Virus record (IMG/VR): IMGVR_UViG_3300044715_001611
Location: 1-64,000 of that record
DNA from: a virus
Direction: 5' to 3' (one strand)
DNA length: 64,000 nucleotides
Shown here: piece after piece, positions 1-64,000 of the stretch
Numbering within the stretch: the first letter of the stretch is position 1
How the letters are laid out: each line of letters starts with the position of its first letter
The notes under the pieces: model-generated
Database searches by the model: none
Seen by the model: the letters and a program-made list of their open reading frames with translations, nothing else
What the model was told of the DNA's origin: nothing
Program-made: the position numbers and the translations under genes

Positions 1-1
1 C

Positions 2-850
2 ACGCTCACGGCGAGCGGAGGCACCGCCAATGTCGCACTGAACGCAACAGCAGGACATGTATTGGTGCCGGACGGCTCATACGCCTATAACACTTCAGTA
101 TCGCCCTCAATTGGCCGTAGCGCGGTTTCGGCAAATTCGACAAACCAAGCAGGATTTCTTCTTGGATCAAACTCGCTCACATTGCTGACTAATTCAGTTC
201 GCGGGTTAAGTTTTAGCGGTTACGGGTCGTTTGGCAATGGCCTGCTGATTACTCCGGTGGGTGGCAACACTACATTCTCCGGAACGGTTGTTTCAACAAC
301 CGTCTTTCAAGCCGCAGAAGACAAAACATCAACCCCCAACACGGGCACATTCAGAGGCGGCGGCGGGTCAGGGACAAACATCGCGGGTGGCGCGCTGCAC
401 ATTCAGGGCGGCGCTTCGACGGGCAGCGCGGCAGGCGGGTCAATTTTGATTCGCACGACGCCAGCAGGAGGCTCTGGTTCTTCCGCGAATGCCGCCGTGA
501 CCGCAATCACGATTGACTCGACGCAGGCGGTGACGCTTGCCGCTACCCTAGCCGTGACCGGCGCGAGCACGCTGACGGGGCTTCTCACTGCTAACGGCGG
601 CATCACGCTAGGAAATGCGCAGAACATCGCTTTCAGCACGACGACCGGAACGAAGATAGGCACGGCAACAACGCAGAAACTCAGCTTCTGGAATTCGACG
701 CCAATCGTTCAACCGACAACGTCAGTTGCCAGTGCGACCTTTGCTCACACGGGCGGGGGGGGGGCAAATATCAAAACGGACGACACGTTTGACGGCTACA
801 CGATTGCACAAGTAGTCAGAGCGCTGCGAAACGCCGGACTCTTAGCCTAA
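2..850 (+). CDS. Tail fibre-like protein, C-terminal part (5' end outside window)
   Basis: The frame is open from the first bases of the window, so this is the last ~282 residues of a longer protein; the first in-window start codon has no special support. The sequence is Gly/Thr/Ala/Ser-rich with repetitive beta-type segments (ITLGNAQNIAFSTTTGTKIG and similar), the style of phage tail-fibre shafts, and ends in a short polar tip (FDGYTIAQVVRALRNAGLLA). A run of ten G residues at 755-764 encodes Gly-Gly-Gly near the C-terminus; gain or loss of one G would replace the last ~28 residues with a short out-of-frame tail. Three small genes follow. The fibre assignment rests on composition and repeat style, not on a recognised catalytic or receptor-binding domain. 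Confidence 0.65.
   Translation, partial: TLTASGGTANVALNATAGHVLVPDGSYAYNTSVSPSIGRSAVSANSTNQAGFLLGSNSLTLLTNSVRGLSFSGYGSFGNGLLITPVGGNTTFSGTVVSTTVFQAAEDKTSTPNTGTFRGGGGSGTNIAGGALHIQGGASTGSAAGGSILIRTTPAGGSGSSANAAVTAITIDSTQAVTLAATLAVTGASTLTGLLTANGGITLGNAQNIAFSTTTGTKIGTATTQKLSFWNSTPIVQPTTSVASATFAHTGGGGANIKTDDTFDGYTIAQVVRALRNAGLLA
755..764 (+). repeat. G10 homopolymer tract in fibre gene
   Basis: Ten consecutive G residues lie in frame inside the fibre gene, about 85 bases before its stop. With 11 G the frame ends about ten codons later at a TGA; with 9 G it runs about 20 codons to a TAG. It is a candidate slippage site. Confidence 0.7.
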
Positions 851-868
851 CCCACAACCCACAAACCC

Positions 869-1156
869 ATGAAATCACTGTTTGAAATCCAAACCGAATC
901 AGGCCAGCTTTGGCTCGACATCTCCGCTTATTTCGCCGCCAAGGACGCGACCATCGCCGCCATCACCGCCGAGCGCGACGCGCACGCGCAGACCATCGCG
1001 GACTTCCTCGCAGCCGATGACGCGGGCAAGGCCAAGATGCTCTCGGATGCTGCCAAGTCTGCCGATGAGAAGGAGCGCGACGCGGCGCAGGCTGAGTTTG
1101 AAGCGGCACAGGCGGCAGCGGACGCGGCCAAAGCAAAGCTCGACGCGCTGAAATGA
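869..1156 (+). CDS. Small Ala-rich coiled-coil protein
   Basis: A 95-residue protein. After an N-terminal segment (MKSLFEIQTESGQLWLDISAYFA) it is almost all Ala, Lys, Glu, Asp and Gln in heptad-like spacing, predicting one long helix or coiled coil. It lies 18 bases downstream of the fibre gene and overlaps the next gene by ATGA, so the three are probably one transcript. The ATG follows an A/C-rich leader (acaaaccc) without SD. A role as fibre accessory or chaperone is possible from position only; I do not recognise a family. Confidence 0.7.
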   Translation: MKSLFEIQTESGQLWLDISAYFAAKDATIAAITAERDAHAQTIADFLAADDAGKAKMLSDAAKSADEKERDAAQAEFEAAQAAADAAKAKLDALK

Positions 1157-1329
1157 AGCACGAAATCCCAAGCTGGCTTGCCGAAGCACTAGCCCTAATC
1201 GGCGCGTTTATCCTGCTAATCACGCAGGCCAAACGCATCACAAGTCCCGACCTCGACCACGTTCTCCGCGACTGGCAATTCAAAATGGACACACCAGCAA
1301 CCACTAATTACCATTTGAGCATTCTTTAA
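1153..1329 (+). CDS. Small single-pass membrane protein
   Basis: A 58-residue protein starting at an ATG that overlaps the previous stop (ATGA). A hydrophobic segment at about residues 8-24 (WLAEALALIGAFILLIT) is followed by Lys/Arg and a polar C-terminus, so it should span the inner membrane once. Size, single membrane segment and position downstream of a tail fibre fit a holin or other lysis helper, but no motif proves it. Confidence 0.55.
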   Translation: MKHEIPSWLAEALALIGAFILLITQAKRITSPDLDHVLRDWQFKMDTPATTNYHLSIL

Positions 1330-1339
1330 TCACTGACCC

Positions 1340-1687
1340 ATGACACTCACCTTCGATCCCAAAAGCGACAATTCCCCAATCGTCATGCTGCTCACCGCAG
1401 CAGCGGCCGCCTCCCCGTACAGCTCCGTGATTCGCCGGGATCAATTCGGCCTCAATACGTTCCAGGTGATCAATACCGCCGGAGCCACCGTGAAGCTGTA
1501 TGTCAGCGTCCTGCAGGATTTGGATTCTGCCAGCGAGAACTGGCAACAGATCGGAGCCGACATCACCACCAGCGCCATCGTCGTCCTGGACCCGGGCCTT
1601 TACCCATACGTGCGCGTCGAGCGGGATAATGCCACCGGTGGCACGGTCACGGTGGCAATTCAGAGCGGGTGGGGTGTGAACCGGTAA
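1340..1687 (+). CDS. Hypothetical beta-rich protein
   Basis: A 115-residue protein with alternating hydrophobic and polar residues and few charged clusters (GATVKLYVSVLQDLDSA, TGGTVTVAIQSGWGVNR), suggesting an all-beta fold such as a small virion or fibre-associated protein. It starts 10 bases after the preceding gene and ends with a TAA embedded in the SD of the RNA polymerase gene, so the two may be translationally coupled. Function unknown. Confidence 0.65.
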   Translation: MTLTFDPKSDNSPIVMLLTAAAAASPYSSVIRRDQFGLNTFQVINTAGATVKLYVSVLQDLDSASENWQQIGADITTSAIVVLDPGLYPYVRVERDNATGGTVTVAIQSGWGVNR

Positions 1688-1692
1688 GGAGG
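1687..1692 (+). promoter_or_regulatory. Strong ribosome binding site deciding a TTG start
   Basis: AGGAGG lies five bases before the TTG at 1698 and overlaps the stop of the upstream gene. It is one of the few perfect SD sequences in a window where most starts have none, and it supports the TTG start of the RNA polymerase beta' gene. Confidence 0.75.
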
Positions 1693-1697
1693 ACCAA

Positions 1698-4600
1698 TTG
1701 AAGGGCATTCGACTCCTTCTCGAACACCAGCTCCCGCACGGCCTGCGGGACTACGGCCGCAATTACGACGCCAAGGGCTTCAACCAATTGCTGGCCCGTG
1801 CTGCGCGTGAGCATCCCGAGGAGTATTCCAGCATCATCGGGAAGATTGCGGACGTAGGGCGCAATGCCAGCTACGACCAGGGCGAATCCCTGACGCTGGA
1901 AGATCTCAAGCCTGTCATCGACAAGGACTCCATCTTCAAAGGGATGGAGGCGCGAATTGCCCAAGCAAAGAAAGGCGCGAATACCGACGCCGAGTTCCGC
2001 ACGAAGCGGATGAAGATCTGGCAGGACACCAATGAGCATGTCACCAGGGAGACGCAGCGGGAGGGCCTGCGCCGCGGCAACAACATTGCCTACTCGGTAT
2101 TGAGCGGAGCCCGAGGCAAGGCGCCGCAATTGAACTCGATGATTTCGGCACCAGGGATATTCCAGGATGGGAATGGTACGCCAATTGAGATGTACGCGAC
2201 GCACTCGCATGCGGAGGGATTGCGTCCGGCGGAATTCCTGGCCAGCACCTACGGGGCGCGTAGTGCCGTTATTTCGACGAAAAAAGCCACGGCCGTCGGC
2301 GGTGACTTCTCCAAGCAACTGTCGTCCCTGCTTTCCACGCTCAATACCACCAGGAAAAGCACCGGCTCGGACAATGGCGTGGATCTGGACATTGAAGATC
2401 CCAGCCTCAAATACCGAGTGCTCGCCAAGCCCGCAGGAGGCTTCAGCGCCGGCACCATGATCACAACGCCGGTGCTGGCGGAGTTGCGCCGCAAGAAGGT
2501 GCCCTACGTCATTGCCCACAGCCCAATCACTGATGACTCTCCGGAGGGTATCGCATCGGAAAGCGTGGGCGGAATGGATGGTGGGCACCTGTATGGTATT
2601 GGACGTACGGCAGGCATCACCGCCGCAAACTCAATTGGCGAGCCGATTACCCAATCTGCGCTGAACGTGAAACATTGCCTCAAGGAAGGCACCATGGTGC
2701 GAATGGCCGATTTGTCCGTGAAGCCGATTCAGGAGATCAAAGCCGGCGAATGGGTCCTGGGTTCTGATATCACAGGCGCCACTTTCCCAGTGAAAGTGAA
2801 ATACGTATGGGATCAAGGCATTCAGCCGGTTCAGCGCTATATCTACAAGCAAGGGCAGACAAAACGCCGGCTGACCTTGGAGTGCACGGACACGCACATC
2901 GTGCTGAGCAATAAGAAAACGACGGGTGAGTATCTGCGCAAAAAATATGCAGGAAAATACGGCTTCGGATGTCCGGAAAATTATTTAGCCTGCAAACTTC
3001 CTGCGGGTTATCCCCATAAAAACATTGCGGCAGTGCTGCCTGTAGAATGTAAGATTGATGCGGCACTGGAAACGCACGAACCATTGGCTGTCCTGTGTGG
3101 AGCACTGCTCGGCGACGGTATTCGCTGGGATTCTGAAAATCATGCGGATGCGTCCATTCGCTTTTCGTGTGCGGATCCAATGCTCATTGCGGATTTGCAA
3201 ACCCCGCTGGCAACTGCCGGACTCGCACTGAAGAAAAGAAAGCGCAGCCATGATTACGCAATAGTCCACACATCGACTCAAGGGTGGGGAGACCGCAGCG
3301 CAACGACTGGGCAGATGGTGAAGACCGCTACCCGGCACCCAATGAAGGTGAAGATGCTGGAGTGGGGAATTGCGAACAAGTATGCCCACGAGAAGCGGGT
3401 GCCCGTGCAGGCCTTGTATTGGGATAAAGCCTCTGTGTCTGCTTTGCTCGCAGGATTTATTGCCACGGACGGTAGCATTGGAAAAAACAAAGCCGGCCAT
3501 GTTTTCATCAGCTTCGCCTCCACGAGTCGCGGGATGTTAGAGGATTTGCGACGTCTGTTGGAGCTTCGTCTTTGTGTGTACACTTCGGAAATCACCAACA
3601 CGGCAAAAGCGGGAACTCGCAGCTACAAACATGATGCGTGGGCATTTGCAATTACACGACAAGATCAGATTCAGAAGCTGGTAGGCATGCTGCCTCCAAT
3701 TCCGGGGTGCAAAGGCCCAAGGACAAAAGACCTACTGGAGAATGCAAATTACGAATTGCGGAATCCCGAGCTATTTTACCGCGCCAAGCGCGAATCAATT
3801 ACTGAGATCGGCAACCACCATTGCTGGGACATCACAGTGGATCATCCGGACGAGCTGTTCGTTTTGGAGAACGGATTGATTGTGAAAAACACCGCAGGAG
3901 TCGCCGGTAAAAAGAGGGAGTTCTCGGGAATGAACGCCATCAATGCATTCGTCCAAAGCCCCGAAGCCTTCCCCGACAAAGCCCCCGTGTCCGAATTGGA
4001 AGGCACCGTGCATTCCATCAAGGATGCCCCGCAGGGAGGCAAGTTCGCTTACGTGGGCGACCATGAGCACTACATTCCCGAGGGCCTGGGTCTGCTGGTA
4101 AAGCCAGGCGACAAGCTGGAGGCCGGTGACGCCTTGAGCGAGGGCATTGTCGATCCCAGGGACATTGTCCGGCTGCGGGGATTGGGCGAGGGCCGCCGCT
4201 ATTACGCCACCCGTCTCAAGCAATTGCTCGATGACAGCGGCATCAAGACGGATTTGAAGCACACCGAGATGGTGGCGCGCGGAGCATTGGACCATGTGCG
4301 CATTACGGATGCGGAAGGCCTGGGCGACTACCTGCCCGATGACACCGTCTCCTACAACAAGCTGGCGGCCTCCTACGTGCCGCCGGCCGATTCGGAGCGT
4401 GTGCATCCAGGCCAGGGCGTCGGTCGGTATTTGCAGGCCCCGGCCCTCCATTACACCATCGGAACCAAATTGACCCCGAGGATGGCGGAGCATCTGGCTT
4501 CCCGCGGGTATGACAAAGTCGCGGTGGCAAATGATGCGCCGGGATTTGAGCCGGACATGGATCGTCTGCGGACGGCGGGAAGTGCGTCAACGGACTGGGC

Positions 4601-4754
4601 CTCGAAACTGACCAGCAGCTACGTCGCAAAAAACATGGCGGAGTCGGCAATGCGAGGGGAGGACAGCGATTTTAGTTCGAATATTTCACCATACCCGAGA
4701 CTCGCAATAGGAAAAAACTTTGCCAATGATGTAGAGAAGACTGGCAAATTTTGA
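1698..4754 (+). CDS. Phage RNA polymerase beta' subunit, C-terminal half, with intein
   Basis: A 1018-residue precursor, 613 residues once the intein is removed. The exteins align with the C-terminal half of bacterial beta'. Residues ~135-155 (LSGARGKAPQLNSMISAPGI) match the bridge helix (SGARGSAAQIRQLAGMRGL in E. coli). Residues ~170-212 match the block containing YFISTHGARKGL, here FLASTYGARSAV. ITAANSIGEPITQ plus VKH at 326 match the trigger loop (AAQSIGEPGTQ through FH936). After the intein, DPRDIVRLRGLGEGRRYYAT and LKHTEMVARGAL match beta' C-terminal conserved blocks. The N-terminal half with NADFDGD is absent and is presumably another gene outside the window, as in phiKZ-like split polymerases. 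The start is TTG behind AGGAGG. The trigger-loop Arg next to Met932 in E. coli is Asn here; the catalytic His is kept. The stop overlaps the endonuclease gene. Confidence 0.9.
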   Translation: MKGIRLLLEHQLPHGLRDYGRNYDAKGFNQLLARAAREHPEEYSSIIGKIADVGRNASYDQGESLTLEDLKPVIDKDSIFKGMEARIAQAKKGANTDAEFRTKRMKIWQDTNEHVTRETQREGLRRGNNIAYSVLSGARGKAPQLNSMISAPGIFQDGNGTPIEMYATHSHAEGLRPAEFLASTYGARSAVISTKKATAVGGDFSKQLSSLLSTLNTTRKSTGSDNGVDLDIEDPSLKYRVLAKPAGGFSAGTMITTPVLAELRRKKVPYVIAHSPITDDSPEGIASESVGGMDGGHLYGIGRTAGITAANSIGEPITQSALNVKHCLKEGTMVRMADLSVKPIQEIKAGEWVLGSDITGATFPVKVKYVWDQGIQPVQRYIYKQGQTKRRLTLECTDTHIVLSNKKTTGEYLRKKYAGKYGFGCPENYLACKLPAGYPHKNIAAVLPVECKIDAALETHEPLAVLCGALLGDGIRWDSENHADASIRFSCADPMLIADLQTPLATAGLALKKRKRSHDYAIVHTSTQGWGDRSATTGQMVKTATRHPMKVKMLEWGIANKYAHEKRVPVQALYWDKASVSALLAGFIATDGSIGKNKAGHVFISFASTSRGMLEDLRRLLELRLCVYTSEITNTAKAGTRSYKHDAWAFAITRQDQIQKLVGMLPPIPGCKGPRTKDLLENANYELRNPELFYRAKRESITEIGNHHCWDITVDHPDELFVLENGLIVKNTAGVAGKKREFSGMNAINAFVQSPEAFPDKAPVSELEGTVHSIKDAPQGGKFAYVGDHEHYIPEGLGLLVKPGDKLEAGDALSEGIVDPRDIVRLRGLGEGRRYYATRLKQLLDDSGIKTDLKHTEMVARGALDHVRITDAEGLGDYLPDDTVSYNKLAASYVPPADSERVHPGQGVGRYLQAPALHYTIGTKLTPRMAEHLASRGYDKVAVANDAPGFEPDMDRLRTAGSASTDWASKLTSSYVAKNMAESAMRGEDSDFSSNISPYPRLAIGKNFANDVEKTGKF
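2676..3890 (+). mobile_element. Intein with LAGLIDADG homing endonuclease inside beta'
   Basis: A 405-residue in-frame insert running from Cys327 (CLKEGTMVRM, splicing block A) to Asn731 (HHCWDITVDHP then GLIVKN, blocks F and G), with Thr as the first C-extein residue. The TxxH of block B is present (CTDTHIVLSN). Two dodecapeptide motifs, LCGALLGDG and SALLAGFIATDGS, both keep the acidic residue, so the endonuclease looks intact. The residue before the terminal Asn is Lys rather than the usual His. The insertion point is directly after the trigger-loop His of beta' (VKH/TAGV, E. coli FH/IGG). The insert looks more AT-rich than the flanking exteins. Confidence 0.92.
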
Positions 4755-5905
4755 ACACACAAGAACTCATAGACTCTGCGTTAATCTCAATGGATCTCGC
4801 GGCGGTGTCGCAGCTCGCACTGCCTGAATCCTGCGGCATTTACGCAATTTTCTGTAAACCGAATGGTAAGCTATATCTAGGGAGCGCAGCGGGTAAGCGC
4901 GGATTGCGTGATCGCTTCCGTAAGCATCGTAGCGCTCTGATTCTCGGGAAACACCACACCCCTTATTTGCAGGCAGCGTTTGTAAAACACGGGATTCAGG
5001 CATTTTCTTTTCACGTAATCGAGCTGACCTGCAAGGATGAGACAGTAGCCAGGGAGCAAATGTATTTGGATAAATTCAAATCCTACGATCGTGCGGTGGG
5101 ATTTAACACTAATCCGAAAGCGCAGTCTCGTCTTGGGGCTGTGCACTCGGAGGCTACCAGATCGAAGATATCCGCGGTCTTACGCGCCCTACCATCGGAT
5201 GTGAAAGCGCGCATCAAGGCATCGAAACCACCATGCACGGAATCTGCAAAGCTGAGATACAAGGAATTGTACTCAAAAGATTTTGCCTTGGAAAAAGATG
5301 GCGTTGTTTACAGTGGTAAAAACGTAACGCAGTTTTGTCGCGAGCACGGACTCGATCGTGCGGGGCTTGGGCGTGTGCTTAACGGGCAATGGCATTCATG
5401 CAAAGGCTGGCATCGCGTTGGCGAAGCTCCCGAGTGGGAGCGATTCAAGAAGGAACGACAGGAATTGGACGATTACAGGGTCACACATCCGCTACGCCCT
5501 AAAAAACACGGGCGAGGTCTGCGTCCCAAAGTGACGCAACGACGAAAACCCAATTCACCATTCAGGCTTCTATTTGAAGGGAACATTTATGAAGGAACAA
5601 ATGTGTGCGCTTTTGCACGTAATCACGGATTGCAGCCCGGACGATTAAATGAGGTGGTGCTCGGCAACAGCAACGTCCATAAAGGGTGGACCCTTCCGGA
5701 GAATCCGGTGCCGACATACATTCTCATCGACCCTACCGGAAGCGAACATGTGGTGTGTGGTGTCACTAAGTTTGCGAAAGCACATCAATTACACATTCAA
5801 TCGGTGTGGCAACTTTGTGTGGGGTACTCAAAACAGTACAAAGGCTGGCGTCTTGCCCCCGAGATCAATTCCGAAGCAAAAGCACAGCTGACCGGTCGTT
5901 TTTGA
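4751..5905 (+). CDS. GIY-YIG homing endonuclease with DNA-binding repeats
   Basis: A 384-residue protein. The N-terminal GIY-YIG nuclease shows GIY at 29-31, YLG at ~42-44, Arg and His in RDRFRKHR and the catalytic-type Glu in VAREQMYLD. A NUMOD3-like segment follows (HSEATRSKISAVLRA). Then come three ~50-residue repeats with the pattern F-A-R-E-H-G-L ... L-x-x-V-L-x-G ... K-G-W (around FCREHGLDRAGL, FARNHGLQPGRL and FAKAHQLHIQSV), resembling IENR1/NUMOD-type helix-turn-helix DNA-binding repeats. It is a free-standing mobile endonuclease gene. The TTG at 4751 overlaps the beta' stop as TTGA; the next candidate is ATG at 4790. Its target is probably near its insertion point, the 3' end of the beta' gene or its intein-free allele. 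Confidence 0.88.
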   Translation: MNTQELIDSALISMDLAAVSQLALPESCGIYAIFCKPNGKLYLGSAAGKRGLRDRFRKHRSALILGKHHTPYLQAAFVKHGIQAFSFHVIELTCKDETVAREQMYLDKFKSYDRAVGFNTNPKAQSRLGAVHSEATRSKISAVLRALPSDVKARIKASKPPCTESAKLRYKELYSKDFALEKDGVVYSGKNVTQFCREHGLDRAGLGRVLNGQWHSCKGWHRVGEAPEWERFKKERQELDDYRVTHPLRPKKHGRGLRPKVTQRRKPNSPFRLLFEGNIYEGTNVCAFARNHGLQPGRLNEVVLGNSNVHKGWTLPENPVPTYILIDPTGSEHVVCGVTKFAKAHQLHIQSVWQLCVGYSKQYKGWRLAPEINSEAKAQLTGRF

Positions 5906-5912
5906 TCTGCAA

Positions 5913-6215
5913 ATGATCCTTGCCACCCCGTGGAACATTGGTCAGCCTGTCCCCATGCCTCGCATCTATCAAGCCGACGAAATCTTGCAGGATCCCAAGC
6001 CGAAGCTCATGGCCCTCATCGCGAAACTCAAACCGGGGCAGTCATACGTCCTGCTGGAGCTGGCTGAGGAACTCGGCATCTCGCATGACACGATGAAGCG
6101 GATCACGCCGAAGGAGAACAGGCGCATCGCGCGTGTCGCCGGATATCATAAACCCGTCATTCTAATCACATGTCCAGACGCATCCACACCCCAACCCCGC
6201 ACGAAGAAGAAATAA
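5913..6215 (+). CDS. Small putative helix-turn-helix protein
   Basis: A 100-residue protein. Residues ~45-75 (LLELAEELGISHDTMKRITP) have the spacing of a helix-turn-helix (helix, G-I-S turn, recognition helix), suggesting a small DNA-binding regulator. The C-terminus is basic and ends TKKK. The last 46 bases overlap the next gene in another frame, which either reflects tight packing or means the true 3' end of one gene is less certain. ATG at 5913 has no SD. No family is recognised beyond the HTH-like segment. Confidence 0.6.
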   Translation: MILATPWNIGQPVPMPRIYQADEILQDPKPKLMALIAKLKPGQSYVLLELAEELGISHDTMKRITPKENRRIARVAGYHKPVILITCPDASTPQPRTKKK

Positions 6216-7216
6216 TCCGGTTGGAGCAGCAGCTCCGGGGGAACAAGGTGCAAATTGCGGATTTGCGCAAAAGCGTGGCGCGGGCACGCACCGAGGCGGA
6301 TTTGTGGCAGGAGAAATACGATGAGGCGCTGGCCATCATGGAACCTCAGAACATCCAGCCACTGCTAGCGTCCTCGTCCCAGCAGGAGGAGCGCCGCGGT
6401 GTGTCCCTCGTCGGCCTGAGCGACTGGCATGTGGCAGAGAAAATCGACAAGGCCAAGGTGCGCGGCCTCAACAGCTACTCGCCGGCCATTTGCCGCAAAC
6501 GCGCAGTGCATTGCATGGAGAGCATTATCCGCCTGCAGCGTCATACCGTGAAGAGCTACGACGCCTCCACGATGGTGCTGTGGCTGGGTGGGGATTTCGT
6601 CACTGGGTATTTGCATCCTGAATTGGAGCAGACGAACTTCATGGGCCCGGTGGAGGAATCGTTGTTCGCTGTGGAACTGCTCACGCAATGCATCGGGATG
6701 CTGGCCCAGGAGAAGAGCATCAAGAAATTGCACATCGTCTGCCAGCGGGGCAATCACGGAAGGACGACGAAAAAGATGCAATTCAAAAACGATTTCGAAA
6801 CCTCACACGAGACCATGGTGTATGCCGCACTCGCCGGCTCCATCAAGGCGGATCACATTCAATGGGAGATCCCCAAGGCAGATGTGCATTACGTGGATTT
6901 GCTGAAGGACTGGCGGTTGCGCTGCTTCCACGGGCATCAGGTCAAATACAACGATGGCGTGGGTGGTGTCTCGATCTCGCTCAACAAATGGGAGGCCAAG
7001 CAAGACCAGACCCGGAAGGCCCATCACAACATCATGGGGCACTTCCATCAGTACTCGGAGCCAAACACCCGGACGACGATGAACGGATCGCTCAAAGGAT
7101 GGGATGAGTACGCCGCGAGCTTCGGCTTCCCTTACCAGGAGCCGCTGCAGACATTCCTCCTGCTCGACGCATCCAGGCGGATGGTGGCGCAGCGCATGCC
7201 GGTCTTCTGCGCGTGA
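6170..7216 (+). CDS. Calcineurin-like metallophosphoesterase
   Basis: A 348-residue protein. Residues ~10-57 form a charged coiled coil. The catalytic domain has the metallophosphoesterase order of motifs: SDWHV (D85, H87), GGDFVTG (D142), RGNHGR (N195, H196), HGHQ (H254, H256) and GHFH (H291, H293), which together bind a two-metal centre. Similar proteins occur in many phages and are thought to act on nucleic acid or phosphate esters; the substrate is not visible from sequence. The gene overlaps the previous one by 46 bases and the next by GTGA. The start is an ATG in an A/C-rich leader (aatcacatg) without SD. Confidence 0.85.
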   Translation: MSRRIHTPTPHEEEIIRLEQQLRGNKVQIADLRKSVARARTEADLWQEKYDEALAIMEPQNIQPLLASSSQQEERRGVSLVGLSDWHVAEKIDKAKVRGLNSYSPAICRKRAVHCMESIIRLQRHTVKSYDASTMVLWLGGDFVTGYLHPELEQTNFMGPVEESLFAVELLTQCIGMLAQEKSIKKLHIVCQRGNHGRTTKKMQFKNDFETSHETMVYAALAGSIKADHIQWEIPKADVHYVDLLKDWRLRCFHGHQVKYNDGVGGVSISLNKWEAKQDQTRKAHHNIMGHFHQYSEPNTRTTMNGSLKGWDEYAASFGFPYQEPLQTFLLLDASRRMVAQRMPVFCA

Positions 7217-7386
7217 AAATCATCCAGGCCATTTTCGGCGAGCCGCGCCTTTTCAATTTCATCATCATGGCGCTGTATTGCATGGCCGCCATCTGGTGGG
7301 CCCTTCACCGAAAATGGGCGGATGCCTGCTACTGGCTCTCCGCACTGGCGATCACTGCGACTGTGACTTTCGGATACAAGCGCTGA
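7213..7386 (+). CDS. Two-pass small membrane protein, holin candidate
   Basis: A 57-residue protein from a GTG overlapping the preceding stop (GTGA). Two hydrophobic segments (LFNFIIMALYCMAAIWWAL and ACYWLSALAITATVTFGY) are separated by a basic loop (HRKWAD) and the protein ends YKR. That is a hairpin membrane topology typical of small phage holins or antiholins. It is followed at once by another tiny membrane peptide gene. No endolysin is seen next to it, so the lysis role is inferred. Confidence 0.6.
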   Translation: MKIIQAIFGEPRLFNFIIMALYCMAAIWWALHRKWADACYWLSALAITATVTFGYKR

Positions 7387-7388
7387 CC

Positions 7389-7487
7389 ATGCACCGCCCC
7401 CTTGTCCTGCGTATCGTGCTCGCCATATGCGCCTGCATCATCCTGCCTTTGCTCGCCCTGCTCAACCGCAACAAGCCGACCCCATGA
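7389..7487 (+). CDS. 32-residue membrane peptide
   Basis: ATG at 7389 gives 32 residues: MHRP, then a hydrophobic core (LVLRIVLAICACIILPLLAL) and a polar tail ending NRNKPTP. One membrane segment. It sits two bases after the two-pass membrane gene and overlaps the next gene by ATGA, so all three are likely co-translated. It could be a lysis accessory such as a spanin-like or antiholin peptide. It is very short, so support comes from spacing and hydrophobicity only. Confidence 0.45.
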   Translation: MHRPLVLRIVLAICACIILPLLALLNRNKPTP

Positions 7488-7861
7488 AGCCCCGCACACT
7501 ACACCCCCTCCCTTTCACAGTGCAGCCGCTGGACGTGTCTGATTTTGCCAAGCCCACCGAACTCTACCCGGAGACCGTCACGGAGGAGGCGCAGCGAATC
7601 ACATCCGCCGATCGCAATGCCGCCTACGGACATCCCCTCGACAACCATCAATGCACCGCGGACCTGCTCACCGTATGGCTGCGTCGCAAATACGGGGCTG
7701 CGGTGCCGCAATTGACGGCCGAGGACATCTGCACTTTCAACATGATGCAGAAGCTCAGCCGGGAAGCCCACGCCCCCAAGCGGGACAACTTGGTGGACGT
7801 CTGTGGCTACGCCAGGAATGCCGAGATGATTGCGCAGCGCCGGGCACAGAAGGCGCTCTGA
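7484..7861 (+). CDS. DUF6378-like phage protein
   Basis: A 125-residue protein starting at an ATG overlapping the previous stop. It carries the pattern I know from DUF6378: DRNAAYGHPLDNH in the middle, then W-L, then a C-terminal block NMMQKLSREAH followed by DNLVDVCGYA. This small helical domain is common in phages and usually sits among nucleotide or DNA metabolism genes; its activity is unknown to me. Upstream in-frame residues from 7427 are rejected as start because they overlap the membrane peptide gene. Confidence 0.75.
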   Translation: MKPRTLHPLPFTVQPLDVSDFAKPTELYPETVTEEAQRITSADRNAAYGHPLDNHQCTADLLTVWLRRKYGAAVPQLTAEDICTFNMMQKLSREAHAPKRDNLVDVCGYARNAEMIAQRRAQKAL

Positions 7862-7925
7862 CCGCAGATCGATTGTTTCTTTTGTCAGATTGACGGGGGT
7901 GCGTGGCGTAGTGGATCATCCTCGC

Positions 7926-8174
7926 ATGACTCCCGAGCAGACCACGGCACTGGACAGGGCAATTGAACTCATCGGGGAGTTCTTCGACAACGCCGTCATC
8001 GTGGTCCAGCCGGACCCGCAGAAGCCAGATGCCGAGGTGCGCTACAGTGGATCCTGTCTGGCCGCCGCTTCGCTGTGCGACTACGGGGGCATGTTCTGCA
8101 ACGGGGAGCTGGAGGCGGGCGATGAGGAGGAAGAATCTGATGACGGCGATGACTGGAAGAAAAAAAAGGCATGA
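7926..8174 (+). CDS. Small acidic hypothetical protein
   Basis: An 82-residue protein starting MTPEQTTALDRAIELIGEFF, with an N-terminal amphipathic helix, a short beta-like core, and a highly acidic C-terminus (EEEESDDGDD) that ends in a Lys cluster encoded by an A-rich homopolymer near 8160. Length variation in that run would change only the last residues. Function unknown. The ATG at 7926 is chosen over upstream in-frame codons because those lack any leader context. Confidence 0.55.
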   Translation: MTPEQTTALDRAIELIGEFFDNAVIVVQPDPQKPDAEVRYSGSCLAAASLCDYGGMFCNGELEAGDEEEESDDGDDWKKKKA

Positions 8175-8186
8175 AAGGCGATCAGC

Positions 8187-8348
8187 ATGCGCCGCTTTTT
8201 TCCCGTTATTGACGATGAGGAATATGGGGAGTCCTGGCTGCTTGGGTCTGGTAGCGTGCGGGATGAGCCGGTCCATCGACGCAGGAAGTCCAAGCCAATC
8301 CGACAGGTAAAACGCAACCGTCGTTTTCGGCAATTGCAATTCATTTGA
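8187..8348 (+). CDS. Small basic hypothetical protein
   Basis: A 53-residue protein, MRRFFPVIDDEEYGESWLLG at the start and then very basic (HRRRKSKPIRQVKRNRRFRQ), so nucleic-acid binding is plausible. It fills the gap between two better supported genes and ends 25 bases before the next ATG. Coding is uncertain because it is short and has no SD. Confidence 0.4.
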   Translation: MRRFFPVIDDEEYGESWLLGSGSVRDEPVHRRRKSKPIRQVKRNRRFRQLQFI

Positions 8349-8373
8349 ATCTCAGCCATCATTCCACACACTC

Positions 8374-8421
8374 ATGAATCCTCGTCTTTTTGGTGCCTAC
8401 CTTTCCACGATCAAATCTGCG
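8374..8421 (+). repeat. NPRLFGAYLST peptide repeat, copy 1
   Basis: Encodes MNPRLFGAYLSTIKSA at the start of its gene. The first 23 bases are identical to those at 14910. Confidence 0.8.
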
Positions 8422-10104
8422 GTCACTAGGACTACAAAACCAACCGCCGCGGAGGATGCCGCTGATACGGCTATGTTGGAGGAGAAGGCCAAAGCTTTCA
8501 TGTCACAGCCGTCCGGATCCCCAGGTAAATCAGAGGCCGACAAAGTCATGGACAGCGTGAGTAAACAGAAAATGCCTGAAACACCGATGCCTGTGGGTGC
8601 AGCCGGACTGAACTCCATGGTGGGGCTGTTTGGTCCGGCAGCCCTTGGTGGTCTCGGGGGTGCACTGCCCGGCAATTCCGGAATGGTGCCCGGCACGTTA
8701 CGCGGCATGACGGCGGGGGTGGGCGGCAATCTCGGCCACATGCTGGGAGCAGAAGCCTCCGAGGCCCTGGAACACGCGGGCATACAGAGCCCGGCATTGC
8801 GCTCCCTGCTGCCGATTCTCGGCTACGGAGGCGGTGCCTATGCGGGCTACCGCGCCGGCAAGGCGCTCACCAAAACGGACAAGGAAAAGGCGCAGGAGAA
8901 GAACGCAAATCTATTCTGGAAAAAGCTGAAGACCCCCGTTGGAATTAAGTCTCTCTGGGGTCCCTCCGATGGTGCATCCTCCGTGCGATTAGACGCCGAG
9001 CGCACAATGGAGCCCAGACTTCTGACTCGGTTATTCTCGTCTCCGAGAAAGGATTATGATCGTCTGCAGGCATGGATGAAAGATGAACTTGGTAATATGG
9101 ATCCCGAAGATCGAGAACTTGGTTCTTCGCCAATGGGGCGTGGAGTTGTGGCCTCCCTTATGCTACCAGCCATGCATCCGGACCGATATAAACAAGAGGG
9201 CGACAGTCCTCTTGGTAATGAGGACATATTTGAAAACTCGATTTATCCAGCAGACAAGACGCGCACCAAAACGGACAAAAAGAAAACTGCCTCCAATTCC
9301 CAATTCGAAACCCTGAAGGCCCCCAAAGTCGACATCAGCGGTTTGAAGAATTGGAATCAACTGGACCCGACGGCCTACTCGGATGATTCCGGCAATAGCG
9401 GCTGGCATTTGAATATGCAGAAGTCGGCGGCGATGGAGAAGGATGCCCTCAGTTTGCTGGCAAAAGCGTTCCCGGCGGCACTGAGCTGGGGCGGCAAGGC
9501 CATTGCTAATAAAGTGCGCGCGATCCCTAAAATGCTTGGCAGCGCGGCGAAGTTCCTCGGAAAAGAAAATCCACAAGTTGCCGGCCTGGGGGCTGCTGCT
9601 CCTGCCGCTGCAGGCACATGGAGAAACCGCTTGTTCGACTGGGGCCGTAAAATTCGCGGCACTGCAACCAACGCCACCAACGCAGCCAATTCTGCATTCC
9701 AGACCAATCGCGTGGCACCAATGATGCGCGCCTTCAACCAGCTTCCGCAATGGGGGCAGAAGACGCTGGGAGCGCTGGGTAGCGTCGGGCGTTTTGGTGG
9801 GAATGTGCTTGCGGGCGGGGCGGGTACCGGCAAAGGGTTGGGCGGAATGCTAGGTGCAGGTACCTCACTCTGGGGTGCGGGGAAGGCTGGTCATGGCATA
9901 GGGATGTATGACGGTGCGCAGCTCGGCGTGCAGGGTGCCGCCGGCTATGCCTCAAACATGCTCGACGATCTCGCCGGAAAGGCTGATGGTTCCATCATCG
10001 ACCGCATCGGCATGGCCTACAAAATGTCCGACCCGGAGTTCCTGCGCAATACGGCAAAGGAAATGCGCGATCCGAAATTCGTGAGCAAAATGATGGGTCG
10101 CTGA
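8374..10104 (+). CDS. Head-module protein with NPRLFGAYLST N-terminus
   Basis: A 576-residue protein. It begins MNPRLFGAYLSTIKSA, a peptide that recurs in a gene at 14910 and again inside that gene. Two Gly/Ala-rich hydrophobic stretches (residues ~75-170 and ~460-540) suggest membrane-active or packed internal segments, separated by a polar, Lys-rich middle. K-x-A motifs appear at IKSAV, KTASN, QKSAAM and elsewhere. Its location at the start of the head module suggests an internal head or ejected protein. The ATG is supported by the recurring peptide. No enzyme domain is recognised. Confidence 0.65.
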   Translation: MNPRLFGAYLSTIKSAVTRTTKPTAAEDAADTAMLEEKAKAFMSQPSGSPGKSEADKVMDSVSKQKMPETPMPVGAAGLNSMVGLFGPAALGGLGGALPGNSGMVPGTLRGMTAGVGGNLGHMLGAEASEALEHAGIQSPALRSLLPILGYGGGAYAGYRAGKALTKTDKEKAQEKNANLFWKKLKTPVGIKSLWGPSDGASSVRLDAERTMEPRLLTRLFSSPRKDYDRLQAWMKDELGNMDPEDRELGSSPMGRGVVASLMLPAMHPDRYKQEGDSPLGNEDIFENSIYPADKTRTKTDKKKTASNSQFETLKAPKVDISGLKNWNQLDPTAYSDDSGNSGWHLNMQKSAAMEKDALSLLAKAFPAALSWGGKAIANKVRAIPKMLGSAAKFLGKENPQVAGLGAAAPAAAGTWRNRLFDWGRKIRGTATNATNAANSAFQTNRVAPMMRAFNQLPQWGQKTLGALGSVGRFGGNVLAGGAGTGKGLGGMLGAGTSLWGAGKAGHGIGMYDGAQLGVQGAAGYASNMLDDLAGKADGSIIDRIGMAYKMSDPEFLRNTAKEMRDPKFVSKMMGR

Positions 10105-10146
10105 TTGCCAACGACACACAATTCCAATAGAGTCAACGAATACCAA

Positions 10147-13100
10147 ATGAAGACACCCACTTTGCAGGACCCGTCCGTTCAATACGACTGGGAGAAGCAT
10201 GCCAGCGCAGTTCTCTCCACTCCAGAGATCGAAAGAGCGTTCGGCGATCAGGCGTACAGCCGCTGCGCCCAGCGCGCCCAAAAGCTGATGCAGCCGCCGT
10301 ATTTCCTCGGCTTCGAGATGATCTACGCCAATGAGGACAAGACGCGCCTTGTGGGCATCTTCGCCTTCCGCATCAACAAGGATCTCATTTACATTCCGAG
10401 CTTCTTCCTCAATGGACAGGTCAAAGGCCAGGAGCTGCTCTACCAGGTGAAGCAGAAGAAGATGAAGCCGTGCACGGAGGAATGGATTTCCTATTTGATG
10501 GAGAAGGCCATCTCCGAGCCCGGCACGGGCATCGCCCGCACCCGACTCGACCGCCTCAATACCGGCACGGATTTGAAACCGCTCATCATGCCGATGCGCA
10601 ACAAGATTGCCTCCAGCATGGGCAATTCCGAATTCATCAAGATGGCGCGCGAAGAGCATGGCGAAGATGCCGGACAATTCGTGGAGGATGCATTTACGCG
10701 GGCTCTGGCATTTGAGGATATGCGGGAGAAGCGAGCTAAGTTTGGCGACCTTACAACGCAGCTGGGCAAGTCGCCCACCGTGCCGGAAGTTACCGCTGAT
10801 CCCTCGCCTATTCCCGCAGTTGGCGATTCGACGTTGCCTCCGACTCCCGCCTCGCAAGCAACCAGCAGCGCGAATTTGCCCCAGTCCCCTGCGACACCCG
10901 CACCCGGTGCTTCGACGTTGCCTCCGCCTCCCATCACGCCAGCAGCACCCAGCACCCCGTCCTCCTCTGGCTTCGCACCCCTCGACGCTAAGGTGAATTA
11001 TATGGCGGAGCCGACTCAGTTCTACGGGGGTGGCAATGGACGGTTCGGGCACCCCACGCAAGAGCGCGGGAATAACCAGCCCGCCTCTGACTTCGCACCC
11101 CTCGACTCTGCAGCCGCGAATGCACGGGCCTTCTCTCTTCCGGTGGAACCAGCGGTCAACGCTGAGGTGGAGAATGAAGCCTCAGCAGATCCGGCTCCCG
11201 CCCCTCCCCAAGAACCCACGCCCAGCTACCTACAGCAGTCGCCTGTTTCGGCAAGGCCGCCCCAGCCCGGAGAACATGCACCATCGCTTCCATTCAATCC
11301 GAACCAGGTGTCGGACGCAGACAAGGCGCGCTTTTACGCAGCCACCAAATCCACATTCAACGCCCGTTCTCCCGGCGACGTGGCCAGCATGCAAAAGATG
11401 CTGGCAGGATCCGGTCCGGGGCATTCCCGGCTGGATAGCATGAACACCTACACCCCGGCACAATACCGGGCTAGCCTCAAGAAGACACCGAATACGGTGT
11501 CCAAAGCGCCGATGGCTCAAAGGCCTATGGTCGGTAGTGGCGGTGGCGGTGGTCCGCGCAGTCCGCGCGCCTATGGTAAAACATCACGCCTACCGGTCAC
11601 CAAATTGTCCGCCGGCTTCATCCCGCGCATGGAAAAGGAAGCCTCCGACTGGTGGACCTCCTACGTGGGCGAGATGCTTCCGGTGGACACCACCAACCCT
11701 TTCAAATCCGCCGGTGCCCTGAGGGAATACCTCGTCACCGACGGCAAGCGTCCTGCGTGTCTCGCCATTCATGGCGCGCTGACCAAATCGGCCGCCTTTG
11801 CTGAAGCGCTGATGACCGCCACCAATGGCGACATGGAGCAATTCCTCCCCGCGGAGGCCCTGGAGATCACGCAGGTAAAAAAAGCCGCCTACGTCCCGCA
11901 GCTCGTCATGCATTTCGGTGGCGTGAAGAATGCCAGCGTCACCCCTGCGCTTTACGCCCAGACGGTGAAGCATGGCTTCTCCATGACCGATGTGCGCCCC
12001 TCCGATGAATTGACGGCTGTATATGAAGACGCCCACCACTCCATGGAGTCGGTGACGGGCAATGGCGTTTACGAGATGCCCTCAATGGACGGCAAGAACG
12101 GCAAGGTCATTGCGGCCACGCCTGTGGAATTGTGCGGCGTTGGTAATACGCGGTCTTCGATCTTCAATTGCCACCCTGGCTCGTCGACGCAAAGCCTCGC
12201 CTTCATCTTCACCTCCCCGGTGAATACGATGAAGCGGGTCGAGGTCGGCGCATATGTGGGCAAGGTGATTCCGGAAGAACAGGCCGGCGTCAGCAGCGTG
12301 GGCGTGGAGAGCCCGACCGCCGGCAAGGCCTACGTCATTTACAATCCCAAGTCCGGCAATTGCGCGGACACGGCAGTGTTCATCTCGGGAGTCATCAAGA
12401 ATCCGTCGGGCACCAAGACGCTGATTTGCAACAGCGTCGATACCTACAACATCTCCGGCTACGGCGAGATGGAATTGCTCCTGAATCCCGATGCCCCCAA
12501 ATGCGACTGGCAGCATGGCATCCTCAATAGAGAGGTCCGCTTCATCGAAATGGATTTGGAGGAGCTCCCCGAGAACGCCAATCATCGCGCGGCAGCCGGC
12601 GGAGGTTCCTCGCTGGGCACTGTGGAGATCCCCTGCAAGCGCCTCGTCGCCGCGCCTTCCCTCATGCCGCAAAAAGTGGTGTGGGATTCGCTGCTGTATG
12701 GGAAACTCTTCAAGGGGCAAATCTCCATGCTCGATGAGAGCGGAAAGATCTCCCTCAATTTCGGCGGCCGGAAATACGCCACCACGCACACCAAGGCTGC
12801 AGCCGTTGCCTTCCTCGCCGGTGGCTGCCATATCGCCGCGGATGCCGCGATGGAGCTGGTCGGTAATGTCGCATCGGGCAAGTCGGTCTCGTTCATCATG
12901 CAGCCGCAGGAGAAGCATGCAATGGCCGTCACGCGCCTGATTGATCGTCCACGCTTCACGGAAGGCTACGATAGCCAGGTGATGGCGCGCGAGCAGGAGC
13001 CACAGAGCTTCGAGCTAGGCACCCGCACGGACGCGCCACCAATTCGCAGCATCAGTATCAACGAGGTGCACGACCCGTCCATGGGCGGCTCCATGAATTC

Positions 13101-13482
13101 CGATCGCCACGAAATCAAAGATCATGTCGGCATGGAAGACATGCTGACCAAGGACCCAATGCAATTGGCGGACATCCAGAAGTCTCAGAACCTGCCCAAT
13201 GTATTTGAGCACAAGCTCATCGGCTCGCTCATCAAGACGTTCGACGCCGCGGCCAGCATGGAGCGCTACATTCCCAAGATGGAGGAGGGCCTCGATGCTA
13301 TCGGGCGTTCGCTGTTCCTGTTCTTCTGGAAGCCGGCTGACTTTGAAAAGGCATACGGCCAGGACGATACGCCTGATATCGAGCAGGAATTGATTTCCAA
13401 CTTCAAATCCTTTGGCGACATGGTGCTCAATCTGATGCGCAAATCGCCGAACGCGGATCAGGGCTCGGCCCCGATGGCGTAA
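10147..13482 (+). CDS. Large head-module protein with proline-rich linker
   Basis: About 1111 residues. The N-terminal ~190 residues form a conserved-looking globular domain (PYFLGFEMIYANEDKTRL and GIFAFRINKDLIYIPSFFLN). Residues ~215-460 are a low-complexity linker rich in Pro, Ala and Ser (PPTPASQATSSAN, TLPPPPITPAAPSTP). The C-terminal ~620 residues are globular again. K-x-A motifs occur (KHASAVL, TKSAAFA, VKNASVT). I chose the ATG at 10147; an in-frame TTG at 10105 would add 14 residues but touches the upstream stop. Not a recognised family. The size, linker and position suggest an internal virion or portal-vertex protein, but a portal could not be demonstrated. Confidence 0.65.
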   Translation: MKTPTLQDPSVQYDWEKHASAVLSTPEIERAFGDQAYSRCAQRAQKLMQPPYFLGFEMIYANEDKTRLVGIFAFRINKDLIYIPSFFLNGQVKGQELLYQVKQKKMKPCTEEWISYLMEKAISEPGTGIARTRLDRLNTGTDLKPLIMPMRNKIASSMGNSEFIKMAREEHGEDAGQFVEDAFTRALAFEDMREKRAKFGDLTTQLGKSPTVPEVTADPSPIPAVGDSTLPPTPASQATSSANLPQSPATPAPGASTLPPPPITPAAPSTPSSSGFAPLDAKVNYMAEPTQFYGGGNGRFGHPTQERGNNQPASDFAPLDSAAANARAFSLPVEPAVNAEVENEASADPAPAPPQEPTPSYLQQSPVSARPPQPGEHAPSLPFNPNQVSDADKARFYAATKSTFNARSPGDVASMQKMLAGSGPGHSRLDSMNTYTPAQYRASLKKTPNTVSKAPMAQRPMVGSGGGGGPRSPRAYGKTSRLPVTKLSAGFIPRMEKEASDWWTSYVGEMLPVDTTNPFKSAGALREYLVTDGKRPACLAIHGALTKSAAFAEALMTATNGDMEQFLPAEALEITQVKKAAYVPQLVMHFGGVKNASVTPALYAQTVKHGFSMTDVRPSDELTAVYEDAHHSMESVTGNGVYEMPSMDGKNGKVIAATPVELCGVGNTRSSIFNCHPGSSTQSLAFIFTSPVNTMKRVEVGAYVGKVIPEEQAGVSSVGVESPTAGKAYVIYNPKSGNCADTAVFISGVIKNPSGTKTLICNSVDTYNISGYGEMELLLNPDAPKCDWQHGILNREVRFIEMDLEELPENANHRAAAGGGSSLGTVEIPCKRLVAAPSLMPQKVVWDSLLYGKLFKGQISMLDESGKISLNFGGRKYATTHTKAAAVAFLAGGCHIAADAAMELVGNVASGKSVSFIMQPQEKHAMAVTRLIDRPRFTEGYDSQVMAREQEPQSFELGTRTDAPPIRSISINEVHDPSMGGSMNSDRHEIKDHVGMEDMLTKDPMQLADIQKSQNLPNVFEHKLIGSLIKTFDAAASMERYIPKMEEGLDAIGRSLFLFFWKPADFEKAYGQDDTPDIEQELISNFKSFGDMVLNLMRKSPNADQGSAPMA

Positions 13483-13654
13483 CATTTGCGCTGGACGCGC
13501 GGTGTGGGGTGTTGAATGCTGGTTCTCATATGGAACCCAGACCTGAACGCACAAAGGGAAATGTCGGTGACGCTGTTGTCGTCGCAGTCACTGCCATTTT
13601 CTTCGGCTGTTTCCTTCGGCTGGGGTGGTATATCGTCGAATTGGCTATCGCCCA

Positions 13655-13927
13655 ATGAAGTCCCCCACACCCACAATCGAAGACGCCCTCACCGAAATGG
13701 AAAGCGTAATGGACGAGATGCATACGCAATGCCTGCGCGATCAGCTCTGGCGTTGGGCGGCATTCCTGTTCGCACAGAAGCATCCGGAATCCCTGCGGGA
13801 AATCATTGTCGAGGTGGGTGGCTGCGTGAGCGAGCAATTGTCCGGCGCTGGCAGAGGCGCCATCAATGCGGCCCATATGCAGGATGCCCTGTCGGAATTC
13901 AAATCAGAGGCCTCGAATCTTTTATGA
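13655..13927 (+). CDS. Small hypothetical helical protein
   Basis: A 90-residue acidic, mostly helical protein starting MKSPTPTIEDALTEMESVMD. It overlaps the next gene by ATGA, so the two are probably translated together. An upstream in-frame ATG at 13625 would add ten residues; the 13655 start is preferred because its leader (gcccaatg) resembles other starts here. The 172 bases before it hold two inverted repeats (GGTTC/GAACC around 13520 and GTGAC/GTCAC near 13570) and no convincing gene. Function unknown. Confidence 0.6.
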   Translation: MKSPTPTIEDALTEMESVMDEMHTQCLRDQLWRWAAFLFAQKHPESLREIIVEVGGCVSEQLSGAGRGAINAAHMQDALSEFKSEASNLL

Positions 13928-14865
13928 AAGCCGACCGCATCAATCAAATGTGCCGGATATTGCCCGCACCGGAAGAGGACATCGTTCGCGACAACTTCCG
14001 CATCCGTGCCGCGGATACGCAGGTGGGCATTACGGACCCGGAGATTGGTCGGTTCGCCACTGCCTACAAGGATCTGTCTTTCGGCTGGAACTTCGCCAGG
14101 ACCATGGCGTTCAACCGACGACCCATGCAGGTGCCATTGAACGGACGGGATGAATGGGTGTGGCGGGCCTACCTCTACGCCATCAATCCGATCAAATACA
14201 AGGACAAGGCATTGGCCGAAGCCATCACATGGATGGGTGCCGATTACGCCAAGGAGCGGTCCGTCGCAAATGCGCTGCTGGTCTCGGGCGATATGGATTT
14301 GGACAAGATCGCCAAAGTGCTGAACAAAAAGCAGGAGGTAATTTCCGCTTACGAGATCCTCTTCTTCAACATCTGGGATCGGAAGGCGGACGAATTATTC
14401 CTCAGTTCGATCATTTACCCGAACGGTCGCGCGGTGGAATTCTTCAATGGCTACACCACCAACGAGGGGCTCGACGTGCAATTGCTCCGGGCTGGCTTCA
14501 ACAATGGCGCGGCGCATGTATTGCATCTGGCCGGCTTCTCCTCCCAGCTCGTGACCAAATACCTCAGTGCCGATACCGTGCAGCGGTTGGAATCTTTCGT
14601 CATGGCCAACGGGCTCATCCTCGCGATGAACGGCTGGCTCAACCAGGGGCCCGAGGCCGGGCATGGGGTCAATTCAGCCCTGCGGCTTATCTCGGCCGCC
14701 AAGGCAGGCGGGCAGGATGAGAAGGCCTCTCCGTTCCAGAACTCGGGCGGTCAGGTGCTCATGGCGGAAATGCAGCGGGTCAAAGCCGCAGCCCACGCCA
14801 AGCGCACCACGGAGTTCTACCGCGGGAAGCCGACGATGGAAGTGTCTGGGGCTGGGGTGAACTGA
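13924..14865 (+). CDS. Hypothetical helical head-module protein
   Basis: A 313-residue, largely alpha-helical protein, including YLYAINPIKYKDKALAEAIT and LSADTVQRLESFVMANGLIL. No signal peptide or membrane segment. The start is the ATG overlapping the preceding stop; the open frame extends upstream to 13516 but that part runs through the other gene and has no coding character. It lies among head genes and ends 45 bases before the second NPRLFGAYLST gene. I do not recognise the family; a structural or packaging-associated role is inferred from position. Confidence 0.65.
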   Translation: MKADRINQMCRILPAPEEDIVRDNFRIRAADTQVGITDPEIGRFATAYKDLSFGWNFARTMAFNRRPMQVPLNGRDEWVWRAYLYAINPIKYKDKALAEAITWMGADYAKERSVANALLVSGDMDLDKIAKVLNKKQEVISAYEILFFNIWDRKADELFLSSIIYPNGRAVEFFNGYTTNEGLDVQLLRAGFNNGAAHVLHLAGFSSQLVTKYLSADTVQRLESFVMANGLILAMNGWLNQGPEAGHGVNSALRLISAAKAGGQDEKASPFQNSGGQVLMAEMQRVKAAAHAKRTTEFYRGKPTMEVSGAGVN

Positions 14866-14909
14866 TTTGGAATCGACTTGCTCTCTCTCTCGTTTAGACT
14901 GACGGGAGT

Positions 14910-14957
14910 ATGAATCCTCGTCTTTTTGGTGCGTATCTCTCCACAGTCAAATCAGCT
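14910..14957 (+). repeat. NPRLFGAYLST peptide repeat, copy 2
   Basis: Encodes MNPRLFGAYLSTVKSA; differs from the copy at 8374 by Ile to Val, with identical first 23 bases. Confidence 0.8.
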
Positions 14958-15422
14958 GATATGTCTTCGAGACTCGAAGCCGCCGGGTCCAATATCGCGC
15001 GACATGCGGGAGGAAATGCCTTGGGCGGCGCTGCTGTGGGTCTGGGTGTGGGCCTCAACCGTATTGCGCGCAAGGGTTACGCAAATATGGATACAAAAGA
15101 AATCCTGTTGCATCTTCTGGCGCTGCCGGTCGCCGGGGCAGGGATTGGTTCCGTGACAGGTGCGGGACTGTCGGGTTTGCATGGTTTGATCCTCCCAAAG
15201 CAGGTGATGCAGGATTTACGCGAAGAGCAGGAAAGTAAAAAGAAGGCGTCCATCAGCCCGCGTCTTTTCGGCGCCTACCTTTCCACTGTCAAATCGGCTC
15301 ATCAAGGTATTTCCTCCGGGCATGCAATTAAACAGGATGAGGAAAAGGCGCGGCGCGCGAAGCTCAAGAAAGTGGCATCCATCAACCCCCGCATCTTCGG
15401 CGCATTGATCGCGCAGCTCTGA
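14910..15422 (+). CDS. Protein built around three NPRLFGA peptides
   Basis: A 170-residue protein. MNPRLFGAYLSTVKSA at the N-terminus is followed by a Gly/Ala-rich hydrophobic region (residues ~35-95) with two possible membrane-associated helices. A second copy, ISPRLFGAYLSTVKSA, lies at residues ~115-130, and a shorter third copy, INPRIFGALIAQL, forms the C-terminus. Each internal copy is preceded by KKKAS or KKVAS. The start has a weak SD (gggag) and the ATG is fixed by the recurring peptide. The layout suggests a precursor cut into pieces or a protein carrying repeated targeting signals. Confidence 0.65.
   Translation: MNPRLFGAYLSTVKSADMSSRLEAAGSNIARHAGGNALGGAAVGLGVGLNRIARKGYANMDTKEILLHLLALPVAGAGIGSVTGAGLSGLHGLILPKQVMQDLREEQESKKKASISPRLFGAYLSTVKSAHQGISSGHAIKQDEEKARRAKLKKVASINPRIFGALIAQL
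15252..15299 (+). repeat. NPRLFGAYLST peptide repeat, copy 3 (internal)
   Basis: Encodes ISPRLFGAYLSTVKSA in the middle of the protein, with different codons from copies 1 and 2, so the conservation is at protein level. Confidence 0.75.
15381..15404 (+). repeat. NPRLFGA peptide repeat, short C-terminal copy
   Basis: Encodes INPRIFGA five residues before the stop; a degenerate, shortened copy. Confidence 0.6.
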
Positions 15423-15437
15423 TTTGAAATACCAGCA

Positions 15438-16691
15438 ATGATGACGCCCGGCATATTGGGAGCACGGATGAGCATGGTGAAGCTGGCTGCTCCGGCTCTG
15501 CCTTCTGTCTCTTCACCACCAGCAGGACGGTCCGCATTCAAATGGCCAAAATCAATCGGTGACGTATGGGACCGCGTGACAGGTAAGACTCCACCACCCT
15601 CATTCCTTACGGGACCAAGTCAATTACCACAGCCTCCCACACCCACCCCACCACCGCCAACAAGTCAGGTGGTAGGCGGTGGTTTTAGGGCAGGCGTCGC
15701 GCCGCAAGCAACAGGCGCCCCCGCTGTGAAGCCAATTCCCTCCGCATTTGCCGGGCCTACGCTGTCCTCCGTGACCCCAGCATATTACAAGCAACCGTAT
15801 TACGGAAATAACCTGCAAAGCGAAATGGAAAAGGCGCATGCCTACAATACAGCATCCGGTTTGCCAGGAGATCAAAATAAATGGACGCAGCCGGTGCCGG
15901 TGTTGCGCAATGATGCGGATGCCGCAGTTTTCGGGCCACATTACGACCCGCTCGCTGACAGCGTCCACATGTGGGGTTCGGACGAGAGACGGAAGTTTAC
16001 AGACAGCGTCCTCAAGGATCCAGAGGGTCTACGAGATTCGAACATGACAGCCAGGCAGGCGGCTAAATCGTTAATGGATGATGAGGATTCGCTGAAGCAT
16101 GAGGCGTATCACGGAGCGCTTGCAAGTCCGCCGGGTACCGGGGTGGATGCTTACGACACTGCAGCTTTACGCCTGGAGCATCCAGACAAATATGTCCCCA
16201 CGTATGCGACCCCATATCCTGATCAGCCGCGCATGGGAAGTGGGCTGCATTGGTCGAGGCGTCCTTCTGGAGAACGTCCGGTGCATTTCCGCGAGACGCT
16301 GAAGCAACAGAACAAATTGCCTGTGTATGGCAACCTGCATCATGATGTGCACTCTGCCGAGATGCGGGATTACATGTCGCAATTGCAGGAGCATCAATAC
16401 CAGAACACCGGGAAGCGATTTGAAAGCCCGCAGGATTACGACAAGTTTTTACAGGGAGTAAATCCCACGCAACCCGATGAGTCGCAATTCGAGAAGGGGA
16501 TTCAGCAATACCCACTGGATGCCCAGCGCATGTTCCGGCAGATGCGCAAAACAAATCAGCGCAGCCCGGAAATCTACGACAACATCCGTAACTGGCAGCG
16601 CACTGTGGTTCCGGGCATTGTGCAGAACGGACAGGAGATCAACAAGACTGCCTCATTGCGGGAACTGGCCCGTCGGTTGGCAAAGCGCTGA
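15438..16691 (+). CDS. Head-module protein with HExxH motif
   Basis: A 417-residue protein. The N-terminus MMTPGILGARMSMVKLA resembles a diverged NPRLFGAYLSTVKSA. Residues ~50-115 are a Pro/Thr/Ser-rich linker. In the second half, SLKHEAYHGAL contains HEAYH at residues 221-225, the zinc-binding HExxH of metallopeptidases, inside a helix-like context. A third metal ligand is not obvious, so catalysis is unproven. The C-terminal region is rich in Tyr, Gln and charged residues and ends ASLRELARRLAKR. It could be a virion-associated protease or a structural protein with a chance motif. Confidence 0.55.
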   Translation: MMTPGILGARMSMVKLAAPALPSVSSPPAGRSAFKWPKSIGDVWDRVTGKTPPPSFLTGPSQLPQPPTPTPPPPTSQVVGGGFRAGVAPQATGAPAVKPIPSAFAGPTLSSVTPAYYKQPYYGNNLQSEMEKAHAYNTASGLPGDQNKWTQPVPVLRNDADAAVFGPHYDPLADSVHMWGSDERRKFTDSVLKDPEGLRDSNMTARQAAKSLMDDEDSLKHEAYHGALASPPGTGVDAYDTAALRLEHPDKYVPTYATPYPDQPRMGSGLHWSRRPSGERPVHFRETLKQQNKLPVYGNLHHDVHSAEMRDYMSQLQEHQYQNTGKRFESPQDYDKFLQGVNPTQPDESQFEKGIQQYPLDAQRMFRQMRKTNQRSPEIYDNIRNWQRTVVPGIVQNGQEINKTASLRELARRLAKR

Positions 16692-16741
16692 TTTCGCAAC
16701 GCAGGCTTGCGACCGCCGCACAAATCGTTCAGCATTCCCAT

Positions 16742-18247
16742 ATGTCACCAAGTCGCGTGCTCGAAGTCATTGAAAGCCTCCTGCCTCAGATTCAGAAATC
16801 TGCCAGCGCCGAGGACATCCTCATCAATTACGCACGGGAGAACAATCTCGCCCCTGAGCAGCTCACGAAGATGGCGATGACTTTGAATACGGCGCGCTCC
16901 GTGGCCTGGATGGACAACAACCCCGATCAGCGCGGCGCTTCAATTCCCCTCATCGATACCGTGAAGCTGGCCTCGGACTACGGCACCTACAAGGCTCCGG
17001 CGGCGGCCAAGGACAAGAAGCCCGACACCAAGCCGGCGGAGCACAAACCAATTCCCCGTTTCATGTCCGGCGCGACCGGCAAGAAGCCCCTAAACAATCC
17101 GGTTGAGAAGATGGCATTTGCGGAGCCCGCAGCAAAGCCCCCGACTCCCGGCGAAAAGGCCGCCGCCCTCATTGCTGCCCGCCGCGTCACGGAAATCAAT
17201 GTCGCCCGGCTGGGTGATTTGCAGGAGGACCAGAGCGCACTGTATCGCACTGCGGTGACCAAGCTCGCCAAATACATCGGCGCCAACAAGCCCTTCTTCG
17301 CCCAAATGGAAGAGGACGTCTCGCAATTGGCAGACGCCGAGGGGCAGATGATTTTCAAAGCGGCAGTCAAGCAGGCCACAGCGCATGTCTCGGTGCAATT
17401 GACGCCCTGGACGAAGGTGGCTACCAAGCGCAGCCTGCTCCACGATCGCACCAATGTCCTGCCGCTCATCAAGACGGCCGCCGATGCCCTACAATTGCAC
17501 AATGCCTATGCGCTGCTCGCCAAGCAGGAGACGGAGGAGTTTGAGAAGCTGGCATTTACCAGAGAGCCGCAGGTCCCAGATGTGGATGATACGGGAGAGC
17601 GGGACGATGCAGCACCTGCCGCGGACTGGACCCAGACGGAACAGAGTCCTGCTGCTTCGATAGGTGGTCGCGTGGAAACCATGCAGCAGCAAGCCCAGCG
17701 CACCCGACAGCAGAACACCCGACAGCCCGAGCGCGATGCGCCCACCCCTAGAAACAGCCGACAGCCCGAGCGCGATGCGCCCACCCCTAGAGGGTCGGCG
17801 AAGAAGGACACGGCCAGCCAAATCATCGACGCCATCAATGACTTCATCCCCAAGGGGAGCGTTGGCAAGACGGTCGGTGCAATGCCCGGCATCCTCGACA
17901 AGATGAAGGCCACCGGCGACAGCAAATATGCACCCAAGTTTCGCCAGAAGGGAATTGACCATGCCGTCCGGGATGTGAGCTTCGTGTCCAACCTGCAGCG
18001 CCTGATCATGACCGACCCGATTCTCGGGGAGGCCGATCCGCAGCATCTCGTGGACCTCGCCAATGATTTGCAGAAGGGCGACCCGCGCATTGCGCACAAT
18101 CCCAATCAGCTACGCTTCGCCCTGCGTGAGGCGCTGCAATACGGCGGTGTGCCCATCCAGACACATAAGACGCTCGCCGATATCGACAAATCCCATTCGC
18201 AGGCCGAAGAGACCCGAGCCAGAACTGAAGACGCTCGCTACGCCTAA
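16742..18247 (+). CDS. Head-module protein rich in K-x-A motifs
   Basis: A 501-residue protein starting MSPSRVLEVIESLLPQIQKS. The N-terminal half carries at least eight K-x-A sites (QKSASA, TKMAMT, VKLASD, EKMAFA, TKLAKY, TKVATK, IKTAAD, EKLAFT). Residues ~325-355 hold a tandem repeat of RQPERDAPTPR. The C-terminal third (about residue 360 on) is a separate globular helical domain. The ATG follows a leader without SD. The family is unrecognised; density of the motif and position upstream of the protease suggest an inner-head protein or a scaffold that is processed. Confidence 0.65.
   Translation: MSPSRVLEVIESLLPQIQKSASAEDILINYARENNLAPEQLTKMAMTLNTARSVAWMDNNPDQRGASIPLIDTVKLASDYGTYKAPAAAKDKKPDTKPAEHKPIPRFMSGATGKKPLNNPVEKMAFAEPAAKPPTPGEKAAALIAARRVTEINVARLGDLQEDQSALYRTAVTKLAKYIGANKPFFAQMEEDVSQLADAEGQMIFKAAVKQATAHVSVQLTPWTKVATKRSLLHDRTNVLPLIKTAADALQLHNAYALLAKQETEEFEKLAFTREPQVPDVDDTGERDDAAPAADWTQTEQSPAASIGGRVETMQQQAQRTRQQNTRQPERDAPTPRNSRQPERDAPTPRGSAKKDTASQIIDAINDFIPKGSVGKTVGAMPGILDKMKATGDSKYAPKFRQKGIDHAVRDVSFVSNLQRLIMTDPILGEADPQHLVDLANDLQKGDPRIAHNPNQLRFALREALQYGGVPIQTHKTLADIDKSHSQAEETRARTEDARYA
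17719..17791 (+). repeat. Tandem 34-bp repeat, two copies, 39-bp period
   Basis: Identical 34-base units at 17719-17752 and 17758-17791 encode RQPERDAPTPR twice in the linker of the enclosing gene. The period is a multiple of three, so copy-number change keeps the frame. Confidence 0.85.
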
Positions 18248-18253
18248 TTCACC

Positions 18254-18625
18254 ATGATCCTCGACACCAAAGTAACGCTGGAAAAAGGGACCTACCACGC
18301 GCAGATCGGACTCAATCCCGCGGACGACGCATTGAGCACCGCCGAAAAGGAAGCCCTCGAACAATTCGGAGAGCCCACCATCGCATGTGGGGGAGTGTTC
18401 GGTTCGGGTGGCACCACTTTTACGCTTGCGGCCAATGACCTTCGCTTCCCCTCTCAATTCCCGGTGAAGCACACGTTTTCAATTGCCGACGATGAGCAGG
18501 CCAATGACTATGCGTTGCTGTTCAATTCCACACTGACCACGCGCATTACCGCCGGAGTGGCAGGCAAGCGCGGTCTTTCTGCTGGCACTACCGGCCGTAA
18601 TTCCACCACCATCGCCACCGATTAA
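18254..18625 (+). CDS. Small beta-rich structural-type protein
   Basis: A 123-residue protein, MILDTKVTLEKGTYHAQIGL at the start, with alternating strands and a Gly/Thr-rich end (AGTTGRNSTTIATD). No charged clusters or membrane segment. It starts six bases after the previous stop and is followed after ten bases by the next gene. The composition fits a small capsid-surface or joining protein, but no family is recognised. Confidence 0.6.
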   Translation: MILDTKVTLEKGTYHAQIGLNPADDALSTAEKEALEQFGEPTIACGGVFGSGGTTFTLAANDLRFPSQFPVKHTFSIADDEQANDYALLFNSTLTTRITAGVAGKRGLSAGTTGRNSTTIATD

Positions 18626-18635
18626 CATTTTTCCA

Positions 18636-19787
18636 ATGGCACCAACTGAAATCAATTCCCTGTTCATCAAAGCCGCCAGCGCCGTCCTTGCCCATTGCAC
18701 TGCAGCGGCTGCGGAGCACGGCGTAAAAGTCGGTGAAGCGCGTGAGCTTCCCTTTGCGGATTCAATTGCCGAACGGCACCGCCTCATTTCCGTCGGCGTC
18801 AAACATGCTGGGTGGATGGACTCCCTCAAAAAGAATCTCTCCGATGGTGCAGGTTGGGTGAAGGATAAAGCCACGCAGGTGGGAAACAAGGTCATGGACT
18901 CGAAGACCTACGAAGACCCCGCAGTGCTCGCCGGGCTGGGCTCTGCGGCTGCCGGCGGCATCGGCACCATGATGACCGATCGCCGCCCTGGTGAGGGATT
19001 TGGAGGCAAGACGATGCGTGTCGGACGCAATGCGCTGCTCGCAGGATTGCTTGGCGGAGGCTCTGCCGCAGCGCTGAGCCACGGGGTAGACAAAATCATG
19101 AATGCGCTGCCCAAGAATGACAAATCCCCAGGATCGACACTCTTTCATAGTCCGCAAATTAGAGCATTGTTCGGACTCGGAGGCTATGGGTGGACGACAC
19201 GCAAGACCCCATTCATGAAAGACCCATTAAGGGATATCGTGCACATCTCGGAAAAGCTCCCCGGCATTCGCCCTGGTGCCAATGGGCTGACTCAGGGAGG
19301 TGCAACAGCTAACCCGCAAGTCTTCGTGGAAGCCAAGCAAAGCATCTTGGACAATTTGAAAGACAAATTAACCGGCAAGGGTCGTGTATTCGCGAAAAGC
19401 GAAATGCAGAATCTCGCAGGTGGGGCATTGGGGCATGATGAAACCCGCGGGCTGCTCGGCAAACTGCGTGGTGCTGGAATCAATTACGGAAAGACGGACT
19501 TCGGCCCATTGAAAGACTGGAGCAAATCTTTGTTCGGGCGCATGCCTGACATCTCCGGAATGAGCGGAGCTAGTGGGGGTGCTGGGGTCATCGGTGCATC
19601 TGCCCCATCACTACGTGATGCACTCAGCGCAGCCACCGAACGCGCCCGCGTTGGAGCGCGCGGCGGATTTGAACGCCTGGCCAAAGGCCGCCTGACCAAA
19701 GGCCTGGCAGCCGCTGGCGTGGGCTATTATCTTCCGGACATATTGGACAAAACCTTCGGTGGTCTTCCCACGCACGTCGCCCCGTAA
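18636..19787 (+). CDS. Gly/Ala-rich head-module protein
   Basis: A 383-residue protein. The N-terminus contains FIKAASAVLAHCTAAAAEHG. Residues ~95-155 are Gly/Ala-rich and hydrophobic (LAGLGSAAAGGIGTMM and NALLAGLLGGGSAAALSHGV), similar in style to the 8374 and 14910 proteins, so the three may share a membrane-interacting or internal-head role. The C-terminal half is basic with Gly-rich loops. The leader (ttttccaatg) has no SD. Function unknown. Confidence 0.6.
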   Translation: MAPTEINSLFIKAASAVLAHCTAAAAEHGVKVGEARELPFADSIAERHRLISVGVKHAGWMDSLKKNLSDGAGWVKDKATQVGNKVMDSKTYEDPAVLAGLGSAAAGGIGTMMTDRRPGEGFGGKTMRVGRNALLAGLLGGGSAAALSHGVDKIMNALPKNDKSPGSTLFHSPQIRALFGLGGYGWTTRKTPFMKDPLRDIVHISEKLPGIRPGANGLTQGGATANPQVFVEAKQSILDNLKDKLTGKGRVFAKSEMQNLAGGALGHDETRGLLGKLRGAGINYGKTDFGPLKDWSKSLFGRMPDISGMSGASGGAGVIGASAPSLRDALSAATERARVGARGGFERLAKGRLTKGLAAAGVGYYLPDILDKTFGGLPTHVAP

Positions 19788-19793
19788 TTTCAA

Positions 19794-21296
19794 ATGATCA
19801 AGACCCACCACCAAGACGATCAGGACGCCCTCTTCAAAGCCTGCGGAGGCGTGATGTCCCGCTTTCTGGATTTCGACGCCAGGGTGAAGTCCGCCGCCTC
19901 GGAGGTGATGCCGCGCAGCCTGCTGGAACAATACCGACCGCCGAAGGGATTCTTCGCACAGCATTTGGTGGCAATGGGTGACACCGAGATCTACGGGCAG
20001 AACCGCAATGCTGACGGTTGGTCCAAGGACGCCAACACCAAATACCATCCGACGTTCGTTTCGCATGGCGCCTATTTCCGGGAGCACAACCACGCCAATC
20101 GCCGGCTGGCCATCGGCTCCGTCAAATGCGCCCGCTACAATCCGACGATGTCCCGCATCGAGTTGATCGTTCATGGGGAGATTTCCAAATGCGAGGATAT
20201 CTACGAGAGCATAAAGAAGGGCAGTGCCCGCAGCGATTCAATGTCTGCGCGCGTTCCCAATGATCGCTGCAACTGCTGTGGTAATCTCGCCCCCAGTCCG
20301 ACTGAGTATTGCGATCACGCCAAGAATCACATGAACCAGTGGATGCCTGAGTTCAACAAGTACGCCTTCGTCTGGAACGACCACCCGACCTTCTTCGACA
20401 TCAGCGACGTCAAATACCCGGCGGACCGCACAGCGCATTACCTGCAATACATGTTCCACGGCGACGAGGGCATGAAGAAAGCCGCCAGCGCAAAGCCCCA
20501 AATCATCACCGGCACGGATTGGGCTGCGTTCTATGGACTCAATGAAAACACTGGCGGCCTGCAATTGGGATTTGAGAAGCAGGCGCAATTGCAGCGCATG
20601 GCAGAGCACGAGACCTGGCTCAATGATGCCTTCAAACACACAGACCTGCGTACCCTCTCCGGCAATCCCAAGCTGGCCTACGCCTACGAGATGGGATCCA
20701 AACTGCTCGATGGTGAATTGAGCGATGCCGAGCTGACCACCGTCCGCACCCTGCGCCCCGGCACGTTCTTCGGTGAATTGGCGAAGCGCGCGTCCATCCT
20801 TCCCTTCCGCAGTTTCCTGGCCTACACCACCAACCGTTCAATTGTCGAGGTCAGCAATGACCCCGTCGTCAAATCCGCCTGCTCATTGCTGCCAGATGTG
20901 TTCAACCGCCTGCTCAGCGATGGCTGCGGCTGCGGTGGAATCAGCCCTGATCTATTTGAGGGCAGCACGCCCGGAGTGACCGGGGTGGATGGTGGAGTGA
21001 CCGACCCGGTGGAAGGCCTGCTGGATTCCGCCGAAAAGAAATTTTCAATTGAGGAAGCCCCGGCCCGCCGGCGCATCCTGAAAATCACGATCATCAAATC
21101 CGCCAGCGAATTGCCTCAGCTGCAATTGCTCGCCGCGGTGCCAACTGAATTGAAGTCCGCCGCTGAACGCATGGCAGGTCTCTACGGTCTCTACAAGCTC
21201 GCCGCCCTCTCCGCCATCCGCACCAACCACCCCAAGGGAATTGATGCGAAGCAGGAATTGGCAGTTGCCGCCCACAATAATTTCTGCGCACAGTAA
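19794..21296 (+). CDS. Prohead (capsid maturation) protease-like protein
   Basis: A 500-residue protein. Residues ~60-220 match a domain I know from large myoviruses annotated as prohead protease. They contain GQNRNADGW, FREHNHANRRLAIGSV (candidate catalytic His at ~98-100), MSRIELIVHGEI, then DSMSARVPNDRCNCCG (candidate Ser at ~149-151) with a Cys cluster C159, C161, C162 and YCDH at ~172, and finally PTFFDISDVKYP. The Cys/His cluster probably binds zinc. The C-terminal ~270 residues carry K-x-A sites (AKRASILP, IKSASELP, LKSAAERM). It sits directly before the scaffold-like and capsid genes, the usual order. The mechanism is inferred by family resemblance. Confidence 0.7.
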   Translation: MIKTHHQDDQDALFKACGGVMSRFLDFDARVKSAASEVMPRSLLEQYRPPKGFFAQHLVAMGDTEIYGQNRNADGWSKDANTKYHPTFVSHGAYFREHNHANRRLAIGSVKCARYNPTMSRIELIVHGEISKCEDIYESIKKGSARSDSMSARVPNDRCNCCGNLAPSPTEYCDHAKNHMNQWMPEFNKYAFVWNDHPTFFDISDVKYPADRTAHYLQYMFHGDEGMKKAASAKPQIITGTDWAAFYGLNENTGGLQLGFEKQAQLQRMAEHETWLNDAFKHTDLRTLSGNPKLAYAYEMGSKLLDGELSDAELTTVRTLRPGTFFGELAKRASILPFRSFLAYTTNRSIVEVSNDPVVKSACSLLPDVFNRLLSDGCGCGGISPDLFEGSTPGVTGVDGGVTDPVEGLLDSAEKKFSIEEAPARRRILKITIIKSASELPQLQLLAAVPTELKSAAERMAGLYGLYKLAALSAIRTNHPKGIDAKQELAVAAHNNFCAQ

Positions 21297-21348
21297 TCCT
21301 TCTTGCAATCAAATCCCAAATCACTCAACATCCAATCCAATCAATCCA

Positions 21349-22536
21349 ATGAGCACCGCCATTAAATCCTACGCCGACCTCGTCAAAAACGCTTCTGCGC
21401 TTTTGCAGCCCAAATCCGCCAGCTCCCCAATGGGTGGTGGCACCAATCCGGACTCGGGTCCGACTGATGCCATTTTCTCGGAAGGCAGCGCATCGGCCCC
21501 CAAGCAGGACGGCGATGACAAAAAGAAGCTGATGCTCCCGAGGGATGGCGAGCAGGGCAAAGCGCCGACGGACATTGCGACCAAAGACACCAAGCCTTCG
21601 TCGGTTGGCGAGAACGTGCCTTCGACAACCACACAGCCCGCAATTGACCCGAACCCCGATTTCAATACGAAGAAGCTCGCCGGCAAAGCCGCGGAACTCG
21701 CAAAGCGTGCAGCGGCCCTCATGAACAAAACCGCAGCGGCCTCCGCAGCCGCCGCTCCGGCCGCCAAGGTCGCCGGCAGTTCCGTGGACAACCTCATCAA
21801 TCCCCGCGACCCGCAATTCCATTTCAAGCTCGCCAGCTTCGTGCTGGAGAATGAGGAAGTGCTCGCCGGTGTGCAGGAAGCCATGGAGCGCAAGCTCGGC
21901 GCGGATGAGGCCCTCGGCGCTATCAAGAACGCCTACGTCGCCCATGCGCAATTCATCGAAGCTGCCGGTCAGCAGGACCAGTGGGAAAAGCAGGCCGCTT
22001 ACGAGAATGCAATGATCAAGCAGGCATTTGACCAGCTCTCGCCCGCCGACCAGAAGCAGGCCATCAAATTCGCCAATGCCCATGAGGCGGCGCGCAATGG
22101 TCTCAATCCCGAATTGAACGACGCCTACAACCAGGGCATCCTCGATGCGGATTTCATTCTCAGCCGCACGACCAAATCGGCCGCCGGTATGCCGCCGGAA
22201 GCTGGTATGCCGCCGGAAGCGGCAGGCCCCGAGGCAATCCCGACCGAGGAATTCCCCGGCGCAGCGGAGCCCGAGGCGCAGGCATCTCCTGAGGAGATCA
22301 TCGCCGTCCTCGAACAGCTCGTCCAGGAAGGCAAGATTCCGCTGGAAGAGGCGCAGCAGGTCGTCGAGGCCCTCATGGGCGGTGCTGGTGGCGGTGAAGG
22401 CGGCACGCCTCCGCTGGATGCCGGCGCAGGCGCTGGTGGTCCTCCTCCGACCGAAGGCGACGCTGAAGAGGCCATGGAACCCGAAGGCGAAGAGATCGCC
22501 AAAAAGGCCGCAGCCCTCCTCGGAATCAAACGCTAA
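21349..22536 (+). CDS. Scaffold-like head protein with acidic C-terminus
   Basis: A 395-residue protein starting MSTAIKSYADLVKNASALLQ. It is low in aromatic residues and rich in Ala, Glu and Lys. A central helical domain (residues ~145-275) is followed by a Pro/Glu/Gly-rich acidic tail with a short repeat (AGMPPEAGMPPEA) and a final helix KKAAALLGIKR. K-x-A motifs are frequent. Position between protease and capsid genes plus composition fit a scaffolding or prohead core protein removed by proteolysis. The ATG at 21349 follows the A/C-rich leader atccaatcaatcca. Confidence 0.65.
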   Translation: MSTAIKSYADLVKNASALLQPKSASSPMGGGTNPDSGPTDAIFSEGSASAPKQDGDDKKKLMLPRDGEQGKAPTDIATKDTKPSSVGENVPSTTTQPAIDPNPDFNTKKLAGKAAELAKRAAALMNKTAAASAAAAPAAKVAGSSVDNLINPRDPQFHFKLASFVLENEEVLAGVQEAMERKLGADEALGAIKNAYVAHAQFIEAAGQQDQWEKQAAYENAMIKQAFDQLSPADQKQAIKFANAHEAARNGLNPELNDAYNQGILDADFILSRTTKSAAGMPPEAGMPPEAAGPEAIPTEEFPGAAEPEAQASPEEIIAVLEQLVQEGKIPLEEAQQVVEALMGGAGGGEGGTPPLDAGAGAGGPPPTEGDAEEAMEPEGEEIAKKAAALLGIKR

Positions 22537-22557
22537 TCCTTTCCATTCACAATCACC

Positions 22558-23079
22558 ATGTCCGACCCGAATACCCAACTACCAGACGAGGAAGTCCGCA
22601 ACATCGTGGATGAATCCCTCGGGCAGGTTGCCGAGGTGCTTGGTATGGTGAAAGCCGCCGAGGCCCGCATTGCCGCACAGGACCAGGAATTGACTGGCGT
22701 GCGCAATGAATTGTCCGGCGTCCGCGCCAAGCTGGCGGAAGCCAATGGTCGCGTCATTGAATTGGAGAAGGTGCGGCTGGAGAAGATCGCCAGCGCAAAC
22801 AATGCGCCGCGGAATGTCTTCTCGGAGAATGCCATCATCGAAACCGTGGCGGCATTGCAATCCGCCAATCTCTGCTCGCCCGACTTCGCCGTGAAGATGG
22901 CAGGCAGCCTCCGTTCCGATCCCTCTTACGCCCTCGATGTGCTCCAGCACCTCTCGGCAAATCTTTCGACGAATGCCCCGACAGCGGGACGTTCGGTGAA
23001 ACGCGCATCCGCGCTGCCCGTCAATGCCCAGGCCTCCGACAAAGAGGACTGGTCTGAGATGGTCCGCAAAGGTGCGTGA
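22558..23079 (+). CDS. Coiled-coil head protein, scaffold candidate
   Basis: A 173-residue protein. Residues ~25-85 form a long coiled coil (AEARIAAQDQELTGVRNELS, then GVRAKLAEANGRVIELEK), followed by a small helical part and a tail containing SVKRASALPVNAQ. This is the style of a small scaffold or prohead core component. It starts 22 bases after the previous gene with leader attcacaatcaccatg and no SD. The role is inferred from position and coiled coil. Confidence 0.65.
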   Translation: MSDPNTQLPDEEVRNIVDESLGQVAEVLGMVKAAEARIAAQDQELTGVRNELSGVRAKLAEANGRVIELEKVRLEKIASANNAPRNVFSENAIIETVAALQSANLCSPDFAVKMAGSLRSDPSYALDVLQHLSANLSTNAPTAGRSVKRASALPVNAQASDKEDWSEMVRKGA

Positions 23080-23119
23080 GCAGTAAACACAAAACCTAAA
23101 ACAAGAAGCACAAAACATT

Positions 23120-23674
23120 ATGGGCCAAACAGTACCCGCCTATGGCATCGTTCAGAGCGCGAAACCGCACATGAAGATGCTGCGTGGTTGGAACCCGCTC
23201 AATCCGGGCCTCAACCGCAACAAATCGCTTCCCACCAATGGGCTAACCATCGCGTCTGGTCAGGTGATCAGCGTCAATATCGTGAGCAGCGCAGAAGTCT
23301 GGCAGATCGGGGTCTCGTCCTCGACCCAGATCCCCTTCTTCGCCTATCAGGATTCTGACGATTTCGATGTCGTCGCATCTGGTGGTCTGACCGGCGTCTC
23401 CACGCTCGATCAGAACGAACTGCAGACCGCGTTCTTCAAAGCCAGCCCCGACACGGTCGCCTACTCCCACGGAGTGCGCCTCAAGGCCGACGGCACCACG
23501 GGAGACGTCACCACGGCCCTCACCACGGATCGCGCCACCCTCGGGTATCTTTCCCGCGGCACCGGCCCTGTGGACATCGCAGCCTCCAATCCTGGCGTCA
23601 CGCCGGATGGAAGCGGCCAGGTCCTCGTGCTGACCATCGCCACCAACTTCGAAACCAACGGGGCCTCCGCCTAG
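23120..23674 (+). CDS. Putative capsid decoration protein
   Basis: A 184-residue beta-rich protein with few charged residues (LTIASGQVISVNIVSSAEVW, GGLTGVSTLDQNELQTAFFK) and a Ser/Thr/Gly-rich C-terminus. Small beta proteins encoded just before or after the major capsid gene are commonly capsid-surface decoration proteins, which is the best guess here. The leader is aagaagcacaaaacattatg, A-rich but without a good SD. No specific family is recognised. Confidence 0.55.
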   Translation: MGQTVPAYGIVQSAKPHMKMLRGWNPLNPGLNRNKSLPTNGLTIASGQVISVNIVSSAEVWQIGVSSSTQIPFFAYQDSDDFDVVASGGLTGVSTLDQNELQTAFFKASPDTVAYSHGVRLKADGTTGDVTTALTTDRATLGYLSRGTGPVDIAASNPGVTPDGSGQVLVLTIATNFETNGASA

Positions 23675-23698
23675 TCTTTTTAAGGAAAACATATCACA

Positions 23699-24649
23699 AT
23701 GAATATCAATCAAGACCAGATTCAGGAACCCGAAGTTCTCAACGAGGAACTCGTCGATGCCATCGTCCGCGCGCCCGAAGGGCAGCTCAAGACGGCGTCC
23801 GACCTTTCTTCGCGCCTCATCCGCCGCAAGCTCCGTGAAAACGGAATCCAGCGCCGCGTGCTTCCGTTCGAGGACGTCAATCAGAGCAATCTGAGCGACA
23901 GCCTCTACGCGGACAGCAAGCCCTGGATCATCGAAGAGATGGAAGGTGACATCCTCGGCTCGTCCGCGGTGAACTTCGACGACACCGGTGATACTGAATT
24001 CTTCCGCGGGGAAAAATTCGCTGTCATCTTCTACGTCGTCCAGACCAACGAGTTCCAAAAGAACACGTTCGAGCTGATGAACTACAAGACTGACATTCGT
24101 GAGATCACCACGGCCAATGCGCTGAAGGAGATCCACACGAAGGAAGACAGCAAGTTCTTCGGCACTGTGGACCAGATCGTCGGCAGCCCCTCGGGCGTCG
24201 GCGCGTCGGGTCTCCAGCAGAACTTCGAGCGTCTCGGCCGTATCAGCCGCGAACTCTACGTGGACAACATCTCCGAATTGGAGAATATGTCGCTCAATAA
24301 TGGCTGTTGGGTCACCAATAGATTTTCGTCCAGACAATTCCTGAAATGGCGTCGTGACGAAGCCGGTGGTGACCTCTCGGAGAAGTTTGTCCTCAAGGGC
24401 CTCGAAGCGCTCGAAGAGTACAGCATTTGGAACATCCCGCACATCGCGACGATCAAGAGCACGATCGTTCCCGACTACGTGGTGTACAAGTTCGCCGAGC
24501 CGGGCTACCTGGGCCGTGCATATCGTCTGCAGGATATCACGACCTACGTGAAGAAGGAGAAGCACATCCTCACGATGCAAGCGATGGAGGTCATCGGCCT
24601 TACGATCGCAAACGTGAAGGGCGTGAGCAAGTCCACTCACGTTCTGTAG
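23699..24649 (+). CDS. Probable major capsid protein
   Basis: A 316-residue protein. An acidic N-terminal segment of about 30 residues ends at QLKTASDLSSR, a plausible propeptide boundary, and is followed by a mixed alpha/beta domain with long amphipathic segments, consistent with an HK97-type capsid protein. It is the last gene of the head module, follows protease and scaffold-like genes, has an AAGGA in its leader and is followed 23 bases downstream by the strongest terminator in the window, as expected for the most abundant transcript. No diagnostic motif exists for this family, so the call is by position and shape. Confidence 0.7.
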   Translation: MNINQDQIQEPEVLNEELVDAIVRAPEGQLKTASDLSSRLIRRKLRENGIQRRVLPFEDVNQSNLSDSLYADSKPWIIEEMEGDILGSSAVNFDDTGDTEFFRGEKFAVIFYVVQTNEFQKNTFELMNYKTDIREITTANALKEIHTKEDSKFFGTVDQIVGSPSGVGASGLQQNFERLGRISRELYVDNISELENMSLNNGCWVTNRFSSRQFLKWRRDEAGGDLSEKFVLKGLEALEEYSIWNIPHIATIKSTIVPDYVVYKFAEPGYLGRAYRLQDITTYVKKEKHILTMQAMEVIGLTIANVKGVSKSTHVL

Positions 24650-24672
24650 CAGAAGCGCAGAAAATAATTCAC

Positions 24673-24713
24673 AAACCGCCGGTTCTCGAAAGGGAGCCGG
24701 CGGTTTTGTTTTT
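24673..24713 (+). terminator. Intrinsic terminator after capsid gene
   Basis: A 15-base stem, AAACCGCCGGTTCTC pairing with GGGAGCCGGCGGTTT (two G-T pairs), closes on a GAAA tetraloop and is followed by TTTTGTTTTT. It ends the head operon. Confidence 0.93.
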
Positions 24714-24755
24714 GCCCAGCATTGTCTTTTCTCCCGAACCAATTACACTCACCCC

Positions 24756-25082
24756 ATGAATCAATTCCCAGTGACCTGCTCAAATGCCTACATGGAAGGC
24801 TTCATCAAAACCTGCGCTGATTTGAATCTCGACGCCGACGCCTCCGCGACACTGCTGCAAACCAGGCAGCGGGAGGAGCTGTTTGCGGAATCTCCTGCTT
24901 ATCGGGATGGATTCAAATCGGCGATGAACGGTGGTGTCAGTTTCAAGGTGCCGACGACAACGAAGACTTCCGCGGTCAAATTTATGGACCGTCTGTTTTC
25001 CCACACGGAATCCAACAACCGAAGGGAGATTGATTCCGCCGCTTCCATGTTGGCGCAATTGCAGTTTCCGTCCGCTGCCTAA
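24756..25082 (+). CDS. Small hypothetical protein, first gene of the neck-tail operon
   Basis: A 108-residue mostly helical protein starting MNQFPVTCSNAYMEGFIKTC, containing FKSAMNG, a K-x-A site, and ending in a helix (SAASMLAQLQFPSAA). It follows the capsid terminator after 43 bases and is followed five bases later by the neck-type gene. The leader (acactcaccccatg) has no SD. It could be a small head-completion protein; function is not established. Confidence 0.6.
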   Translation: MNQFPVTCSNAYMEGFIKTCADLNLDADASATLLQTRQREELFAESPAYRDGFKSAMNGGVSFKVPTTTKTSAVKFMDRLFSHTESNNRREIDSAASMLAQLQFPSAA

Positions 25083-25087
25083 GTCAC

Positions 25088-25816
25088 ATGGCCTCGCAAA
25101 CCGGCACCGTCAGCCTTGCCATCGCGGAGACCACCGGGTCCGTGACTTTCCCGCTGTCGTTTGTGGCGCTGCCGGTAATTGATTCGCCCAGCATACAAAA
25201 CACATCGGCTGATAATCCGAAGCTGATCCTGTTCTGCCTCATCACAGGGATCACACTGAGCGGGTTCACGTATCAACTCAGCGCGCCTCCCGACACTGCC
25301 AATTACAAGCTGGCGTATGAGGCCGAAGGACCAGTCGATCTACCGGCGACGCCATCGGTAACGACCAGCACGCCAGAGGCGGTCTCCTGCTCCTCCTGCT
25401 ACATCACCGAGCAGGAGGTGCGCGAATACGTGGAGGATTACGACACCGAGCAGGGCATGCTCGGGAAGGTGGACTACGACTTCGCACCCAAGGCCATCCT
25501 CTCCGCCATGCAGGCATGCGCCCGCGAATACAACGGACTCCCTCCGCGGATCAGCAATGTGCGCCCCACTGCGCTGCCAAAGAATTCCAACCTGTTCTTC
25601 GACGGCATTGCCTATTTCCTCTACCTGCGCGCGCTGCAGCACGAAAAGCGGCATGATGTGCCTTACAAGGCCGGCAGCGTTGAAGTGGATATCGCAGCCC
25701 GGCGGATTGCGCATTACGAGGGAGCCATCAAAATGTTCAACGAGCGCTTTTTCGGTGTCGCAAAACAGCACAAGCGCCTTGCCAATTACACACTGATGTC
25801 CGGGCGGGTTGGGTAA
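25088..25816 (+). CDS. Neck-type protein fused to an N-terminal beta domain
   Basis: A 242-residue protein. Residues ~1-80 form a beta-sandwich-like segment (GSVTFPLSFVALPVI and ITLSGFTYQLSAPPD) resembling H-type-lectin-like domains found in phage fibres. After a linker with a CSSCY motif, residues ~105-240 are helical (FDGIAYFLYLRALQHEKRHD, IAHYEGAIKMFNERFF), similar in style to head-tail connector (neck) proteins. The fusion is unusual. The neck assignment is supported by position between the capsid and sheath genes. Confidence 0.55.
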   Translation: MASQTGTVSLAIAETTGSVTFPLSFVALPVIDSPSIQNTSADNPKLILFCLITGITLSGFTYQLSAPPDTANYKLAYEAEGPVDLPATPSVTTSTPEAVSCSSCYITEQEVREYVEDYDTEQGMLGKVDYDFAPKAILSAMQACAREYNGLPPRISNVRPTALPKNSNLFFDGIAYFLYLRALQHEKRHDVPYKAGSVEVDIAARRIAHYEGAIKMFNERFFGVAKQHKRLANYTLMSGRVG

Positions 25817-25822
25817 TTCACC

Positions 25823-26650
25823 ATGCAGTTCAATGCCGTCAGCATCCAACCCGGTTACGGACGCCACACCTGCGCCATCACCTGGAATGTCCCGGCGGCG
25901 GCTCAGCGCGGGCAGGTGTACATCTACCGGTCCATCTCGGGCCTGCCTCCGTGGCAATTGATTCGTGACGCGGGAACGCCGGCTTCCGTGGGATATTATG
26001 TGGATCGCGGGGAGTTCATCCTCAATACGAATCTGGGAGCCATTCATTACCGGCTGCTGCTGGAATTGGCGGATGGTCAGCAATTTGATTCACCCATCAT
26101 CAGCCTAAATATAACCATCACCCCAAAGGAGCAAATCATTGTCCGCGACATCATGATGGCGGAATTGCGAAATATGCGCGGAGGTAACGGCGAACCAGTA
26201 TTCATCTTTGCTCCGCTGACGCATGGCCTGCCTGCCCCTGGATTTGATTTCGAGACCTACCAGATGCGCAGCACCGGCATGCAGGTGCCAGGAAAGGAAA
26301 GCTACGGAGAGGCCTTTGTGGGCGGCTTCGGCGCACCGGCCGTCACCTGGGTGATGCGCATGGGCAGCATGGTCACGGGTTTCGTCAAAGATCCGGACGG
26401 CGGCGGCACCTCGGACACGCAGCAGGTAAACGGCAGGATGCTCGCCTTTCCGCGACCGATGCCAAACTACATGGTCGTATTCCCGCGGATGGATGAGCGT
26501 TTTGTAATTGGTGAAGTCATTCAACCATTCCTGTTTCGCAGCATCCTCCCAATTGGCTACGAGGTCACATTGAACCCCATCCAGAAAAACGATGATCGCT
26601 ACCTGGTCCCGCTGCCCGAGATGCCGCCGAGGATGTATCAACCGCTCTGA
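25823..26650 (+). CDS. Neck or head-tail joining protein candidate
   Basis: A 275-residue protein. Residues ~1-100 look like a fibronectin-type beta domain (CAITWNVPAAAQRGQVYIYR), and the rest is mixed with many aromatic and Pro residues (FPRPMPNYMVVFPRMDERF). Six bases separate it from the preceding gene and three from the next, indicating tight operon organisation. Proteins of this size between capsid and sheath genes in myoviruses are usually neck proteins. No family was identified with certainty. Confidence 0.55.
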   Translation: MQFNAVSIQPGYGRHTCAITWNVPAAAQRGQVYIYRSISGLPPWQLIRDAGTPASVGYYVDRGEFILNTNLGAIHYRLLLELADGQQFDSPIISLNITITPKEQIIVRDIMMAELRNMRGGNGEPVFIFAPLTHGLPAPGFDFETYQMRSTGMQVPGKESYGEAFVGGFGAPAVTWVMRMGSMVTGFVKDPDGGGTSDTQQVNGRMLAFPRPMPNYMVVFPRMDERFVIGEVIQPFLFRSILPIGYEVTLNPIQKNDDRYLVPLPEMPPRMYQPL

Positions 26651-26653
26651 CCT

Positions 26654-27313
26654 ATGCTTACCGAACTCGAAGAATGGGAAGTGCTCGCCGGACAGCCGTT
26701 GACCGCGGTAAATCTGAGGCGCATGTTCCTGCTCCTCACGCAGCTGCATTATTCCCACCCGGCCAACTTCGGATTGCTGGAAGAGGATTTGAAGGACTGC
26801 CTTTGGGCTCCCAAGGCCGATGATCGCAAACTGCATATCGGTCTGCATTTTAATTACGACCCGAAGGATGTCGCCGGTAAATTGCCGGCAATCCACTACG
26901 GACTGGGCAGCACGGATTTTCAGCAGACGGTGGTGAACGACCATGCCGGCTTCAACGAGGACTACTCGGGCGAGAATTCCATTTGCACCGCCAGTGCCCC
27001 TTTGATTTGGGCCCATTGCGCACGTACCGCGGATTTGGCCGCCAATCTCGCCGAGACCACGCTTTCATTTTTCACCGGCATCCGCTCTATGCTGATGCAC
27101 CGTCTGCAATTGCAATTCTTCCACATCGCGGATTTGGCCGAGCCCCATTTGGAAAAAGTGGAAGGCGGACAAATGTTCTATCGCGTGGACTTGAAGGGGA
27201 CGATCATTTACAGTCATGCGATGACCGTTCTCACCCACAGCCACCGACTCAAGAAGGTGGATCAATCTGCCACCATCGAAGCCGACGGTATTGACCTTTC
27301 GTCCGCAACCTAG
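26654..27313 (+). CDS. Neck or tail-completion protein candidate
   Basis: A 219-residue protein of mixed alpha/beta character (TAVNLRRMFLLLTQLHY; GKLPAIHYGLGSTDFQQTVV). It lies directly upstream of the tail sheath gene, the position of tail terminator or completion proteins in many myoviruses. No signal peptide, membrane segment or motif was seen. The start codon is ATG with leader ccgctctgacctatg and no SD. Confidence 0.5.
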   Translation: MLTELEEWEVLAGQPLTAVNLRRMFLLLTQLHYSHPANFGLLEEDLKDCLWAPKADDRKLHIGLHFNYDPKDVAGKLPAIHYGLGSTDFQQTVVNDHAGFNEDYSGENSICTASAPLIWAHCARTADLAANLAETTLSFFTGIRSMLMHRLQLQFFHIADLAEPHLEKVEGGQMFYRVDLKGTIIYSHAMTVLTHSHRLKKVDQSATIEADGIDLSSAT

Positions 27314-27331
27314 CATTATCACTCCACTCCA

Positions 27332-30196
27332 ATGTCGATCGCCAACTACGTCCACCCACAATCCACGCTGAAGCAGTTCCTGACCAATGTCAGTTCGCCG
27401 GCGACCGCCATTCTCAATCCGCTGGTCATTGGCCCGCAATACCGCCTCAGCCGATTTGGCAAGGAGACGGTGCCCGCATACACGTACGCGGCGGCCTCCG
27501 GCGCCCAGGTCATTCCGTGGCAATACAGCAATGCGGCGGGCGTCACCACCAATCTACCCGGCACGGAGATTCCTGATTTGGCCTACACCCGGCTTTTCGG
27601 CAACGGCCTCGAAGCTTCGCTCGCGACGATCCTCACCGGCGACTCCGAGTATTTCCAGGTTCTCGATGCCTCCAATACCCAGACACTGAAGATGACGGCA
27701 GCGGATGTCAGCGGCGGCACTCTGTGCGCCAAGCTGAAAGACCGCCCCGTGGCCGTCGGCGACATCGCCTACGTCACCTCCGCCTACGGTACGATCAAGC
27801 GCACAGTCACCGGCTTGCTTGGCAAGACGACCGCCGCCACCTTCGGCGTCAATACGCCGGACAACGATAATGGTTACATGAGCGGCAGCACCTACAATCC
27901 GGCGACGGCCGCAGCCTCGCACTACACCTGCCTCACTGCTCCCGGCAGTCAGGATGTTGGCACTGAGGACAACGGCGTGGCGCTGATCGTCACCAACCCG
28001 GATGATTTCCAAGGCACCCTCCAGGGCGCGCTTCTCAATGGAGCCTACGGCGAGACATTCACGCTGACGGTCACCACCGGCGGCAACAACACGACCGCAG
28101 TCGTGACGGTGACATCAGCCAGCGGACGCTACGGCGGCACCCTCACATCCACCAGCGCAAACGCGGGTTTCCATACATTCACCAACAGCGGGTCCAGCAA
28201 CATCATGGCCGGGCTCACCGTGAAGCTGGATCACACCGAGACGACTAGCTCCCTTACTTTGGGTTGGGTTTACACCTTCACCGTCACCAGCCAATACACC
28301 CGCGTCAGTACTGCCACGGCTCCCGTGACCGGAACCTACACCGGCACGGCGGACACCACCTACCTCATCGAAGTCACGACCGGCACCTACAATTCCGGCG
28401 CTCCCGTCGCCACCGGTGCGGTGGTCCGCATCAGCGACACCGCGGGCCTTGATGCCCCGGCTTCGGTCACATTGACGGACAACACGCTGTTCGATCTCGG
28501 CACCTCCGGTCTGCAGATGAAATTCGATCTCTCGCTCGGCGTGTGCCCGCAGGGCGGCATGCGCGTGGGTGATGTCTATTACGTCAATTGCGTCGCGGAG
28601 GCGCCCTCGACCACAGTCTTCGACAAGGTGGTGCTCGATGGTCCGGCTGTGGACGCCACGGTGTTCACCAATTACGCGACGCACGTGGAGGTGGAATTCC
28701 GCCTCCCCGTCACCGGTGAGATTCTTTCCACCGCGGCGGCCGATGATGTCGCATGGGTTGCGGACCTCGAAGATGGGGTGACCATTGACTCCGGGTTGTC
28801 CCATTACCTCAGCACCCGATCCACGGGTTATGAGTGGGTTCCGTTTGTGGACGACGTCGGCACCCTGTCGGTCTGGCAGCGTTCCCTCCAGCCGCCCGCA
28901 TACGGCGAAGGTCGTATTGCAATTGCGAGCACCGACGACATCACGACGCTGCTTGGCACTGTGGACGTGGATAACGATTTGGCCATGGGTGCGAATGAAA
29001 TGCTCAACGGCACTCTTGGCGCTGTCTCGGGCTACGTCCTGCGCACCGGCGGCACCACGCTCGCCGATTACAATACGGCGCTTGCAAAGATTCAGACGAC
29101 CAAGCTGGTTTACGCCATTGCGCCGATGACCACGGATGTGACCATCCAGCAGGCCGTCGCCACTCATTGCACCACCACATCCGGCCCGACCAAGAAACGC
29201 TTCCGTCGCTGCTACGTCGGCACGGACAGCCCCGGCTCTTACGTCGCGCTCAGGACCGGAACCTCCGGCAATGTCACGGCGACGGTCAGTGCTTACAATG
29301 GTGGCGGCAACTTGCTGGTGACCACCGCCACTGCCGGCGTGGATTTTACGCTGCTCGGACTCGCCAGCGGGGATATCGTCAAACTCATCGTCGCCGGTAC
29401 GTCCTACCTGGTGGATTCCGTCATCAGCGCCACCGAACTCGTCCTTCAATCCGGTCCCGGAAGCCCGGTGGGTGCCGCGGTCGTCATTGAGATCTGGTAT
29501 GCTGACACGCCAGCCAGTCAGGCCCTTTACGTCCGCAACCACTCGAAGCTCATTGGCAATCGCCGGGCCGTAAATGTCTGGACGGAGAATGGCACCGCAA
29601 ATGGCGTCATCATCCCCAATCGCTACGCGGCGGCCCACATCGCCGGCCTACGCTGCGCCATGCTTCCGCAGCAGGGCCTGACCCGCACGGAAGTCAGCAC
29701 CTTCGACGCGGCCCCGGCCATGAGCCTGCGCTACGACGACGACACGCTGGATGCCGTGGCAGCCGATGGCACCATGATCATCACGCAGGATGCGGAGAGC
29801 GGCGCGATTTACATCCGTCATCAGCTCACCACAGACAGCGCCAACGGGGCGCTGGCTTACGAGGATTCCATTGGCGTGGTCGCGGATTATCTGTCCTTCC
29901 GAATTGACGCCATCGTCGACGCCTACATCGGCAAACGTAACGTCACCAACGCCACACTCGTGGATCTGCGCAATGCGCTGCAAGATGAGTTGAACGCCAA
30001 TACGCAGTCCGATTACGGGGTGCAGGCCGGCCCGCTGCTGGTCAGCTTCAACAGTCTGAAGATTACCCCGAATCCCATCATCAAGGATCGCGTCAAAATC
30101 ACCTTCACCGCGGTTGTCGCTCTGCCGTTCAACATTGCGGAGACCATCATCAACTTTGACCAGGACCGCACACTCACCACGGTCATCGTCGCCTAA
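27332..30196 (+). CDS. Tail sheath protein
   Basis: A 954-residue protein. The C-terminal ~170 residues show the conserved sheath domain pattern: IYIRHQLTTD, then a helix with SIGVVADYLSFRIDAIVDAY, IGKRNVTNATL, and a final beta segment (DRVKITFTAVVALPFNIAE) that ends TTVIVA. The middle (residues ~200-420) contains Thr/Gly-rich beta domains, probably surface insertions that make it longer than the typical 400-700 residues. It is followed directly by the tube gene, the standard sheath-tube order, showing that the phage has a contractile tail. Confidence 0.85.
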   Translation: MSIANYVHPQSTLKQFLTNVSSPATAILNPLVIGPQYRLSRFGKETVPAYTYAAASGAQVIPWQYSNAAGVTTNLPGTEIPDLAYTRLFGNGLEASLATILTGDSEYFQVLDASNTQTLKMTAADVSGGTLCAKLKDRPVAVGDIAYVTSAYGTIKRTVTGLLGKTTAATFGVNTPDNDNGYMSGSTYNPATAAASHYTCLTAPGSQDVGTEDNGVALIVTNPDDFQGTLQGALLNGAYGETFTLTVTTGGNNTTAVVTVTSASGRYGGTLTSTSANAGFHTFTNSGSSNIMAGLTVKLDHTETTSSLTLGWVYTFTVTSQYTRVSTATAPVTGTYTGTADTTYLIEVTTGTYNSGAPVATGAVVRISDTAGLDAPASVTLTDNTLFDLGTSGLQMKFDLSLGVCPQGGMRVGDVYYVNCVAEAPSTTVFDKVVLDGPAVDATVFTNYATHVEVEFRLPVTGEILSTAAADDVAWVADLEDGVTIDSGLSHYLSTRSTGYEWVPFVDDVGTLSVWQRSLQPPAYGEGRIAIASTDDITTLLGTVDVDNDLAMGANEMLNGTLGAVSGYVLRTGGTTLADYNTALAKIQTTKLVYAIAPMTTDVTIQQAVATHCTTTSGPTKKRFRRCYVGTDSPGSYVALRTGTSGNVTATVSAYNGGGNLLVTTATAGVDFTLLGLASGDIVKLIVAGTSYLVDSVISATELVLQSGPGSPVGAAVVIEIWYADTPASQALYVRNHSKLIGNRRAVNVWTENGTANGVIIPNRYAAAHIAGLRCAMLPQQGLTRTEVSTFDAAPAMSLRYDDDTLDAVAADGTMIITQDAESGAIYIRHQLTTDSANGALAYEDSIGVVADYLSFRIDAIVDAYIGKRNVTNATLVDLRNALQDELNANTQSDYGVQAGPLLVSFNSLKITPNPIIKDRVKITFTAVVALPFNIAETIINFDQDRTLTTVIVA

Positions 30197-30226
30197 TTCT
30201 AACCCAACTCAACTACCCACACTAAC

Positions 30227-30676
30227 ATGGCGACCGACTTCTTTGGCTTCGACAAGACCGTCAAAACCGACGGACAAATCATCACCGGCAATTTCGCGAG
30301 CATCAGCGCCAATGGCGCAATGGCTCTCGTGCAGTCGGTCAATGCCTCCTACAACCGTCAGATCATCTCGATGTTCGAGGCGGGATCCAGCACCCTCTAT
30401 TACCTCAACGGCAACAGCGAGGGGCAGATAACGATCAACGGTGCGGTCGGCAAGAGCGGCTTTTTCAAAAACTTCCGCGACATTGCGCAGTCGTGCGGCG
30501 CCATCAACAAGCTGTCCATCGACATTCTTTCCGGAAGCAAATGCGCCGTGGGTGGAAGCGGCGGCATCACCTTCTCGGGTGGGCTGGCTGAGGGATTCAA
30601 TATCGCCTACCAGGCCGGCCCGATGGCAGTCACCGAGGGTGCGCAGATCCGCGTCGGCTCGATGAATATCCGCTGA
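30227..30676 (+). CDS. Tail tube protein
   Basis: A 149-residue, mostly beta protein with little charge (GQIITGNFASISANGAMALV; ITINGAVGKSGFFKNF). Length and position right after the sheath gene, before a terminator, match a myovirus tail tube protein, which polymerises as rings inside the sheath. The leader is ctacccacactaacatg, typical of the A/C-rich, SD-free leaders of this phage. Confidence 0.75.
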   Translation: MATDFFGFDKTVKTDGQIITGNFASISANGAMALVQSVNASYNRQIISMFEAGSSTLYYLNGNSEGQITINGAVGKSGFFKNFRDIAQSCGAINKLSIDILSGSKCAVGGSGGITFSGGLAEGFNIAYQAGPMAVTEGAQIRVGSMNIR

Positions 30677-30719
30677 TTTTCGTTTGGTTACCGCGTTTGT
30701 TGGCGCGGGGTTCCTAGAG

Positions 30720-30758
30720 GCGTGGGTCGGAGTGCATACCGACCCACGCTTTCTTCTT
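30720..30758 (+). terminator. Intrinsic terminator after tail tube gene
   Basis: A perfect 11-base stem, GCGTGGGTCGG with CCGACCCACGC, an 8-base loop and a T-rich tail (TTTCTTCTTT). Confidence 0.92.
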
Positions 30759-30807
30759 TCCAAGGGTCTGACTATCGCCACAATAGCTGGAATTTCTCAT
30801 ACCAAAT

Positions 30808-30999
30808 ATGCCCGCCGCACCTGACCTCGAACAAATGGCCGAAGAAATGCGACTTGCACGCGAGCGTTGGACGCAGAGCATTCCCGAGGAACAAGACGCC
30901 GCCTACGCCGTGTATCGGAAGTTGCGGAAGGAATTGAATTCAGCCCGATGGGTCGAACATCAGCGTCAGCATTTGTCGTGGCATTCCGGAAATGAGTGA
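30808..30999 (+). CDS. Small charged helical protein
   Basis: A 63-residue protein, highly charged and helical (LEQMAEEMRLARERWTQSIP), first gene after the tube terminator. It overlaps the spike gene by eight bases, so the two are likely co-translated. The 49 bases before it contain TCATACCAAATATG, vaguely like the promoter-type repeat at 49264 but too degenerate to call. Possibly a small baseplate chaperone; unrecognised. Confidence 0.55.
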   Translation: MPAAPDLEQMAEEMRLARERWTQSIPEEQDAAYAVYRKLRKELNSARWVEHQRQHLSWHSGNE

Positions 31000-33373
31000 T
31001 GCCTACTCATTCGGGCGTATCGTCGAATACCGCCACACCGGCACTTACGCCGTAGCGCTGGACGACCGCACGCTCCTGCAGGACTGTATCTGGGTGGGTG
31101 GCGCATTGGCCGCAATGAGCGGAGTGCATCTCAAATACACCCTTCCCGTGGCGGCGCGCGTGGTCGTGATGGGTAGCTCCCCAGGTTTGATTCTTGGTGT
31201 TGTCCCAGGCCCATACGGAGATCCCGCAACCAGGGACCGCCAGGCTGCCACGGGTGCCTTCGGGCTTAATACCACACTCACCGGCCTGTCTTCTCAGAAT
31301 GCCACCGGACGGCAAATCTACGATGAATGCGATCCACTGAGCGATCAATTACCGGGCGAGCTTGTGATGCAGAATGCGTTCAGCGTGGGCATCCAGATCA
31401 TGACTCATTTCGCAAAGCTCTCCGCCGGTGAGCTGGCCAAGGTGGAATGCCATGTCCTCAATGACATGGTGCGCATCGTGAGCGACTGCTACCGCCATCA
31501 TTCATCCTTTGGGGATTTCCAAATCACCAATGACGGACGGTTGAATGTGATTTGGAATGGCACCAGCTACCCACATGAGGCTGCTGGTCTGGTAAATCCC
31601 ACCGACAAGAAGTTCCCGGCCGACAACAATGGTGTGGACTTCGACAGCCTGACGGATGACCTGACCAGCGCCAGCCGAAACAGGTTCTCGCAGTACATCG
31701 GTTTCCTCGGCAATTTCATCCACGTATTCGTGACAGACCCGACTTCCGTGCTCGGGGAGATGAGCAAGACAGCTTTGCGATCTGGCAAGTTCAGCGCCCA
31801 TGTGGATATGGATGGATCGTTACTGATTGGATCGGTTGGGGACATTGTGCTCGAACGCAAGGTGCGCATCGTAGTCCCAATTCAACTGAAGCACCCGGAG
31901 GATCCCACCGGGGTGTTGGTCGATGGCTACGCCCAATTGAACAAGGAGTTCCTGAAGCTGTGGAAATATCCCAAGGATCCGCGGAAGATATTTGAGACGA
32001 CCTACCAACTGCGGGAATACTCGCGATTCCTGGATCAATTCCAGGGGCTGTCCAGATTCCACCAAATGGCGACCAAGGGGGAGTATCACGTCCCTTCCGA
32101 AGAGGAGACCCCGGCACCGGACTGGCGGGGCAAACAGACCGACACTGAGGAAGCCAATGGCTATGATAATTCGACATCTTACGACACCTACGCCTGCATG
32201 CGTATCATGCGTGACGGGTCCATCATTCATTGGGACGGCACGGGTAGTTGCGTGGTGATGTCGCACGGAGACGTGCATGTGGCGGCCACCCGACACCTGA
32301 CGCTGGAAGCCGCCGGGGACGTGAGAATCATTGCAGGGGGCAGCCTCTACATGAAGGCCCGGAAGAACGTGGAGATTTCCGCAACGACCGGCTGGATGAA
32401 ACTGAAAGCCAGGGCAGCATGGCAGGCCTTGTGTGAATGGGGGACCATGTGGTTCAAGAGCGACGCCAATACCGCCAAGCCGGAGAAGGCCGAGAACACC
32501 GAGGAAGATCCGGCGCCGATTGTGGGGCCGGCGGCCATTGTATTTGAGACCACAAAAGGCGGAGTGAAGGTTGCCAGCAAAGGCACCGTCTTTGTGGATA
32601 TCGGCAAATGTCCCGAGGAGCCGGATCCCTCCTTCTCGGTAAAGACGGAGAGCGGAGGATTCATCGTGGATGCAAAGAAGGACATCCAATTCACCACACA
32701 GAAACTGTTCCATGCGACCGCACGCGGAAAGGGCTTCCTGTTCAAAGGCCCCAACATGCTGCTCGCCGGGCAGAAGTTCCAAGTGGGCAAATACGCGGAG
32801 CTTGGCGTCACCGGCCTAAAGGTCTCACAGGTGAACACCGCGCAGGTGATCTCGCACGGAGCCATCAAGGGCCCAAAGATTCCTGGTCCGAGCCCAGGGG
32901 GAAAGCCGCATCACAACCACATCCTCAAGCTGATGGGCGACGAGCCCGATTGGAGACCGGAGCCATTGGAATTGGAATCCGAGCCGGTTGATTGGGAGAG
33001 CACCGCCGAGGGCAAATTGAAATTCGCATTCTCGAAAAAGGAAGAATACATCCCCGATCCATATACCTTCATGGAAAGCCCGGCCCAGCAATTTCTGCGG
33101 TTGGATATGCCGGGGAAGACGGCATTGAATTGGGCGGGTTCCTATACGGAAATCGAAAACCAATCTGAGAGACTCAAGCCGGCCGACAATGTGGACAGCA
33201 GCACTTCCGCGTTTCCTGGATCAGGCGCGCAATTCCGCCAGCACAATGGTGGCGAGAGCCTGCACAAGCCGTCTGCCAAATCCGGAGCGGACTTGAACAA
33301 GACCACCGACCTGGTTACGGTGCCATTCACATTTACATTTCTCAAAACCGGAGCCAAATACCTCACACCATGA
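30992..33373 (+). CDS. Baseplate spike (gp5/VgrG-type) protein
   Basis: A 793-residue protein. The N-terminal ~80 residues look like an OB-fold (RIVEYRHTGTYAVALDDRTL; LKYTLPVAARVVVMG). Residues ~400-480 have the repeating short strands of a triple-stranded beta-helix spike (DGSIIHWDGTGSCVVMSHGD, then HVAATRHLTLEAAGDVRIIA), as in gp5 C-terminal and VgrG needles, and a second beta-helix-like stretch runs to ~620. PGGKPHHNHILK follows, possibly metal-binding. No lysozyme domain is evident. It overlaps the chaperone gene by four bases. It should form the membrane-puncturing spike under the baseplate hub. Confidence 0.75.
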   Translation: MSDAYSFGRIVEYRHTGTYAVALDDRTLLQDCIWVGGALAAMSGVHLKYTLPVAARVVVMGSSPGLILGVVPGPYGDPATRDRQAATGAFGLNTTLTGLSSQNATGRQIYDECDPLSDQLPGELVMQNAFSVGIQIMTHFAKLSAGELAKVECHVLNDMVRIVSDCYRHHSSFGDFQITNDGRLNVIWNGTSYPHEAAGLVNPTDKKFPADNNGVDFDSLTDDLTSASRNRFSQYIGFLGNFIHVFVTDPTSVLGEMSKTALRSGKFSAHVDMDGSLLIGSVGDIVLERKVRIVVPIQLKHPEDPTGVLVDGYAQLNKEFLKLWKYPKDPRKIFETTYQLREYSRFLDQFQGLSRFHQMATKGEYHVPSEEETPAPDWRGKQTDTEEANGYDNSTSYDTYACMRIMRDGSIIHWDGTGSCVVMSHGDVHVAATRHLTLEAAGDVRIIAGGSLYMKARKNVEISATTGWMKLKARAAWQALCEWGTMWFKSDANTAKPEKAENTEEDPAPIVGPAAIVFETTKGGVKVASKGTVFVDIGKCPEEPDPSFSVKTESGGFIVDAKKDIQFTTQKLFHATARGKGFLFKGPNMLLAGQKFQVGKYAELGVTGLKVSQVNTAQVISHGAIKGPKIPGPSPGGKPHHNHILKLMGDEPDWRPEPLELESEPVDWESTAEGKLKFAFSKKEEYIPDPYTFMESPAQQFLRLDMPGKTALNWAGSYTEIENQSERLKPADNVDSSTSAFPGSGAQFRQHNGGESLHKPSAKSGADLNKTTDLVTVPFTFTFLKTGAKYLTP

Positions 33374-34137
33374 CCGACATCAACACACCCGATCCCGCGC
33401 ACGAACCAAAGCCCGACGACGCCATCGACCAGGCCGCCATACAGGAATTGCTGGCTGCCGAGGATACAACCCCAAAGGCCATTGAGCTGGATGACGACAC
33501 CACCGCAGAAGTCCGGGCGGCCCTCAATGCGGAAAAGAAAGAGCCCACACCAAAGACGCATTTGCCCATCCCGGATCAATGGCAGTCCGATGTGGACACC
33601 ACGAGCACGATGCTTGATTGGGCCTTCAAGCAGGAGTCCGTCGGGAAGATTGAGGTCACCGCGCAGGAGAAGGCCATTTACGAGAAGGCATTCCTTCATG
33701 ACTCAAACCTTTGCTTCGATATTGAATTCCAGGTGGGCAGCCTGAAGCCGAAGGTTCGCGTGAACAACCTGACCATCCTGATGGAGCGGGCCATTTCCGC
33801 AGCCATCGCCAAGGATGAGGAGGAGAAGCTGGTCCAGGGCACCGCGTCCATGTGGTCCGCGATGCAGCAGTATTGCCTGGTGCTGCAGGTGCAGTCCGTC
33901 GGCAACGCTCTGTTCGCCCCGCGTGTTGAAGTCACCACGCCCCCGCAATCGGTGGAGGCGCTGCGGGACGCCATCCGCGCATCAGTCCAGACCCACATCG
34001 GAAGCATGAGCGCCGCCCGGCTGAACATGCTCATCAAGGCCGTCTGCATTTTCGAAATCAAACAAAAGCTGTGCAATGAGAACATCGTGAATCGGGAGGA
34101 CAACCAGGGTTTTTGGCGTCCCCAAGGTTCCGTTTAA
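33370..34137 (+). CDS. Tail assembly chaperone (upstream ORF of frameshift pair)
   Basis: A 255-residue protein. The first ~75 residues are acidic and disordered; the rest is helical (LTILMERAISAAIAKDEEEK). It lies upstream of the tape measure gene, the position of lambda gpG-type chaperones. Seven codons from its stop, the in-frame sequence G GGT TTT is a canonical -1 slippery heptamer followed by a stable stem-loop, and a -1 shift enters the next ORF. Most product would be the 255-residue form and a minority a ~381-residue fusion, as in lambda G and GT. Confidence 0.75.
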   Translation: MTDINTPDPAHEPKPDDAIDQAAIQELLAAEDTTPKAIELDDDTTAEVRAALNAEKKEPTPKTHLPIPDQWQSDVDTTSTMLDWAFKQESVGKIEVTAQEKAIYEKAFLHDSNLCFDIEFQVGSLKPKVRVNNLTILMERAISAAIAKDEEEKLVQGTASMWSAMQQYCLVLQVQSVGNALFAPRVEVTTPPQSVEALRDAIRASVQTHIGSMSAARLNMLIKAVCIFEIKQKLCNENIVNREDNQGFWRPQGSV

Positions 34138-34162
34138 TGCTGACTGCATACCTTGGGGGGCG
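34107..34162 (+). promoter_or_regulatory. Programmed -1 ribosomal frameshift signal
   Basis: The slippery heptamer GGGTTTT at 34107-34113 sits in the correct phase (G GGT TTT). Three bases later, an 11-base stem pairs CGTCCCCAAGG (34117-34127) with CCTTGGGGGGCG (34151-34162), with one bulged G, across a 23-base loop. The -1 frame from TTG 34113 is open to 34514. Confidence 0.82.
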
Positions 34163-34514
34163 TCCAGAAATCGTCAGGCCCGATTACCCGCACGCGATGC
34201 GGAGTGTCATCCGTGAATCGCTTTTGCTGGAGGCGGTGGGTAAATCCGCGGCCGCCGCGACGCAAATCGAGCTGCTGTTAATTGAGACACAATTCGCCTC
34301 ATTGCTCGACCCGCAAAAGGCCGCCGACGTCATGCGTCGGAAAATGGCCCGTGGGCGCTGGCTTGCCCAATTGAAGGCATTTGATCTCTATGCCAAGGCG
34401 CCCGACAACATCGGCGCCGAGAGCCTGATCAAACTTTACGAGGCACTGGAAAAAGGCGGGGTATTGCAAGACGCCATCGACTCGGAGGCTGATTCCGGCG
34501 ACACTGGAGGGTAA
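34137..34514 (+). CDS. Tail assembly chaperone, -1 frame extension (GT-type part)
   Basis: The ATG at 34137 overlaps the upstream stop (TAATG) and would give 125 residues. The same frame is open from 34113, so a -1 shift at GGGTTTT adds 133 residues to the first 248 of the upstream protein. The segment is helical (SLLLEAVGKSAAAATQIELL; LLDPQKAADVMRRKMARGRW) with an acidic end (EADSGDTGG). In lambda the fused form recruits tail subunits to the tape measure; the same role is likely here. Independent initiation by coupling cannot be excluded. Confidence 0.7.
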   Translation: MLTAYLGGRPEIVRPDYPHAMRSVIRESLLLEAVGKSAAAATQIELLLIETQFASLLDPQKAADVMRRKMARGRWLAQLKAFDLYAKAPDNIGAESLIKLYEALEKGGVLQDAIDSEADSGDTGG

Positions 34515-34520
34515 TTCGAT

Positions 34521-37148
34521 ATGGCCTTCACTGACGGCGGATACATCACTCCCGAAGACATCGCACCTTACCAGAGTGGCGGCAATAGCCCCAGCCCTGG
34601 CGAGGCGATGCGTCGTTTCAAGGCGACGGAGCGGTATTACGACTTGCAGCGCTACGCGCTCGCCACGGACCGCCGCGTCAACATGGTCAATTCGACGATG
34701 GCGGGGGCATTCAAAGGGGGTAGTCAGACTACTGAGGCGTGGGCGAGATCAGACACCGGACGAGTCAGCCGTGACTTGATCGGCCTTGCGGCCTCGCATG
34801 GCGCGCTAGGTGGTGGCAATCCAGTGGCGCTCATAGCAGGCATGGCCTCCGCAAATGGGATGAATCAATTCCGGGTGGGCGGGCCCGGTGGTGGGATGTC
34901 CGCGTTAGCCGGCGGCGGCATGATGGCGGACATGATTACCAAGCAGATGTATTCTGCGTTTCAGAATCATGCATTTACCTCTACGGGGGCTGCCAACCTG
35001 AACGTCACGAACGGATTCAACAAGGACCAGATGGGGGACATATTCAAATTGATGGGCCAACGGGGAATGATGAGCGGGATGAAGATGGGGGGATTTGAAA
35101 TGGCGAATGGTAAGCTGTCGTTTCTTGAGGACAAGGGATCCATGAACCGCGTGCTGCAGCAATTCGAAGGCGTGAGCAAGATGCTGGCAAACGTCCGGGA
35201 CTTGGTGGGAGATCGGCACGTCACTGAACTGGCTCGCGCCGCGGAGAGTCTGACCGGTCTGTCTCTGCGCAATGCCAATCCGGCGAAGCTGGGCGAGCGT
35301 CTCAATCGTGTGCGCAACAATGCATCAATGCTGAATCTGGATGTGGAGTCCTATATGGGGGCGCACGAGCAGCTCATGGGGATGGTAGCCCCATTGGTGG
35401 GACGTCCAATGGCCTCTGTGATGGCCCTGCGCGCTGGTGAGACCTCCGGCATTGCCAGCATGGGGCGGACTCAAATGGTTGGAGCGGCGGCTGCCCGAGG
35501 CGAACACATCGCCAATTTTTCGACGGGCGAAATAGCAGCGCAGGGCATGCAAAGCCAGCTTCAGATGATGAGCGAGAATCCGCAATTGCTCGAAGCATCA
35601 TTTGCGGCCCAGAACATGACCGACGACAACAAGAGTAAGCTGAATGCCGCGATTGGTGCTTTCTCCAAGGTGTCCAGCCGCGAGGAGCGCATTGCTGCCA
35701 GCGCCAATCTGCGCAAAGTATTTGAACAGACATCGGGCGTCACCACAGGCACTTACAGCAGGCAATACAGCACGCAGCGTATGCTCAATACCATCGGCCC
35801 TGAACAGCAAGAAAACCTGCACAATGCACTGAGCGGCATGGACCAGTCGATGAACAAGAACGTCATCGCAAAGCAGATGGCCGAGAATAACAATTTCGGG
35901 TCGGGGGCAGTTGGCGGGCTGGGCGCTAAGCAGATGGGGGGTTCGATGCATGCTTTCATGAGCCTGGCTCCCGACGAGCAGCAGGATATTATAGACAAGC
36001 TGCATGCCGGCAACACTGTCGGAGCGCAGGAGGCGCTGACTGCTGCGTCCAAGGATTTGCAAGTGGGTGGTATTTCGAAGGAAGCCATATCGGGGCTCGG
36101 TAAGATTCTGGCCGGCGGGGCGGATTCGGGTGCATTTCTGAACAAAGGTCGCAGCATCCTCGCCGGGGATCCGCGCCTGCAGGGGATTGTACATCCGAGA
36201 TTAGTCAGGGAGGCCAAAGAAGCCGCAGCGATGAGATTTTACGCAGAAAACGTGGTGGGCGATGCGGACGACCGCAGCAAGCCGGACATGGGGGAGCAGT
36301 TCTACCAGGGGCTGGTGAATGGCGTGAAGACGGACAATCAAACTGTCCTGATGCAGGCAGGCGCCGATGTCGAGACATTCGCAATTGACCCGGAAACCAA
36401 AATGCCGGTAATTGCACCGAATTTGGAGGCTTTGCTGAATACCTACGGAGCGCCAGGAAAAGACGGCAAGCCAGGGACGGAATTTTCAGATGCGATAAGA
36501 GGAAAAAGCGTTGTAGAAAAAAATGACATCATGCGGCGCTACTTGGAGAACAAGGGAGTGGCTTTTTCTGTGGATATTGCAAAAAAGACCGGGACCGCAG
36601 TCAATGCGGGGAAAAAAAAGAGCATTTTGGACCACGACCAGTTTCTTTCTGAAGCAGCACAAGAATTGTCACTGAAAGGTGTGGGTGGGGCGGCTGGCGC
36701 TGCGGAAATAGAAGCGCTGGCAAATAAGAAGGAGGCGGATGCCAAGAACAAAACCTACAACGAACGCGCAATTAACGATAATAACCGCGCGGAGATCATG
36801 AAAGAACGGATGGATGCCAGCAGCGCGCTGTGGACCGGAGCGCTGGAAGGCACCGGAGGTTGGATGGCGAATGCACTGAAGGAAGGCGATGGAAATACGG
36901 CATTCGACATGGTGATGAAGCGGTCGCTTGCAGATCCAAAAGGATTTGAAAAGGATTTGAAAAAGGCGAAGGAAGATCTCGCAGACAAGACAGGGGACAG
37001 CGCAGAAACCAAAGGAGCACATGCAGCCGCCCGCAAGAATTTGGCCGCCCTTGAGGACAAGATGAAAGAGGCAAAAGCCACACCCGATCAAAAAACCGCG
37101 GACAATACAAAGAAGATTCTGGATCTGCTCCGCTTAAACTTAACATGA
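34521..37148 (+). CDS. Tape measure protein
   Basis: An 875-residue protein directly after the chaperone pair. The N-terminal third is Gly/Met/Ala-rich with hydrophobic stretches (GGMSALAGGGMMADMITKQM); the remainder is long-helical with regularly spaced hydrophobic residues and a Lys/Glu/Ala-rich C-terminal coiled coil (DLKKAKEDLADKTGDSAETK). This matches tape measure proteins, which fill the tube and set its length; 875 residues at about 1.5 A each predicts a tail of roughly 130 nm. No peptidase domain was seen. The ATG follows gggtaattcgat, with no SD. Confidence 0.75.
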   Translation: MAFTDGGYITPEDIAPYQSGGNSPSPGEAMRRFKATERYYDLQRYALATDRRVNMVNSTMAGAFKGGSQTTEAWARSDTGRVSRDLIGLAASHGALGGGNPVALIAGMASANGMNQFRVGGPGGGMSALAGGGMMADMITKQMYSAFQNHAFTSTGAANLNVTNGFNKDQMGDIFKLMGQRGMMSGMKMGGFEMANGKLSFLEDKGSMNRVLQQFEGVSKMLANVRDLVGDRHVTELARAAESLTGLSLRNANPAKLGERLNRVRNNASMLNLDVESYMGAHEQLMGMVAPLVGRPMASVMALRAGETSGIASMGRTQMVGAAAARGEHIANFSTGEIAAQGMQSQLQMMSENPQLLEASFAAQNMTDDNKSKLNAAIGAFSKVSSREERIAASANLRKVFEQTSGVTTGTYSRQYSTQRMLNTIGPEQQENLHNALSGMDQSMNKNVIAKQMAENNNFGSGAVGGLGAKQMGGSMHAFMSLAPDEQQDIIDKLHAGNTVGAQEALTAASKDLQVGGISKEAISGLGKILAGGADSGAFLNKGRSILAGDPRLQGIVHPRLVREAKEAAAMRFYAENVVGDADDRSKPDMGEQFYQGLVNGVKTDNQTVLMQAGADVETFAIDPETKMPVIAPNLEALLNTYGAPGKDGKPGTEFSDAIRGKSVVEKNDIMRRYLENKGVAFSVDIAKKTGTAVNAGKKKSILDHDQFLSEAAQELSLKGVGGAAGAAEIEALANKKEADAKNKTYNERAINDNNRAEIMKERMDASSALWTGALEGTGGWMANALKEGDGNTAFDMVMKRSLADPKGFEKDLKKAKEDLADKTGDSAETKGAHAAARKNLAALEDKMKEAKATPDQKTADNTKKILDLLRLNLT

Positions 37149-37675
37149 CCAACATTTTCCCATCCCGCGGATGCATCTACGCATTCCAGCAGCAGGGCAA
37201 TTCCGTGGGCTTCTATGCCCTGAATCCTCCCATCACCAGCAGCAACGCAGCACCGGTGCTCATCATGGGGGCCAGCCTGCAGGACCCGGACGTGCTGGTC
37301 CCCAAGAACACCCTTGATAATTTCCATGTGCTTTACAGCTTCGGTGCCGGCTTCGGTTCGGTGAACATCATGGGCGTTGCCCTGCTGGGAAATGAGAAGT
37401 CCGGCGGCAAAAGTTTTGCGGAGGTGGTGAAATGGTTCCAGAAGAACCGGGCATCAAATTTGAAGAAACCAGTGCAGCTCTCCCTTCCCGGCAAGGTGGC
37501 CTACAATGTGTACATTTCGGGGCTCGTAGTCGGGCAGATTGACCCCAAATTTCACACGCAACAGTTTGTCTTGGGTGGTATTGTCGCGGAGACTTCTTCC
37601 GGCCCCGCAGCCGGACGCAAGGATGGCTTCACCGGCCTGACCACCGGAAGCCTGACCACCTCGTCCTTGTCCTAA
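37145..37675 (+). CDS. Tube-like or baseplate hub protein
   Basis: A 176-residue beta-rich protein (GCIYAFQQQGNSVGFYALNP; KVAYNVYISGLVVGQIDPKF) ending in a Ser/Thr/Gly-rich tail. It overlaps the tape measure stop by ATGA. Small beta proteins in this position of contractile tails are often tube-initiator or hub components with a tube-like fold. No family is recognised; the call is by size, fold character and location. Confidence 0.5.
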   Translation: MTNIFPSRGCIYAFQQQGNSVGFYALNPPITSSNAAPVLIMGASLQDPDVLVPKNTLDNFHVLYSFGAGFGSVNIMGVALLGNEKSGGKSFAEVVKWFQKNRASNLKKPVQLSLPGKVAYNVYISGLVVGQIDPKFHTQQFVLGGIVAETSSGPAAGRKDGFTGLTTGSLTTSSLS

Positions 37676-37688
37676 ACTCTTAAAAACC

Positions 37689-38426
37689 ATGAGATGCGAA
37701 CTACTTCAATTGCTGGTCAATGGTGATGTTCCCGCGAGTCCGTGGTTTACGCCAGTCACCCCATTTGACCCTGTGACTGCCTCCGAGGAGGCGACGGCGG
37801 TTCGGGACCTCCTGAAGATCACCGACGCCACCTCGGACTATTTTGCAATGAGCGTGCTGCGGTGTCTGGTAGGCACTCCGACATTGCTGCATGAATTCGG
37901 AATTGAGTCTGCTACGTCAATGGCGTGGCAGCTCTACCGCAATCCGCGACTGCAGCTTCCGCAGACCATCACATTGATGCCCGACAGGAACGGCGCACCG
38001 GAAGCAAACAGGCAGGTGTCCGACTGGCCTGTGTCTGTAGATTTTCAATTGCTATGCGTCGAGCCGAAGGCCGCGCGTATTTCCTGCGGCGGCCGATCGG
38101 AGCAAGTGCATGCGTTCTTTACCAATGAGGACCTGTTTGTGGAATGGCCTTCCTGGGTTGGACTCAAAGGGGCATTGCGGTTCCTGGACGGCGTTAAGCA
38201 CTGGACTCCCTCCTACGTCATTGCGTTCAAAAACATCCCTGCCAATTATCCGACGAGGGCGGCATTGGCGGCCCTGCAAAAGACCACCGCGTGGCTGACG
38301 CTTCTTGAGAAACAGAACCTGCTTCAGCATTACATGGGTGCCGGTGTGGATGTGACAGAGCGGATGGCCCTGGTCGCGCTGGCTTTGATTCGGGACACCC
38401 GCATGCGTATTCCATATGAGCAGTAA
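37689..38426 (+). CDS. Baseplate-region protein
   Basis: A 245-residue mixed protein. The N-terminal half is helical (TAVRDLLKITDATSDYFAMS), and a Pro/Arg-rich middle is followed by a C-terminal helical domain (ALAALQKTTAWLTLLEKQNL). Position between the tape measure and a hub-like gene suggests a baseplate or tail-end component. It overlaps the next gene by 11 bases. No family identified. Confidence 0.5.
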   Translation: MRCELLQLLVNGDVPASPWFTPVTPFDPVTASEEATAVRDLLKITDATSDYFAMSVLRCLVGTPTLLHEFGIESATSMAWQLYRNPRLQLPQTITLMPDRNGAPEANRQVSDWPVSVDFQLLCVEPKAARISCGGRSEQVHAFFTNEDLFVEWPSWVGLKGALRFLDGVKHWTPSYVIAFKNIPANYPTRAALAALQKTTAWLTLLEKQNLLQHYMGAGVDVTERMALVALALIRDTRMRIPYEQ

Positions 38427-39933
38427 TATCTCATTCAGGGAGCCAAAGGTCAGCGGGGATGTGGGCGGAATCAAGCTGCGCATATCCGGAGCGCAGACGA
38501 CGATGACGATCAATGAGATGCCGTCGTTGGCACTTTCTGTGCATCCGCAGGGAGTCAGATCAGGCGACCTGGTGGACCTGAGTTCTCCCGACATTACCAA
38601 ATGGCTCGCCCAGAATCAGACCCAGAAGTTCACGGACCTGACCACCGTCAATGTGTATCAGGATTCTGGATCCCGGAATTATCTGACTACCGCCGGGCTG
38701 CTCACGACGTCCGCTTACGAAGCGTCAAAAAGCTCATTTGAGGTGCATCTGGCACTGGCGACGAATGCGGCCTATTTGCAGGCTCTGCGCACCCACATTT
38801 ACCGGACGGAGGGCAACGAGGCAAAGGACGACGATGAGCTGCTGCATGCGACCAGCATGGCGGAGATGTTCAGCCTGGTGCTCGACCGGCTGATCAAAAA
38901 ATGGATTGAGAAGGCGAACGCGCGGACTGTCACAATGGCAAAGCTGGACGCGAAGATTATGGATCAGATGCATGCAATCAACGAGCAGCACAAGACCAAA
39001 TGGCAGCGTCTGTTCAGCGACAGCACGGCAACCACCAAGCTGCCGTTTATGCCGGACATGACGCAGGACATAAATGAGAAGATTCAGGATACCATCCGAC
39101 AGGTGTTTCTGACGCAGGGACGGGATTTCTTTCAGCAGATCCTGACGCTCTGCGAAATGTTTAACCTGCTCTATATTCCCGACGTCGGGGGAACAGACGC
39201 ACCCTATGGGCGTTTAATCTCAAAGGACGCGGTGATGGGAGAGACTGCGCCCGGTATTATTTCTGCGACCCATTTCACATCCAGGCTTGGGGCCTACGAT
39301 GTGGTGCCCCTGGCTGCCGTGGTGGTCGTCGGGCAGGGCACGGAGAATGTGAAGGAGTCCGGGTCGGATAAAGGAATGCCAACGGCCCCGGTGTATGCTA
39401 CGTGGCCGAATCCGCTGCCGGAAAAATCAAACGGGCGATTCGAGCAAATCCCATTGCCCGTCTGGTTGCCTGCCATTTACGGTCCGTTGGATATGGATGA
39501 CGCGGTCAAGGAGGCCAACGCGATGGGGTTGGATGCGAATGAATACATGCGCACAAAACACAAGCCGCGCAAAGACAGCATGGATAAGCAGCAGACGGCG
39601 CAGAGGAGCATCCTGGCGTGGTGGGCTCGGCTTGCGTATTTGGACATAGCCTTGGGACGGGATACGCTGAGCCTGGACATTCCGTTGGATTTTAGGGCGC
39701 AGCTCGGATACCGATATGCTGTGACCGACCGCAACAAGAAGAAGATGTTTACTGGCTTCCTGGCACACATCGCGCATTCCGTGGTGGTGGGTGAGGACAG
39801 CGAGAAATCCGCAACCGGCGACGCCACCACCAGCCTCGTGTTCACGCATGTGGAATGTGAGGGGTTCGTGCTGCCCAACAAGGGCGCTCCATTTAATGCA
39901 TTGCCGAAGCCACCGGAGATCGCCAAAGAATAG
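38416..39933 (+). CDS. Putative baseplate hub protein
   Basis: A 505-residue protein. The N-terminus has beta segments (VGGIKLRISGAQTTMTINEM; PQGVRSGDLVDLSSPD), a helical middle, and a C-terminal segment with LDIPLDFRAQLGYRYAVTD and FTGFLAHIAHSVVV that resembles the tube-like domains of gp27/gpD hub proteins that contact the spike. Position downstream of the tape measure agrees. The resemblance is weak and by pattern only. Confidence 0.5.
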   Translation: MSSNISFREPKVSGDVGGIKLRISGAQTTMTINEMPSLALSVHPQGVRSGDLVDLSSPDITKWLAQNQTQKFTDLTTVNVYQDSGSRNYLTTAGLLTTSAYEASKSSFEVHLALATNAAYLQALRTHIYRTEGNEAKDDDELLHATSMAEMFSLVLDRLIKKWIEKANARTVTMAKLDAKIMDQMHAINEQHKTKWQRLFSDSTATTKLPFMPDMTQDINEKIQDTIRQVFLTQGRDFFQQILTLCEMFNLLYIPDVGGTDAPYGRLISKDAVMGETAPGIISATHFTSRLGAYDVVPLAAVVVVGQGTENVKESGSDKGMPTAPVYATWPNPLPEKSNGRFEQIPLPVWLPAIYGPLDMDDAVKEANAMGLDANEYMRTKHKPRKDSMDKQQTAQRSILAWWARLAYLDIALGRDTLSLDIPLDFRAQLGYRYAVTDRNKKKMFTGFLAHIAHSVVVGEDSEKSATGDATTSLVFTHVECEGFVLPNKGAPFNALPKPPEIAKE

Positions 39934-39935
39934 CC

Positions 39936-42926
39936 ATGACTGATCCACGCGACATCGAAAGGGCCAAGCGCCGCAACCTGAATCCTGGGTGCGCAGTTCC
40001 GGCTGCAGTTCCGGCGACCGCCATCACACCACCCACGCGGCCCGTATCGAATTGCGACGTACCTCCTGCCATTGCCGCGGATGCTTTCGACACCCCCGGA
40101 GCCACGGTCACCGCAACAGACATCTCCACTGACATCCCGCTGATTCATATCACCAGCGCGGCCGTCACGGTCAATTGCTCCGATGTGGAGGGGGCCGGTC
40201 CGGTGGGTGAGTCCGTCACGATAAATGCCGGGCAGATCGCCAGGGATATTTCCTGGCATTCATTTGCGGGAATCTCAGCGTCGCAACTGGCATTCATCGC
40301 CACGCTCAATCCGCTGGACGTTACCACAATTCTCACGCAATCCACGGCGGAGGCCGTCGCCGGCGCGTTCCGCCTGGCCTTGGAGCAGGCGGTCATTGCG
40401 CGGACGGCAGCCCTGACAGCCCTTGCCGCTGCCAATGCACAGGCCCGCGCCATTGCGGTCGCAACCCTGACTTGCGGATGGGTCAATGAACGGCAGGAGA
40501 CCAATTGTGCCGCGGGCGCCTATCGCACGCCGGAAGATCCCGACCACGTTGCCATCAATCCCTCCGTCATTTCCGCAGGCTCCTCGTTCTCCACGCAGAG
40601 TCAGAACACGGCAAATGCGCAGGCCTTGGCTGCCGCTTTTTCTGCCATGGTGTGCGTGTATCCGAACACGGAGCAGACCGTCACGTGTCTGGATGCTGGG
40701 TTTGGGGAGGAAGTTCCGGTGGATGCTACGCCGTGGCCTGCACTCGACCAGATGCGAGTTGGGATAATCACCGTGCCGGCTGGTCGGGTCCTGTCCTCGG
40801 ATTCCGCCGCAGACGCTGATCAGCAAGCCCGCGCGCTGGGTCTCTCGCAGCTTTCCTGTTTCGCCATCAATGAGTTCGTCAAGGTGAGCTGCAGCGCGAG
40901 CGGAAAGCCAGGCACAGACGACACCATTGTCAGCGATTTGACTTTGGGAATCCCCGGCAATTCCGTTGAGGTTCCGCAAGGATACCTGACCTCCACGACT
41001 TCCACCGCGGACGCAAATGCATTGGCCCATGCGTTGGCCATGTCCCTGCTCCAATGCCGATGGACCAATTCCGAGATTGTCGTACAGTGCCCCGTTCAAT
41101 CCGTGCCGGATCCGCGTAATCCAGGAGCCACCGTGCTTTTGGATCCCTCGGACAAATCGCCAGGCATCCAGTTTCAAATGGCGGCCGGATCTTACTACTC
41201 CGAGGTGTCCCAGGTGGACGCAGACCAGCAGGCCATGGATGCTGCGCTGGCGCAATTGAACTGCATGTACTGCAACCAGGACATCGCTCCGACCTGCGTG
41301 CCGGAGGGAATTGCCCAGCAGGTGCGGGAGGGTGTCATCCCATTGCCCATCCCCGCGGCGATGGTCACCTCGGCCTGGTCCTCAGATGCCACGCTGGGCC
41401 TGGCGGCCAACACCTACTGCGACACGGACGCCTCGGTGGTGGAGATGACGGCCGGAAGCGCTCTGGTGGTGCCTGCTGCAATTCCCACCAACGACTGCAA
41501 ATACGGCAACGATGCACAGACCCTGCACTGCCCATCCGGGATGGTTGCCGCAGGGGCGGAGGATTTGTCGGGCGTGTTCATCGTTCCCGTCGGTACTTTT
41601 GTCGTGTCCGTGGCGGATGTGCCGCCCACGTTCCGACCTGGGGAGACGGATAGGGAAAAGGCCTTTGCGAATGCGCAGGCCGCGGCGTTCGGTATTTCCA
41701 CCCTGGCTTGCAGCTTCCAGAACGCAGCACGCTCATTTACCTGCTCGCAGGACAAGGGGATGCCCCACGTGCATCCGAACTCGCTTGGTTTGGATTCCGC
41801 CCCCTTGGTAATTCCAGCGGGGCAGTTTACCTCCCTGAACTCCCAAGCCGAGGTCGACGCCGAGACTCAGGCTTACGGCATGTCCCAATTGCTGTGCTTT
41901 TACATGAACCGACGGATGACGGTTCTCTGTGGGGACTCTCCCGCCGATGAATTCCGTGGCGGGGGATACAGCGACACAGGTGATCGGATCGCAATCACAT
42001 ACGGCACCGGGTCCATGACCCCGAAAGACGGCAGCTCACCAAAGGTCGCCGTGGATGCGCAGTCTATGGGCGCTGTGGGAAATCCTGTGCAGGTGGAAGC
42101 GGATACGATCCTGGACTGGCACAGCCAGCGTGACGCGGATCAGGCGGCGCTTACGCTGGGTCTGAATTCCTTGAATTGTTTTTGGTCGAACGTGGACGTG
42201 CGCGTGACTTGCGGCGCCCCCGCGCAAATGCCGTGGGTGCCAGGCAATGCACTGGGCGCTCCCATCTCCGTCGGGCTGGGAATATCGGCCATCGGACATG
42301 TGCCCGCAGGTGCTTTCATCAGCGATATATCAATCAAGGCCGCATCATCCACAGCCTACGCCGTGGCCTATGGGATACCGGATTGTTTTAATTTCGGGAA
42401 TGAGTTTGATTTGGGATTGGTGGGTAATGATGAATATGTAGCCGGCGATTGCGGGGAAGGTCGTCACAGTGTCGGGATGATGAACGTCCCCAAGAACACC
42501 TTCAAGGCCTCTACGAAAACCGCCGCCGATAAAATGGCCACCGACTTCATCGAGGCCAACACCATCTGCGAAGCGAATGCCGCCAGCGCAGGCAATACGG
42601 AGCAGTCGCCCGCTGCCTGCACCCCGATCTACCTCGGCTACGGTGTATTCTCAAATAGCCACCGTGTCGGATTGACCAAAATTCCCGCCGGCACCTTCAA
42701 GGCCGACACTGTAGCGGAGGCCGACACGCTGGCCTCGGATTTTCTCTTGGCCAACACCAGCTGTGAAGCGGATGTCACCGTGGATGTGCTCGTGGATTTG
42801 CGGTTGTCGGGCGGAAAGCTGCAGGGGAAATACAAAACGGTGACTGTGGCCGCTTCGGTGGCTGCCTCGCCCGAATGGAGAGATATGGTCACGACGATGA
42901 CCAGCTCTCCCGCAACATGCCCATAA
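39936..42926 (+). CDS. Cysteine-repeat fibre/adhesin (DUF5977-like repeats)
   Basis: A 996-residue protein. After an N-terminal ~160 residues, presumably for attachment, it consists of roughly 11-12 repeats of ~65-90 residues. Each has a segment like FSTQSQNTANAQALAAAF or SSDSAADADQQARALGL, followed in nine copies by the exact pattern C-x3-N-x6-C (CGWVNERQETNC, CVYPNTEQTVTC, CFAINEFVKVSC and others). The F-x-S-x-x-S-x-A-D-A-x-x-x-A part resembles DUF5977. Paired cysteines suggest a disulfide ladder formed outside the cell, or metal sites. A host-surface binding fibre attached to the baseplate is the likely role. Confidence 0.65.
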   Translation: MTDPRDIERAKRRNLNPGCAVPAAVPATAITPPTRPVSNCDVPPAIAADAFDTPGATVTATDISTDIPLIHITSAAVTVNCSDVEGAGPVGESVTINAGQIARDISWHSFAGISASQLAFIATLNPLDVTTILTQSTAEAVAGAFRLALEQAVIARTAALTALAAANAQARAIAVATLTCGWVNERQETNCAAGAYRTPEDPDHVAINPSVISAGSSFSTQSQNTANAQALAAAFSAMVCVYPNTEQTVTCLDAGFGEEVPVDATPWPALDQMRVGIITVPAGRVLSSDSAADADQQARALGLSQLSCFAINEFVKVSCSASGKPGTDDTIVSDLTLGIPGNSVEVPQGYLTSTTSTADANALAHALAMSLLQCRWTNSEIVVQCPVQSVPDPRNPGATVLLDPSDKSPGIQFQMAAGSYYSEVSQVDADQQAMDAALAQLNCMYCNQDIAPTCVPEGIAQQVREGVIPLPIPAAMVTSAWSSDATLGLAANTYCDTDASVVEMTAGSALVVPAAIPTNDCKYGNDAQTLHCPSGMVAAGAEDLSGVFIVPVGTFVVSVADVPPTFRPGETDREKAFANAQAAAFGISTLACSFQNAARSFTCSQDKGMPHVHPNSLGLDSAPLVIPAGQFTSLNSQAEVDAETQAYGMSQLLCFYMNRRMTVLCGDSPADEFRGGGYSDTGDRIAITYGTGSMTPKDGSSPKVAVDAQSMGAVGNPVQVEADTILDWHSQRDADQAALTLGLNSLNCFWSNVDVRVTCGAPAQMPWVPGNALGAPISVGLGISAIGHVPAGAFISDISIKAASSTAYAVAYGIPDCFNFGNEFDLGLVGNDEYVAGDCGEGRHSVGMMNVPKNTFKASTKTAADKMATDFIEANTICEANAASAGNTEQSPAACTPIYLGYGVFSNSHRVGLTKIPAGTFKADTVAEADTLASDFLLANTSCEADVTVDVLVDLRLSGGKLQGKYKTVTVAASVAASPEWRDMVTTMTSSPATCP

Positions 42927-42929
42927 GAC

Positions 42930-43505
42930 ATGCCCCTAGCAAAGCTACTGACGAATTGTGCCGGGACATCCCTTTTGACGAATTGCTCAGGCAACTCTCT
43001 GCTAAAGAACTGCCCGAAGATGGAGATTCGCTACACATGGACTGGTTCCGCCGGCAGTCCCGGCAGTCCCGGCAGTCCCGGTCACGGTGCGGATTTATTT
43101 ACAGAAACCACGTTCTTGGGCACTTCCTTGGGTTGGTATGCTTACGGAAACAGTGCTGGTTACTTAACTTGGAATCCCTACGAGACAGCGTATTCAGGCG
43201 GGTATGAGAAATGCACCGTCGATGTAGAAAAATCATACGAAGATGGAGCGTGGGGGGCAGCAACCGCAACAATAGATCTCAAAGCGGATTGGTGGTCTGG
43301 GAATTTTCCGCCCTACTCTCCTAACGGACTAGCTGGAGACTCGCTGACGATAACGGCGGCTTACAACGGCGTAACTCGGACACTAATAATCAACCCTAGT
43401 GCAATAACAGTGCTTGGTGATTTCGTTATCGGCCCTGTTTCAATGATCGTGACCCACGTTGGCACCATCACGATTGACTCTGATGGAAACTTCACTCTCG
43501 TGTAA
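42930..43505 (+). CDS. Short fibre-like protein with collagen-type GSP repeats
   Basis: A 191-residue protein. It begins with three similar ten-residue units around LTNCAG, LTNCSG and LKNCP, contains the collagen-like GSAGSPGSPGSPG, and continues as an all-beta domain rich in Tyr, Trp, Gly and Thr (TFLGTSLGWYAYGNSAGYLT). This layout, a Cys-bearing start, a short collagen-like trimeriser and a beta tip, suits a small tail fibre or baseplate tip. The ATG is three bases after the adhesin stop, so the two are probably made together. Confidence 0.6.
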   Translation: MPLAKLLTNCAGTSLLTNCSGNSLLKNCPKMEIRYTWTGSAGSPGSPGSPGHGADLFTETTFLGTSLGWYAYGNSAGYLTWNPYETAYSGGYEKCTVDVEKSYEDGAWGAATATIDLKADWWSGNFPPYSPNGLAGDSLTITAAYNGVTRTLIINPSAITVLGDFVIGPVSMIVTHVGTITIDSDGNFTLV

Positions 43506-43513
43506 CACGAGAG
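43495..43513 (+). terminator. Hairpin with stop codon in its loop
   Basis: CTCTCGTG pairs perfectly with CACGAGAG around a 3-base loop that is the TAA stop of the fibre gene. No T-tract follows, so it may affect mRNA stability or attenuate rather than terminate. Confidence 0.45.
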
Positions 43514-43590
43514 CCATGTTCTCCTGCCATCAGGATTGGGAATTTAGAATCCGGAGTTGCCAATTGCGCGCCGTGCGGTAAAAAACTTCC

Positions 43591-44382
43591 ATGCATATTG
43601 AAACCTTCCTGCTGATTGCGGTGCTGGCGTCCAGTCTCGGTTGCCTGCTCTTTTACATCCTGACCGTGTGGAATCACACCACCATGCCGCTGCGGCTGTG
43701 CAAAGCCGCCGCTGCTATCACCGACTCGCACATGTATGGTGTGCGGCACACCCAGACCCGAAAGGATTGGCAATTCTGGCTGCTGGCTTACGCGCCGGCC
43801 TGGTTTTCAGAATGGGCGCTATGCCACATTTGCCAATCGCCGTGGTGGACCGCACTGCTCTACCTGCCGACTGCGGTCATTTTTGCGGTGATGGGGATTC
43901 CATTGCTGCCACTGCTGCCCGCGGCATGCCTCAGCCTCGGGCTGGGGCTCTGGTTGTATCGTGCAACGTCGCAACCGGAATCCCCCACCCCCAATCAAGT
44001 TGCTGCGGCAGCTCCGCCGCAAATGGCGGAAATGGCGGAAAAGGAAATTGAGCCGCCCGCGCCTGAATTGCACATCGAGGAAAAGCCGTCTGCCCGGCTC
44101 GCCCAATACCAGCAGGCTTATGGATTGCGGATGATCAAGACCGGCAACGGCACGACCATCGACCCAACTTCCATCACCGATGAGTATAAAAAGATGACTC
44201 TGTTTTTCTCAGACGACACACCCTGCTGGTTTGCAGGCTGCGAGGAATTGCGCGCCAGGTATGCGGCGGAGACAAAAAAGGGAGATGCGAAATGCGAAGG
44301 CTGCGAGCTGGCACATGTGTATCGGAAGTACGCATTGCTGGCGCTACATGCGGTCCGCGAATCCAATGCCGCAACCAATTGA
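43591..44382 (+). CDS. Membrane protein with three N-terminal helices
   Basis: A 263-residue protein. Hydrophobic segments lie at about residues 4-26 (ETFLLIAVLASSLGCLLFYI), 64-75 and 85-125 (LLYLPTAVIFAVMGIPLLPL, then LGLGLWLY). A cytoplasmic-type C-terminal half follows with a Pro/Glu linker and a Cys-containing end (CWFAGCEELRARY; CEGCELAHVYRKY). Two CxxC-like pairs could bind a metal. A membrane protein inside the baseplate operon is unexpected. Function unknown. Confidence 0.6.
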   Translation: MHIETFLLIAVLASSLGCLLFYILTVWNHTTMPLRLCKAAAAITDSHMYGVRHTQTRKDWQFWLLAYAPAWFSEWALCHICQSPWWTALLYLPTAVIFAVMGIPLLPLLPAACLSLGLGLWLYRATSQPESPTPNQVAAAAPPQMAEMAEKEIEPPAPELHIEEKPSARLAQYQQAYGLRMIKTGNGTTIDPTSITDEYKKMTLFFSDDTPCWFAGCEELRARYAAETKKGDAKCEGCELAHVYRKYALLALHAVRESNAATN

Positions 44383-44548
44383 CATTCCCGGATTGCAGAT
44401 GCCTGCCAATTTGCGGCAGCGCATGGAGTTCGAACTGCATGAACTTAAATTGCGCAGCCGGGCTGGTTGCGGAGATTGCGGCGGTGAGATGTCTGCGGTC
44501 GTTCGCAAATATCAGCGGCTGGCGGCGATTGCCGCAAAGCCCAAGTAG
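44366..44548 (+). CDS. Small CxxC protein
   Basis: A 60-residue protein, MPQPIDIPGLQMPANLRQRM at the start and RAGCGDCGGEMSAVVRKYQR near the end. The CGDCGG pair together with the similar cysteines at the end of the preceding protein suggests related C-terminal motifs. It overlaps the membrane protein gene by 17 bases in another frame. Function unknown. Confidence 0.5.
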   Translation: MPQPIDIPGLQMPANLRQRMEFELHELKLRSRAGCGDCGGEMSAVVRKYQRLAAIAAKPK

Positions 44549-44563
44549 TGGTATCGTCCTCTG

Positions 44564-45322
44564 GTGACTGCGCCAAATCCCAGCGAAGATGACAAGCCAT
44601 TAAAGGAGCCGCCTCCCCACATGGCTGCGCATGCTGCGTGGATGGCTGACGCCTCGCCCACCAATCTGTCTGCGACGGTGAAGCATTTGGAACCTACCAT
44701 TCAGGGGGTGTTGCGTTCCATGAATGCCGCCCAGGATCCAGCCCTGACTCTGCAGGCGCGCATCCTCACATCCCGCGCCGTCAAATCCTACGACCCAACC
44801 TACGGGGCCGCGCTGCCCACGTGGGTGTCCCAGCAATTGCAGCCCCTGCGTAGGTTTCGCCGGATGAACCTGGCGCATCCGGTCCATGTGCCTGAGAAGA
44901 TCCAATTGGACGCCTTTCATCTGATGCAGTCCGAGAATGAGCTGCGCGATTCCCTTGGTCGCGATCCGGACGTCGAAGAGTTGGCGGACCATTCCAAATT
45001 GCCCGTGCACCGAATTGCAGGCATCCGCAAATCTTTCCGGCGGATGGCCTCGCAATCTTCCTTCGGGGAGAATGCGGCAATGCCCTCGGACACCCAGTCC
45101 GATCATTCCGATGAGGCGCTGCACTACGTGCACCATGAATCCGATCTGATTGACCGGAAGATTCTGGAGATGAAAACCGGGTATGGCGGAGCCCACGAGC
45201 CGATGCTTCCGCATGAGATTGCTAGAAAGCTAAACCTGTCCCCGGTGCAATTGAGCCGGCGGTCGGCCAAGCTGGCCACCAAGCTGGAGGAATTGAGGAC
45301 CGCACTGCAAACCGTCAATTAA
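44564..45322 (+). CDS. Sigma-70-like factor (regions 2.4-4)
   Basis: A 252-residue protein. AVKSYDPTYGAALPTWV resembles the region 2 segment Y/F-D-P-x-x-G-x-x-F-S-T-Y. HPVHVPEKIQL and ELRDSLGRDPDVEELADH match region 3 (I-P-V-H ... L-G-R-x-P-T-x-E-E-L-A). The end, LPHEIARKLNLSPVQLSRRS, matches the region 4 helix-turn-helix. Regions 1 and 2.1-2.2 appear missing or diverged. It starts at GTG. Sitting among baseplate genes, it is probably expressed late and may direct the phage polymerase. An alternative is a sigma-fold protein reused in the virion. Confidence 0.75.
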   Translation: MTAPNPSEDDKPLKEPPPHMAAHAAWMADASPTNLSATVKHLEPTIQGVLRSMNAAQDPALTLQARILTSRAVKSYDPTYGAALPTWVSQQLQPLRRFRRMNLAHPVHVPEKIQLDAFHLMQSENELRDSLGRDPDVEELADHSKLPVHRIAGIRKSFRRMASQSSFGENAAMPSDTQSDHSDEALHYVHHESDLIDRKILEMKTGYGGAHEPMLPHEIARKLNLSPVQLSRRSAKLATKLEELRTALQTVN

Positions 45323-45326
45323 CCCG

Positions 45327-45677
45327 ATGTTCGCCGACACCACCCGCATCAATCGCGATTCACGATTCCCTGCCATGCAGGGGATTCTGGACGTGCTCAA
45401 GCAGAAGGAAAGCCTGCCGATGGCCAGCGAGGCCTTCGCGGATTTCGATCTGAAAGAGTTGCAGTCGGAAGTGGAGGCGCAGAATGAAACGGCGCAGAAT
45501 GCCGACACGCTGCAAGCCGCGGTCGAGCAATTGAAGCTGATTCACGTGGCAGCACTGAAGCGCGATTTGGATTATGCCAATGTGCGGCGTCGCAAGCTCT
45601 ACGCGCTCGGGTATCATGATGCCATGCTCCGCACCTACCGGCCTTCCCGAATCGCCAACATCTTCGGTTTCAAATGA
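45327..45677 (+). CDS. Small helical baseplate-region protein
   Basis: A 116-residue, largely helical protein with a central coiled coil (EVEAQNETAQNADTLQAAVE) and a basic end (YRPSRIANIFGFK). It overlaps the gp25-like gene by ATGA. Proteins in this place, next to gp25, are often small baseplate components or chaperones; unrecognised. Confidence 0.55.
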   Translation: MFADTTRINRDSRFPAMQGILDVLKQKESLPMASEAFADFDLKELQSEVEAQNETAQNADTLQAAVEQLKLIHVAALKRDLDYANVRRRKLYALGYHDAMLRTYRPSRIANIFGFK

Positions 45678-46066
45678 GGGGACTCCGACTCACATTCTCA
45701 CAGGAAGGACCCATCAGCTTGAACGGCGATGCGGTGACGGATCTGGAGTGCATCCAGCAGAACGCGCTGGTCAATATCGGCACATCCAAGGGCAGCGACG
45801 CCATCTTTCCGGATAAAGGCACCGACCTTTTCAAGGCCGCGGTAGGTGGTGTCATCTACGACATCCAGAGCGCACAGCACGCCGCCAATTTTGCCGCTCT
45901 CGACACCGTCACATTTTTGCGCGATCACGAATACGCATCGCAAAGCCAGAGCACCCTGGAAACATTGCAATTGAACCTCCGCGTCATTGAGGTTGGCCGC
46001 CTGCAATTTCAGGCCAGCATGGTATTCAGCAACGGCGTGACCTCGGCCACGCAAACCTCACTTTAA
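45674..46066 (+). CDS. Baseplate wedge protein, gp25-like
   Basis: A 130-residue protein. SLNGDAVTDLECIQQNALVN followed by GTSKGSDAIFPDKGTDLF resembles the conserved region of GPW/gp25 proteins (signature around a Gly-rich strand with F-x-P-x-x-G), and the remainder is a helix plus beta strands as in that fold. It is followed after three bases by a gpJ-like gene; gp25 next to gpJ/gp6 is the standard wedge gene order. It should form part of the sheath-initiating baseplate ring. Confidence 0.72.
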   Translation: MRGLRLTFSQEGPISLNGDAVTDLECIQQNALVNIGTSKGSDAIFPDKGTDLFKAAVGGVIYDIQSAQHAANFAALDTVTFLRDHEYASQSQSTLETLQLNLRVIEVGRLQFQASMVFSNGVTSATQTSL

Positions 46067-46069
46067 GCA

Positions 46070-47851
46070 ATGGCGACAATACCCACTTCCGTCTGGCAAC
46101 CCGATTTGATTTCCACCTACTTCCCTGCATTGGGTGAGATGTCCACCGTGGCGCTGGCCTCCGCGCGTGCCCGCATTCAGAGCTACCTGCTCGTCGGGTG
46201 GCCGGATGTGGACATGCGCCCCGGCTCGGTCATTGGGGATTTGGTATTGGGTCCGTTTGCGCATCTCGTCGTCGCACTTGAAACATCCATGGGTCGGTTC
46301 ATGTCCGATTTGGATTTCGAGCAGGTCGCCAGCGGCACGATCTTCAATTGTGAGTTCGTCACTGCCTTCCTGAAAAACTTCGCCGTGTATGAGCAGGATT
46401 CACTGAAGAGCACCGGCGTCATCCGGCTGCTGTTCAATGCGGATGCGGAAGTCACCCTGGATCGTCGACTGCGATTTGCCATCGGAACGGGTACGTTCTC
46501 GATGCGGCTGCCGTTTCCTGGACAGATGCTGATTCGCCCCGTCGGCAATGCCATCACACCCGCGACCAACAGCCTCAACCTGGTGGACATCGGAGGCGGA
46601 GTTTACGCAGTGGACATTCACGTCACCGGCACCATGGGGGCGCTGGTGACCCAGGGCGATTCAGCAACGCTCGACATGACCATCGCCGGATTGGTGAGCG
46701 CCGCGGCCGTCGTGGATTTTGAGGCCGGCAGTCCCGAGACATCCCTACCGACTCTGGCCACACAAGCACGCGAGCGGTTCTCCGCCAGCGCGCTGGTCAC
46801 CCGCAATGCATCCGTCAATTACCTGAAGCGGGAGTTTCCTGAACTGCGGGGCGTCAGCGTCACGCTCCCCGGAGATGCGGAAATGCTGCGGGCTTCTGTG
46901 AATGCGCTGGGCATTGCGGCACCAGCGGCCGACATTTACGCCAAGTCCAGGGCGTGGGATTTCCACGACACGCAAGTCATTCGCGTTCCCTTCGTCACAA
47001 CCCAGGGGGTGGTCTCGGTCAACCAGTTCATCACCCCGTTGTTGGTCTCGGGCAATCCGACGCTCGTGCGCAGCATTGTCAGCGTGGACGCGCCCTCGGT
47101 GATTATCACGCCAGGTGTTGAGTGCGACATCTACTCGCAGTCCTCGGACAGCGTAAAGGCCCCGCTGCTGACCTGCGCCGGCACCTCCCTTGAGCAGTTG
47201 TGGGCGGTGTTCCCGATGCCTCGCAATCCGACGACTGGTGTTGCTTTGGTTCCGCTGAACACGGAGGCCGACGGCTCCCAGTATGCCAATTTCAAAATCA
47301 CCTACGTGCACGACCCTTTGCTGCAGCCGGTCGCCCAGCATCTCGACAACCCGGACGTCGCGCCGGTCAATTTTTCGGCCCTGGTTCGTCCTTTCATCCC
47401 GATCGTGCTTTCGCGGTTTGAGGTCGTCTACACCAAGCGCGCAGGCATGACCATGACCCTGGATGCCGCCAGGACCGAGATTTACAATTACCTGCGCGGT
47501 CTCTCCTACCCGGACGTGTATTCGGATGCGAAGATCGGAGACGCCATGCTTTATGCTGGAGCCCAGGATGTGCGGGAAATTTCCATTGCCGGATCCCTGC
47601 AATGGAGCGCTGCCAACTACGTGCTACCGGCGACTGCATCCACGCCAGTGGAGGATTTGGCTGCGGCCATCGCTGACCGCCGCGCCGCGCCCTCCGTCTT
47701 TGCCGGTTCCGCCGCAGGGCTGGTGATGGCCGCGCCATTTGTGGATCCGGTGCTCGGCACGGGCAGTGAGACATTTGCCACGGCGGGCTCCAGGAATATC
47801 ACCCTGTTGCTGCAGCCTTCGACCATCACCTTCCGGGAGGAGCTGAGATAG
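46070..47851 (+). CDS. Baseplate J/gp6-like wedge protein
   Basis: A 593-residue protein. The N-terminal region (VDMRPGSVIGDLVLGPFAHL) has the R-P-G-S start pattern of gpJ proteins. The central segment (VYAVDIHVTGTMGALVTQGD; ATLDMTIAGLV) and the region around ERFSASALVTRNASVNYLKR (first beta-alpha part of the J domain) are typical. The C-terminus includes DVYSDAKIGDAMLYAGAQDV, the usual wedge-dimerisation area. gp6-like proteins form the inner iris of the baseplate. It overlaps the next gene by one base (TAGTG). Confidence 0.78.
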   Translation: MATIPTSVWQPDLISTYFPALGEMSTVALASARARIQSYLLVGWPDVDMRPGSVIGDLVLGPFAHLVVALETSMGRFMSDLDFEQVASGTIFNCEFVTAFLKNFAVYEQDSLKSTGVIRLLFNADAEVTLDRRLRFAIGTGTFSMRLPFPGQMLIRPVGNAITPATNSLNLVDIGGGVYAVDIHVTGTMGALVTQGDSATLDMTIAGLVSAAAVVDFEAGSPETSLPTLATQARERFSASALVTRNASVNYLKREFPELRGVSVTLPGDAEMLRASVNALGIAAPAADIYAKSRAWDFHDTQVIRVPFVTTQGVVSVNQFITPLLVSGNPTLVRSIVSVDAPSVIITPGVECDIYSQSSDSVKAPLLTCAGTSLEQLWAVFPMPRNPTTGVALVPLNTEADGSQYANFKITYVHDPLLQPVAQHLDNPDVAPVNFSALVRPFIPIVLSRFEVVYTKRAGMTMTLDAARTEIYNYLRGLSYPDVYSDAKIGDAMLYAGAQDVREISIAGSLQWSAANYVLPATASTPVEDLAAAIADRRAAPSVFAGSAAGLVMAAPFVDPVLGTGSETFATAGSRNITLLLQPSTITFREELR

Positions 47852-49227
47852 TGGACCCCCTGCTTTCACAGCGCTACGACCTCTACGGACGGCTGGGAGA
47901 TCTGTGGTCGCAAAAGGTCAAAGGCGCAGAGCAGCAAAAGGCCCGGCATCTGACTGCCCTCGCCCGGCACACCGCCAGCCAGGCGCATTTGATTTCCGGC
48001 ATGCAACTGCTCGCCGGGCAATCGACCTCCATCCGGGAGAACCTGGATTTGAATTACAAGCAGACGGACGTGATTCCGATCGGCGCCAACCTGCAGACCA
48101 GGAATCGTGTGAATTTTTCAGACGGCACCACGGCGTTCACTTTCTGGCGCAGACCAGCGGCGGGCTCTTGGGAGTTCTCATTTACAGGACACACGCCAGC
48201 GGGAGGAGAGGACGACATCCTATTGTCCACGGAGACGGACGATATCCTGCTGATGCCAGGTGGCACGCTGAATATCCCCATGCCCGAGGACTGGGCCGTG
48301 AACTACCTGCTGAAGATTCCGTTTAATTTGACTCCCTTGAAATTACGGGCAGCGGATGGAAGGGCGCTGTTCGCCGGAGCGGATTACGTCTGCGGCGTGG
48401 GCGTGCTGGGATTCCTACATCATCCCGATACCATTTTCACCGGGCAGACCGTGCACGTTGCGAGTGCGTTCAAGGTCGAGGACCATCCGTTCAATTACAC
48501 CCTGCAGGTGGATCCGGTATTTGGTTCCGTCGAGGATATCGCCACCTACCAACGCGGCGCGCAGACTCCTTCCACGTTTCTGCGGGCGCTGGCCCGTGCC
48601 TGCAATTTCCAAGTGGCGCCGGCCGCGAGCATGGTCCGCGAGGTCATGCGCGGCGGCGGTCGTTTCTTTTACGGCTTCGACTGGGGACTCGTAGCGGTCG
48701 ACTACCCGCACGAGGAATTGCATGTCGGGGATTCCGTAGTCGCTGGCGAGATCATCGGACAGCCGATCTCCATGCACAGCGCCACCAACGGCAATTCGGC
48801 GTGGTGGGCAGCCTTGGACTGGTCCGATGGGCTGGTGCTGGACGGGCTGTGTGCCTTCCCTGGACTGACCGCCCCCAATGAACCGCGCCGCGCCTATGCC
48901 GTGGATGAGGATGACGACGTGCATGTGCGAATTGATTTGGATGGTCCGACAGATCAACAGGATCTGTTCTGGGCGTCCGTGAAGCGCAATGAATTGCTGA
49001 CCGGGAATTACCTGAATTCGGTTGTCGGGCTCTCCTCCATCTCGGACGTCAAATTTGTGAACCCGCTGCGGTTGATGTTCGAATACCTGCTCGGGGCCTG
49101 CGGCATCGTCATCACCCGCCGCAATGTCGGGCAATGGAGTGGCAGCAATCGCGCCCGATTTGAGAATTTTGTGTCGAGGGAGAAACCAATGGGTGCCATT
49201 GTGATTGTGCGCGATACCGCCGTGTAA
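47851..49227 (+). CDS. Large baseplate-region protein
   Basis: A 458-residue protein from a GTG overlapping the previous stop. The N-terminal ~60 residues are helical (LWSQKVKGAEQQKARHLTAL); the rest is beta-rich and acidic with many aromatic residues (FTFWRRPAAGSWEFSFTGHT). It is the last gene of the baseplate operon and may be a wedge or periphery protein next to gp6, where gp7/gp8/gp53-type proteins are often found, but no family is recognised. It is followed by the promoter-like repeat at 49255. Confidence 0.55.
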   Translation: MDPLLSQRYDLYGRLGDLWSQKVKGAEQQKARHLTALARHTASQAHLISGMQLLAGQSTSIRENLDLNYKQTDVIPIGANLQTRNRVNFSDGTTAFTFWRRPAAGSWEFSFTGHTPAGGEDDILLSTETDDILLMPGGTLNIPMPEDWAVNYLLKIPFNLTPLKLRAADGRALFAGADYVCGVGVLGFLHHPDTIFTGQTVHVASAFKVEDHPFNYTLQVDPVFGSVEDIATYQRGAQTPSTFLRALARACNFQVAPAASMVREVMRGGGRFFYGFDWGLVAVDYPHEELHVGDSVVAGEIIGQPISMHSATNGNSAWWAALDWSDGLVLDGLCAFPGLTAPNEPRRAYAVDEDDDVHVRIDLDGPTDQQDLFWASVKRNELLTGNYLNSVVGLSSISDVKFVNPLRLMFEYLLGACGIVITRRNVGQWSGSNRARFENFVSREKPMGAIVIVRDTAV

Positions 49228-49254
49228 TAGCCGGGGGTGGGTGGGGTGAAATAT

Positions 49255-49281
49255 GGACGCCCAGCGCGTCATATACAAATG
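49255..49281 (+). promoter_or_regulatory. Promoter-like repeat A
   Basis: Contains GCGCGTCATATACAAATG at 49264-49281, preceded by GGACGCCCA. Nearly the same sequence occurs at 54722-54749 and, with fewer matches, at 54290-54307, each at an intergenic boundary. The AT-rich CATATA core in a GC-rich setting suggests a phage promoter. Confidence 0.6.
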
Positions 49282-49331
49282 TGAAGAAGGCTTCCTCTTC
49301 CATCCCGCAGCGCGCGTTGTGCGCTCCGGAT

Positions 49332-49853
49332 ATGGGCGGTCCATCCGCCTCGGGTGCTCCCGTGACAGAGCCGCTGCCCTACGGGTGTGTGGGCACTCGC
49401 GCCGAAGCGGAGGCGCAGAAGGCGCAAGCCCTGACGCGCGGTGCTATCACCGCGCAGGTTCACCACCTCGACGCAATCCCCGAACAGCGCCGCGATTTCC
49501 CCGCGGTGGGGGTCGCTGAGGCCGCCATTCTCAGCGATGGCACCTCCGAGGAGAGGGCGGCGCTGGCGTGGGCTCAGGCGTCGTATTGGGCGCGTGGCGG
49601 GCGCACACTCGATTCAATCGTCGAGTGTCTCGCCTCGGACCTGGAGGAGGGAACCTCCAATGGCGCCGGTAGCGAGGCGCACGGCTTCATTGCCGCACTG
49701 GAGCGTCGGCTGGAGGCGGCTCCGCGTGAGTCGCGGGTAGTCGTATCAGCACGCGCTGAGTGCTGGACGGTGGCGGCGGAGTTCCCGGAGGCGGACGGTC
49801 CCGATACTTCGGGTTTTGCCCACGGGCAGGACTTCGAGGGAGGCAGCTGGTAG
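49332..49853 (+). CDS. Hypothetical accessory protein
   Basis: A 173-residue protein from the ATG at 49332 (MGGPSASGAPVTEPLPYGCV). An in-frame GTG at 49281 would add 17 residues but lies inside the promoter-like repeat, so it is less likely. Ala/Glu/Arg-rich, helical (GGRTLDSIVECLASDLEEGT; SEAHGFIAALERRLEAAPRE). The gene is more GC-rich than its neighbours and almost lacks the AATTG words common elsewhere, consistent with a different origin. Function unknown. Confidence 0.55.
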   Translation: MGGPSASGAPVTEPLPYGCVGTRAEAEAQKAQALTRGAITAQVHHLDAIPEQRRDFPAVGVAEAAILSDGTSEERAALAWAQASYWARGGRTLDSIVECLASDLEEGTSNGAGSEAHGFIAALERRLEAAPRESRVVVSARAECWTVAAEFPEADGPDTSGFAHGQDFEGGSW

Positions 49854-49978
49854 TAGTAATGGCCCCGTGAGCCGATAAAGAAACGGCAGAATTTACAACG
49901 ATGCAGTCATAAAAAGAGCTGCGGTCGAATCGTTGAGTTTCCACTGTGAAAAGGAAACTGTGTAGATGAGGAATTTTC

Positions 49979-50293
49979 ATGAAATTCATCAATCTCACAC
50001 CACACGCCATTCACCTGAATGACGGCCGTGTGTTCGAACCCTCTGGCCAGGTGGCCAGGGTCGGCTCGACCTACACGCCGTTCGACGGTGACGGTGTCTG
50101 TCAGGCTGTGTTCGGAGAAGTCCAGAACCTGCCCGACAAGGTGGAAGGAACGATGCTCATCGTCTCCGGAATGGTCAGCCAAGTGGTTGACGGTTACCGG
50201 AGCGACGTAGTGTCGCCTGCCACCGGGCACCCGGACACGAAGCGTGACGAGAAGGGCCAGATCAAGTCTGTGCCCGGATTCGTCCGCGCGTGA
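49979..50293 (+). CDS. Conserved small phage protein with own SD
   Basis: A 104-residue protein, MKFINLTPHAIHLNDGRVFE at the start, then VARVGSTY, FGEVQNLPD, VSGMVSQV, DVVSPATG and VPGFVRA near the end. I recognise this layout (N-L-T-P-H-A followed by V-x-P-A-T-G) from small phage and bacterial proteins of unknown function. Unlike most genes here it has a clear SD (GAGGA) seven bases before ATG. A hairpin (GTTTCC/GGAAAC) lies just upstream. This supports a separate origin for the cassette. Confidence 0.65.
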   Translation: MKFINLTPHAIHLNDGRVFEPSGQVARVGSTYTPFDGDGVCQAVFGEVQNLPDKVEGTMLIVSGMVSQVVDGYRSDVVSPATGHPDTKRDEKGQIKSVPGFVRA

Positions 50294-50510
50294 CCGAGGC
50301 GTGTGCTGCTGCATTTGGCAAGCGGGGCTCTGGCGAGCCTGTCAACAGAATCGCCCGGCACCATACAGACGCCTCTTCGTGGCGGTGCTAGAAACCGACA
50401 ATTACGTCGGGCCAAGTCTCAGGTGATGGTCAAAAGAAGTGCCTCACCGCCCTCCCCGGAATCCCGAACCGGCGGTTGTAAAGTCGTGAAAGGCGGCAAG
50501 GGGATGGTTA

Positions 50511-50774
50511 ATGACAAAACCACCAGTGGGTAAGGCGGAAATCCAAGAAATCGACGGACGGCGGTTCTTGGTGGCGGAGTTGCCCGCCGAAACGGCAACC
50601 TGCGATGATCACATCGCAGAGCTCGTCGCCGGCCGCCCGGTCGTAGTGCCCTTTAGCAAAAGAGGGCACATGATCGGGAGGTTGAAGGCCCAGGGGGTCT
50701 TTACCACCTCAAAGCAGGTGGTCGCGGGGCAGTGGATCGCATTCTTCCCGTGTGCGCCGCGGGAGTGGAAGTAG
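50511..50774 (+). CDS. Small hypothetical accessory protein
   Basis: An 87-residue beta-rich protein (EIQEIDGRRFLVAELPAETA; GRPVVVPFSKRGHMIGRLKA) with an SD-like AAGGGGATGG upstream of ATG 50511. It is the last gene of the 49.3-50.8 kb cassette and is followed ten bases later by a terminator. The 217 bases between this gene and the previous one hold only a weak out-of-frame reading frame that I do not support. Function unknown. Confidence 0.6.
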   Translation: MTKPPVGKAEIQEIDGRRFLVAELPAETATCDDHIAELVAGRPVVVPFSKRGHMIGRLKAQGVFTTSKQVVAGQWIAFFPCAPREWK

Positions 50775-50783
50775 CGGTCCGTC

Positions 50784-50832
50784 AGCGGGAATTGTCCGGG
50801 GGTAATTCCCCGGCGGTTCCCGCTTTCTTTTA
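50784..50832 (+). terminator. Intrinsic terminator of the accessory cassette
   Basis: AGCGGGAA pairs with TTCCCGCT and an inner CCGGGG pairs with CCCCGG, giving a two-stem hairpin followed by TTCTTTTA. Confidence 0.85.
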
Positions 50833-50864
50833 GGTGTGGCATCCCTGTCAGACCGCGGACCTGC

Positions 50865-50889
50865 GCCCCTTTTTTTTTCGCTGGTAGTT
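50865..50889 (+). repeat. Dispersed terminator-flanking repeat, copy 1
   Basis: GCCCC, nine T, then CGCTGGTAGTT. The same order, with five T and CGCTGGCAGTT, occurs at 54647-54667 after the next terminator. Confidence 0.65.
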
Positions 50890-50929
50890 CCCACGCCCCA
50901 AGATTCACATTTGGCTTTGCAGCATTACG

Positions 50930-51367
50930 ATGTCATGCTTGGTGCAATTCGACATGCTCACACTCGCCCGCCAAGCCCTCGTAGATTTCACCGCCGACGA
51001 CGCCTCCGCGTCCCAGCATTCCTGGCCCTTGAAGGTGGACGTGACACAGGACATCGGCGGTACCTTGTCGCCCAAGGTGTTCGTGTTCCATGCGCTGTTG
51101 CGGGATGCTGCATCAGCCGGGGATCGCTTCGAGGCAATTGCTTCCATCCACCAAATGGCTGATTTGCCCGAGGACGCCCCTTCCTACACGCCCGGCAATG
51201 ACTACGCCATTCCGTTCTACCGGCTCAGCTCGCTGACGTTCCATTGCACCTCCCCGACCGAGGCCGATGATCTGTGGGCGATCATCCAGGCAGACGTGAC
51301 TGATTTGATCGAGGCGCACAATTCCCTGCTGTCCCTGCAGACCACCGAAACCATTTCCATCCCGTGA
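50930..51367 (+). CDS. Hypothetical protein
   Basis: A 145-residue mixed protein starting MSCLVQFDMLTLARQALVDF; the second Met (MLTLARQ) is an alternative start. It has beta segments (LSPKVFVFHALLRDAA) and an acidic helical end. Its codon pattern, with AATTG words, returns to that of the main genome. It overlaps the next gene by GTGA. Being next to that small beta protein it may be a minor tail or head-completion factor, but nothing specific supports this. Confidence 0.55.
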   Translation: MSCLVQFDMLTLARQALVDFTADDASASQHSWPLKVDVTQDIGGTLSPKVFVFHALLRDAASAGDRFEAIASIHQMADLPEDAPSYTPGNDYAIPFYRLSSLTFHCTSPTEADDLWAIIQADVTDLIEAHNSLLSLQTTETISIP

Positions 51368-51753
51368 GCACCCCATTCGTATTTGCAATCCCCGGCATGA
51401 TGCCGCCTGCCACGCCCCACAAGGATGCCCAGCTTCCTGTATTACGGGATGGATCGGCACGCATGTCCCTGGGAATATCCGCGGGCGAGAATCTACGCCC
51501 GGCGATCATTGACGTGTTCGATGCCAAGGGGGTGCATCTCTATTGCGACAATACCGGCACGCATACGCTAGAGGTCACACAACCCGGAGGCCTCGCCGAG
51601 TACATCCAGCAATTCCCCGCCGGCACATTCCCACCGACGCCATGCAAGGTGTTCGTCACTTTGAAATCAGGAGATCAGATTGAAATGGTGGCAGGGCCGA
51701 CGGATGTGGAGCGGGCGGCATTTATTTGGCCTTGGGTGCCGCCGGAGAGCTAG
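51364..51753 (+). CDS. Hypothetical beta-rich protein
   Basis: A 129-residue protein from a GTG overlapping the previous stop. Strand-rich, Pro-rich (MMPPATPHKDAQLP; FPAGTFPPTPCKVFVTLKSG), with the look of a small virion protein. Its stop overlaps the stop of the convergent minus-strand gene by two bases, leaving no room for a terminator between them. Function unknown. Confidence 0.55.
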   Translation: MSTPFVFAIPGMMPPATPHKDAQLPVLRDGSARMSLGISAGENLRPAIIDVFDAKGVHLYCDNTGTHTLEVTQPGGLAEYIQQFPAGTFPPTPCKVFVTLKSGDQIEMVAGPTDVERAAFIWPWVPPES

Positions 51754-54227
51754 CTCATCTCCACAATCTTCGGCAGCCCCTCGTAGTTCATCGGCGGTGT
51801 CTTGCCTCCGTAGAAATTCTCCAGCAGCCCAATCATGCTGTGCACGTCCGCCGTGCAAATGCCGTTCTCAATGGAGGCGCTGCGGCATTCACGCGTCATC
51901 TCCAGCAGCAGGTCCTGCAGGTCCACGTCCTTGATGGTGCCCAGCCGGATGGAGATGGTCTGGTTGGTGATGTGTTGCGTGAAGAATTCGGTGCCTCGGG
52001 CAAAGGGGATCTGATTGAGCAGGCGCTCAACGGTCTGATGCAGCGGCTGGGACATGGGCCATTCGAGGCCGGTGGCATTGCGTATGATGGAGGCCCCCTC
52101 CCGCGCCAGTGCCGCCGAATTGCTCACGCTGCTGAATACCTTCAGGGCCGACCCCTGCGTGCCCATAATCCATTGCACACATTGCTGCATAATCCGCGGC
52201 ACCATGAGCATCACCCGGCTCATCGTCGCATCGTCCACCGCACAATGCACCGCCTGCCCGTAATCGCTCAAGGACACAAGTGCCTGTTTTGATTTCTCCA
52301 TCTGCCCCTGTGAGGCGCCGGTGACGAGCATGGGGAATCCTCGGCAGCCTTTGATCTCCACGCTGGATCCTTCCCGCGAGGAGAACGAGTATGGCTCCAA
52401 TTGCCCAAGCGCCCGGAACAAATTGCGCATGATGTAATTGCCCTCCGGGGTGTAGATCAGACAGACCGGTTTCGTGGGGAAATCGGCGTAGCCACGTCCG
52501 ACCATGCCAACGAGCTGGCTGATCAAATCTGCCACTGCCACGGGCACATCGGTCGTATTCTCGCCAGGCACCGGGGTCAGGGTGAGATCGTAAATTTTCC
52601 AGAAATCGCAAAGTGGATTGCCGTAGCGGATGTCCGGATTCCATTCCTTCGCCGTGACCTTGCCCCATGGCGTCATGAAGGCTTTGCGGCGCTCCGTCCA
52701 GCCCACGCCATCCAACCCCTCCACGCGCGGCAGGTTCTCGCTGATGGATCGGAAATAGACCAGAAGCTCCCTTGCATAATTGCGCTCGCGAATTGTTGGA
52801 AGTTTTCCGGCGGGATTATCTTCCGGCTTCGCCAGCTCCGACACACGCGCCGCATCTTCCAAAGTACTGAGTGCCTGCAATTGCTGACTGGTGAGCGAAA
52901 ACGGATATTCCTTCCCCTGAAACTGCAGGACGCCCATGTGACAGGTCGCCTTGGAATCCACGAACACCACGTTGTTGCGCAATTCGAGGGTGAAATTCGT
53001 GAGGTCCACTTTCGAGCCATCATCCCGGATGACATGATAGCCGTGGGCGGTGCGGTAATAGGAAAGGCTGCCGTCCTGGTGGATGAGCCGGGTCTGCCGG
53101 ATACGCTCGACGGTGGCGGCCCAGTCCAGCTTCCCGTCCTGCTGCAGCTCGGAGATTAGCGCGGTGTAATGCCGGTCGCTGTATCTCAGGGCGCTGATGA
53201 GTAGCCCCACGCCCGCGTCCACCCCCTTTCGCGCATGTGCTGCCTCCGCCACATGACGCACCACAAAATCATCCCAGGTTTCTAATTGATCATCCTCCGC
53301 CCGCTTCACGCTCACCCTCCCATTGATGGCCAACTCCGCCACTCCCGAGAGCCCGGCCGCGGATTCCTTTCGTAGATGAAAAGTCACTTCCTGCGGCTCC
53401 CACAACTTCTCCGAGCATTTGGGGCGGTAATGCACGCAGACCGCGAACCGGTCCCGAAAGGCCACGGCATTGACCGAATTGGCAGCCAGCGCCATGGAGT
53501 CGCTGGTGTGCAATTCGATGCGCTGACAATGCGGGTGAATGTCCAGCAGGCCGGTGTAGGCGAAGCGGCACTCATTGAGCCAGTTGACGATTACATCCTC
53601 GGGCCGTCCTGAAGGGTAGGCCATCCACCCCGTAATCACCGCCGGCGAGGAGTACAGCGGAATCACCACCGCGGCCTGGGAATTGGAAATGGGAAGCGGG
53701 GAGAGGGTGGCGTCCGGGTAGGCCGTGGTCGCCTTTTTGACGAACTCCTTGTAGCGCGCCCCGCTCAGCACCAGACACGAAGCGGACTGCGCTGCGATTT
53801 GGATGCCAGCGGTGCGCAGCCAGCCTGCCGTCTGCACCTCTGCAATCATCATCGAATTGCCCGACATCTCGGAGGCTTCCAGCAGGAATTGAATCAGGGC
53901 CCGGCGGTCCTCCAATTGGTGGGCAATCTGGCTGATGTCCGGATCGGGGTCGTGGGCGAAGCGGGAAGGGTAGGCCGTGAGGACGCTTTTGACGGCGGTT
54001 TTGTATCCGCCATCCAGCAGGGCCATGAAGTCCATCGCCGTGCCTACACGGAACTTGCAGCGCTTGTGTTCGCAAATGGCGTAGGTGGAAAAGGCATGCA
54101 GGGCGCCTCCACAGGACGGGCATTTGAGCAGCAGGCTGCGCGTGCCGCTCGTGACTTCCCCTTTGTGGAAATCATGAAGCACTTCGAGCATCGTAATTGA
54201 TCGTTCGAGAAACTCAGGTGAGAGCAT
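51750..54227 (-). CDS. Zinc-ribbon primase-like DNA replication protein
   Basis: An 825-residue protein from ATG 54227 (MLSPEFLERSITMLEVLHDF); a TTG at 54266 would add 13 residues. The N-terminus carries a four-Cys zinc ribbon, C36-x2-C39-x11-C51-x4-C56 (CPSCGG ... CEHKRC), followed by FMALLDGGYKTAVKSVLTAY, the style of DnaG-type primase zinc domains. Residues ~180-290 (AAVVIPLYSSPAVITGWMAY; IELHTSDSMALAANSVNAVA) could be a diverged toprim-like region. The C-terminal ~350 residues are large and mixed and may be helicase- or loader-related, but no clean Walker A motif is visible. It is one of two minus-strand genes in the window, consistent with separate regulation. Confidence 0.5.
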   Translation of the reverse strand: MLSPEFLERSITMLEVLHDFHKGEVTSGTRSLLLKCPSCGGALHAFSTYAICEHKRCKFRVGTAMDFMALLDGGYKTAVKSVLTAYPSRFAHDPDPDISQIAHQLEDRRALIQFLLEASEMSGNSMMIAEVQTAGWLRTAGIQIAAQSASCLVLSGARYKEFVKKATTAYPDATLSPLPISNSQAAVVIPLYSSPAVITGWMAYPSGRPEDVIVNWLNECRFAYTGLLDIHPHCQRIELHTSDSMALAANSVNAVAFRDRFAVCVHYRPKCSEKLWEPQEVTFHLRKESAAGLSGVAELAINGRVSVKRAEDDQLETWDDFVVRHVAEAAHARKGVDAGVGLLISALRYSDRHYTALISELQQDGKLDWAATVERIRQTRLIHQDGSLSYYRTAHGYHVIRDDGSKVDLTNFTLELRNNVVFVDSKATCHMGVLQFQGKEYPFSLTSQQLQALSTLEDAARVSELAKPEDNPAGKLPTIRERNYARELLVYFRSISENLPRVEGLDGVGWTERRKAFMTPWGKVTAKEWNPDIRYGNPLCDFWKIYDLTLTPVPGENTTDVPVAVADLISQLVGMVGRGYADFPTKPVCLIYTPEGNYIMRNLFRALGQLEPYSFSSREGSSVEIKGCRGFPMLVTGASQGQMEKSKQALVSLSDYGQAVHCAVDDATMSRVMLMVPRIMQQCVQWIMGTQGSALKVFSSVSNSAALAREGASIIRNATGLEWPMSQPLHQTVERLLNQIPFARGTEFFTQHITNQTISIRLGTIKDVDLQDLLLEMTRECRSASIENGICTADVHSMIGLLENFYGGKTPPMNYEGLPKIVEMS

Positions 54228-54289
54228 GTTCGATGTCAGCCTACGCCTCAAATTGCTTACGGGCAATCCCCATGAAATACGGGGCGTTT

Positions 54290-54307
54290 GCGCGCCATAT
54301 ACAAATG
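54290..54307 (+). promoter_or_regulatory. Promoter-like repeat B
   Basis: GCGCGCCATATACAAATG, differing from repeat A by one base, lies 49 bases before the small membrane protein gene and 63 bases from the divergent start of the minus-strand gene. Confidence 0.6.
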
Positions 54308-54309
54308 AC

Positions 54310-54328
54310 GAAAGCGACTCTCGCTTTC
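54310..54328 (+). promoter_or_regulatory. 5' leader hairpin
   Basis: GAAAGCGA and TCGCTTTC form a perfect 8-base stem with a CTC loop, two bases after repeat B and 27 bases before the ATG; possibly an mRNA-stabilising leader structure. Confidence 0.55.
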
Positions 54329-54355
54329 ACACCAAACTCAACCAAAACAACTCAA

Positions 54356-54607
54356 ATGAAAAAATTACTGATTATAATCCTGCTCGCGGTCGCGTTTCTG
54401 ATTTGCCGCACCGGCCTCCCCACGGAGGTGACGTTCGAAAACCTCGCCATCCGCAAAGGCGCCGGTGTGGTGGACCAGGCAGCCGCACGGCTGCTGCTGG
54501 TGGTCATCAAACCCACCATCAAAGACTACGTGGTCTTCAAGACCGCGGAGTGGAAGAGCCTGACATTGGTCTGCTTGCCATTCGGCAAGTGGGGCACGTT
54601 GGAGTAA
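54356..54607 (+). CDS. Small exported or membrane-anchored protein
   Basis: An 83-residue protein. MKKLLIIILLAVAFLICRTG is a signal-type sequence: two Lys, a hydrophobic core, then Cys-Arg. The Cys after FLI is a possible but non-canonical lipobox. The rest is small and mixed (VVDQAAARLLLVVIKPTIKD). The A/C-rich leader (caaaacaactcaaatg) lacks SD, unlike the 50 kb cassette. It is followed by a terminator and preceded by repeat B, so it is a single-gene transcription unit, a layout seen for superinfection-exclusion or host-takeover proteins. Function unknown. Confidence 0.6.
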   Translation: MKKLLIIILLAVAFLICRTGLPTEVTFENLAIRKGAGVVDQAAARLLLVVIKPTIKDYVVFKTAEWKSLTLVCLPFGKWGTLE

Positions 54608-54616
54608 AATTCTCGC

Positions 54617-54656
54617 GCGGGGGCGTTATCCCCCGCAGGGGCAGGTGCCCCTTTTT
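54617..54656 (+). terminator. Double-hairpin terminator
   Basis: GCGGGGG/CCCCCGC is followed at once by GGGGCA/TGCCCC and TTTTT. Confidence 0.88.
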
Positions 54657-54667
54657 CGCTGGCAGTT
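54647..54667 (+). repeat. Dispersed terminator-flanking repeat, copy 2
   Basis: GCCCC, five T, then CGCTGGCAGTT; matches 50865-50889 apart from T-run length and one base. Confidence 0.65.
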
Positions 54668-54668
54668 T

Positions 54669-54712
54669 TATCCCAGGTCATGCGTAACCCAGGATACCGC
54701 ACACCTGGGATA
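54669..54712. promoter_or_regulatory. Inverted repeat, operator candidate
   Basis: TATCCCAGGT at 54669-54678 and its exact complement ACCTGGGATA at 54703-54712 flank a 24-base spacer that contains CCCAGGATACC, a partial third copy. It lies 10 bases before the GGAC of promoter-like repeat C. Confidence 0.5.
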
Positions 54713-54721
54713 CGCGAAATA

Positions 54722-54749
54722 AGGACACGCAGCGCGTCATATAGAAATG
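54722..54749 (+). promoter_or_regulatory. Promoter-like repeat C
   Basis: GCGCGTCATATAGAAATG at 54732-54749, preceded by GGACACGCA, matches repeat A over about 27 bases with four differences. The next gene starts 377 bases downstream. Confidence 0.6.
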
Positions 54750-55125
54750 CAGAAGGTGATTCATATCCCCGACATCTTCCGAGTTTCCTGAAGCTCCTGG
54801 TTTAGCGATGAACCCACATGAACGGACGCGTCTCATGTGCTGTAATATTTCGCGCAGGGGTTTCAGAAAGTTCGGAAACTTTCGACCTTCCGCAGTGCGC
54901 GCCTGTGGTCTAGCAGGACGTATCGGTGCTCTGCCTCGCCCGCTCCTTCAAGGCGGGTAGGTGATTCTCCGGATCTCAGTTGTCTATTATTCGACACAAG
55001 GAGAGATTCCCGAGCAGGCGCGCATTGCGGCCCTTTTCAAATAAACAAAGCCACCAATGAGGTGTGCTTTTGTTTTCGGTATCAGATCTGGAACAGCAGT
55101 CAATTAAACCCAACAACCAACCCAA
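54750..55125 (+). ncRNA. Structured non-coding region, possible leader or small RNA
   Basis: No supported gene in 376 bases. It begins after promoter-like repeat C. A perfect hairpin GAAAGTT/AACTTTC (54866-54883) is enclosed by CGCGCA/TGCGCG (about 54851 and 54896), and a second hairpin CCCGC/GCGGG lies near 54940-54960. The final ~45 bases are the A/C-rich leader of the GHKL gene. It could be a long 5' leader, a small RNA or a packaging or replication site. It does not fold as a tRNA by eye. Confidence 0.35.
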
Positions 55126-57120
55126 ATGAAAACTCAAGAACTCAAACCCATCACAGGAACCGTCAGCAAGAAATTTATCGAGAAGGTCGATCGGTATTTC
55201 AACCACAGCAAGGAGACCATCATCGTCGAACTCATCCAGAATGCCCGACGTGCCGGAGCCACGGAGATGCGCTGGACCATCGAGCCCGCCGGCCCTGAGC
55301 AATGCAGCATCACCGTCACCGACGACGGCTGCGGCGTCGAAGATCCGGCAGTGCTGCTCACACTCGGCGAATCAGGTTGGGATGCAGGCATTCAGACGGA
55401 CGAGGATCCCGCCGGTGCCGGTTTCTTTTCGCTCTGTGGTCTGAGCGGGGCCGTGCATGTCTCCAGTCACAACTGGCGTATGACGCTCGACAAGGCCATC
55501 TTCACGCACGGGAAGGAGACGCTCCCCTGCGCCACCAAGTCGCCCATCAAAGGCATGCGGCTGGAATTCATCACGAATGCGGAGAAGTCGGAATACTACG
55601 CGCACCATACCGCGGTAACTCGATGGATGGACGCTGTGGAGAAATGCTCCAAATACTGCGGGCTGAAAGTCAGCATCAACGATAAGCGCGTAAAGCAGGA
55701 GGATTTCCTGGCGGACGCAGAAGCGGTGGTGGAATGGAACGGTATCCGTATTGGGATTCACAATCGCCAGAAGCTGAGCGGCTATTCACTGGACCATGAC
55801 GCGAACACCGCAAACTTCCATGGCTGCGTGCTCGCCACACCCAAAATGCCCGAAGTCGGGGATTTCGGGAATGACGGCAAAAGCAAATATGCCGCAATCT
55901 TGGACATCCGGAACACCCAGCACATCAAGCTGGTCCTGCCGGCGCGCAACGGGATCTTACAGGATGCCAATTGGGAATTGCTCAAGACGCACATCGAGCG
56001 CCTGCTGGTCGAGCACGGACTGAAGCGGCACGAAGGGAAACACCGGATGCCGTTTACGACGTATCAGCGCTTCAAGGCCATCGGCGTCGAATTGCCCGAG
56101 GCAGTGTCGTATTTGAAAGCAGTCTGCATCAAATGCCGTGACCATTATTCGGAACTGCAATACCCGGAGTTCGACAACGACATGGATCGTCGCGTGGATG
56201 TAAGGCATGGCCATCCGGTGCTGGTTCCCAATCTGGACGACAACGGGCTGAATCTGACGATGGCAATTGCCTTTGCGTGTAATTCGGTTTCTGTCACACC
56301 CGAGATTAAAGCTGAAGGTGGTTTCGATGTGGACGGTGCATTTGAACTACCCAAATTGGATGATTGCCTGAATATGCAATTCGTCCGCGCCAACGGCAAT
56401 TTCAGCGGGTATTCCTGGTATGACCGCCTGCCGTTCATCGAGGAGGACTCCGTGAAGTTCACGGTGAAGCAGGGCAAGCATGGAGTGTACACGAGCGAAG
56501 GCCAAAGCGACGCCCTGCATATGCCGCAGGGCCCGGATGAGCTGGCCTCGGAGATCCTGGTGGATTTCATCATCGAAAAGCCGGTGAGGGACAAGGGGAT
56601 GGGCGAGAAGCGAGCACACATCAATCTGCAACTGGAGACAGTGGCGTATTTCCGCACCGCCGACTGCTCGCATGTGGAGGACGGAAGCTGGGCATTTGCA
56701 AAGGCGTTACTCCCGGCGGATAGCGGAGCCGAGGCGAACAATGCGCAGACCAAGGAGCGGGACATCCGCAGCCAGGCGGAGAACTGGATGTTGATTGCCT
56801 TCTGCGATCCACCGGATGATTCGGATCATGAGGACAGCACCGCTGATGCGCAAAGCACCTGGACCTGCCGGAAAATGAAACAGGTGCTGCTGTCCCCGGA
56901 GAAGGCGTTTCAGGAGGCCATTGAGGGTCAAGTTCGATCGCTGCTCAGCTCGGATGAATTCAATAAGGCCCGTCGCAAATCTGGAATCATCGGGTTGACT
57001 GTGGACTTCGAATATGGCGATCAGCGTCCGGTCGGAGAGAAGCATTACAAATACTCAGAGAACAAGATGACGATTACGTTTCACAAGAAGGAAGCAACAA
57101 CCATCAAAGGTAAATGCTGA
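55126..57120 (+). CDS. GHKL (Hsp90/MutL-type) ATPase
   Basis: A 664-residue protein. The N-terminal ATPase has the GHKL motifs in order: ETIIVELIQNARRAGATEM (E35 and N39 of the N box), TDDGCGVEDP (D66/G68/G70, G1 box), LTLGESGW, then PAGAGFFSLCGLSG (G2-type lid Gly at 97-99). A second mixed domain follows to ~330, and the C-terminal half is unrecognised. Such phage ATPases are related to Hsp90, MutL and MORC proteins; a chaperone-like or DNA-directed role is possible, and so is action against a host defence. The leader (acccaacaaccaacccaaatg) is A/C-rich with no SD. It overlaps the next gene by seven bases. Confidence 0.8.
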   Translation: MKTQELKPITGTVSKKFIEKVDRYFNHSKETIIVELIQNARRAGATEMRWTIEPAGPEQCSITVTDDGCGVEDPAVLLTLGESGWDAGIQTDEDPAGAGFFSLCGLSGAVHVSSHNWRMTLDKAIFTHGKETLPCATKSPIKGMRLEFITNAEKSEYYAHHTAVTRWMDAVEKCSKYCGLKVSINDKRVKQEDFLADAEAVVEWNGIRIGIHNRQKLSGYSLDHDANTANFHGCVLATPKMPEVGDFGNDGKSKYAAILDIRNTQHIKLVLPARNGILQDANWELLKTHIERLLVEHGLKRHEGKHRMPFTTYQRFKAIGVELPEAVSYLKAVCIKCRDHYSELQYPEFDNDMDRRVDVRHGHPVLVPNLDDNGLNLTMAIAFACNSVSVTPEIKAEGGFDVDGAFELPKLDDCLNMQFVRANGNFSGYSWYDRLPFIEEDSVKFTVKQGKHGVYTSEGQSDALHMPQGPDELASEILVDFIIEKPVRDKGMGEKRAHINLQLETVAYFRTADCSHVEDGSWAFAKALLPADSGAEANNAQTKERDIRSQAENWMLIAFCDPPDDSDHEDSTADAQSTWTCRKMKQVLLSPEKAFQEAIEGQVRSLLSSDEFNKARRKSGIIGLTVDFEYGDQRPVGEKHYKYSENKMTITFHKKEATTIKGKC

Positions 57121-57533
57121 TCAAATGTGTCTGCTGTGGAAGCACCGCGCACGAGCACGCAGGCTGCATTGTGGCAGAGCGGGATGCATTGAAGTCCGCA
57201 TTAGGGAAACTGCGCGAAGCGATGGAGCGCATCATCTGCGCCAATGGAGACTACTACACCGAAGCGCCCGAATGCGAACACGCCGTGGCTGAATTGCAGG
57301 ACGCGATCCGGGCAGCGGCAAATATCATGCATCCTGCGATTCTTGACTTCGGCGTAATTGAAACAGGAGACCCACATCCCTCCCTGACGCATTTCCCGAA
57401 CAAGGATCTTCGGGAAATCATCACCGCGGCATCGCTGAAGGATTTGGAATTGCCGAAAGACGAGGCGTTCATTTCCATCATCGAGAAGCCCGCAGGCGAT
57501 TCCGCAATTGCGAAACCAGAACCCACAGGGTAA
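57114..57533 (+). CDS. Small Cys-pair protein with helical core
   Basis: A 139-residue protein. MLIKCVCCGSTAHEHAGCIV contains a Cys/His cluster (C5, C7, C8, H13, H15, C18) likely to bind zinc, followed by a helix (AERDALKSALGKLREAMERI). C-x-C-C and histidines hint at nucleic-acid contact. It overlaps the GHKL gene by seven bases and may work with it. Unrecognised family. Confidence 0.6.
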   Translation: MLIKCVCCGSTAHEHAGCIVAERDALKSALGKLREAMERIICANGDYYTEAPECEHAVAELQDAIRAAANIMHPAILDFGVIETGDPHPSLTHFPNKDLREIITAASLKDLELPKDEAFISIIEKPAGDSAIAKPEPTG

Positions 57534-57542
57534 TCTCCCCAC

Positions 57543-58625
57543 ATGCTGCGCGACATCATCTCAGACAAAAACCCATCTTTCCTCACGGTCATCGAACTCC
57601 CCGACTGGGTGAAACAGGCCGAGGTCATCTCCGACGACGAGGTGAAAAACCTGCACGCCTCCGCCTTTGCGGACCCGGTGCATCGGAAGCATCCCATGCA
57701 TTCCAAGGTGGCGGCCTACATGAGCGCCGTATATTTGGGAGCGCAGGGCGTGCCGGACACGGCCCCCGAGCTGCAGGCCGTCAAATCCGCCTCCGCAGTG
57801 TTTGGCATTGGTCATGAGGTCGCCGATATCCTCAGCAACCTGCGCGCGCAGGTCAAATCGGCCGCCGCCCCTGAATCGCTCCCGCGCTTTGCGCTGACGG
57901 TTAAGGTGGCGGCGGAAGACAGCGAACCGACGGGCTTCTACCCGCTGACGTCCGCCGTGCAGATTCAGGACTCCGCGGTCCAATTGGTGAAGGACTTCAA
58001 TTCCGGCACCGGTGAGCTGCCTGTGGATTGGTTCAAATCGGCCAGCGAGACCATCATGCGGGTCGCCCCGAGCTTCGGGCTGGCTGCCGATGAATTGCCC
58101 GCGGACGTGCGGGAAATGGCGGAACCTCGGGTGTTCGATCGCGACAAGGCGCTGGACCTCGTCGGGCATCGGAAGTTCGCCGGCGTCAGCGATGAATTGC
58201 TGGAGGTCTATCGGGACACGGTCAAATCCGCCGGTGCCGAAGGCGGCATCACAGTGGAGGAGGCCGTCTCGCTCATTGAAACCCTGGATCGCGCATCGGG
58301 AATCAAATACAGCACGGTGTTCGTGAATCCGTGGCGCATCTTCCACAGCGGCCCTTCGGTGGAAGCATTGAAGAAGGTGGCGTCGCAGTCGGTGTTCCTG
58401 GATCAGGTCATGATCCCAGCGATTCATTTCAGCACGCTCAATGAGGCGTCCGTGCGCTCGGCGCTGGGCAAGGAAACGGCGGACACGGTGATGCAGGCTG
58501 TGAAGCTGGCTTCTACCAATCCCGGCGAGGCATCGGCGCTGCTGGCGCTGCTGCCAGCGGAGGTGCAGCGCGAGGTGCTTGTCGTGACACATACGACCCT
58601 GCGCGGCCTGTCCTCAGCGGCGTAA
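57543..58625 (+). CDS. K-x-A-rich structural-type protein
   Basis: A 360-residue protein outside the main head module yet carrying the same motif at least seven times (AVKSASAV, QVKSAAAP, TVKVAAED, FKSASETI, TVKSAGAE, KKVASQSV, AVKLASTN). Mostly helical with Ala-rich segments and no membrane segment. It shares this style with the 16742, 19794 and 22558 proteins, so it is probably a virion or prohead protein encoded apart from the others. The ATG leader (ctccccacatg) has no SD. Confidence 0.6.
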   Translation: MLRDIISDKNPSFLTVIELPDWVKQAEVISDDEVKNLHASAFADPVHRKHPMHSKVAAYMSAVYLGAQGVPDTAPELQAVKSASAVFGIGHEVADILSNLRAQVKSAAAPESLPRFALTVKVAAEDSEPTGFYPLTSAVQIQDSAVQLVKDFNSGTGELPVDWFKSASETIMRVAPSFGLAADELPADVREMAEPRVFDRDKALDLVGHRKFAGVSDELLEVYRDTVKSAGAEGGITVEEAVSLIETLDRASGIKYSTVFVNPWRIFHSGPSVEALKKVASQSVFLDQVMIPAIHFSTLNEASVRSALGKETADTVMQAVKLASTNPGEASALLALLPAEVQREVLVVTHTTLRGLSSAA

Positions 58626-58630
58626 CGCAC

Positions 58631-59185
58631 ATGGCGAAGCTCGACAGCAAAACTGTCAAAGAGGCATTCGATCACGACGACACGCCGGCGATCGTGCTTT
58701 TCGCAATCGTCTGCAAGGCGTATCCCTGGATCCTGCCCACGGGGGACAACCCGGATCATGAGCCCGTAGATGCCATCACCATTTGGACATCCCTGCGGCA
58801 TCAATTCGGAATTGTGACGTCGGTGGAGGCCGAGAACAAAATCATGGCGATGCTGACGGCAGTGGAGACGGACCTATACTACGAAAATCCGGAGATGTTC
58901 AAATCCATCACCGGGGCCATTTGCCACGGGGATGTGGACGATGCCATCAACGGGAGTCTGTCGGATATCTCCGGCGCGGAGGCGTCCATTGCAATGCATG
59001 AGATTGATTTGGTGCGCGGCGAGGAGCATCCGGAATATGCGCCAGCGGTGCAGGAGATCATCAATCGCGAATTGAAGGAGGAGGCGAATGATGATGAGGA
59101 TGGTGCGGATTTGCAGGAGGTGCTGCAGCGGCACGACAGTGAAATCAAGGACTGGCTCAAGCGATTGGGTCTTTCCGCAACCTGA
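58631..59185 (+). CDS. Hypothetical acidic helical protein
   Basis: A 184-residue protein, acidic and helical (YENPEMFKSITGAICHGDVD; EANDDEDGADLQEVLQRHDS). It follows the K-x-A protein by five bases, so it is in the same operon. No membrane segment or zinc motif. Function unknown. Confidence 0.55.
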   Translation: MAKLDSKTVKEAFDHDDTPAIVLFAIVCKAYPWILPTGDNPDHEPVDAITIWTSLRHQFGIVTSVEAENKIMAMLTAVETDLYYENPEMFKSITGAICHGDVDDAINGSLSDISGAEASIAMHEIDLVRGEEHPEYAPAVQEIINRELKEEANDDEDGADLQEVLQRHDSEIKDWLKRLGLSAT

Positions 59186-59196
59186 AGATAAATAAA

Positions 59197-59373
59197 ATGA
59201 GTAAAGAAGACGCGGTACTTATATTGCGCGCACTGAATGATGGGGATCTGTTTTACGCCCTGCGGGATATCATGCAAGGGCGTCGGGTAGAATACGCGGA
59301 GGCTGGTGATGAATACGGACACGCGACACGGGAAGCCAAACTCGCAGTGATTCGGCACATCCTGGGCGAGTGA
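59197..59373 (+). CDS. Small hypothetical protein
   Basis: A 58-residue protein (MSKEDAVLILRALNDGDLFY, ending RHILGE), helical and charged, starting 11 bases after the previous stop and overlapping the next gene by GTGA. Tight packing and a conserved-looking helical pattern support coding. Function unknown. Confidence 0.55.
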   Translation: MSKEDAVLILRALNDGDLFYALRDIMQGRRVEYAEAGDEYGHATREAKLAVIRHILGE

Positions 59374-59558
59374 GCAAAAAGAGTGAGCCCACGATGAGCA
59401 TGGGCACATGGATGGCAACTGAGGGAGGACGCAAGTGTCCGCTGTGCGGACGCTATGCCAAAGCGCGTGAACTTGGCTGGCTCGGATTCAACACACCGAC
59501 ACTGTGCCTCGATATGTATGGTCACCTGCCTGGAAAGGGCTGCAACCGCAGAAAGTGA
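59370..59558 (+). CDS. Small zinc-finger protein
   Basis: A 62-residue protein from a GTG overlapping the preceding stop. CPLCGRYAKARELGWLGF, then LCLDMYGHLPGKGC, gives a C-x2-C ... C ... C/H set that fits a small zinc ribbon; the C-terminus is basic (NRRK). Probably a nucleic-acid-binding or adaptor protein. Confidence 0.6.
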   Translation: MSKKSEPTMSMGTWMATEGGRKCPLCGRYAKARELGWLGFNTPTLCLDMYGHLPGKGCNRRK

Positions 59559-59575
59559 AAAACCAAACAAACCAA

Positions 59576-59776
59576 ATGAGTAAACAAAAGACCGGATCCC
59601 ATCGCACCGCCCACAAGCGGAAGGATGGCATCCTTGAAATCGCAGGACTGGTCTCGCAGAAGGACCACCACACGATGAAGCGGATGGAGAAGAAACTTGA
59701 GGGACTAACCGTAAGGGAATTCGCCGAGCAGACTTCGCAGCCTGGTATTCCTGGGTGGATTGAGAGGACTGCGTGA
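59576..59776 (+). CDS. Small basic hypothetical protein
   Basis: A 66-residue basic protein (GSHRTAHKRKDGILEIAGLV; HTMKRMEKKLEGLTVREFAE) starting after the leader aaacaaaccaaatg and overlapping the next gene by GTGA. Helical with many Lys and His. Function unknown. Confidence 0.55.
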   Translation: MSKQKTGSHRTAHKRKDGILEIAGLVSQKDHHTMKRMEKKLEGLTVREFAEQTSQPGIPGWIERTA

Positions 59777-60051
59777 GCATCTTCCGCCCGCATCGACAGC
59801 CGGCGCAATTGCTTTATGATGTATTCGAGGCAGAGGCAAAGCACCGCAAAGACAAGACGGTAGAAGATTGGATCTTGGACGAGCGGGAGGTCGTCTGGCG
59901 CGCAGCCCGAGACTGGGCGCAGCAAAATGGGAAGCCAGTCCCCACGATGGAAATGGTGAAGAAGGCAGAGAGATACGCATGCGGGCACACGGACTACGGA
60001 GCCAAATGGGCGTATGCGCTGGTGGAGGAAATGCAGAAGCAGGAATTATAA
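59773..60051 (+). CDS. Small hypothetical protein
   Basis: A 92-residue helical protein (DDWLYDVFEAE-like acidic start, then DEREVVWRAARDWAQQNGKP and YGAKWAYALVEEMQKQEL), from GTG in GTGA overlap with the previous stop. It belongs to the run of small overlapping genes at 59.2-60.3 kb. No family recognised. Confidence 0.5.
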   Translation: MSIFRPHRQPAQLLYDVFEAEAKHRKDKTVEDWILDEREVVWRAARDWAQQNGKPVPTMEMVKKAERYACGHTDYGAKWAYALVEEMQKQEL

Positions 60052-60055
60052 GCAA

Positions 60056-60292
60056 ATGACTGACGAAGAAAATCAAAAGCTAGTCCTGAATTTACGCCAT
60101 GCTGTGGTATGCATGCGCCGTAATGCGGCGGAACTGAAAAGCGGAGAGGGATACTCATTCCCGCAATTGCAACCGCAGAGAGATGCGTCTGCTGGGACAC
60201 TGGAGTTTTGGGCTGGAGAGCTGGAACGCATGATCCCTACAACTCAGCCCGAGATCACCCGCGACCCTCCCCCAAATGCCCCGGTCGAGTGA
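60056..60292 (+). CDS. Small hypothetical protein overlapping terminase
   Basis: A 78-residue protein (MTDEENQKLVLNLRHAVVCM ... GTLEFWAGELERMIPTT) whose last 49 bases overlap the 3' end of the convergent terminase gene. The Pro-rich end (RDPPPNAPVE) may simply reflect the overlap. Function unknown. Confidence 0.5.
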   Translation: MTDEENQKLVLNLRHAVVCMRRNAAELKSGEGYSFPQLQPQRDASAGTLEFWAGELERMIPTTQPEITRDPPPNAPVE

Positions 60293-62163
60293 ACGCCCGT
60301 CTTGAAATTGCGCTGCATCTCCAATTGCAACCCGCGGTCGAGCAGCAGAGGCTCGCCCATAATCAGCCGCCCCAACACGATGGCGAAATTCAGGGCATGG
60401 AGGGTGTCGTCGGGCTTTGAGCCGGAGCGGATGTAGCGGAAGGACTGCTGGCCGGCGGAGAGGTCACCAGGGGCGCGGTACATGTTCAGCAGATCGGAGA
60501 GGCAGGGCTTGGCCTCCTCCCATCGGTAGCAGCTCAGGCGCGAAGCATTGCGGATGACATCAAACAGGAACGTGATGCTCTCATTGCGGTTGATGCTGTA
60601 GTGGTTCGTCATCGAGGTGCTGGCGGGCCGCGCGACCATCGGGGAGCCGGGAGGAAGGGCGTAGCCCAGTGCGTAATGGCTGGATGCCAGCACGCCCTCC
60701 TCCTTGCGGAGCAGCAGATTGTAGGTGGCGCCGGCCGAGAAATCCGAGGCGATGAAACTGCCATGCCCGCGCTTGTGGGCCTGGGCGATTTTATGGAGGA
60801 TGACGTCGTAGGCCATGCCTGCGTATTTAGACATGCTGATGATTTCCATCTTGTTGTAGGCCGTCAGCCCGAGCATGACGTGCACGGTGTAGGACTGCTT
60901 GGTCTTGTCCGCGGGATTCCAGTCGCTACCGCCCCAGTCAATTCCTGAAACCACATGGCGGTATCCTCCCTGCTGTGCACGGGCCAGCCTGCGCTCCGAG
61001 GTTTCCTCGGGATTGCAGATGTCCTCCAAATCTTTCTCTGAGATTTCCCGCAGGCCGTCCTCGCTGGGGATGCCCATTACTTCCTGCATCCATTTCTTTA
61101 CCTGCCCCATCTGGGTGTAGTCCTTCAGAGACTGGAACAGCGGGATCCACTGGATGGGATCGACTACGAACTCGGAAATCAGAATCTGCGGTATGTGGTA
61201 GGATTTGAATCCGGCCTCTGCGCGACCGGGATGCGCATGCACATACTCACCATCCTCCATGTTGAGTATCTTGCCTGTGTGCGGACAGGTGGGGCCTTCC
61301 ACCTGGATGATGGGTAAGATTTCTTCCGGGTCGCCGCAGTTGACCCAGTGCTTCCCGTCCGGACAGCGGACGTGCCATGTGCCCATGCTGCCCTGCTGAA
61401 ACTTCGTTTCGAGCGCGGAATCGAGCGTGAGTGAGGTGCCTGCAAACGTCTTGCACTTCAATGATTTCGATCTCAGCACCTGCTCGACTTCAGGCAGCAA
61501 ATTCACATCGAACCCCTGAAATTCGTCAAAAAGCAAATCAGATCCGGTCTTTCCGCGCGCATCTGAGGCGGTAGTAGCCACGCGCACCAACTCGATGAGT
61601 GACTGGTTCGGATACTCTTTCAGGTTCAGATTAGACCGATACCCCTTGGGCGTAGAATGGTATCGAAAGCAGCGCTCCATCTCGCGCAGCTTGGTCGCGT
61701 ACGTGCGCATGTGCTGGGTGTGAGGTGCCACGTAGATGGATCGAAATCCTGGAAGCAAATGGGTCAGCACCAGCTGTCGTGCACTGAATGTGGTCGACTT
61801 GGAAACCTGCCGGCTTGCTCGAATCGTGGTCTCTCCACCGGAGTTGATCTCCGTCATTACGAACGCAAATGGTCGATTCAGAAGGGACAGCGGCCTGCGC
61901 AGAGGAGCGGCGGGAGTCCCCAACTCCACGGCATCTGGATCTTCAGGCAAAGACTCAATCGCCTCCGGAAAGAAATAAGGCAGGATCGGCCCGCAGTTGT
62001 AGTCGCATTTGCGGAAGATGTCCTGGATGATGCGGGCGGCCTCCGGGCTGTAGGGAGCCCCATCGCCAAGCTGCGCCTCCAATTGGATCATCTCCTGACT
62101 GAGACGATCCAATTCATTGACGAACTTCGCATTCGTCAGTAATTCATGGTACAAGTCGAACAT
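60244..62163 (-). CDS. Terminase large subunit
   Basis: A 639-residue protein from ATG 62163 (MFDLYHELLTNAKFV), preceded by GAGGTGG; an upstream ATG would add 44 residues of non-conserved character. The ATPase domain has RASRQVSKSTT (~115-125) as Walker A and LLFDE (~209-213) as Walker B. A CxxxxxxxxC ... CPH cluster (266, 275, 292) suggests a zinc finger inserted between ATPase and nuclease. The nuclease has GIDWGG (D408), ASDFSAG (D473) and DDTLHALNF (584-585). It packages DNA at the portal. It lies on the minus strand, far from the head genes. Confidence 0.9.
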   Translation of the reverse strand: MFDLYHELLTNAKFVNELDRLSQEMIQLEAQLGDGAPYSPEAARIIQDIFRKCDYNCGPILPYFFPEAIESLPEDPDAVELGTPAAPLRRPLSLLNRPFAFVMTEINSGGETTIRASRQVSKSTTFSARQLVLTHLLPGFRSIYVAPHTQHMRTYATKLREMERCFRYHSTPKGYRSNLNLKEYPNQSLIELVRVATTASDARGKTGSDLLFDEFQGFDVNLLPEVEQVLRSKSLKCKTFAGTSLTLDSALETKFQQGSMGTWHVRCPDGKHWVNCGDPEEILPIIQVEGPTCPHTGKILNMEDGEYVHAHPGRAEAGFKSYHIPQILISEFVVDPIQWIPLFQSLKDYTQMGQVKKWMQEVMGIPSEDGLREISEKDLEDICNPEETSERRLARAQQGGYRHVVSGIDWGGSDWNPADKTKQSYTVHVMLGLTAYNKMEIISMSKYAGMAYDVILHKIAQAHKRGHGSFIASDFSAGATYNLLLRKEEGVLASSHYALGYALPPGSPMVARPASTSMTNHYSINRNESITFLFDVIRNASRLSCYRWEEAKPCLSDLLNMYRAPGDLSAGQQSFRYIRSGSKPDDTLHALNFAIVLGRLIMGEPLLLDRGLQLEMQRNFKTGVHSTGAFGGGSRVISG

Positions 62164-62267
62164 GCCATCCACCTCACCGCAATCACTCCGCAAAGTCAAA
62201 CCCGGCCAATTCCCGGCCGTCCGCTTCGGAACCGTCCCAACACTCAAACCAAAAACAATTGAACCAA

Positions 62268-62762
62268 ATGCCATCATCGAATCCGGCGACCACATCGCCG
62301 AGCCCGTCCCCGCAAGACCCGAAGGAAGCGCAGCCCAGCGGCGCGCCGACCGCTACAACTAATTGGGATTACCTCTGGAAGACGCCGGGGCCTCGAAAGC
62401 CCCGCCCCAAGGAAATCGCCAAACGCTACCCACGCCTGATGGCTGCCATCGGCGCTGCCATGAAGCGCTACGCGGAGGATCCTGCCACGCCGCCGGTCAG
62501 TTCCATTATCCTGGAGCCTGACGACCTGCATCTGGATTTCCGCATCAGCCTGCGCACCGCAGACGGCACCACCAAGACCATCAAAGGCGACACCATCCTG
62601 CCGGACATCTTCGCCGTCATGCAAATGCCGGGGGCCGTCAATAATTTCGAGGTCATCCTGCATCAGCTCGCCGTGAACCCGACACAGACGCGGTTCCAGT
62701 CGCTGCTGCAGGCCCGCGTGCAAGTCGAACAAACTCCGAATGACAGAATTCTGGGCTCTTGA
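62268..62762 (+). CDS. Hypothetical protein, terminase-adjacent
   Basis: A 164-residue protein, Pro/Ser-rich for the first ~45 residues, then a compact mixed domain (DDLHLDFRISLRTADGTTKT; DTILPDIFAVMQMPGAVNNF). It is divergent from the terminase gene across 104 bases. Size and position make a small-terminase role conceivable, but it has no obvious DNA-binding helix-turn-helix. The leader (aattgaaccaaatg) has no SD. Confidence 0.55.
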   Translation: MPSSNPATTSPSPSPQDPKEAQPSGAPTATTNWDYLWKTPGPRKPRPKEIAKRYPRLMAAIGAAMKRYAEDPATPPVSSIILEPDDLHLDFRISLRTADGTTKTIKGDTILPDIFAVMQMPGAVNNFEVILHQLAVNPTQTRFQSLLQARVQVEQTPNDRILGS

Positions 62763-62949
62763 AGAAAGGGCAGCCCGGCTGCTTCAATTGGAAGAGATCG
62801 CCGAGGGATTGCGGAATCTGGATTGGTGTATCGGATACGAATTAACCGAAGCGCAGCATGTCGAATTGGACGATCTGCGCACAAAAGCCTTTGAACTAAT
62901 GAATAAAACAAATGAGTGCAGCACCAACAACAGAATCCCACGCCACTGA
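62740..62949 (+). CDS. Small acidic hypothetical protein
   Basis: A 69-residue protein (MTEFWALEERAARLLQLEEI), acidic and helical, overlapping the previous gene by 23 bases and the next by 38 bases in different frames. Coding is likely because of the strong helical pattern and spacing, but the long overlaps make the exact ends less certain. Function unknown. Confidence 0.5.
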   Translation: MTEFWALEERAARLLQLEEIAEGLRNLDWCIGYELTEAQHVELDDLRTKAFELMNKTNECSTNNRIPRH

Positions 62950-63712
62950 ATGCCATCGGCAGATCGCCGCCAATTACCCCCAAAAACCAGAGCACGAGTT
63001 CTTCATCCTCTCCGACGGCAGCGGCTACATTGACGGCTTCGCCGGTGCGGCCGTCATAGTCTACAGCCCTCAGCATTGCTTCTGCGATCTGAGCACCATT
63101 GCATGGTCCGGCGGGGACACGGAGAGAGCAGAGTTTGAAGGGCTGCTGGCAGGTCTGCAGGGTATCATGAATCGTTGCAAATGGGACAATGGCGATGATT
63201 TCCAGATGCTGCGGATGAAGCGTCCGCTGGTGCATTGGTTGACGGACAGAGAATCGCTGGCCCTGGCCGTCGCCAGGAAGCCCGACGGCTCCACTTTCTA
63301 CCGCCGCAAATCCACCCCTGACCTATGGGCCCGGTTCGAGTGGTATGAGGCGATGTTCCGCATCACGCCGCATTACGAGTCCCGCAATGCCACGCCGGTG
63401 TTCCGCCTTATTGATCGGATGGCCTCGGACATGCGCGAGATGATGCAGCGGTATGCCGCAGCCTGGCCGCAGGATTTGAAATGGATGAGCGGCTACGAGA
63501 AAATATGGAAGGCGCCGGAATTGTTCGAGACGCACGTGGATGCCATGATCACCGCGCTCACGCCGATAGATCATATTGATGCCGAGAGGGAATCTCAGAT
63601 GCTGGCGATCCTGGGCGCGGATGTGTATCCAATCGTCTTGCAGACCGCCCGGAACGAAATTGCAAATGCGCCAATTGAGCGCCAGCACAAAACAAACAAA
63701 CCATTGTTATGA
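62912..63712 (+). CDS. RNase HI-like nuclease
   Basis: A 266-residue protein. Residues ~28-120 follow the RNase HI pattern: FFILSDGSG (D35), beta strands GFAGAAVIVYS, ERAEFEGLLAGLQGI (E74) and HWLTDRESLALAV (D112). This is the D-E-D metal-binding triad of the fold with the right spacing. The C-terminal ~140 residues are a separate helical domain. In phages such proteins remove RNA primers or R-loops. The stop overlaps the sigma factor start by ATGA, linking the two genes. Confidence 0.7.
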   Translation: MSAAPTTESHATECHRQIAANYPQKPEHEFFILSDGSGYIDGFAGAAVIVYSPQHCFCDLSTIAWSGGDTERAEFEGLLAGLQGIMNRCKWDNGDDFQMLRMKRPLVHWLTDRESLALAVARKPDGSTFYRRKSTPDLWARFEWYEAMFRITPHYESRNATPVFRLIDRMASDMREMMQRYAAAWPQDLKWMSGYEKIWKAPELFETHVDAMITALTPIDHIDAERESQMLAILGADVYPIVLQTARNEIANAPIERQHKTNKPLL

Positions 63713-64000
63713 TCGCTACTGAAGTCCCTGATGATTTACCAGAAGACCAACCACACCATCCTGACAATCCCCCGGAGCTGGTGGAGAAGCTAGTAACCGA
63801 GAACATACGCCTGGTTTCCCACATGCTGAAAGAATGGGGGGCGTTGCGTGGAGATTCGGAATATGACGATTTGTTCTCCGCGGGTATGCTTGGATTGTTC
63901 CACGTTAGCCGGCGGTTTGATGTCAGCCGTGGATTCAAATTCAGCGCTATGGCCTGCCTAGCTATTCGCCGTGAGATGTGTAAAGTCTATACGGCCCGTC
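63709..64000 (+). CDS. Sigma-70 family factor, N-terminal part (runs past window end)
   Basis: The ATG at 63709 overlaps the upstream stop; 97 residues are visible. LVEKLVTENIRLVSHMLKEW, YDDLFSAGMLGLFHVSRRFD and VSRGFKFSAMACLAIRREMC form sigma region 2 (conserved D-L-x-S-x-G-x-x-G-L and F-D-x-x-x-G-x-x-F-x-x-x-A). It is the second sigma-like protein of the window and, unlike the one at 44564, has a complete region 2. Confidence 0.82.
   Translation, partial: MIATEVPDDLPEDQPHHPDNPPELVEKLVTENIRLVSHMLKEWGALRGDSEYDDLFSAGMLGLFHVSRRFDVSRGFKFSAMACLAIRREMCKVYTAR

Follow-up and report, generated by a model that had tools for sequence, protein, structure and literature searches.

Three dispersed repeats in a 64,000-nucleotide stretch of viral DNA (the window, which is bases 1–64,000 of a 185,656-bp virus record, here G000) are very probably copies of a phage-specific two-box promoter family in which the full element is TGAAATA-N16-CATATAnAAATG. 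This reading of the sequence rests on the two boxes, their fixed spacing, an orientation that follows the genes, placement in gaps, and conservation despite drift of the boxes. An earlier note had proposed a promoter family built on a CATATA block. Spacing, orientation and the recurrence of the element at orthologous gaps support that proposal, but CATATA covers just the −10-like half of the element; the second, −35-like box upstream of it, TGAAATA, had been missed. The family is new in sequence and of a known kind.

The record has a 95-bp direct repeat at its two ends, which points to a complete, circularly mapped genome of ~185.6 kb. A home-made, simple hexamer-based gene caller, whose start codons are approximate, predicts ~213 genes, with 209 on the + strand. 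The genome includes homing endonuclease genes.

The sequence GCGCGYCATATASAAATG occurs exactly at 49264–49281, 54290–54307 and 54732–54749, always on the + strand, and with up to three mismatches allowed there are three hits where dinucleotide shuffles predict 0.12, so that the three dispersed copies first described are real. The 12-nt core by itself is not significant (nine hits with two mismatches, 4.85 expected), and hence the longer match matters. Copies A and C, previously said to match over about 27 bases, do slightly better than that, being identical at 30 of 34 positions from GAAATA through ATG.

The upstream box emerged when extra + strand copies, found by scanning the whole record with the half-motif, were aligned. 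This whole-genome search, which the earlier note had called for, found further copies beyond the window (G, D, E, F and H), all intergenic, and brings the set to seven firm copies and one marginal copy (H, which has rank 5 in leave-one-out scoring). Long gaps make up ~16% of the genome, yet 8/8 copies are intergenic, all on the + (coding) strand and none on the − strand; the copies were tested for random placement over the genome and do not show it. The −10-like block is exactly TATAAT in copies D and F. Other than between A and C, nearly every copy has a spacer of its own, while the boxes persist.

Low-threshold iteration of a PWM overfitted and pulled in coding sites, and the copies were then fixed by leave-one-out scoring: in scans of the whole record seven copies each rank first, with 24–43 bits versus at most 14.8 at any other position, and the maximum score in 20 Markov genomes was 14.9. 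A gap-tolerant scan (4–60 nt) recovered the eight copies at one spacing only, 16 nt, together with a further left-box hit 5' of copy A and, on each strand, one coding site; apart from its one coding hit, nothing similar was found on the − strand. In a blind dyad search of 100 upstream regions the top pair was GAAAT-N18-ATATA, present in 6 regions versus 3–4 in shuffles. Across three phages the spacing is 16 nt in 14 of 14 aligned sites, with other spacings allowed and none found.

Table 1. Element copies and associated features (positions in the virus record; the window is its first 64,000 bases).
Feature	Position	Strand	Details
Copy A	49247–49281	+	TGAAATA 49247–49253, 16-nt spacer, CATATACAAATG 49270–49281; upstream of ORF 49332–49853
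Copy B	54273–54307	+	TGAAATA 54273–54279, 16-nt spacer, CATATACAAATG 54296–54307
Copy C	54715–54749	+	CGAAATA 54715–54721, 16-nt spacer, CATATAGAAATG 54738–54749
Copy G	102329	+	first base of TGAAATA
Copy D	126193	+	first base of TGAAATA
Copy E	134451	+	first base of TGAAATA
Copy F	139772	+	first base of TGAAATA
Copy H	158539	+	first base of TGAAATA; marginal
Perfect 8-bp hairpin	54310–54328	+	GAAAGCGA-CTC-TCGCTTTC; directly downstream of copy B; B-specific
Terminator-like hairpin with T tail	54637–54660	+	hairpin 54637–54652; between ORF 54356–54607 and copy C
ORF, 813 aa	51750–54191	−	no function assigned; its divergent gap holds copy B
RNAP beta' C-terminal-part homolog, intein-like insert	1698–4754	+	Rpb1_5 5.4e-13; Hint 7.6e-7; LAGLIDADG_3 5.9e-12
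RNAP beta N-terminal part homolog	102974–107179
RNAP beta N-terminal part homolog	107176–107904
RNAP beta C-terminal part homolog	131503–133407
RNAP beta' homolog	162107–165493		with active-site region
Divergent sigma-70-family protein	44564–45322	+	PHROG 351 sigma factor 3.3e-9; Pfam Sigma70_r3 6.5e-6
Second sigma-70-family gene	63709–64371	+	clear match; 63709–64000 in window, end outside window

Within the window, the placement of the copies at transcription-unit boundaries, as originally described, holds for each of them. Copy A sits between a stop at 49227 and a start at 49332, copy B lies in the divergent gap between the − strand ORF and a + strand gene at 54356–54607, and copy C is upstream of a GHKL-ATPase gene (55126–57120) and downstream of the terminator-like hairpin. 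This hairpin may separate the transcription units of B and C, an indication that is weak on its own because shuffled DNA has such hairpins no less often. The hairpin that was noticed directly after copy B is real and perfect (−10.1 kcal/mol, z −6.7) but specific to B and not a feature of the family: at the same downstream position A and C have no hairpin above shuffle level (z −0.06 and −0.4), and a hairpin of this type is kept neither in the other copies nor in the related record G007 described below. A family-wide leader hairpin starting at +1 was also considered and rejected, as downstream folding is only marginal versus the gap background (p 0.04–0.10).

Using the polymerase beta piece at 131503–133407 as a two-sequence profile, we found 44 loci in a clade of large phages. 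The closest locus (L155) is record G007, of 122 kb and with 53% identity in the beta piece, where the element reads TGCAATA-N16-TATATATATTTG and is present in four copies over the whole record, none reversed and 4/4 in gaps; one of these, at 11514, lies directly 3' of a hairpin with a T6 tail. Record G008 (L156, 125 kb, 53% identity) was searched with a matrix that drew on G000 and G007 alone, and its three top sites read YGCAAAA-N16-TATATARAAWTR with the same 16-nt spacing. All three are on the + strand; two lie in gaps and one overlaps the opening bases of the divergent gene, at that gene's called start. Both relatives are partial genomes, and in them the upstream box has drifted from TGAAATA to TGCAATA or TGCAAAA.

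The element recurs at three orthologous gaps in these phages. The first is beside the − strand ORF of Table 1, whose orthologs in G007 (113756–116215, E 4.6e-24) and G008 (97029–99557, E 1.5e-39) both adjoin an element, so that copy B corresponds to G007 116287–116321 and G008 99557. The second follows the beta-piece gene, where copy E corresponds to G007 27861 and G008 40073, and the third is upstream of a GNAT-domain gene (128237–131269), where copy D corresponds to G007 19529 and G008 33154. In the second gap a non-conserved gene separates beta from the element (an HNH-like one in G000, an unrelated one in G007) and in the third the distance from the element to the GNAT gene ranges from 1 to 2 kb, and equivalence at these two gaps therefore rests on gene order.

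Of 28 other clade records scanned, the element was found in G007 and G008, in no case in reverse orientation, and 26 were without the motif; a scan of these 28 with the G007 pattern gave a comparable set in G007 only. The motif is absent from L132/G001 (52% identity). Its absence from 26 records counts against the promoter reading, although a fast-drifting promoter would give such a distribution. Scanning IMG/VR for exact patterns, with the gap either fixed or left loose, returned AT-rich chance hits in coding sequence and the same virus only, and contigs G002, L152 and L154, being identical to G000, carry no comparative information.

In the promoter reading that we favor, a −35-like TGAAATA would be followed, after exactly 16 nt, by a −10-like YATATAnAnnTG, a geometry that resembles that of a sigma-70-family promoter with its −35-like box and TATA-like −10. 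We infer that RNA starts at the element, with transcription running in the + direction from a few bases past the second box, either close to the conserved G of ...ATG or some 3–4 nt beyond it. If +1 is the invariant G of the terminal TG, the boxes would span roughly −34 to −28 and −11 to −6; if the −10 is TATACA/TATAAT, +1 would fall 3–4 nt later. Each copy would open one transcription unit in its gap, and with ~213 predicted genes and 7–8 copies other promoters must exist. The conserved TG was also considered as the start codon of leaderless genes and this was rejected, since the sequence there is ATG-TGA in copy A and GTG-TAG in copy G.

Host sigma-70 promoters of the ordinary type, whether or not a phage activator binds at the TGAAATA box (cf. 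T4 MotA and middle promoters), would account for the TATA-rich −10-like half and its exact TATAAT in D and F, and the GAAATA-to-TATAAT spacing of 18 is inside the sigma-70 range. We nevertheless regard this explanation as unlikely: a scan with the consensus TTGACA-N16..18-TATAAT was negative at A, B and C, the conserved −35-like box differs from TTGACA, and both boxes drift together between phages. The version with an activator overlaps the explanation we prefer, as the element is then still a phage-specific promoter. If host polymerase with a phage factor reads it, it belongs to an ordinary phage promoter class.

The inverted repeats seen in the first copies had suggested a structured RNA acting in leaders, in which the two blocks are the junction strands of a three-way-junction or ribozyme-like fold with hairpins between and after them. 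Several copies do have a hairpin just downstream, and the G000 spacers, taken as 17-nt stretches, fold at −5.4 versus −2.6 ± 0.69 kcal/mol for GC-matched genome 17-mers (0/3000). The gap-tolerant scan, the folding controls and the relatives speak strongly against the three-way junction or ribozyme, however, and leave very little room for structured RNA of any such kind. Spacer length is invariant, the stems lie at differing offsets from copy to copy, the element as a whole shows no folding above background, and Rfam gives no match at the element sites. In G007, 2/4 spacers are without any stem and downstream hairpins are absent or displaced; that neither spacer nor leader hairpins are conserved counts against structured RNA. 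The greater palindromy of the G000 spacers relative to GC-matched DNA is a post hoc observation that is inconsistent in G007; it counts against the promoter reading, which does not predict it.

The dyad character of the G000 spacer, with the bipartite, dispersed and intergenic nature of the copies, would also suit a non-promoter binding site for a phage DNA-binding protein (a regulator, or a replication or packaging protein). This seems highly improbable to us, since orientation matches the genes at 7/0, 4/0 and 3/0 in three phages, a bias that does not suit an orientation-free site; the second box resembles TATA (it is TATAAT in D and F) and sits at −35/−10 geometry; and the copies occupy gaps needing promoters, one of them divergent. 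Chance, or copied functionless repeats such as a short mobile repeat, is hardly credible at all: the A/C identity goes beyond what the boxes need, as recent copying would give, and the phage has homing endonuclease genes, but nearly all other copies keep the boxes with differing spacers and, mainly, the element recurs at orthologous gaps in phages ~53% identical in the polymerase.

Recognizable beta and beta' subunits are encoded by the phage (Rpb2_6 6.2e-54, Rpb1_2 7.5e-11, Rpb1_5 5.4e-13) in the separate pieces listed in Table 1; a scan of cellular genomes with the polymerase piece found no relative. Since the phage carries its own RNAP pieces and sigma-like factors, the element is a testable candidate signal for phage machinery. 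Its reader would be a phage sigma-like factor working with the phage's own split beta/beta' or with host polymerase. The first candidate is the divergent protein at 44564–45322, which is conserved in G007, in G008 and in Salmonella phage Arash (gp10). The second sigma-70-family gene was found in neither partial genome (G007 or G008), and it is the conservation of the divergent protein in those two that makes it the best candidate specificity factor. We tentatively suggest, as a possibility short of a probable one, that TGAAATA-N16-YATATA is read by a sigma-dependent phage multisubunit RNAP with split beta/beta', intein-like inserts at the catalytic center and the 44564–45322 protein as its own sigma-like subunit. 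If true, this enzyme differs from those of phiKZ and AR9, which work without a recognizable bacterial sigma. The two-box promoter offers ready template DNA and the conserved sigma-like protein a candidate factor, and together they make sigma use by a phage polymerase directly testable in vitro.

For jumbo phages that encode RNAPs, bioinformatic searches upstream of operons had yielded AT-rich motifs that subsequently proved to be early promoters, variable from phage to phage (PMC7598289). The element described here is likewise phage-specific, AT-rich and over-represented ahead of operons, and its phage too has genes for a multisubunit RNAP. The virion multisubunit RNAP of the phiKZ/AR9 type reads a single AT-rich block of ~10 nt near −10 at early promoters (PMC7598289, PMC5312081), that of AR9 being AAATATATATTAT-N6-G (PMC5312081), whereas the G000 element has a second invariant box 16 nt upstream and is not a single block. 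Late promoters of phiKZ (TATG) and AR9 (AACA-N6-TA/G), used by the non-virion RNAP, likewise come from phages that encode beta/beta' homologs of their own, but neither consensus fits the 14 aligned sites. Sigma-70-like proteins are usual in jumbo phages without RNAPs (PMC7598289), while G000 has both RNAP pieces and sigma-70-like proteins, and the promoters of phiKZ and AR9 involve no recognizable sigma.

The mReC phages are Caudovirales encoding beta and beta' RNAP subunits (Weinheimer and Aylward 2020, PMC7481178), and G000 very likely falls in the same broad group, judging from the likeness of ~180-kb tailed phages from IMG/VR with recognizable beta and beta'. The words promoter, sigma and intein are absent from the main text of that paper, and transcription initiation in this phage group appears undescribed, though beta and beta' are recognizable. 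The closest annotated relatives of the beta piece, at 32% identity, are Salmonella phage Arash (OQ632216) and Vibrio phages D69, D181 and D148, and the annotations of Arash and D69 include sigma factors. The two-box motif was not seen in Arash, where other motifs are over-represented at gene starts, GTATAAGTA on one strand and TTATACCC on the other.

Bipartite promoters that depend on a phage sigma factor or activator are known from the T4 middle promoters, with their MotA box, and from SPO1 gp28. The box sequences there differ from those of the present element, and the recognition factors are compared only at the level of the sigma-70 family; what is alike is the presence of two boxes at fixed spacing, with a phage-specific upstream box and a TATA-like −10.

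Two genes encoding pieces of the β′ subunit of the phage's split RNA polymerase carry intein-like inserts, and in the first of them the insert interrupts the catalytic motif. Its borders read NLDFDGN/CVKVGTKIM and NGLVVFD/TMNAHV, with LAGLIDADG between them. The third catalytic Asp position is occupied by N and the final residue of the insert is D; the product, if spliced as drawn, would have DFDGN in place of DFDGD. The second insert is placed in the trigger-loop region of the β′ C-terminal-part gene, with borders LNVKH/CLKEGTMV and NGLIVKN/TAGVAGKK.

Features in the 185,656-bp virus record (G000) and in the window
Feature	Coordinates	Remark
β′-like gene with intein-like insert	G000 162107-165493	locus L011:4107-7490
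β′ C-terminal-part gene with second intein-like insert	window 1698-4754	
D12-class (Dam-like) adenine methyltransferase gene	G000 140263-141339	3′ of copy F, a candidate two-box promoter site
ORF-end repeats	G000 8365-8420, 14910-14956, 15258-15419, 172898-172953, 173598-173641	

In G000, a 1401-aa ORF (102974-107179; locus L008:1974-6176) fuses the β N-terminal-part region to an Acb1/2H-phosphoesterase-like domain and DUF6624. In the relative G008, the β C-terminal gene (37090-40017) has a break of ~1 kb between query residues 462 and 455, a candidate intron, intein or homing insert.

Related short DNA repeats lie close to the ends of several G000 ORFs. The peptides that they encode resemble one another (NPRLFGAYLSTVKYA is an example) and may be a terminal tag that these ORFs have in common. 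A 57-bp near-perfect palindrome at G000 134676-134731, 3′ of copy E of the same candidate promoter, is a very strong terminator-like hairpin. Among the many G000 ORFs, start codons often follow A-rich leaders, such as AATCAAATGA and CAACAACCAA, that have no Shine-Dalgarno (SD) sequence; this suggests that the host belongs to a group in which initiation is SD-poor. In the related Salmonella phage Arash (OQ632216), many minus-strand genes are preceded by GTATAAGTA and some plus-strand genes by TTATACCC, which are probable promoter classes of that phage.

The HDV-like ribozyme model RF02682 matched window positions 50357-50423 at full length, yet below threshold (29.1 bits vs a gathering score of 44, with an E value of 0.0007 when 201 bp were searched). 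This match is preceded by a weak one to the alpha-tmRNA 3′ part (50300-50360). This arrangement, a sub-threshold HDV-like match beside a tmRNA-like one, recalls the phage theta ribozymes adjoining tRNAs (PMC10879173).
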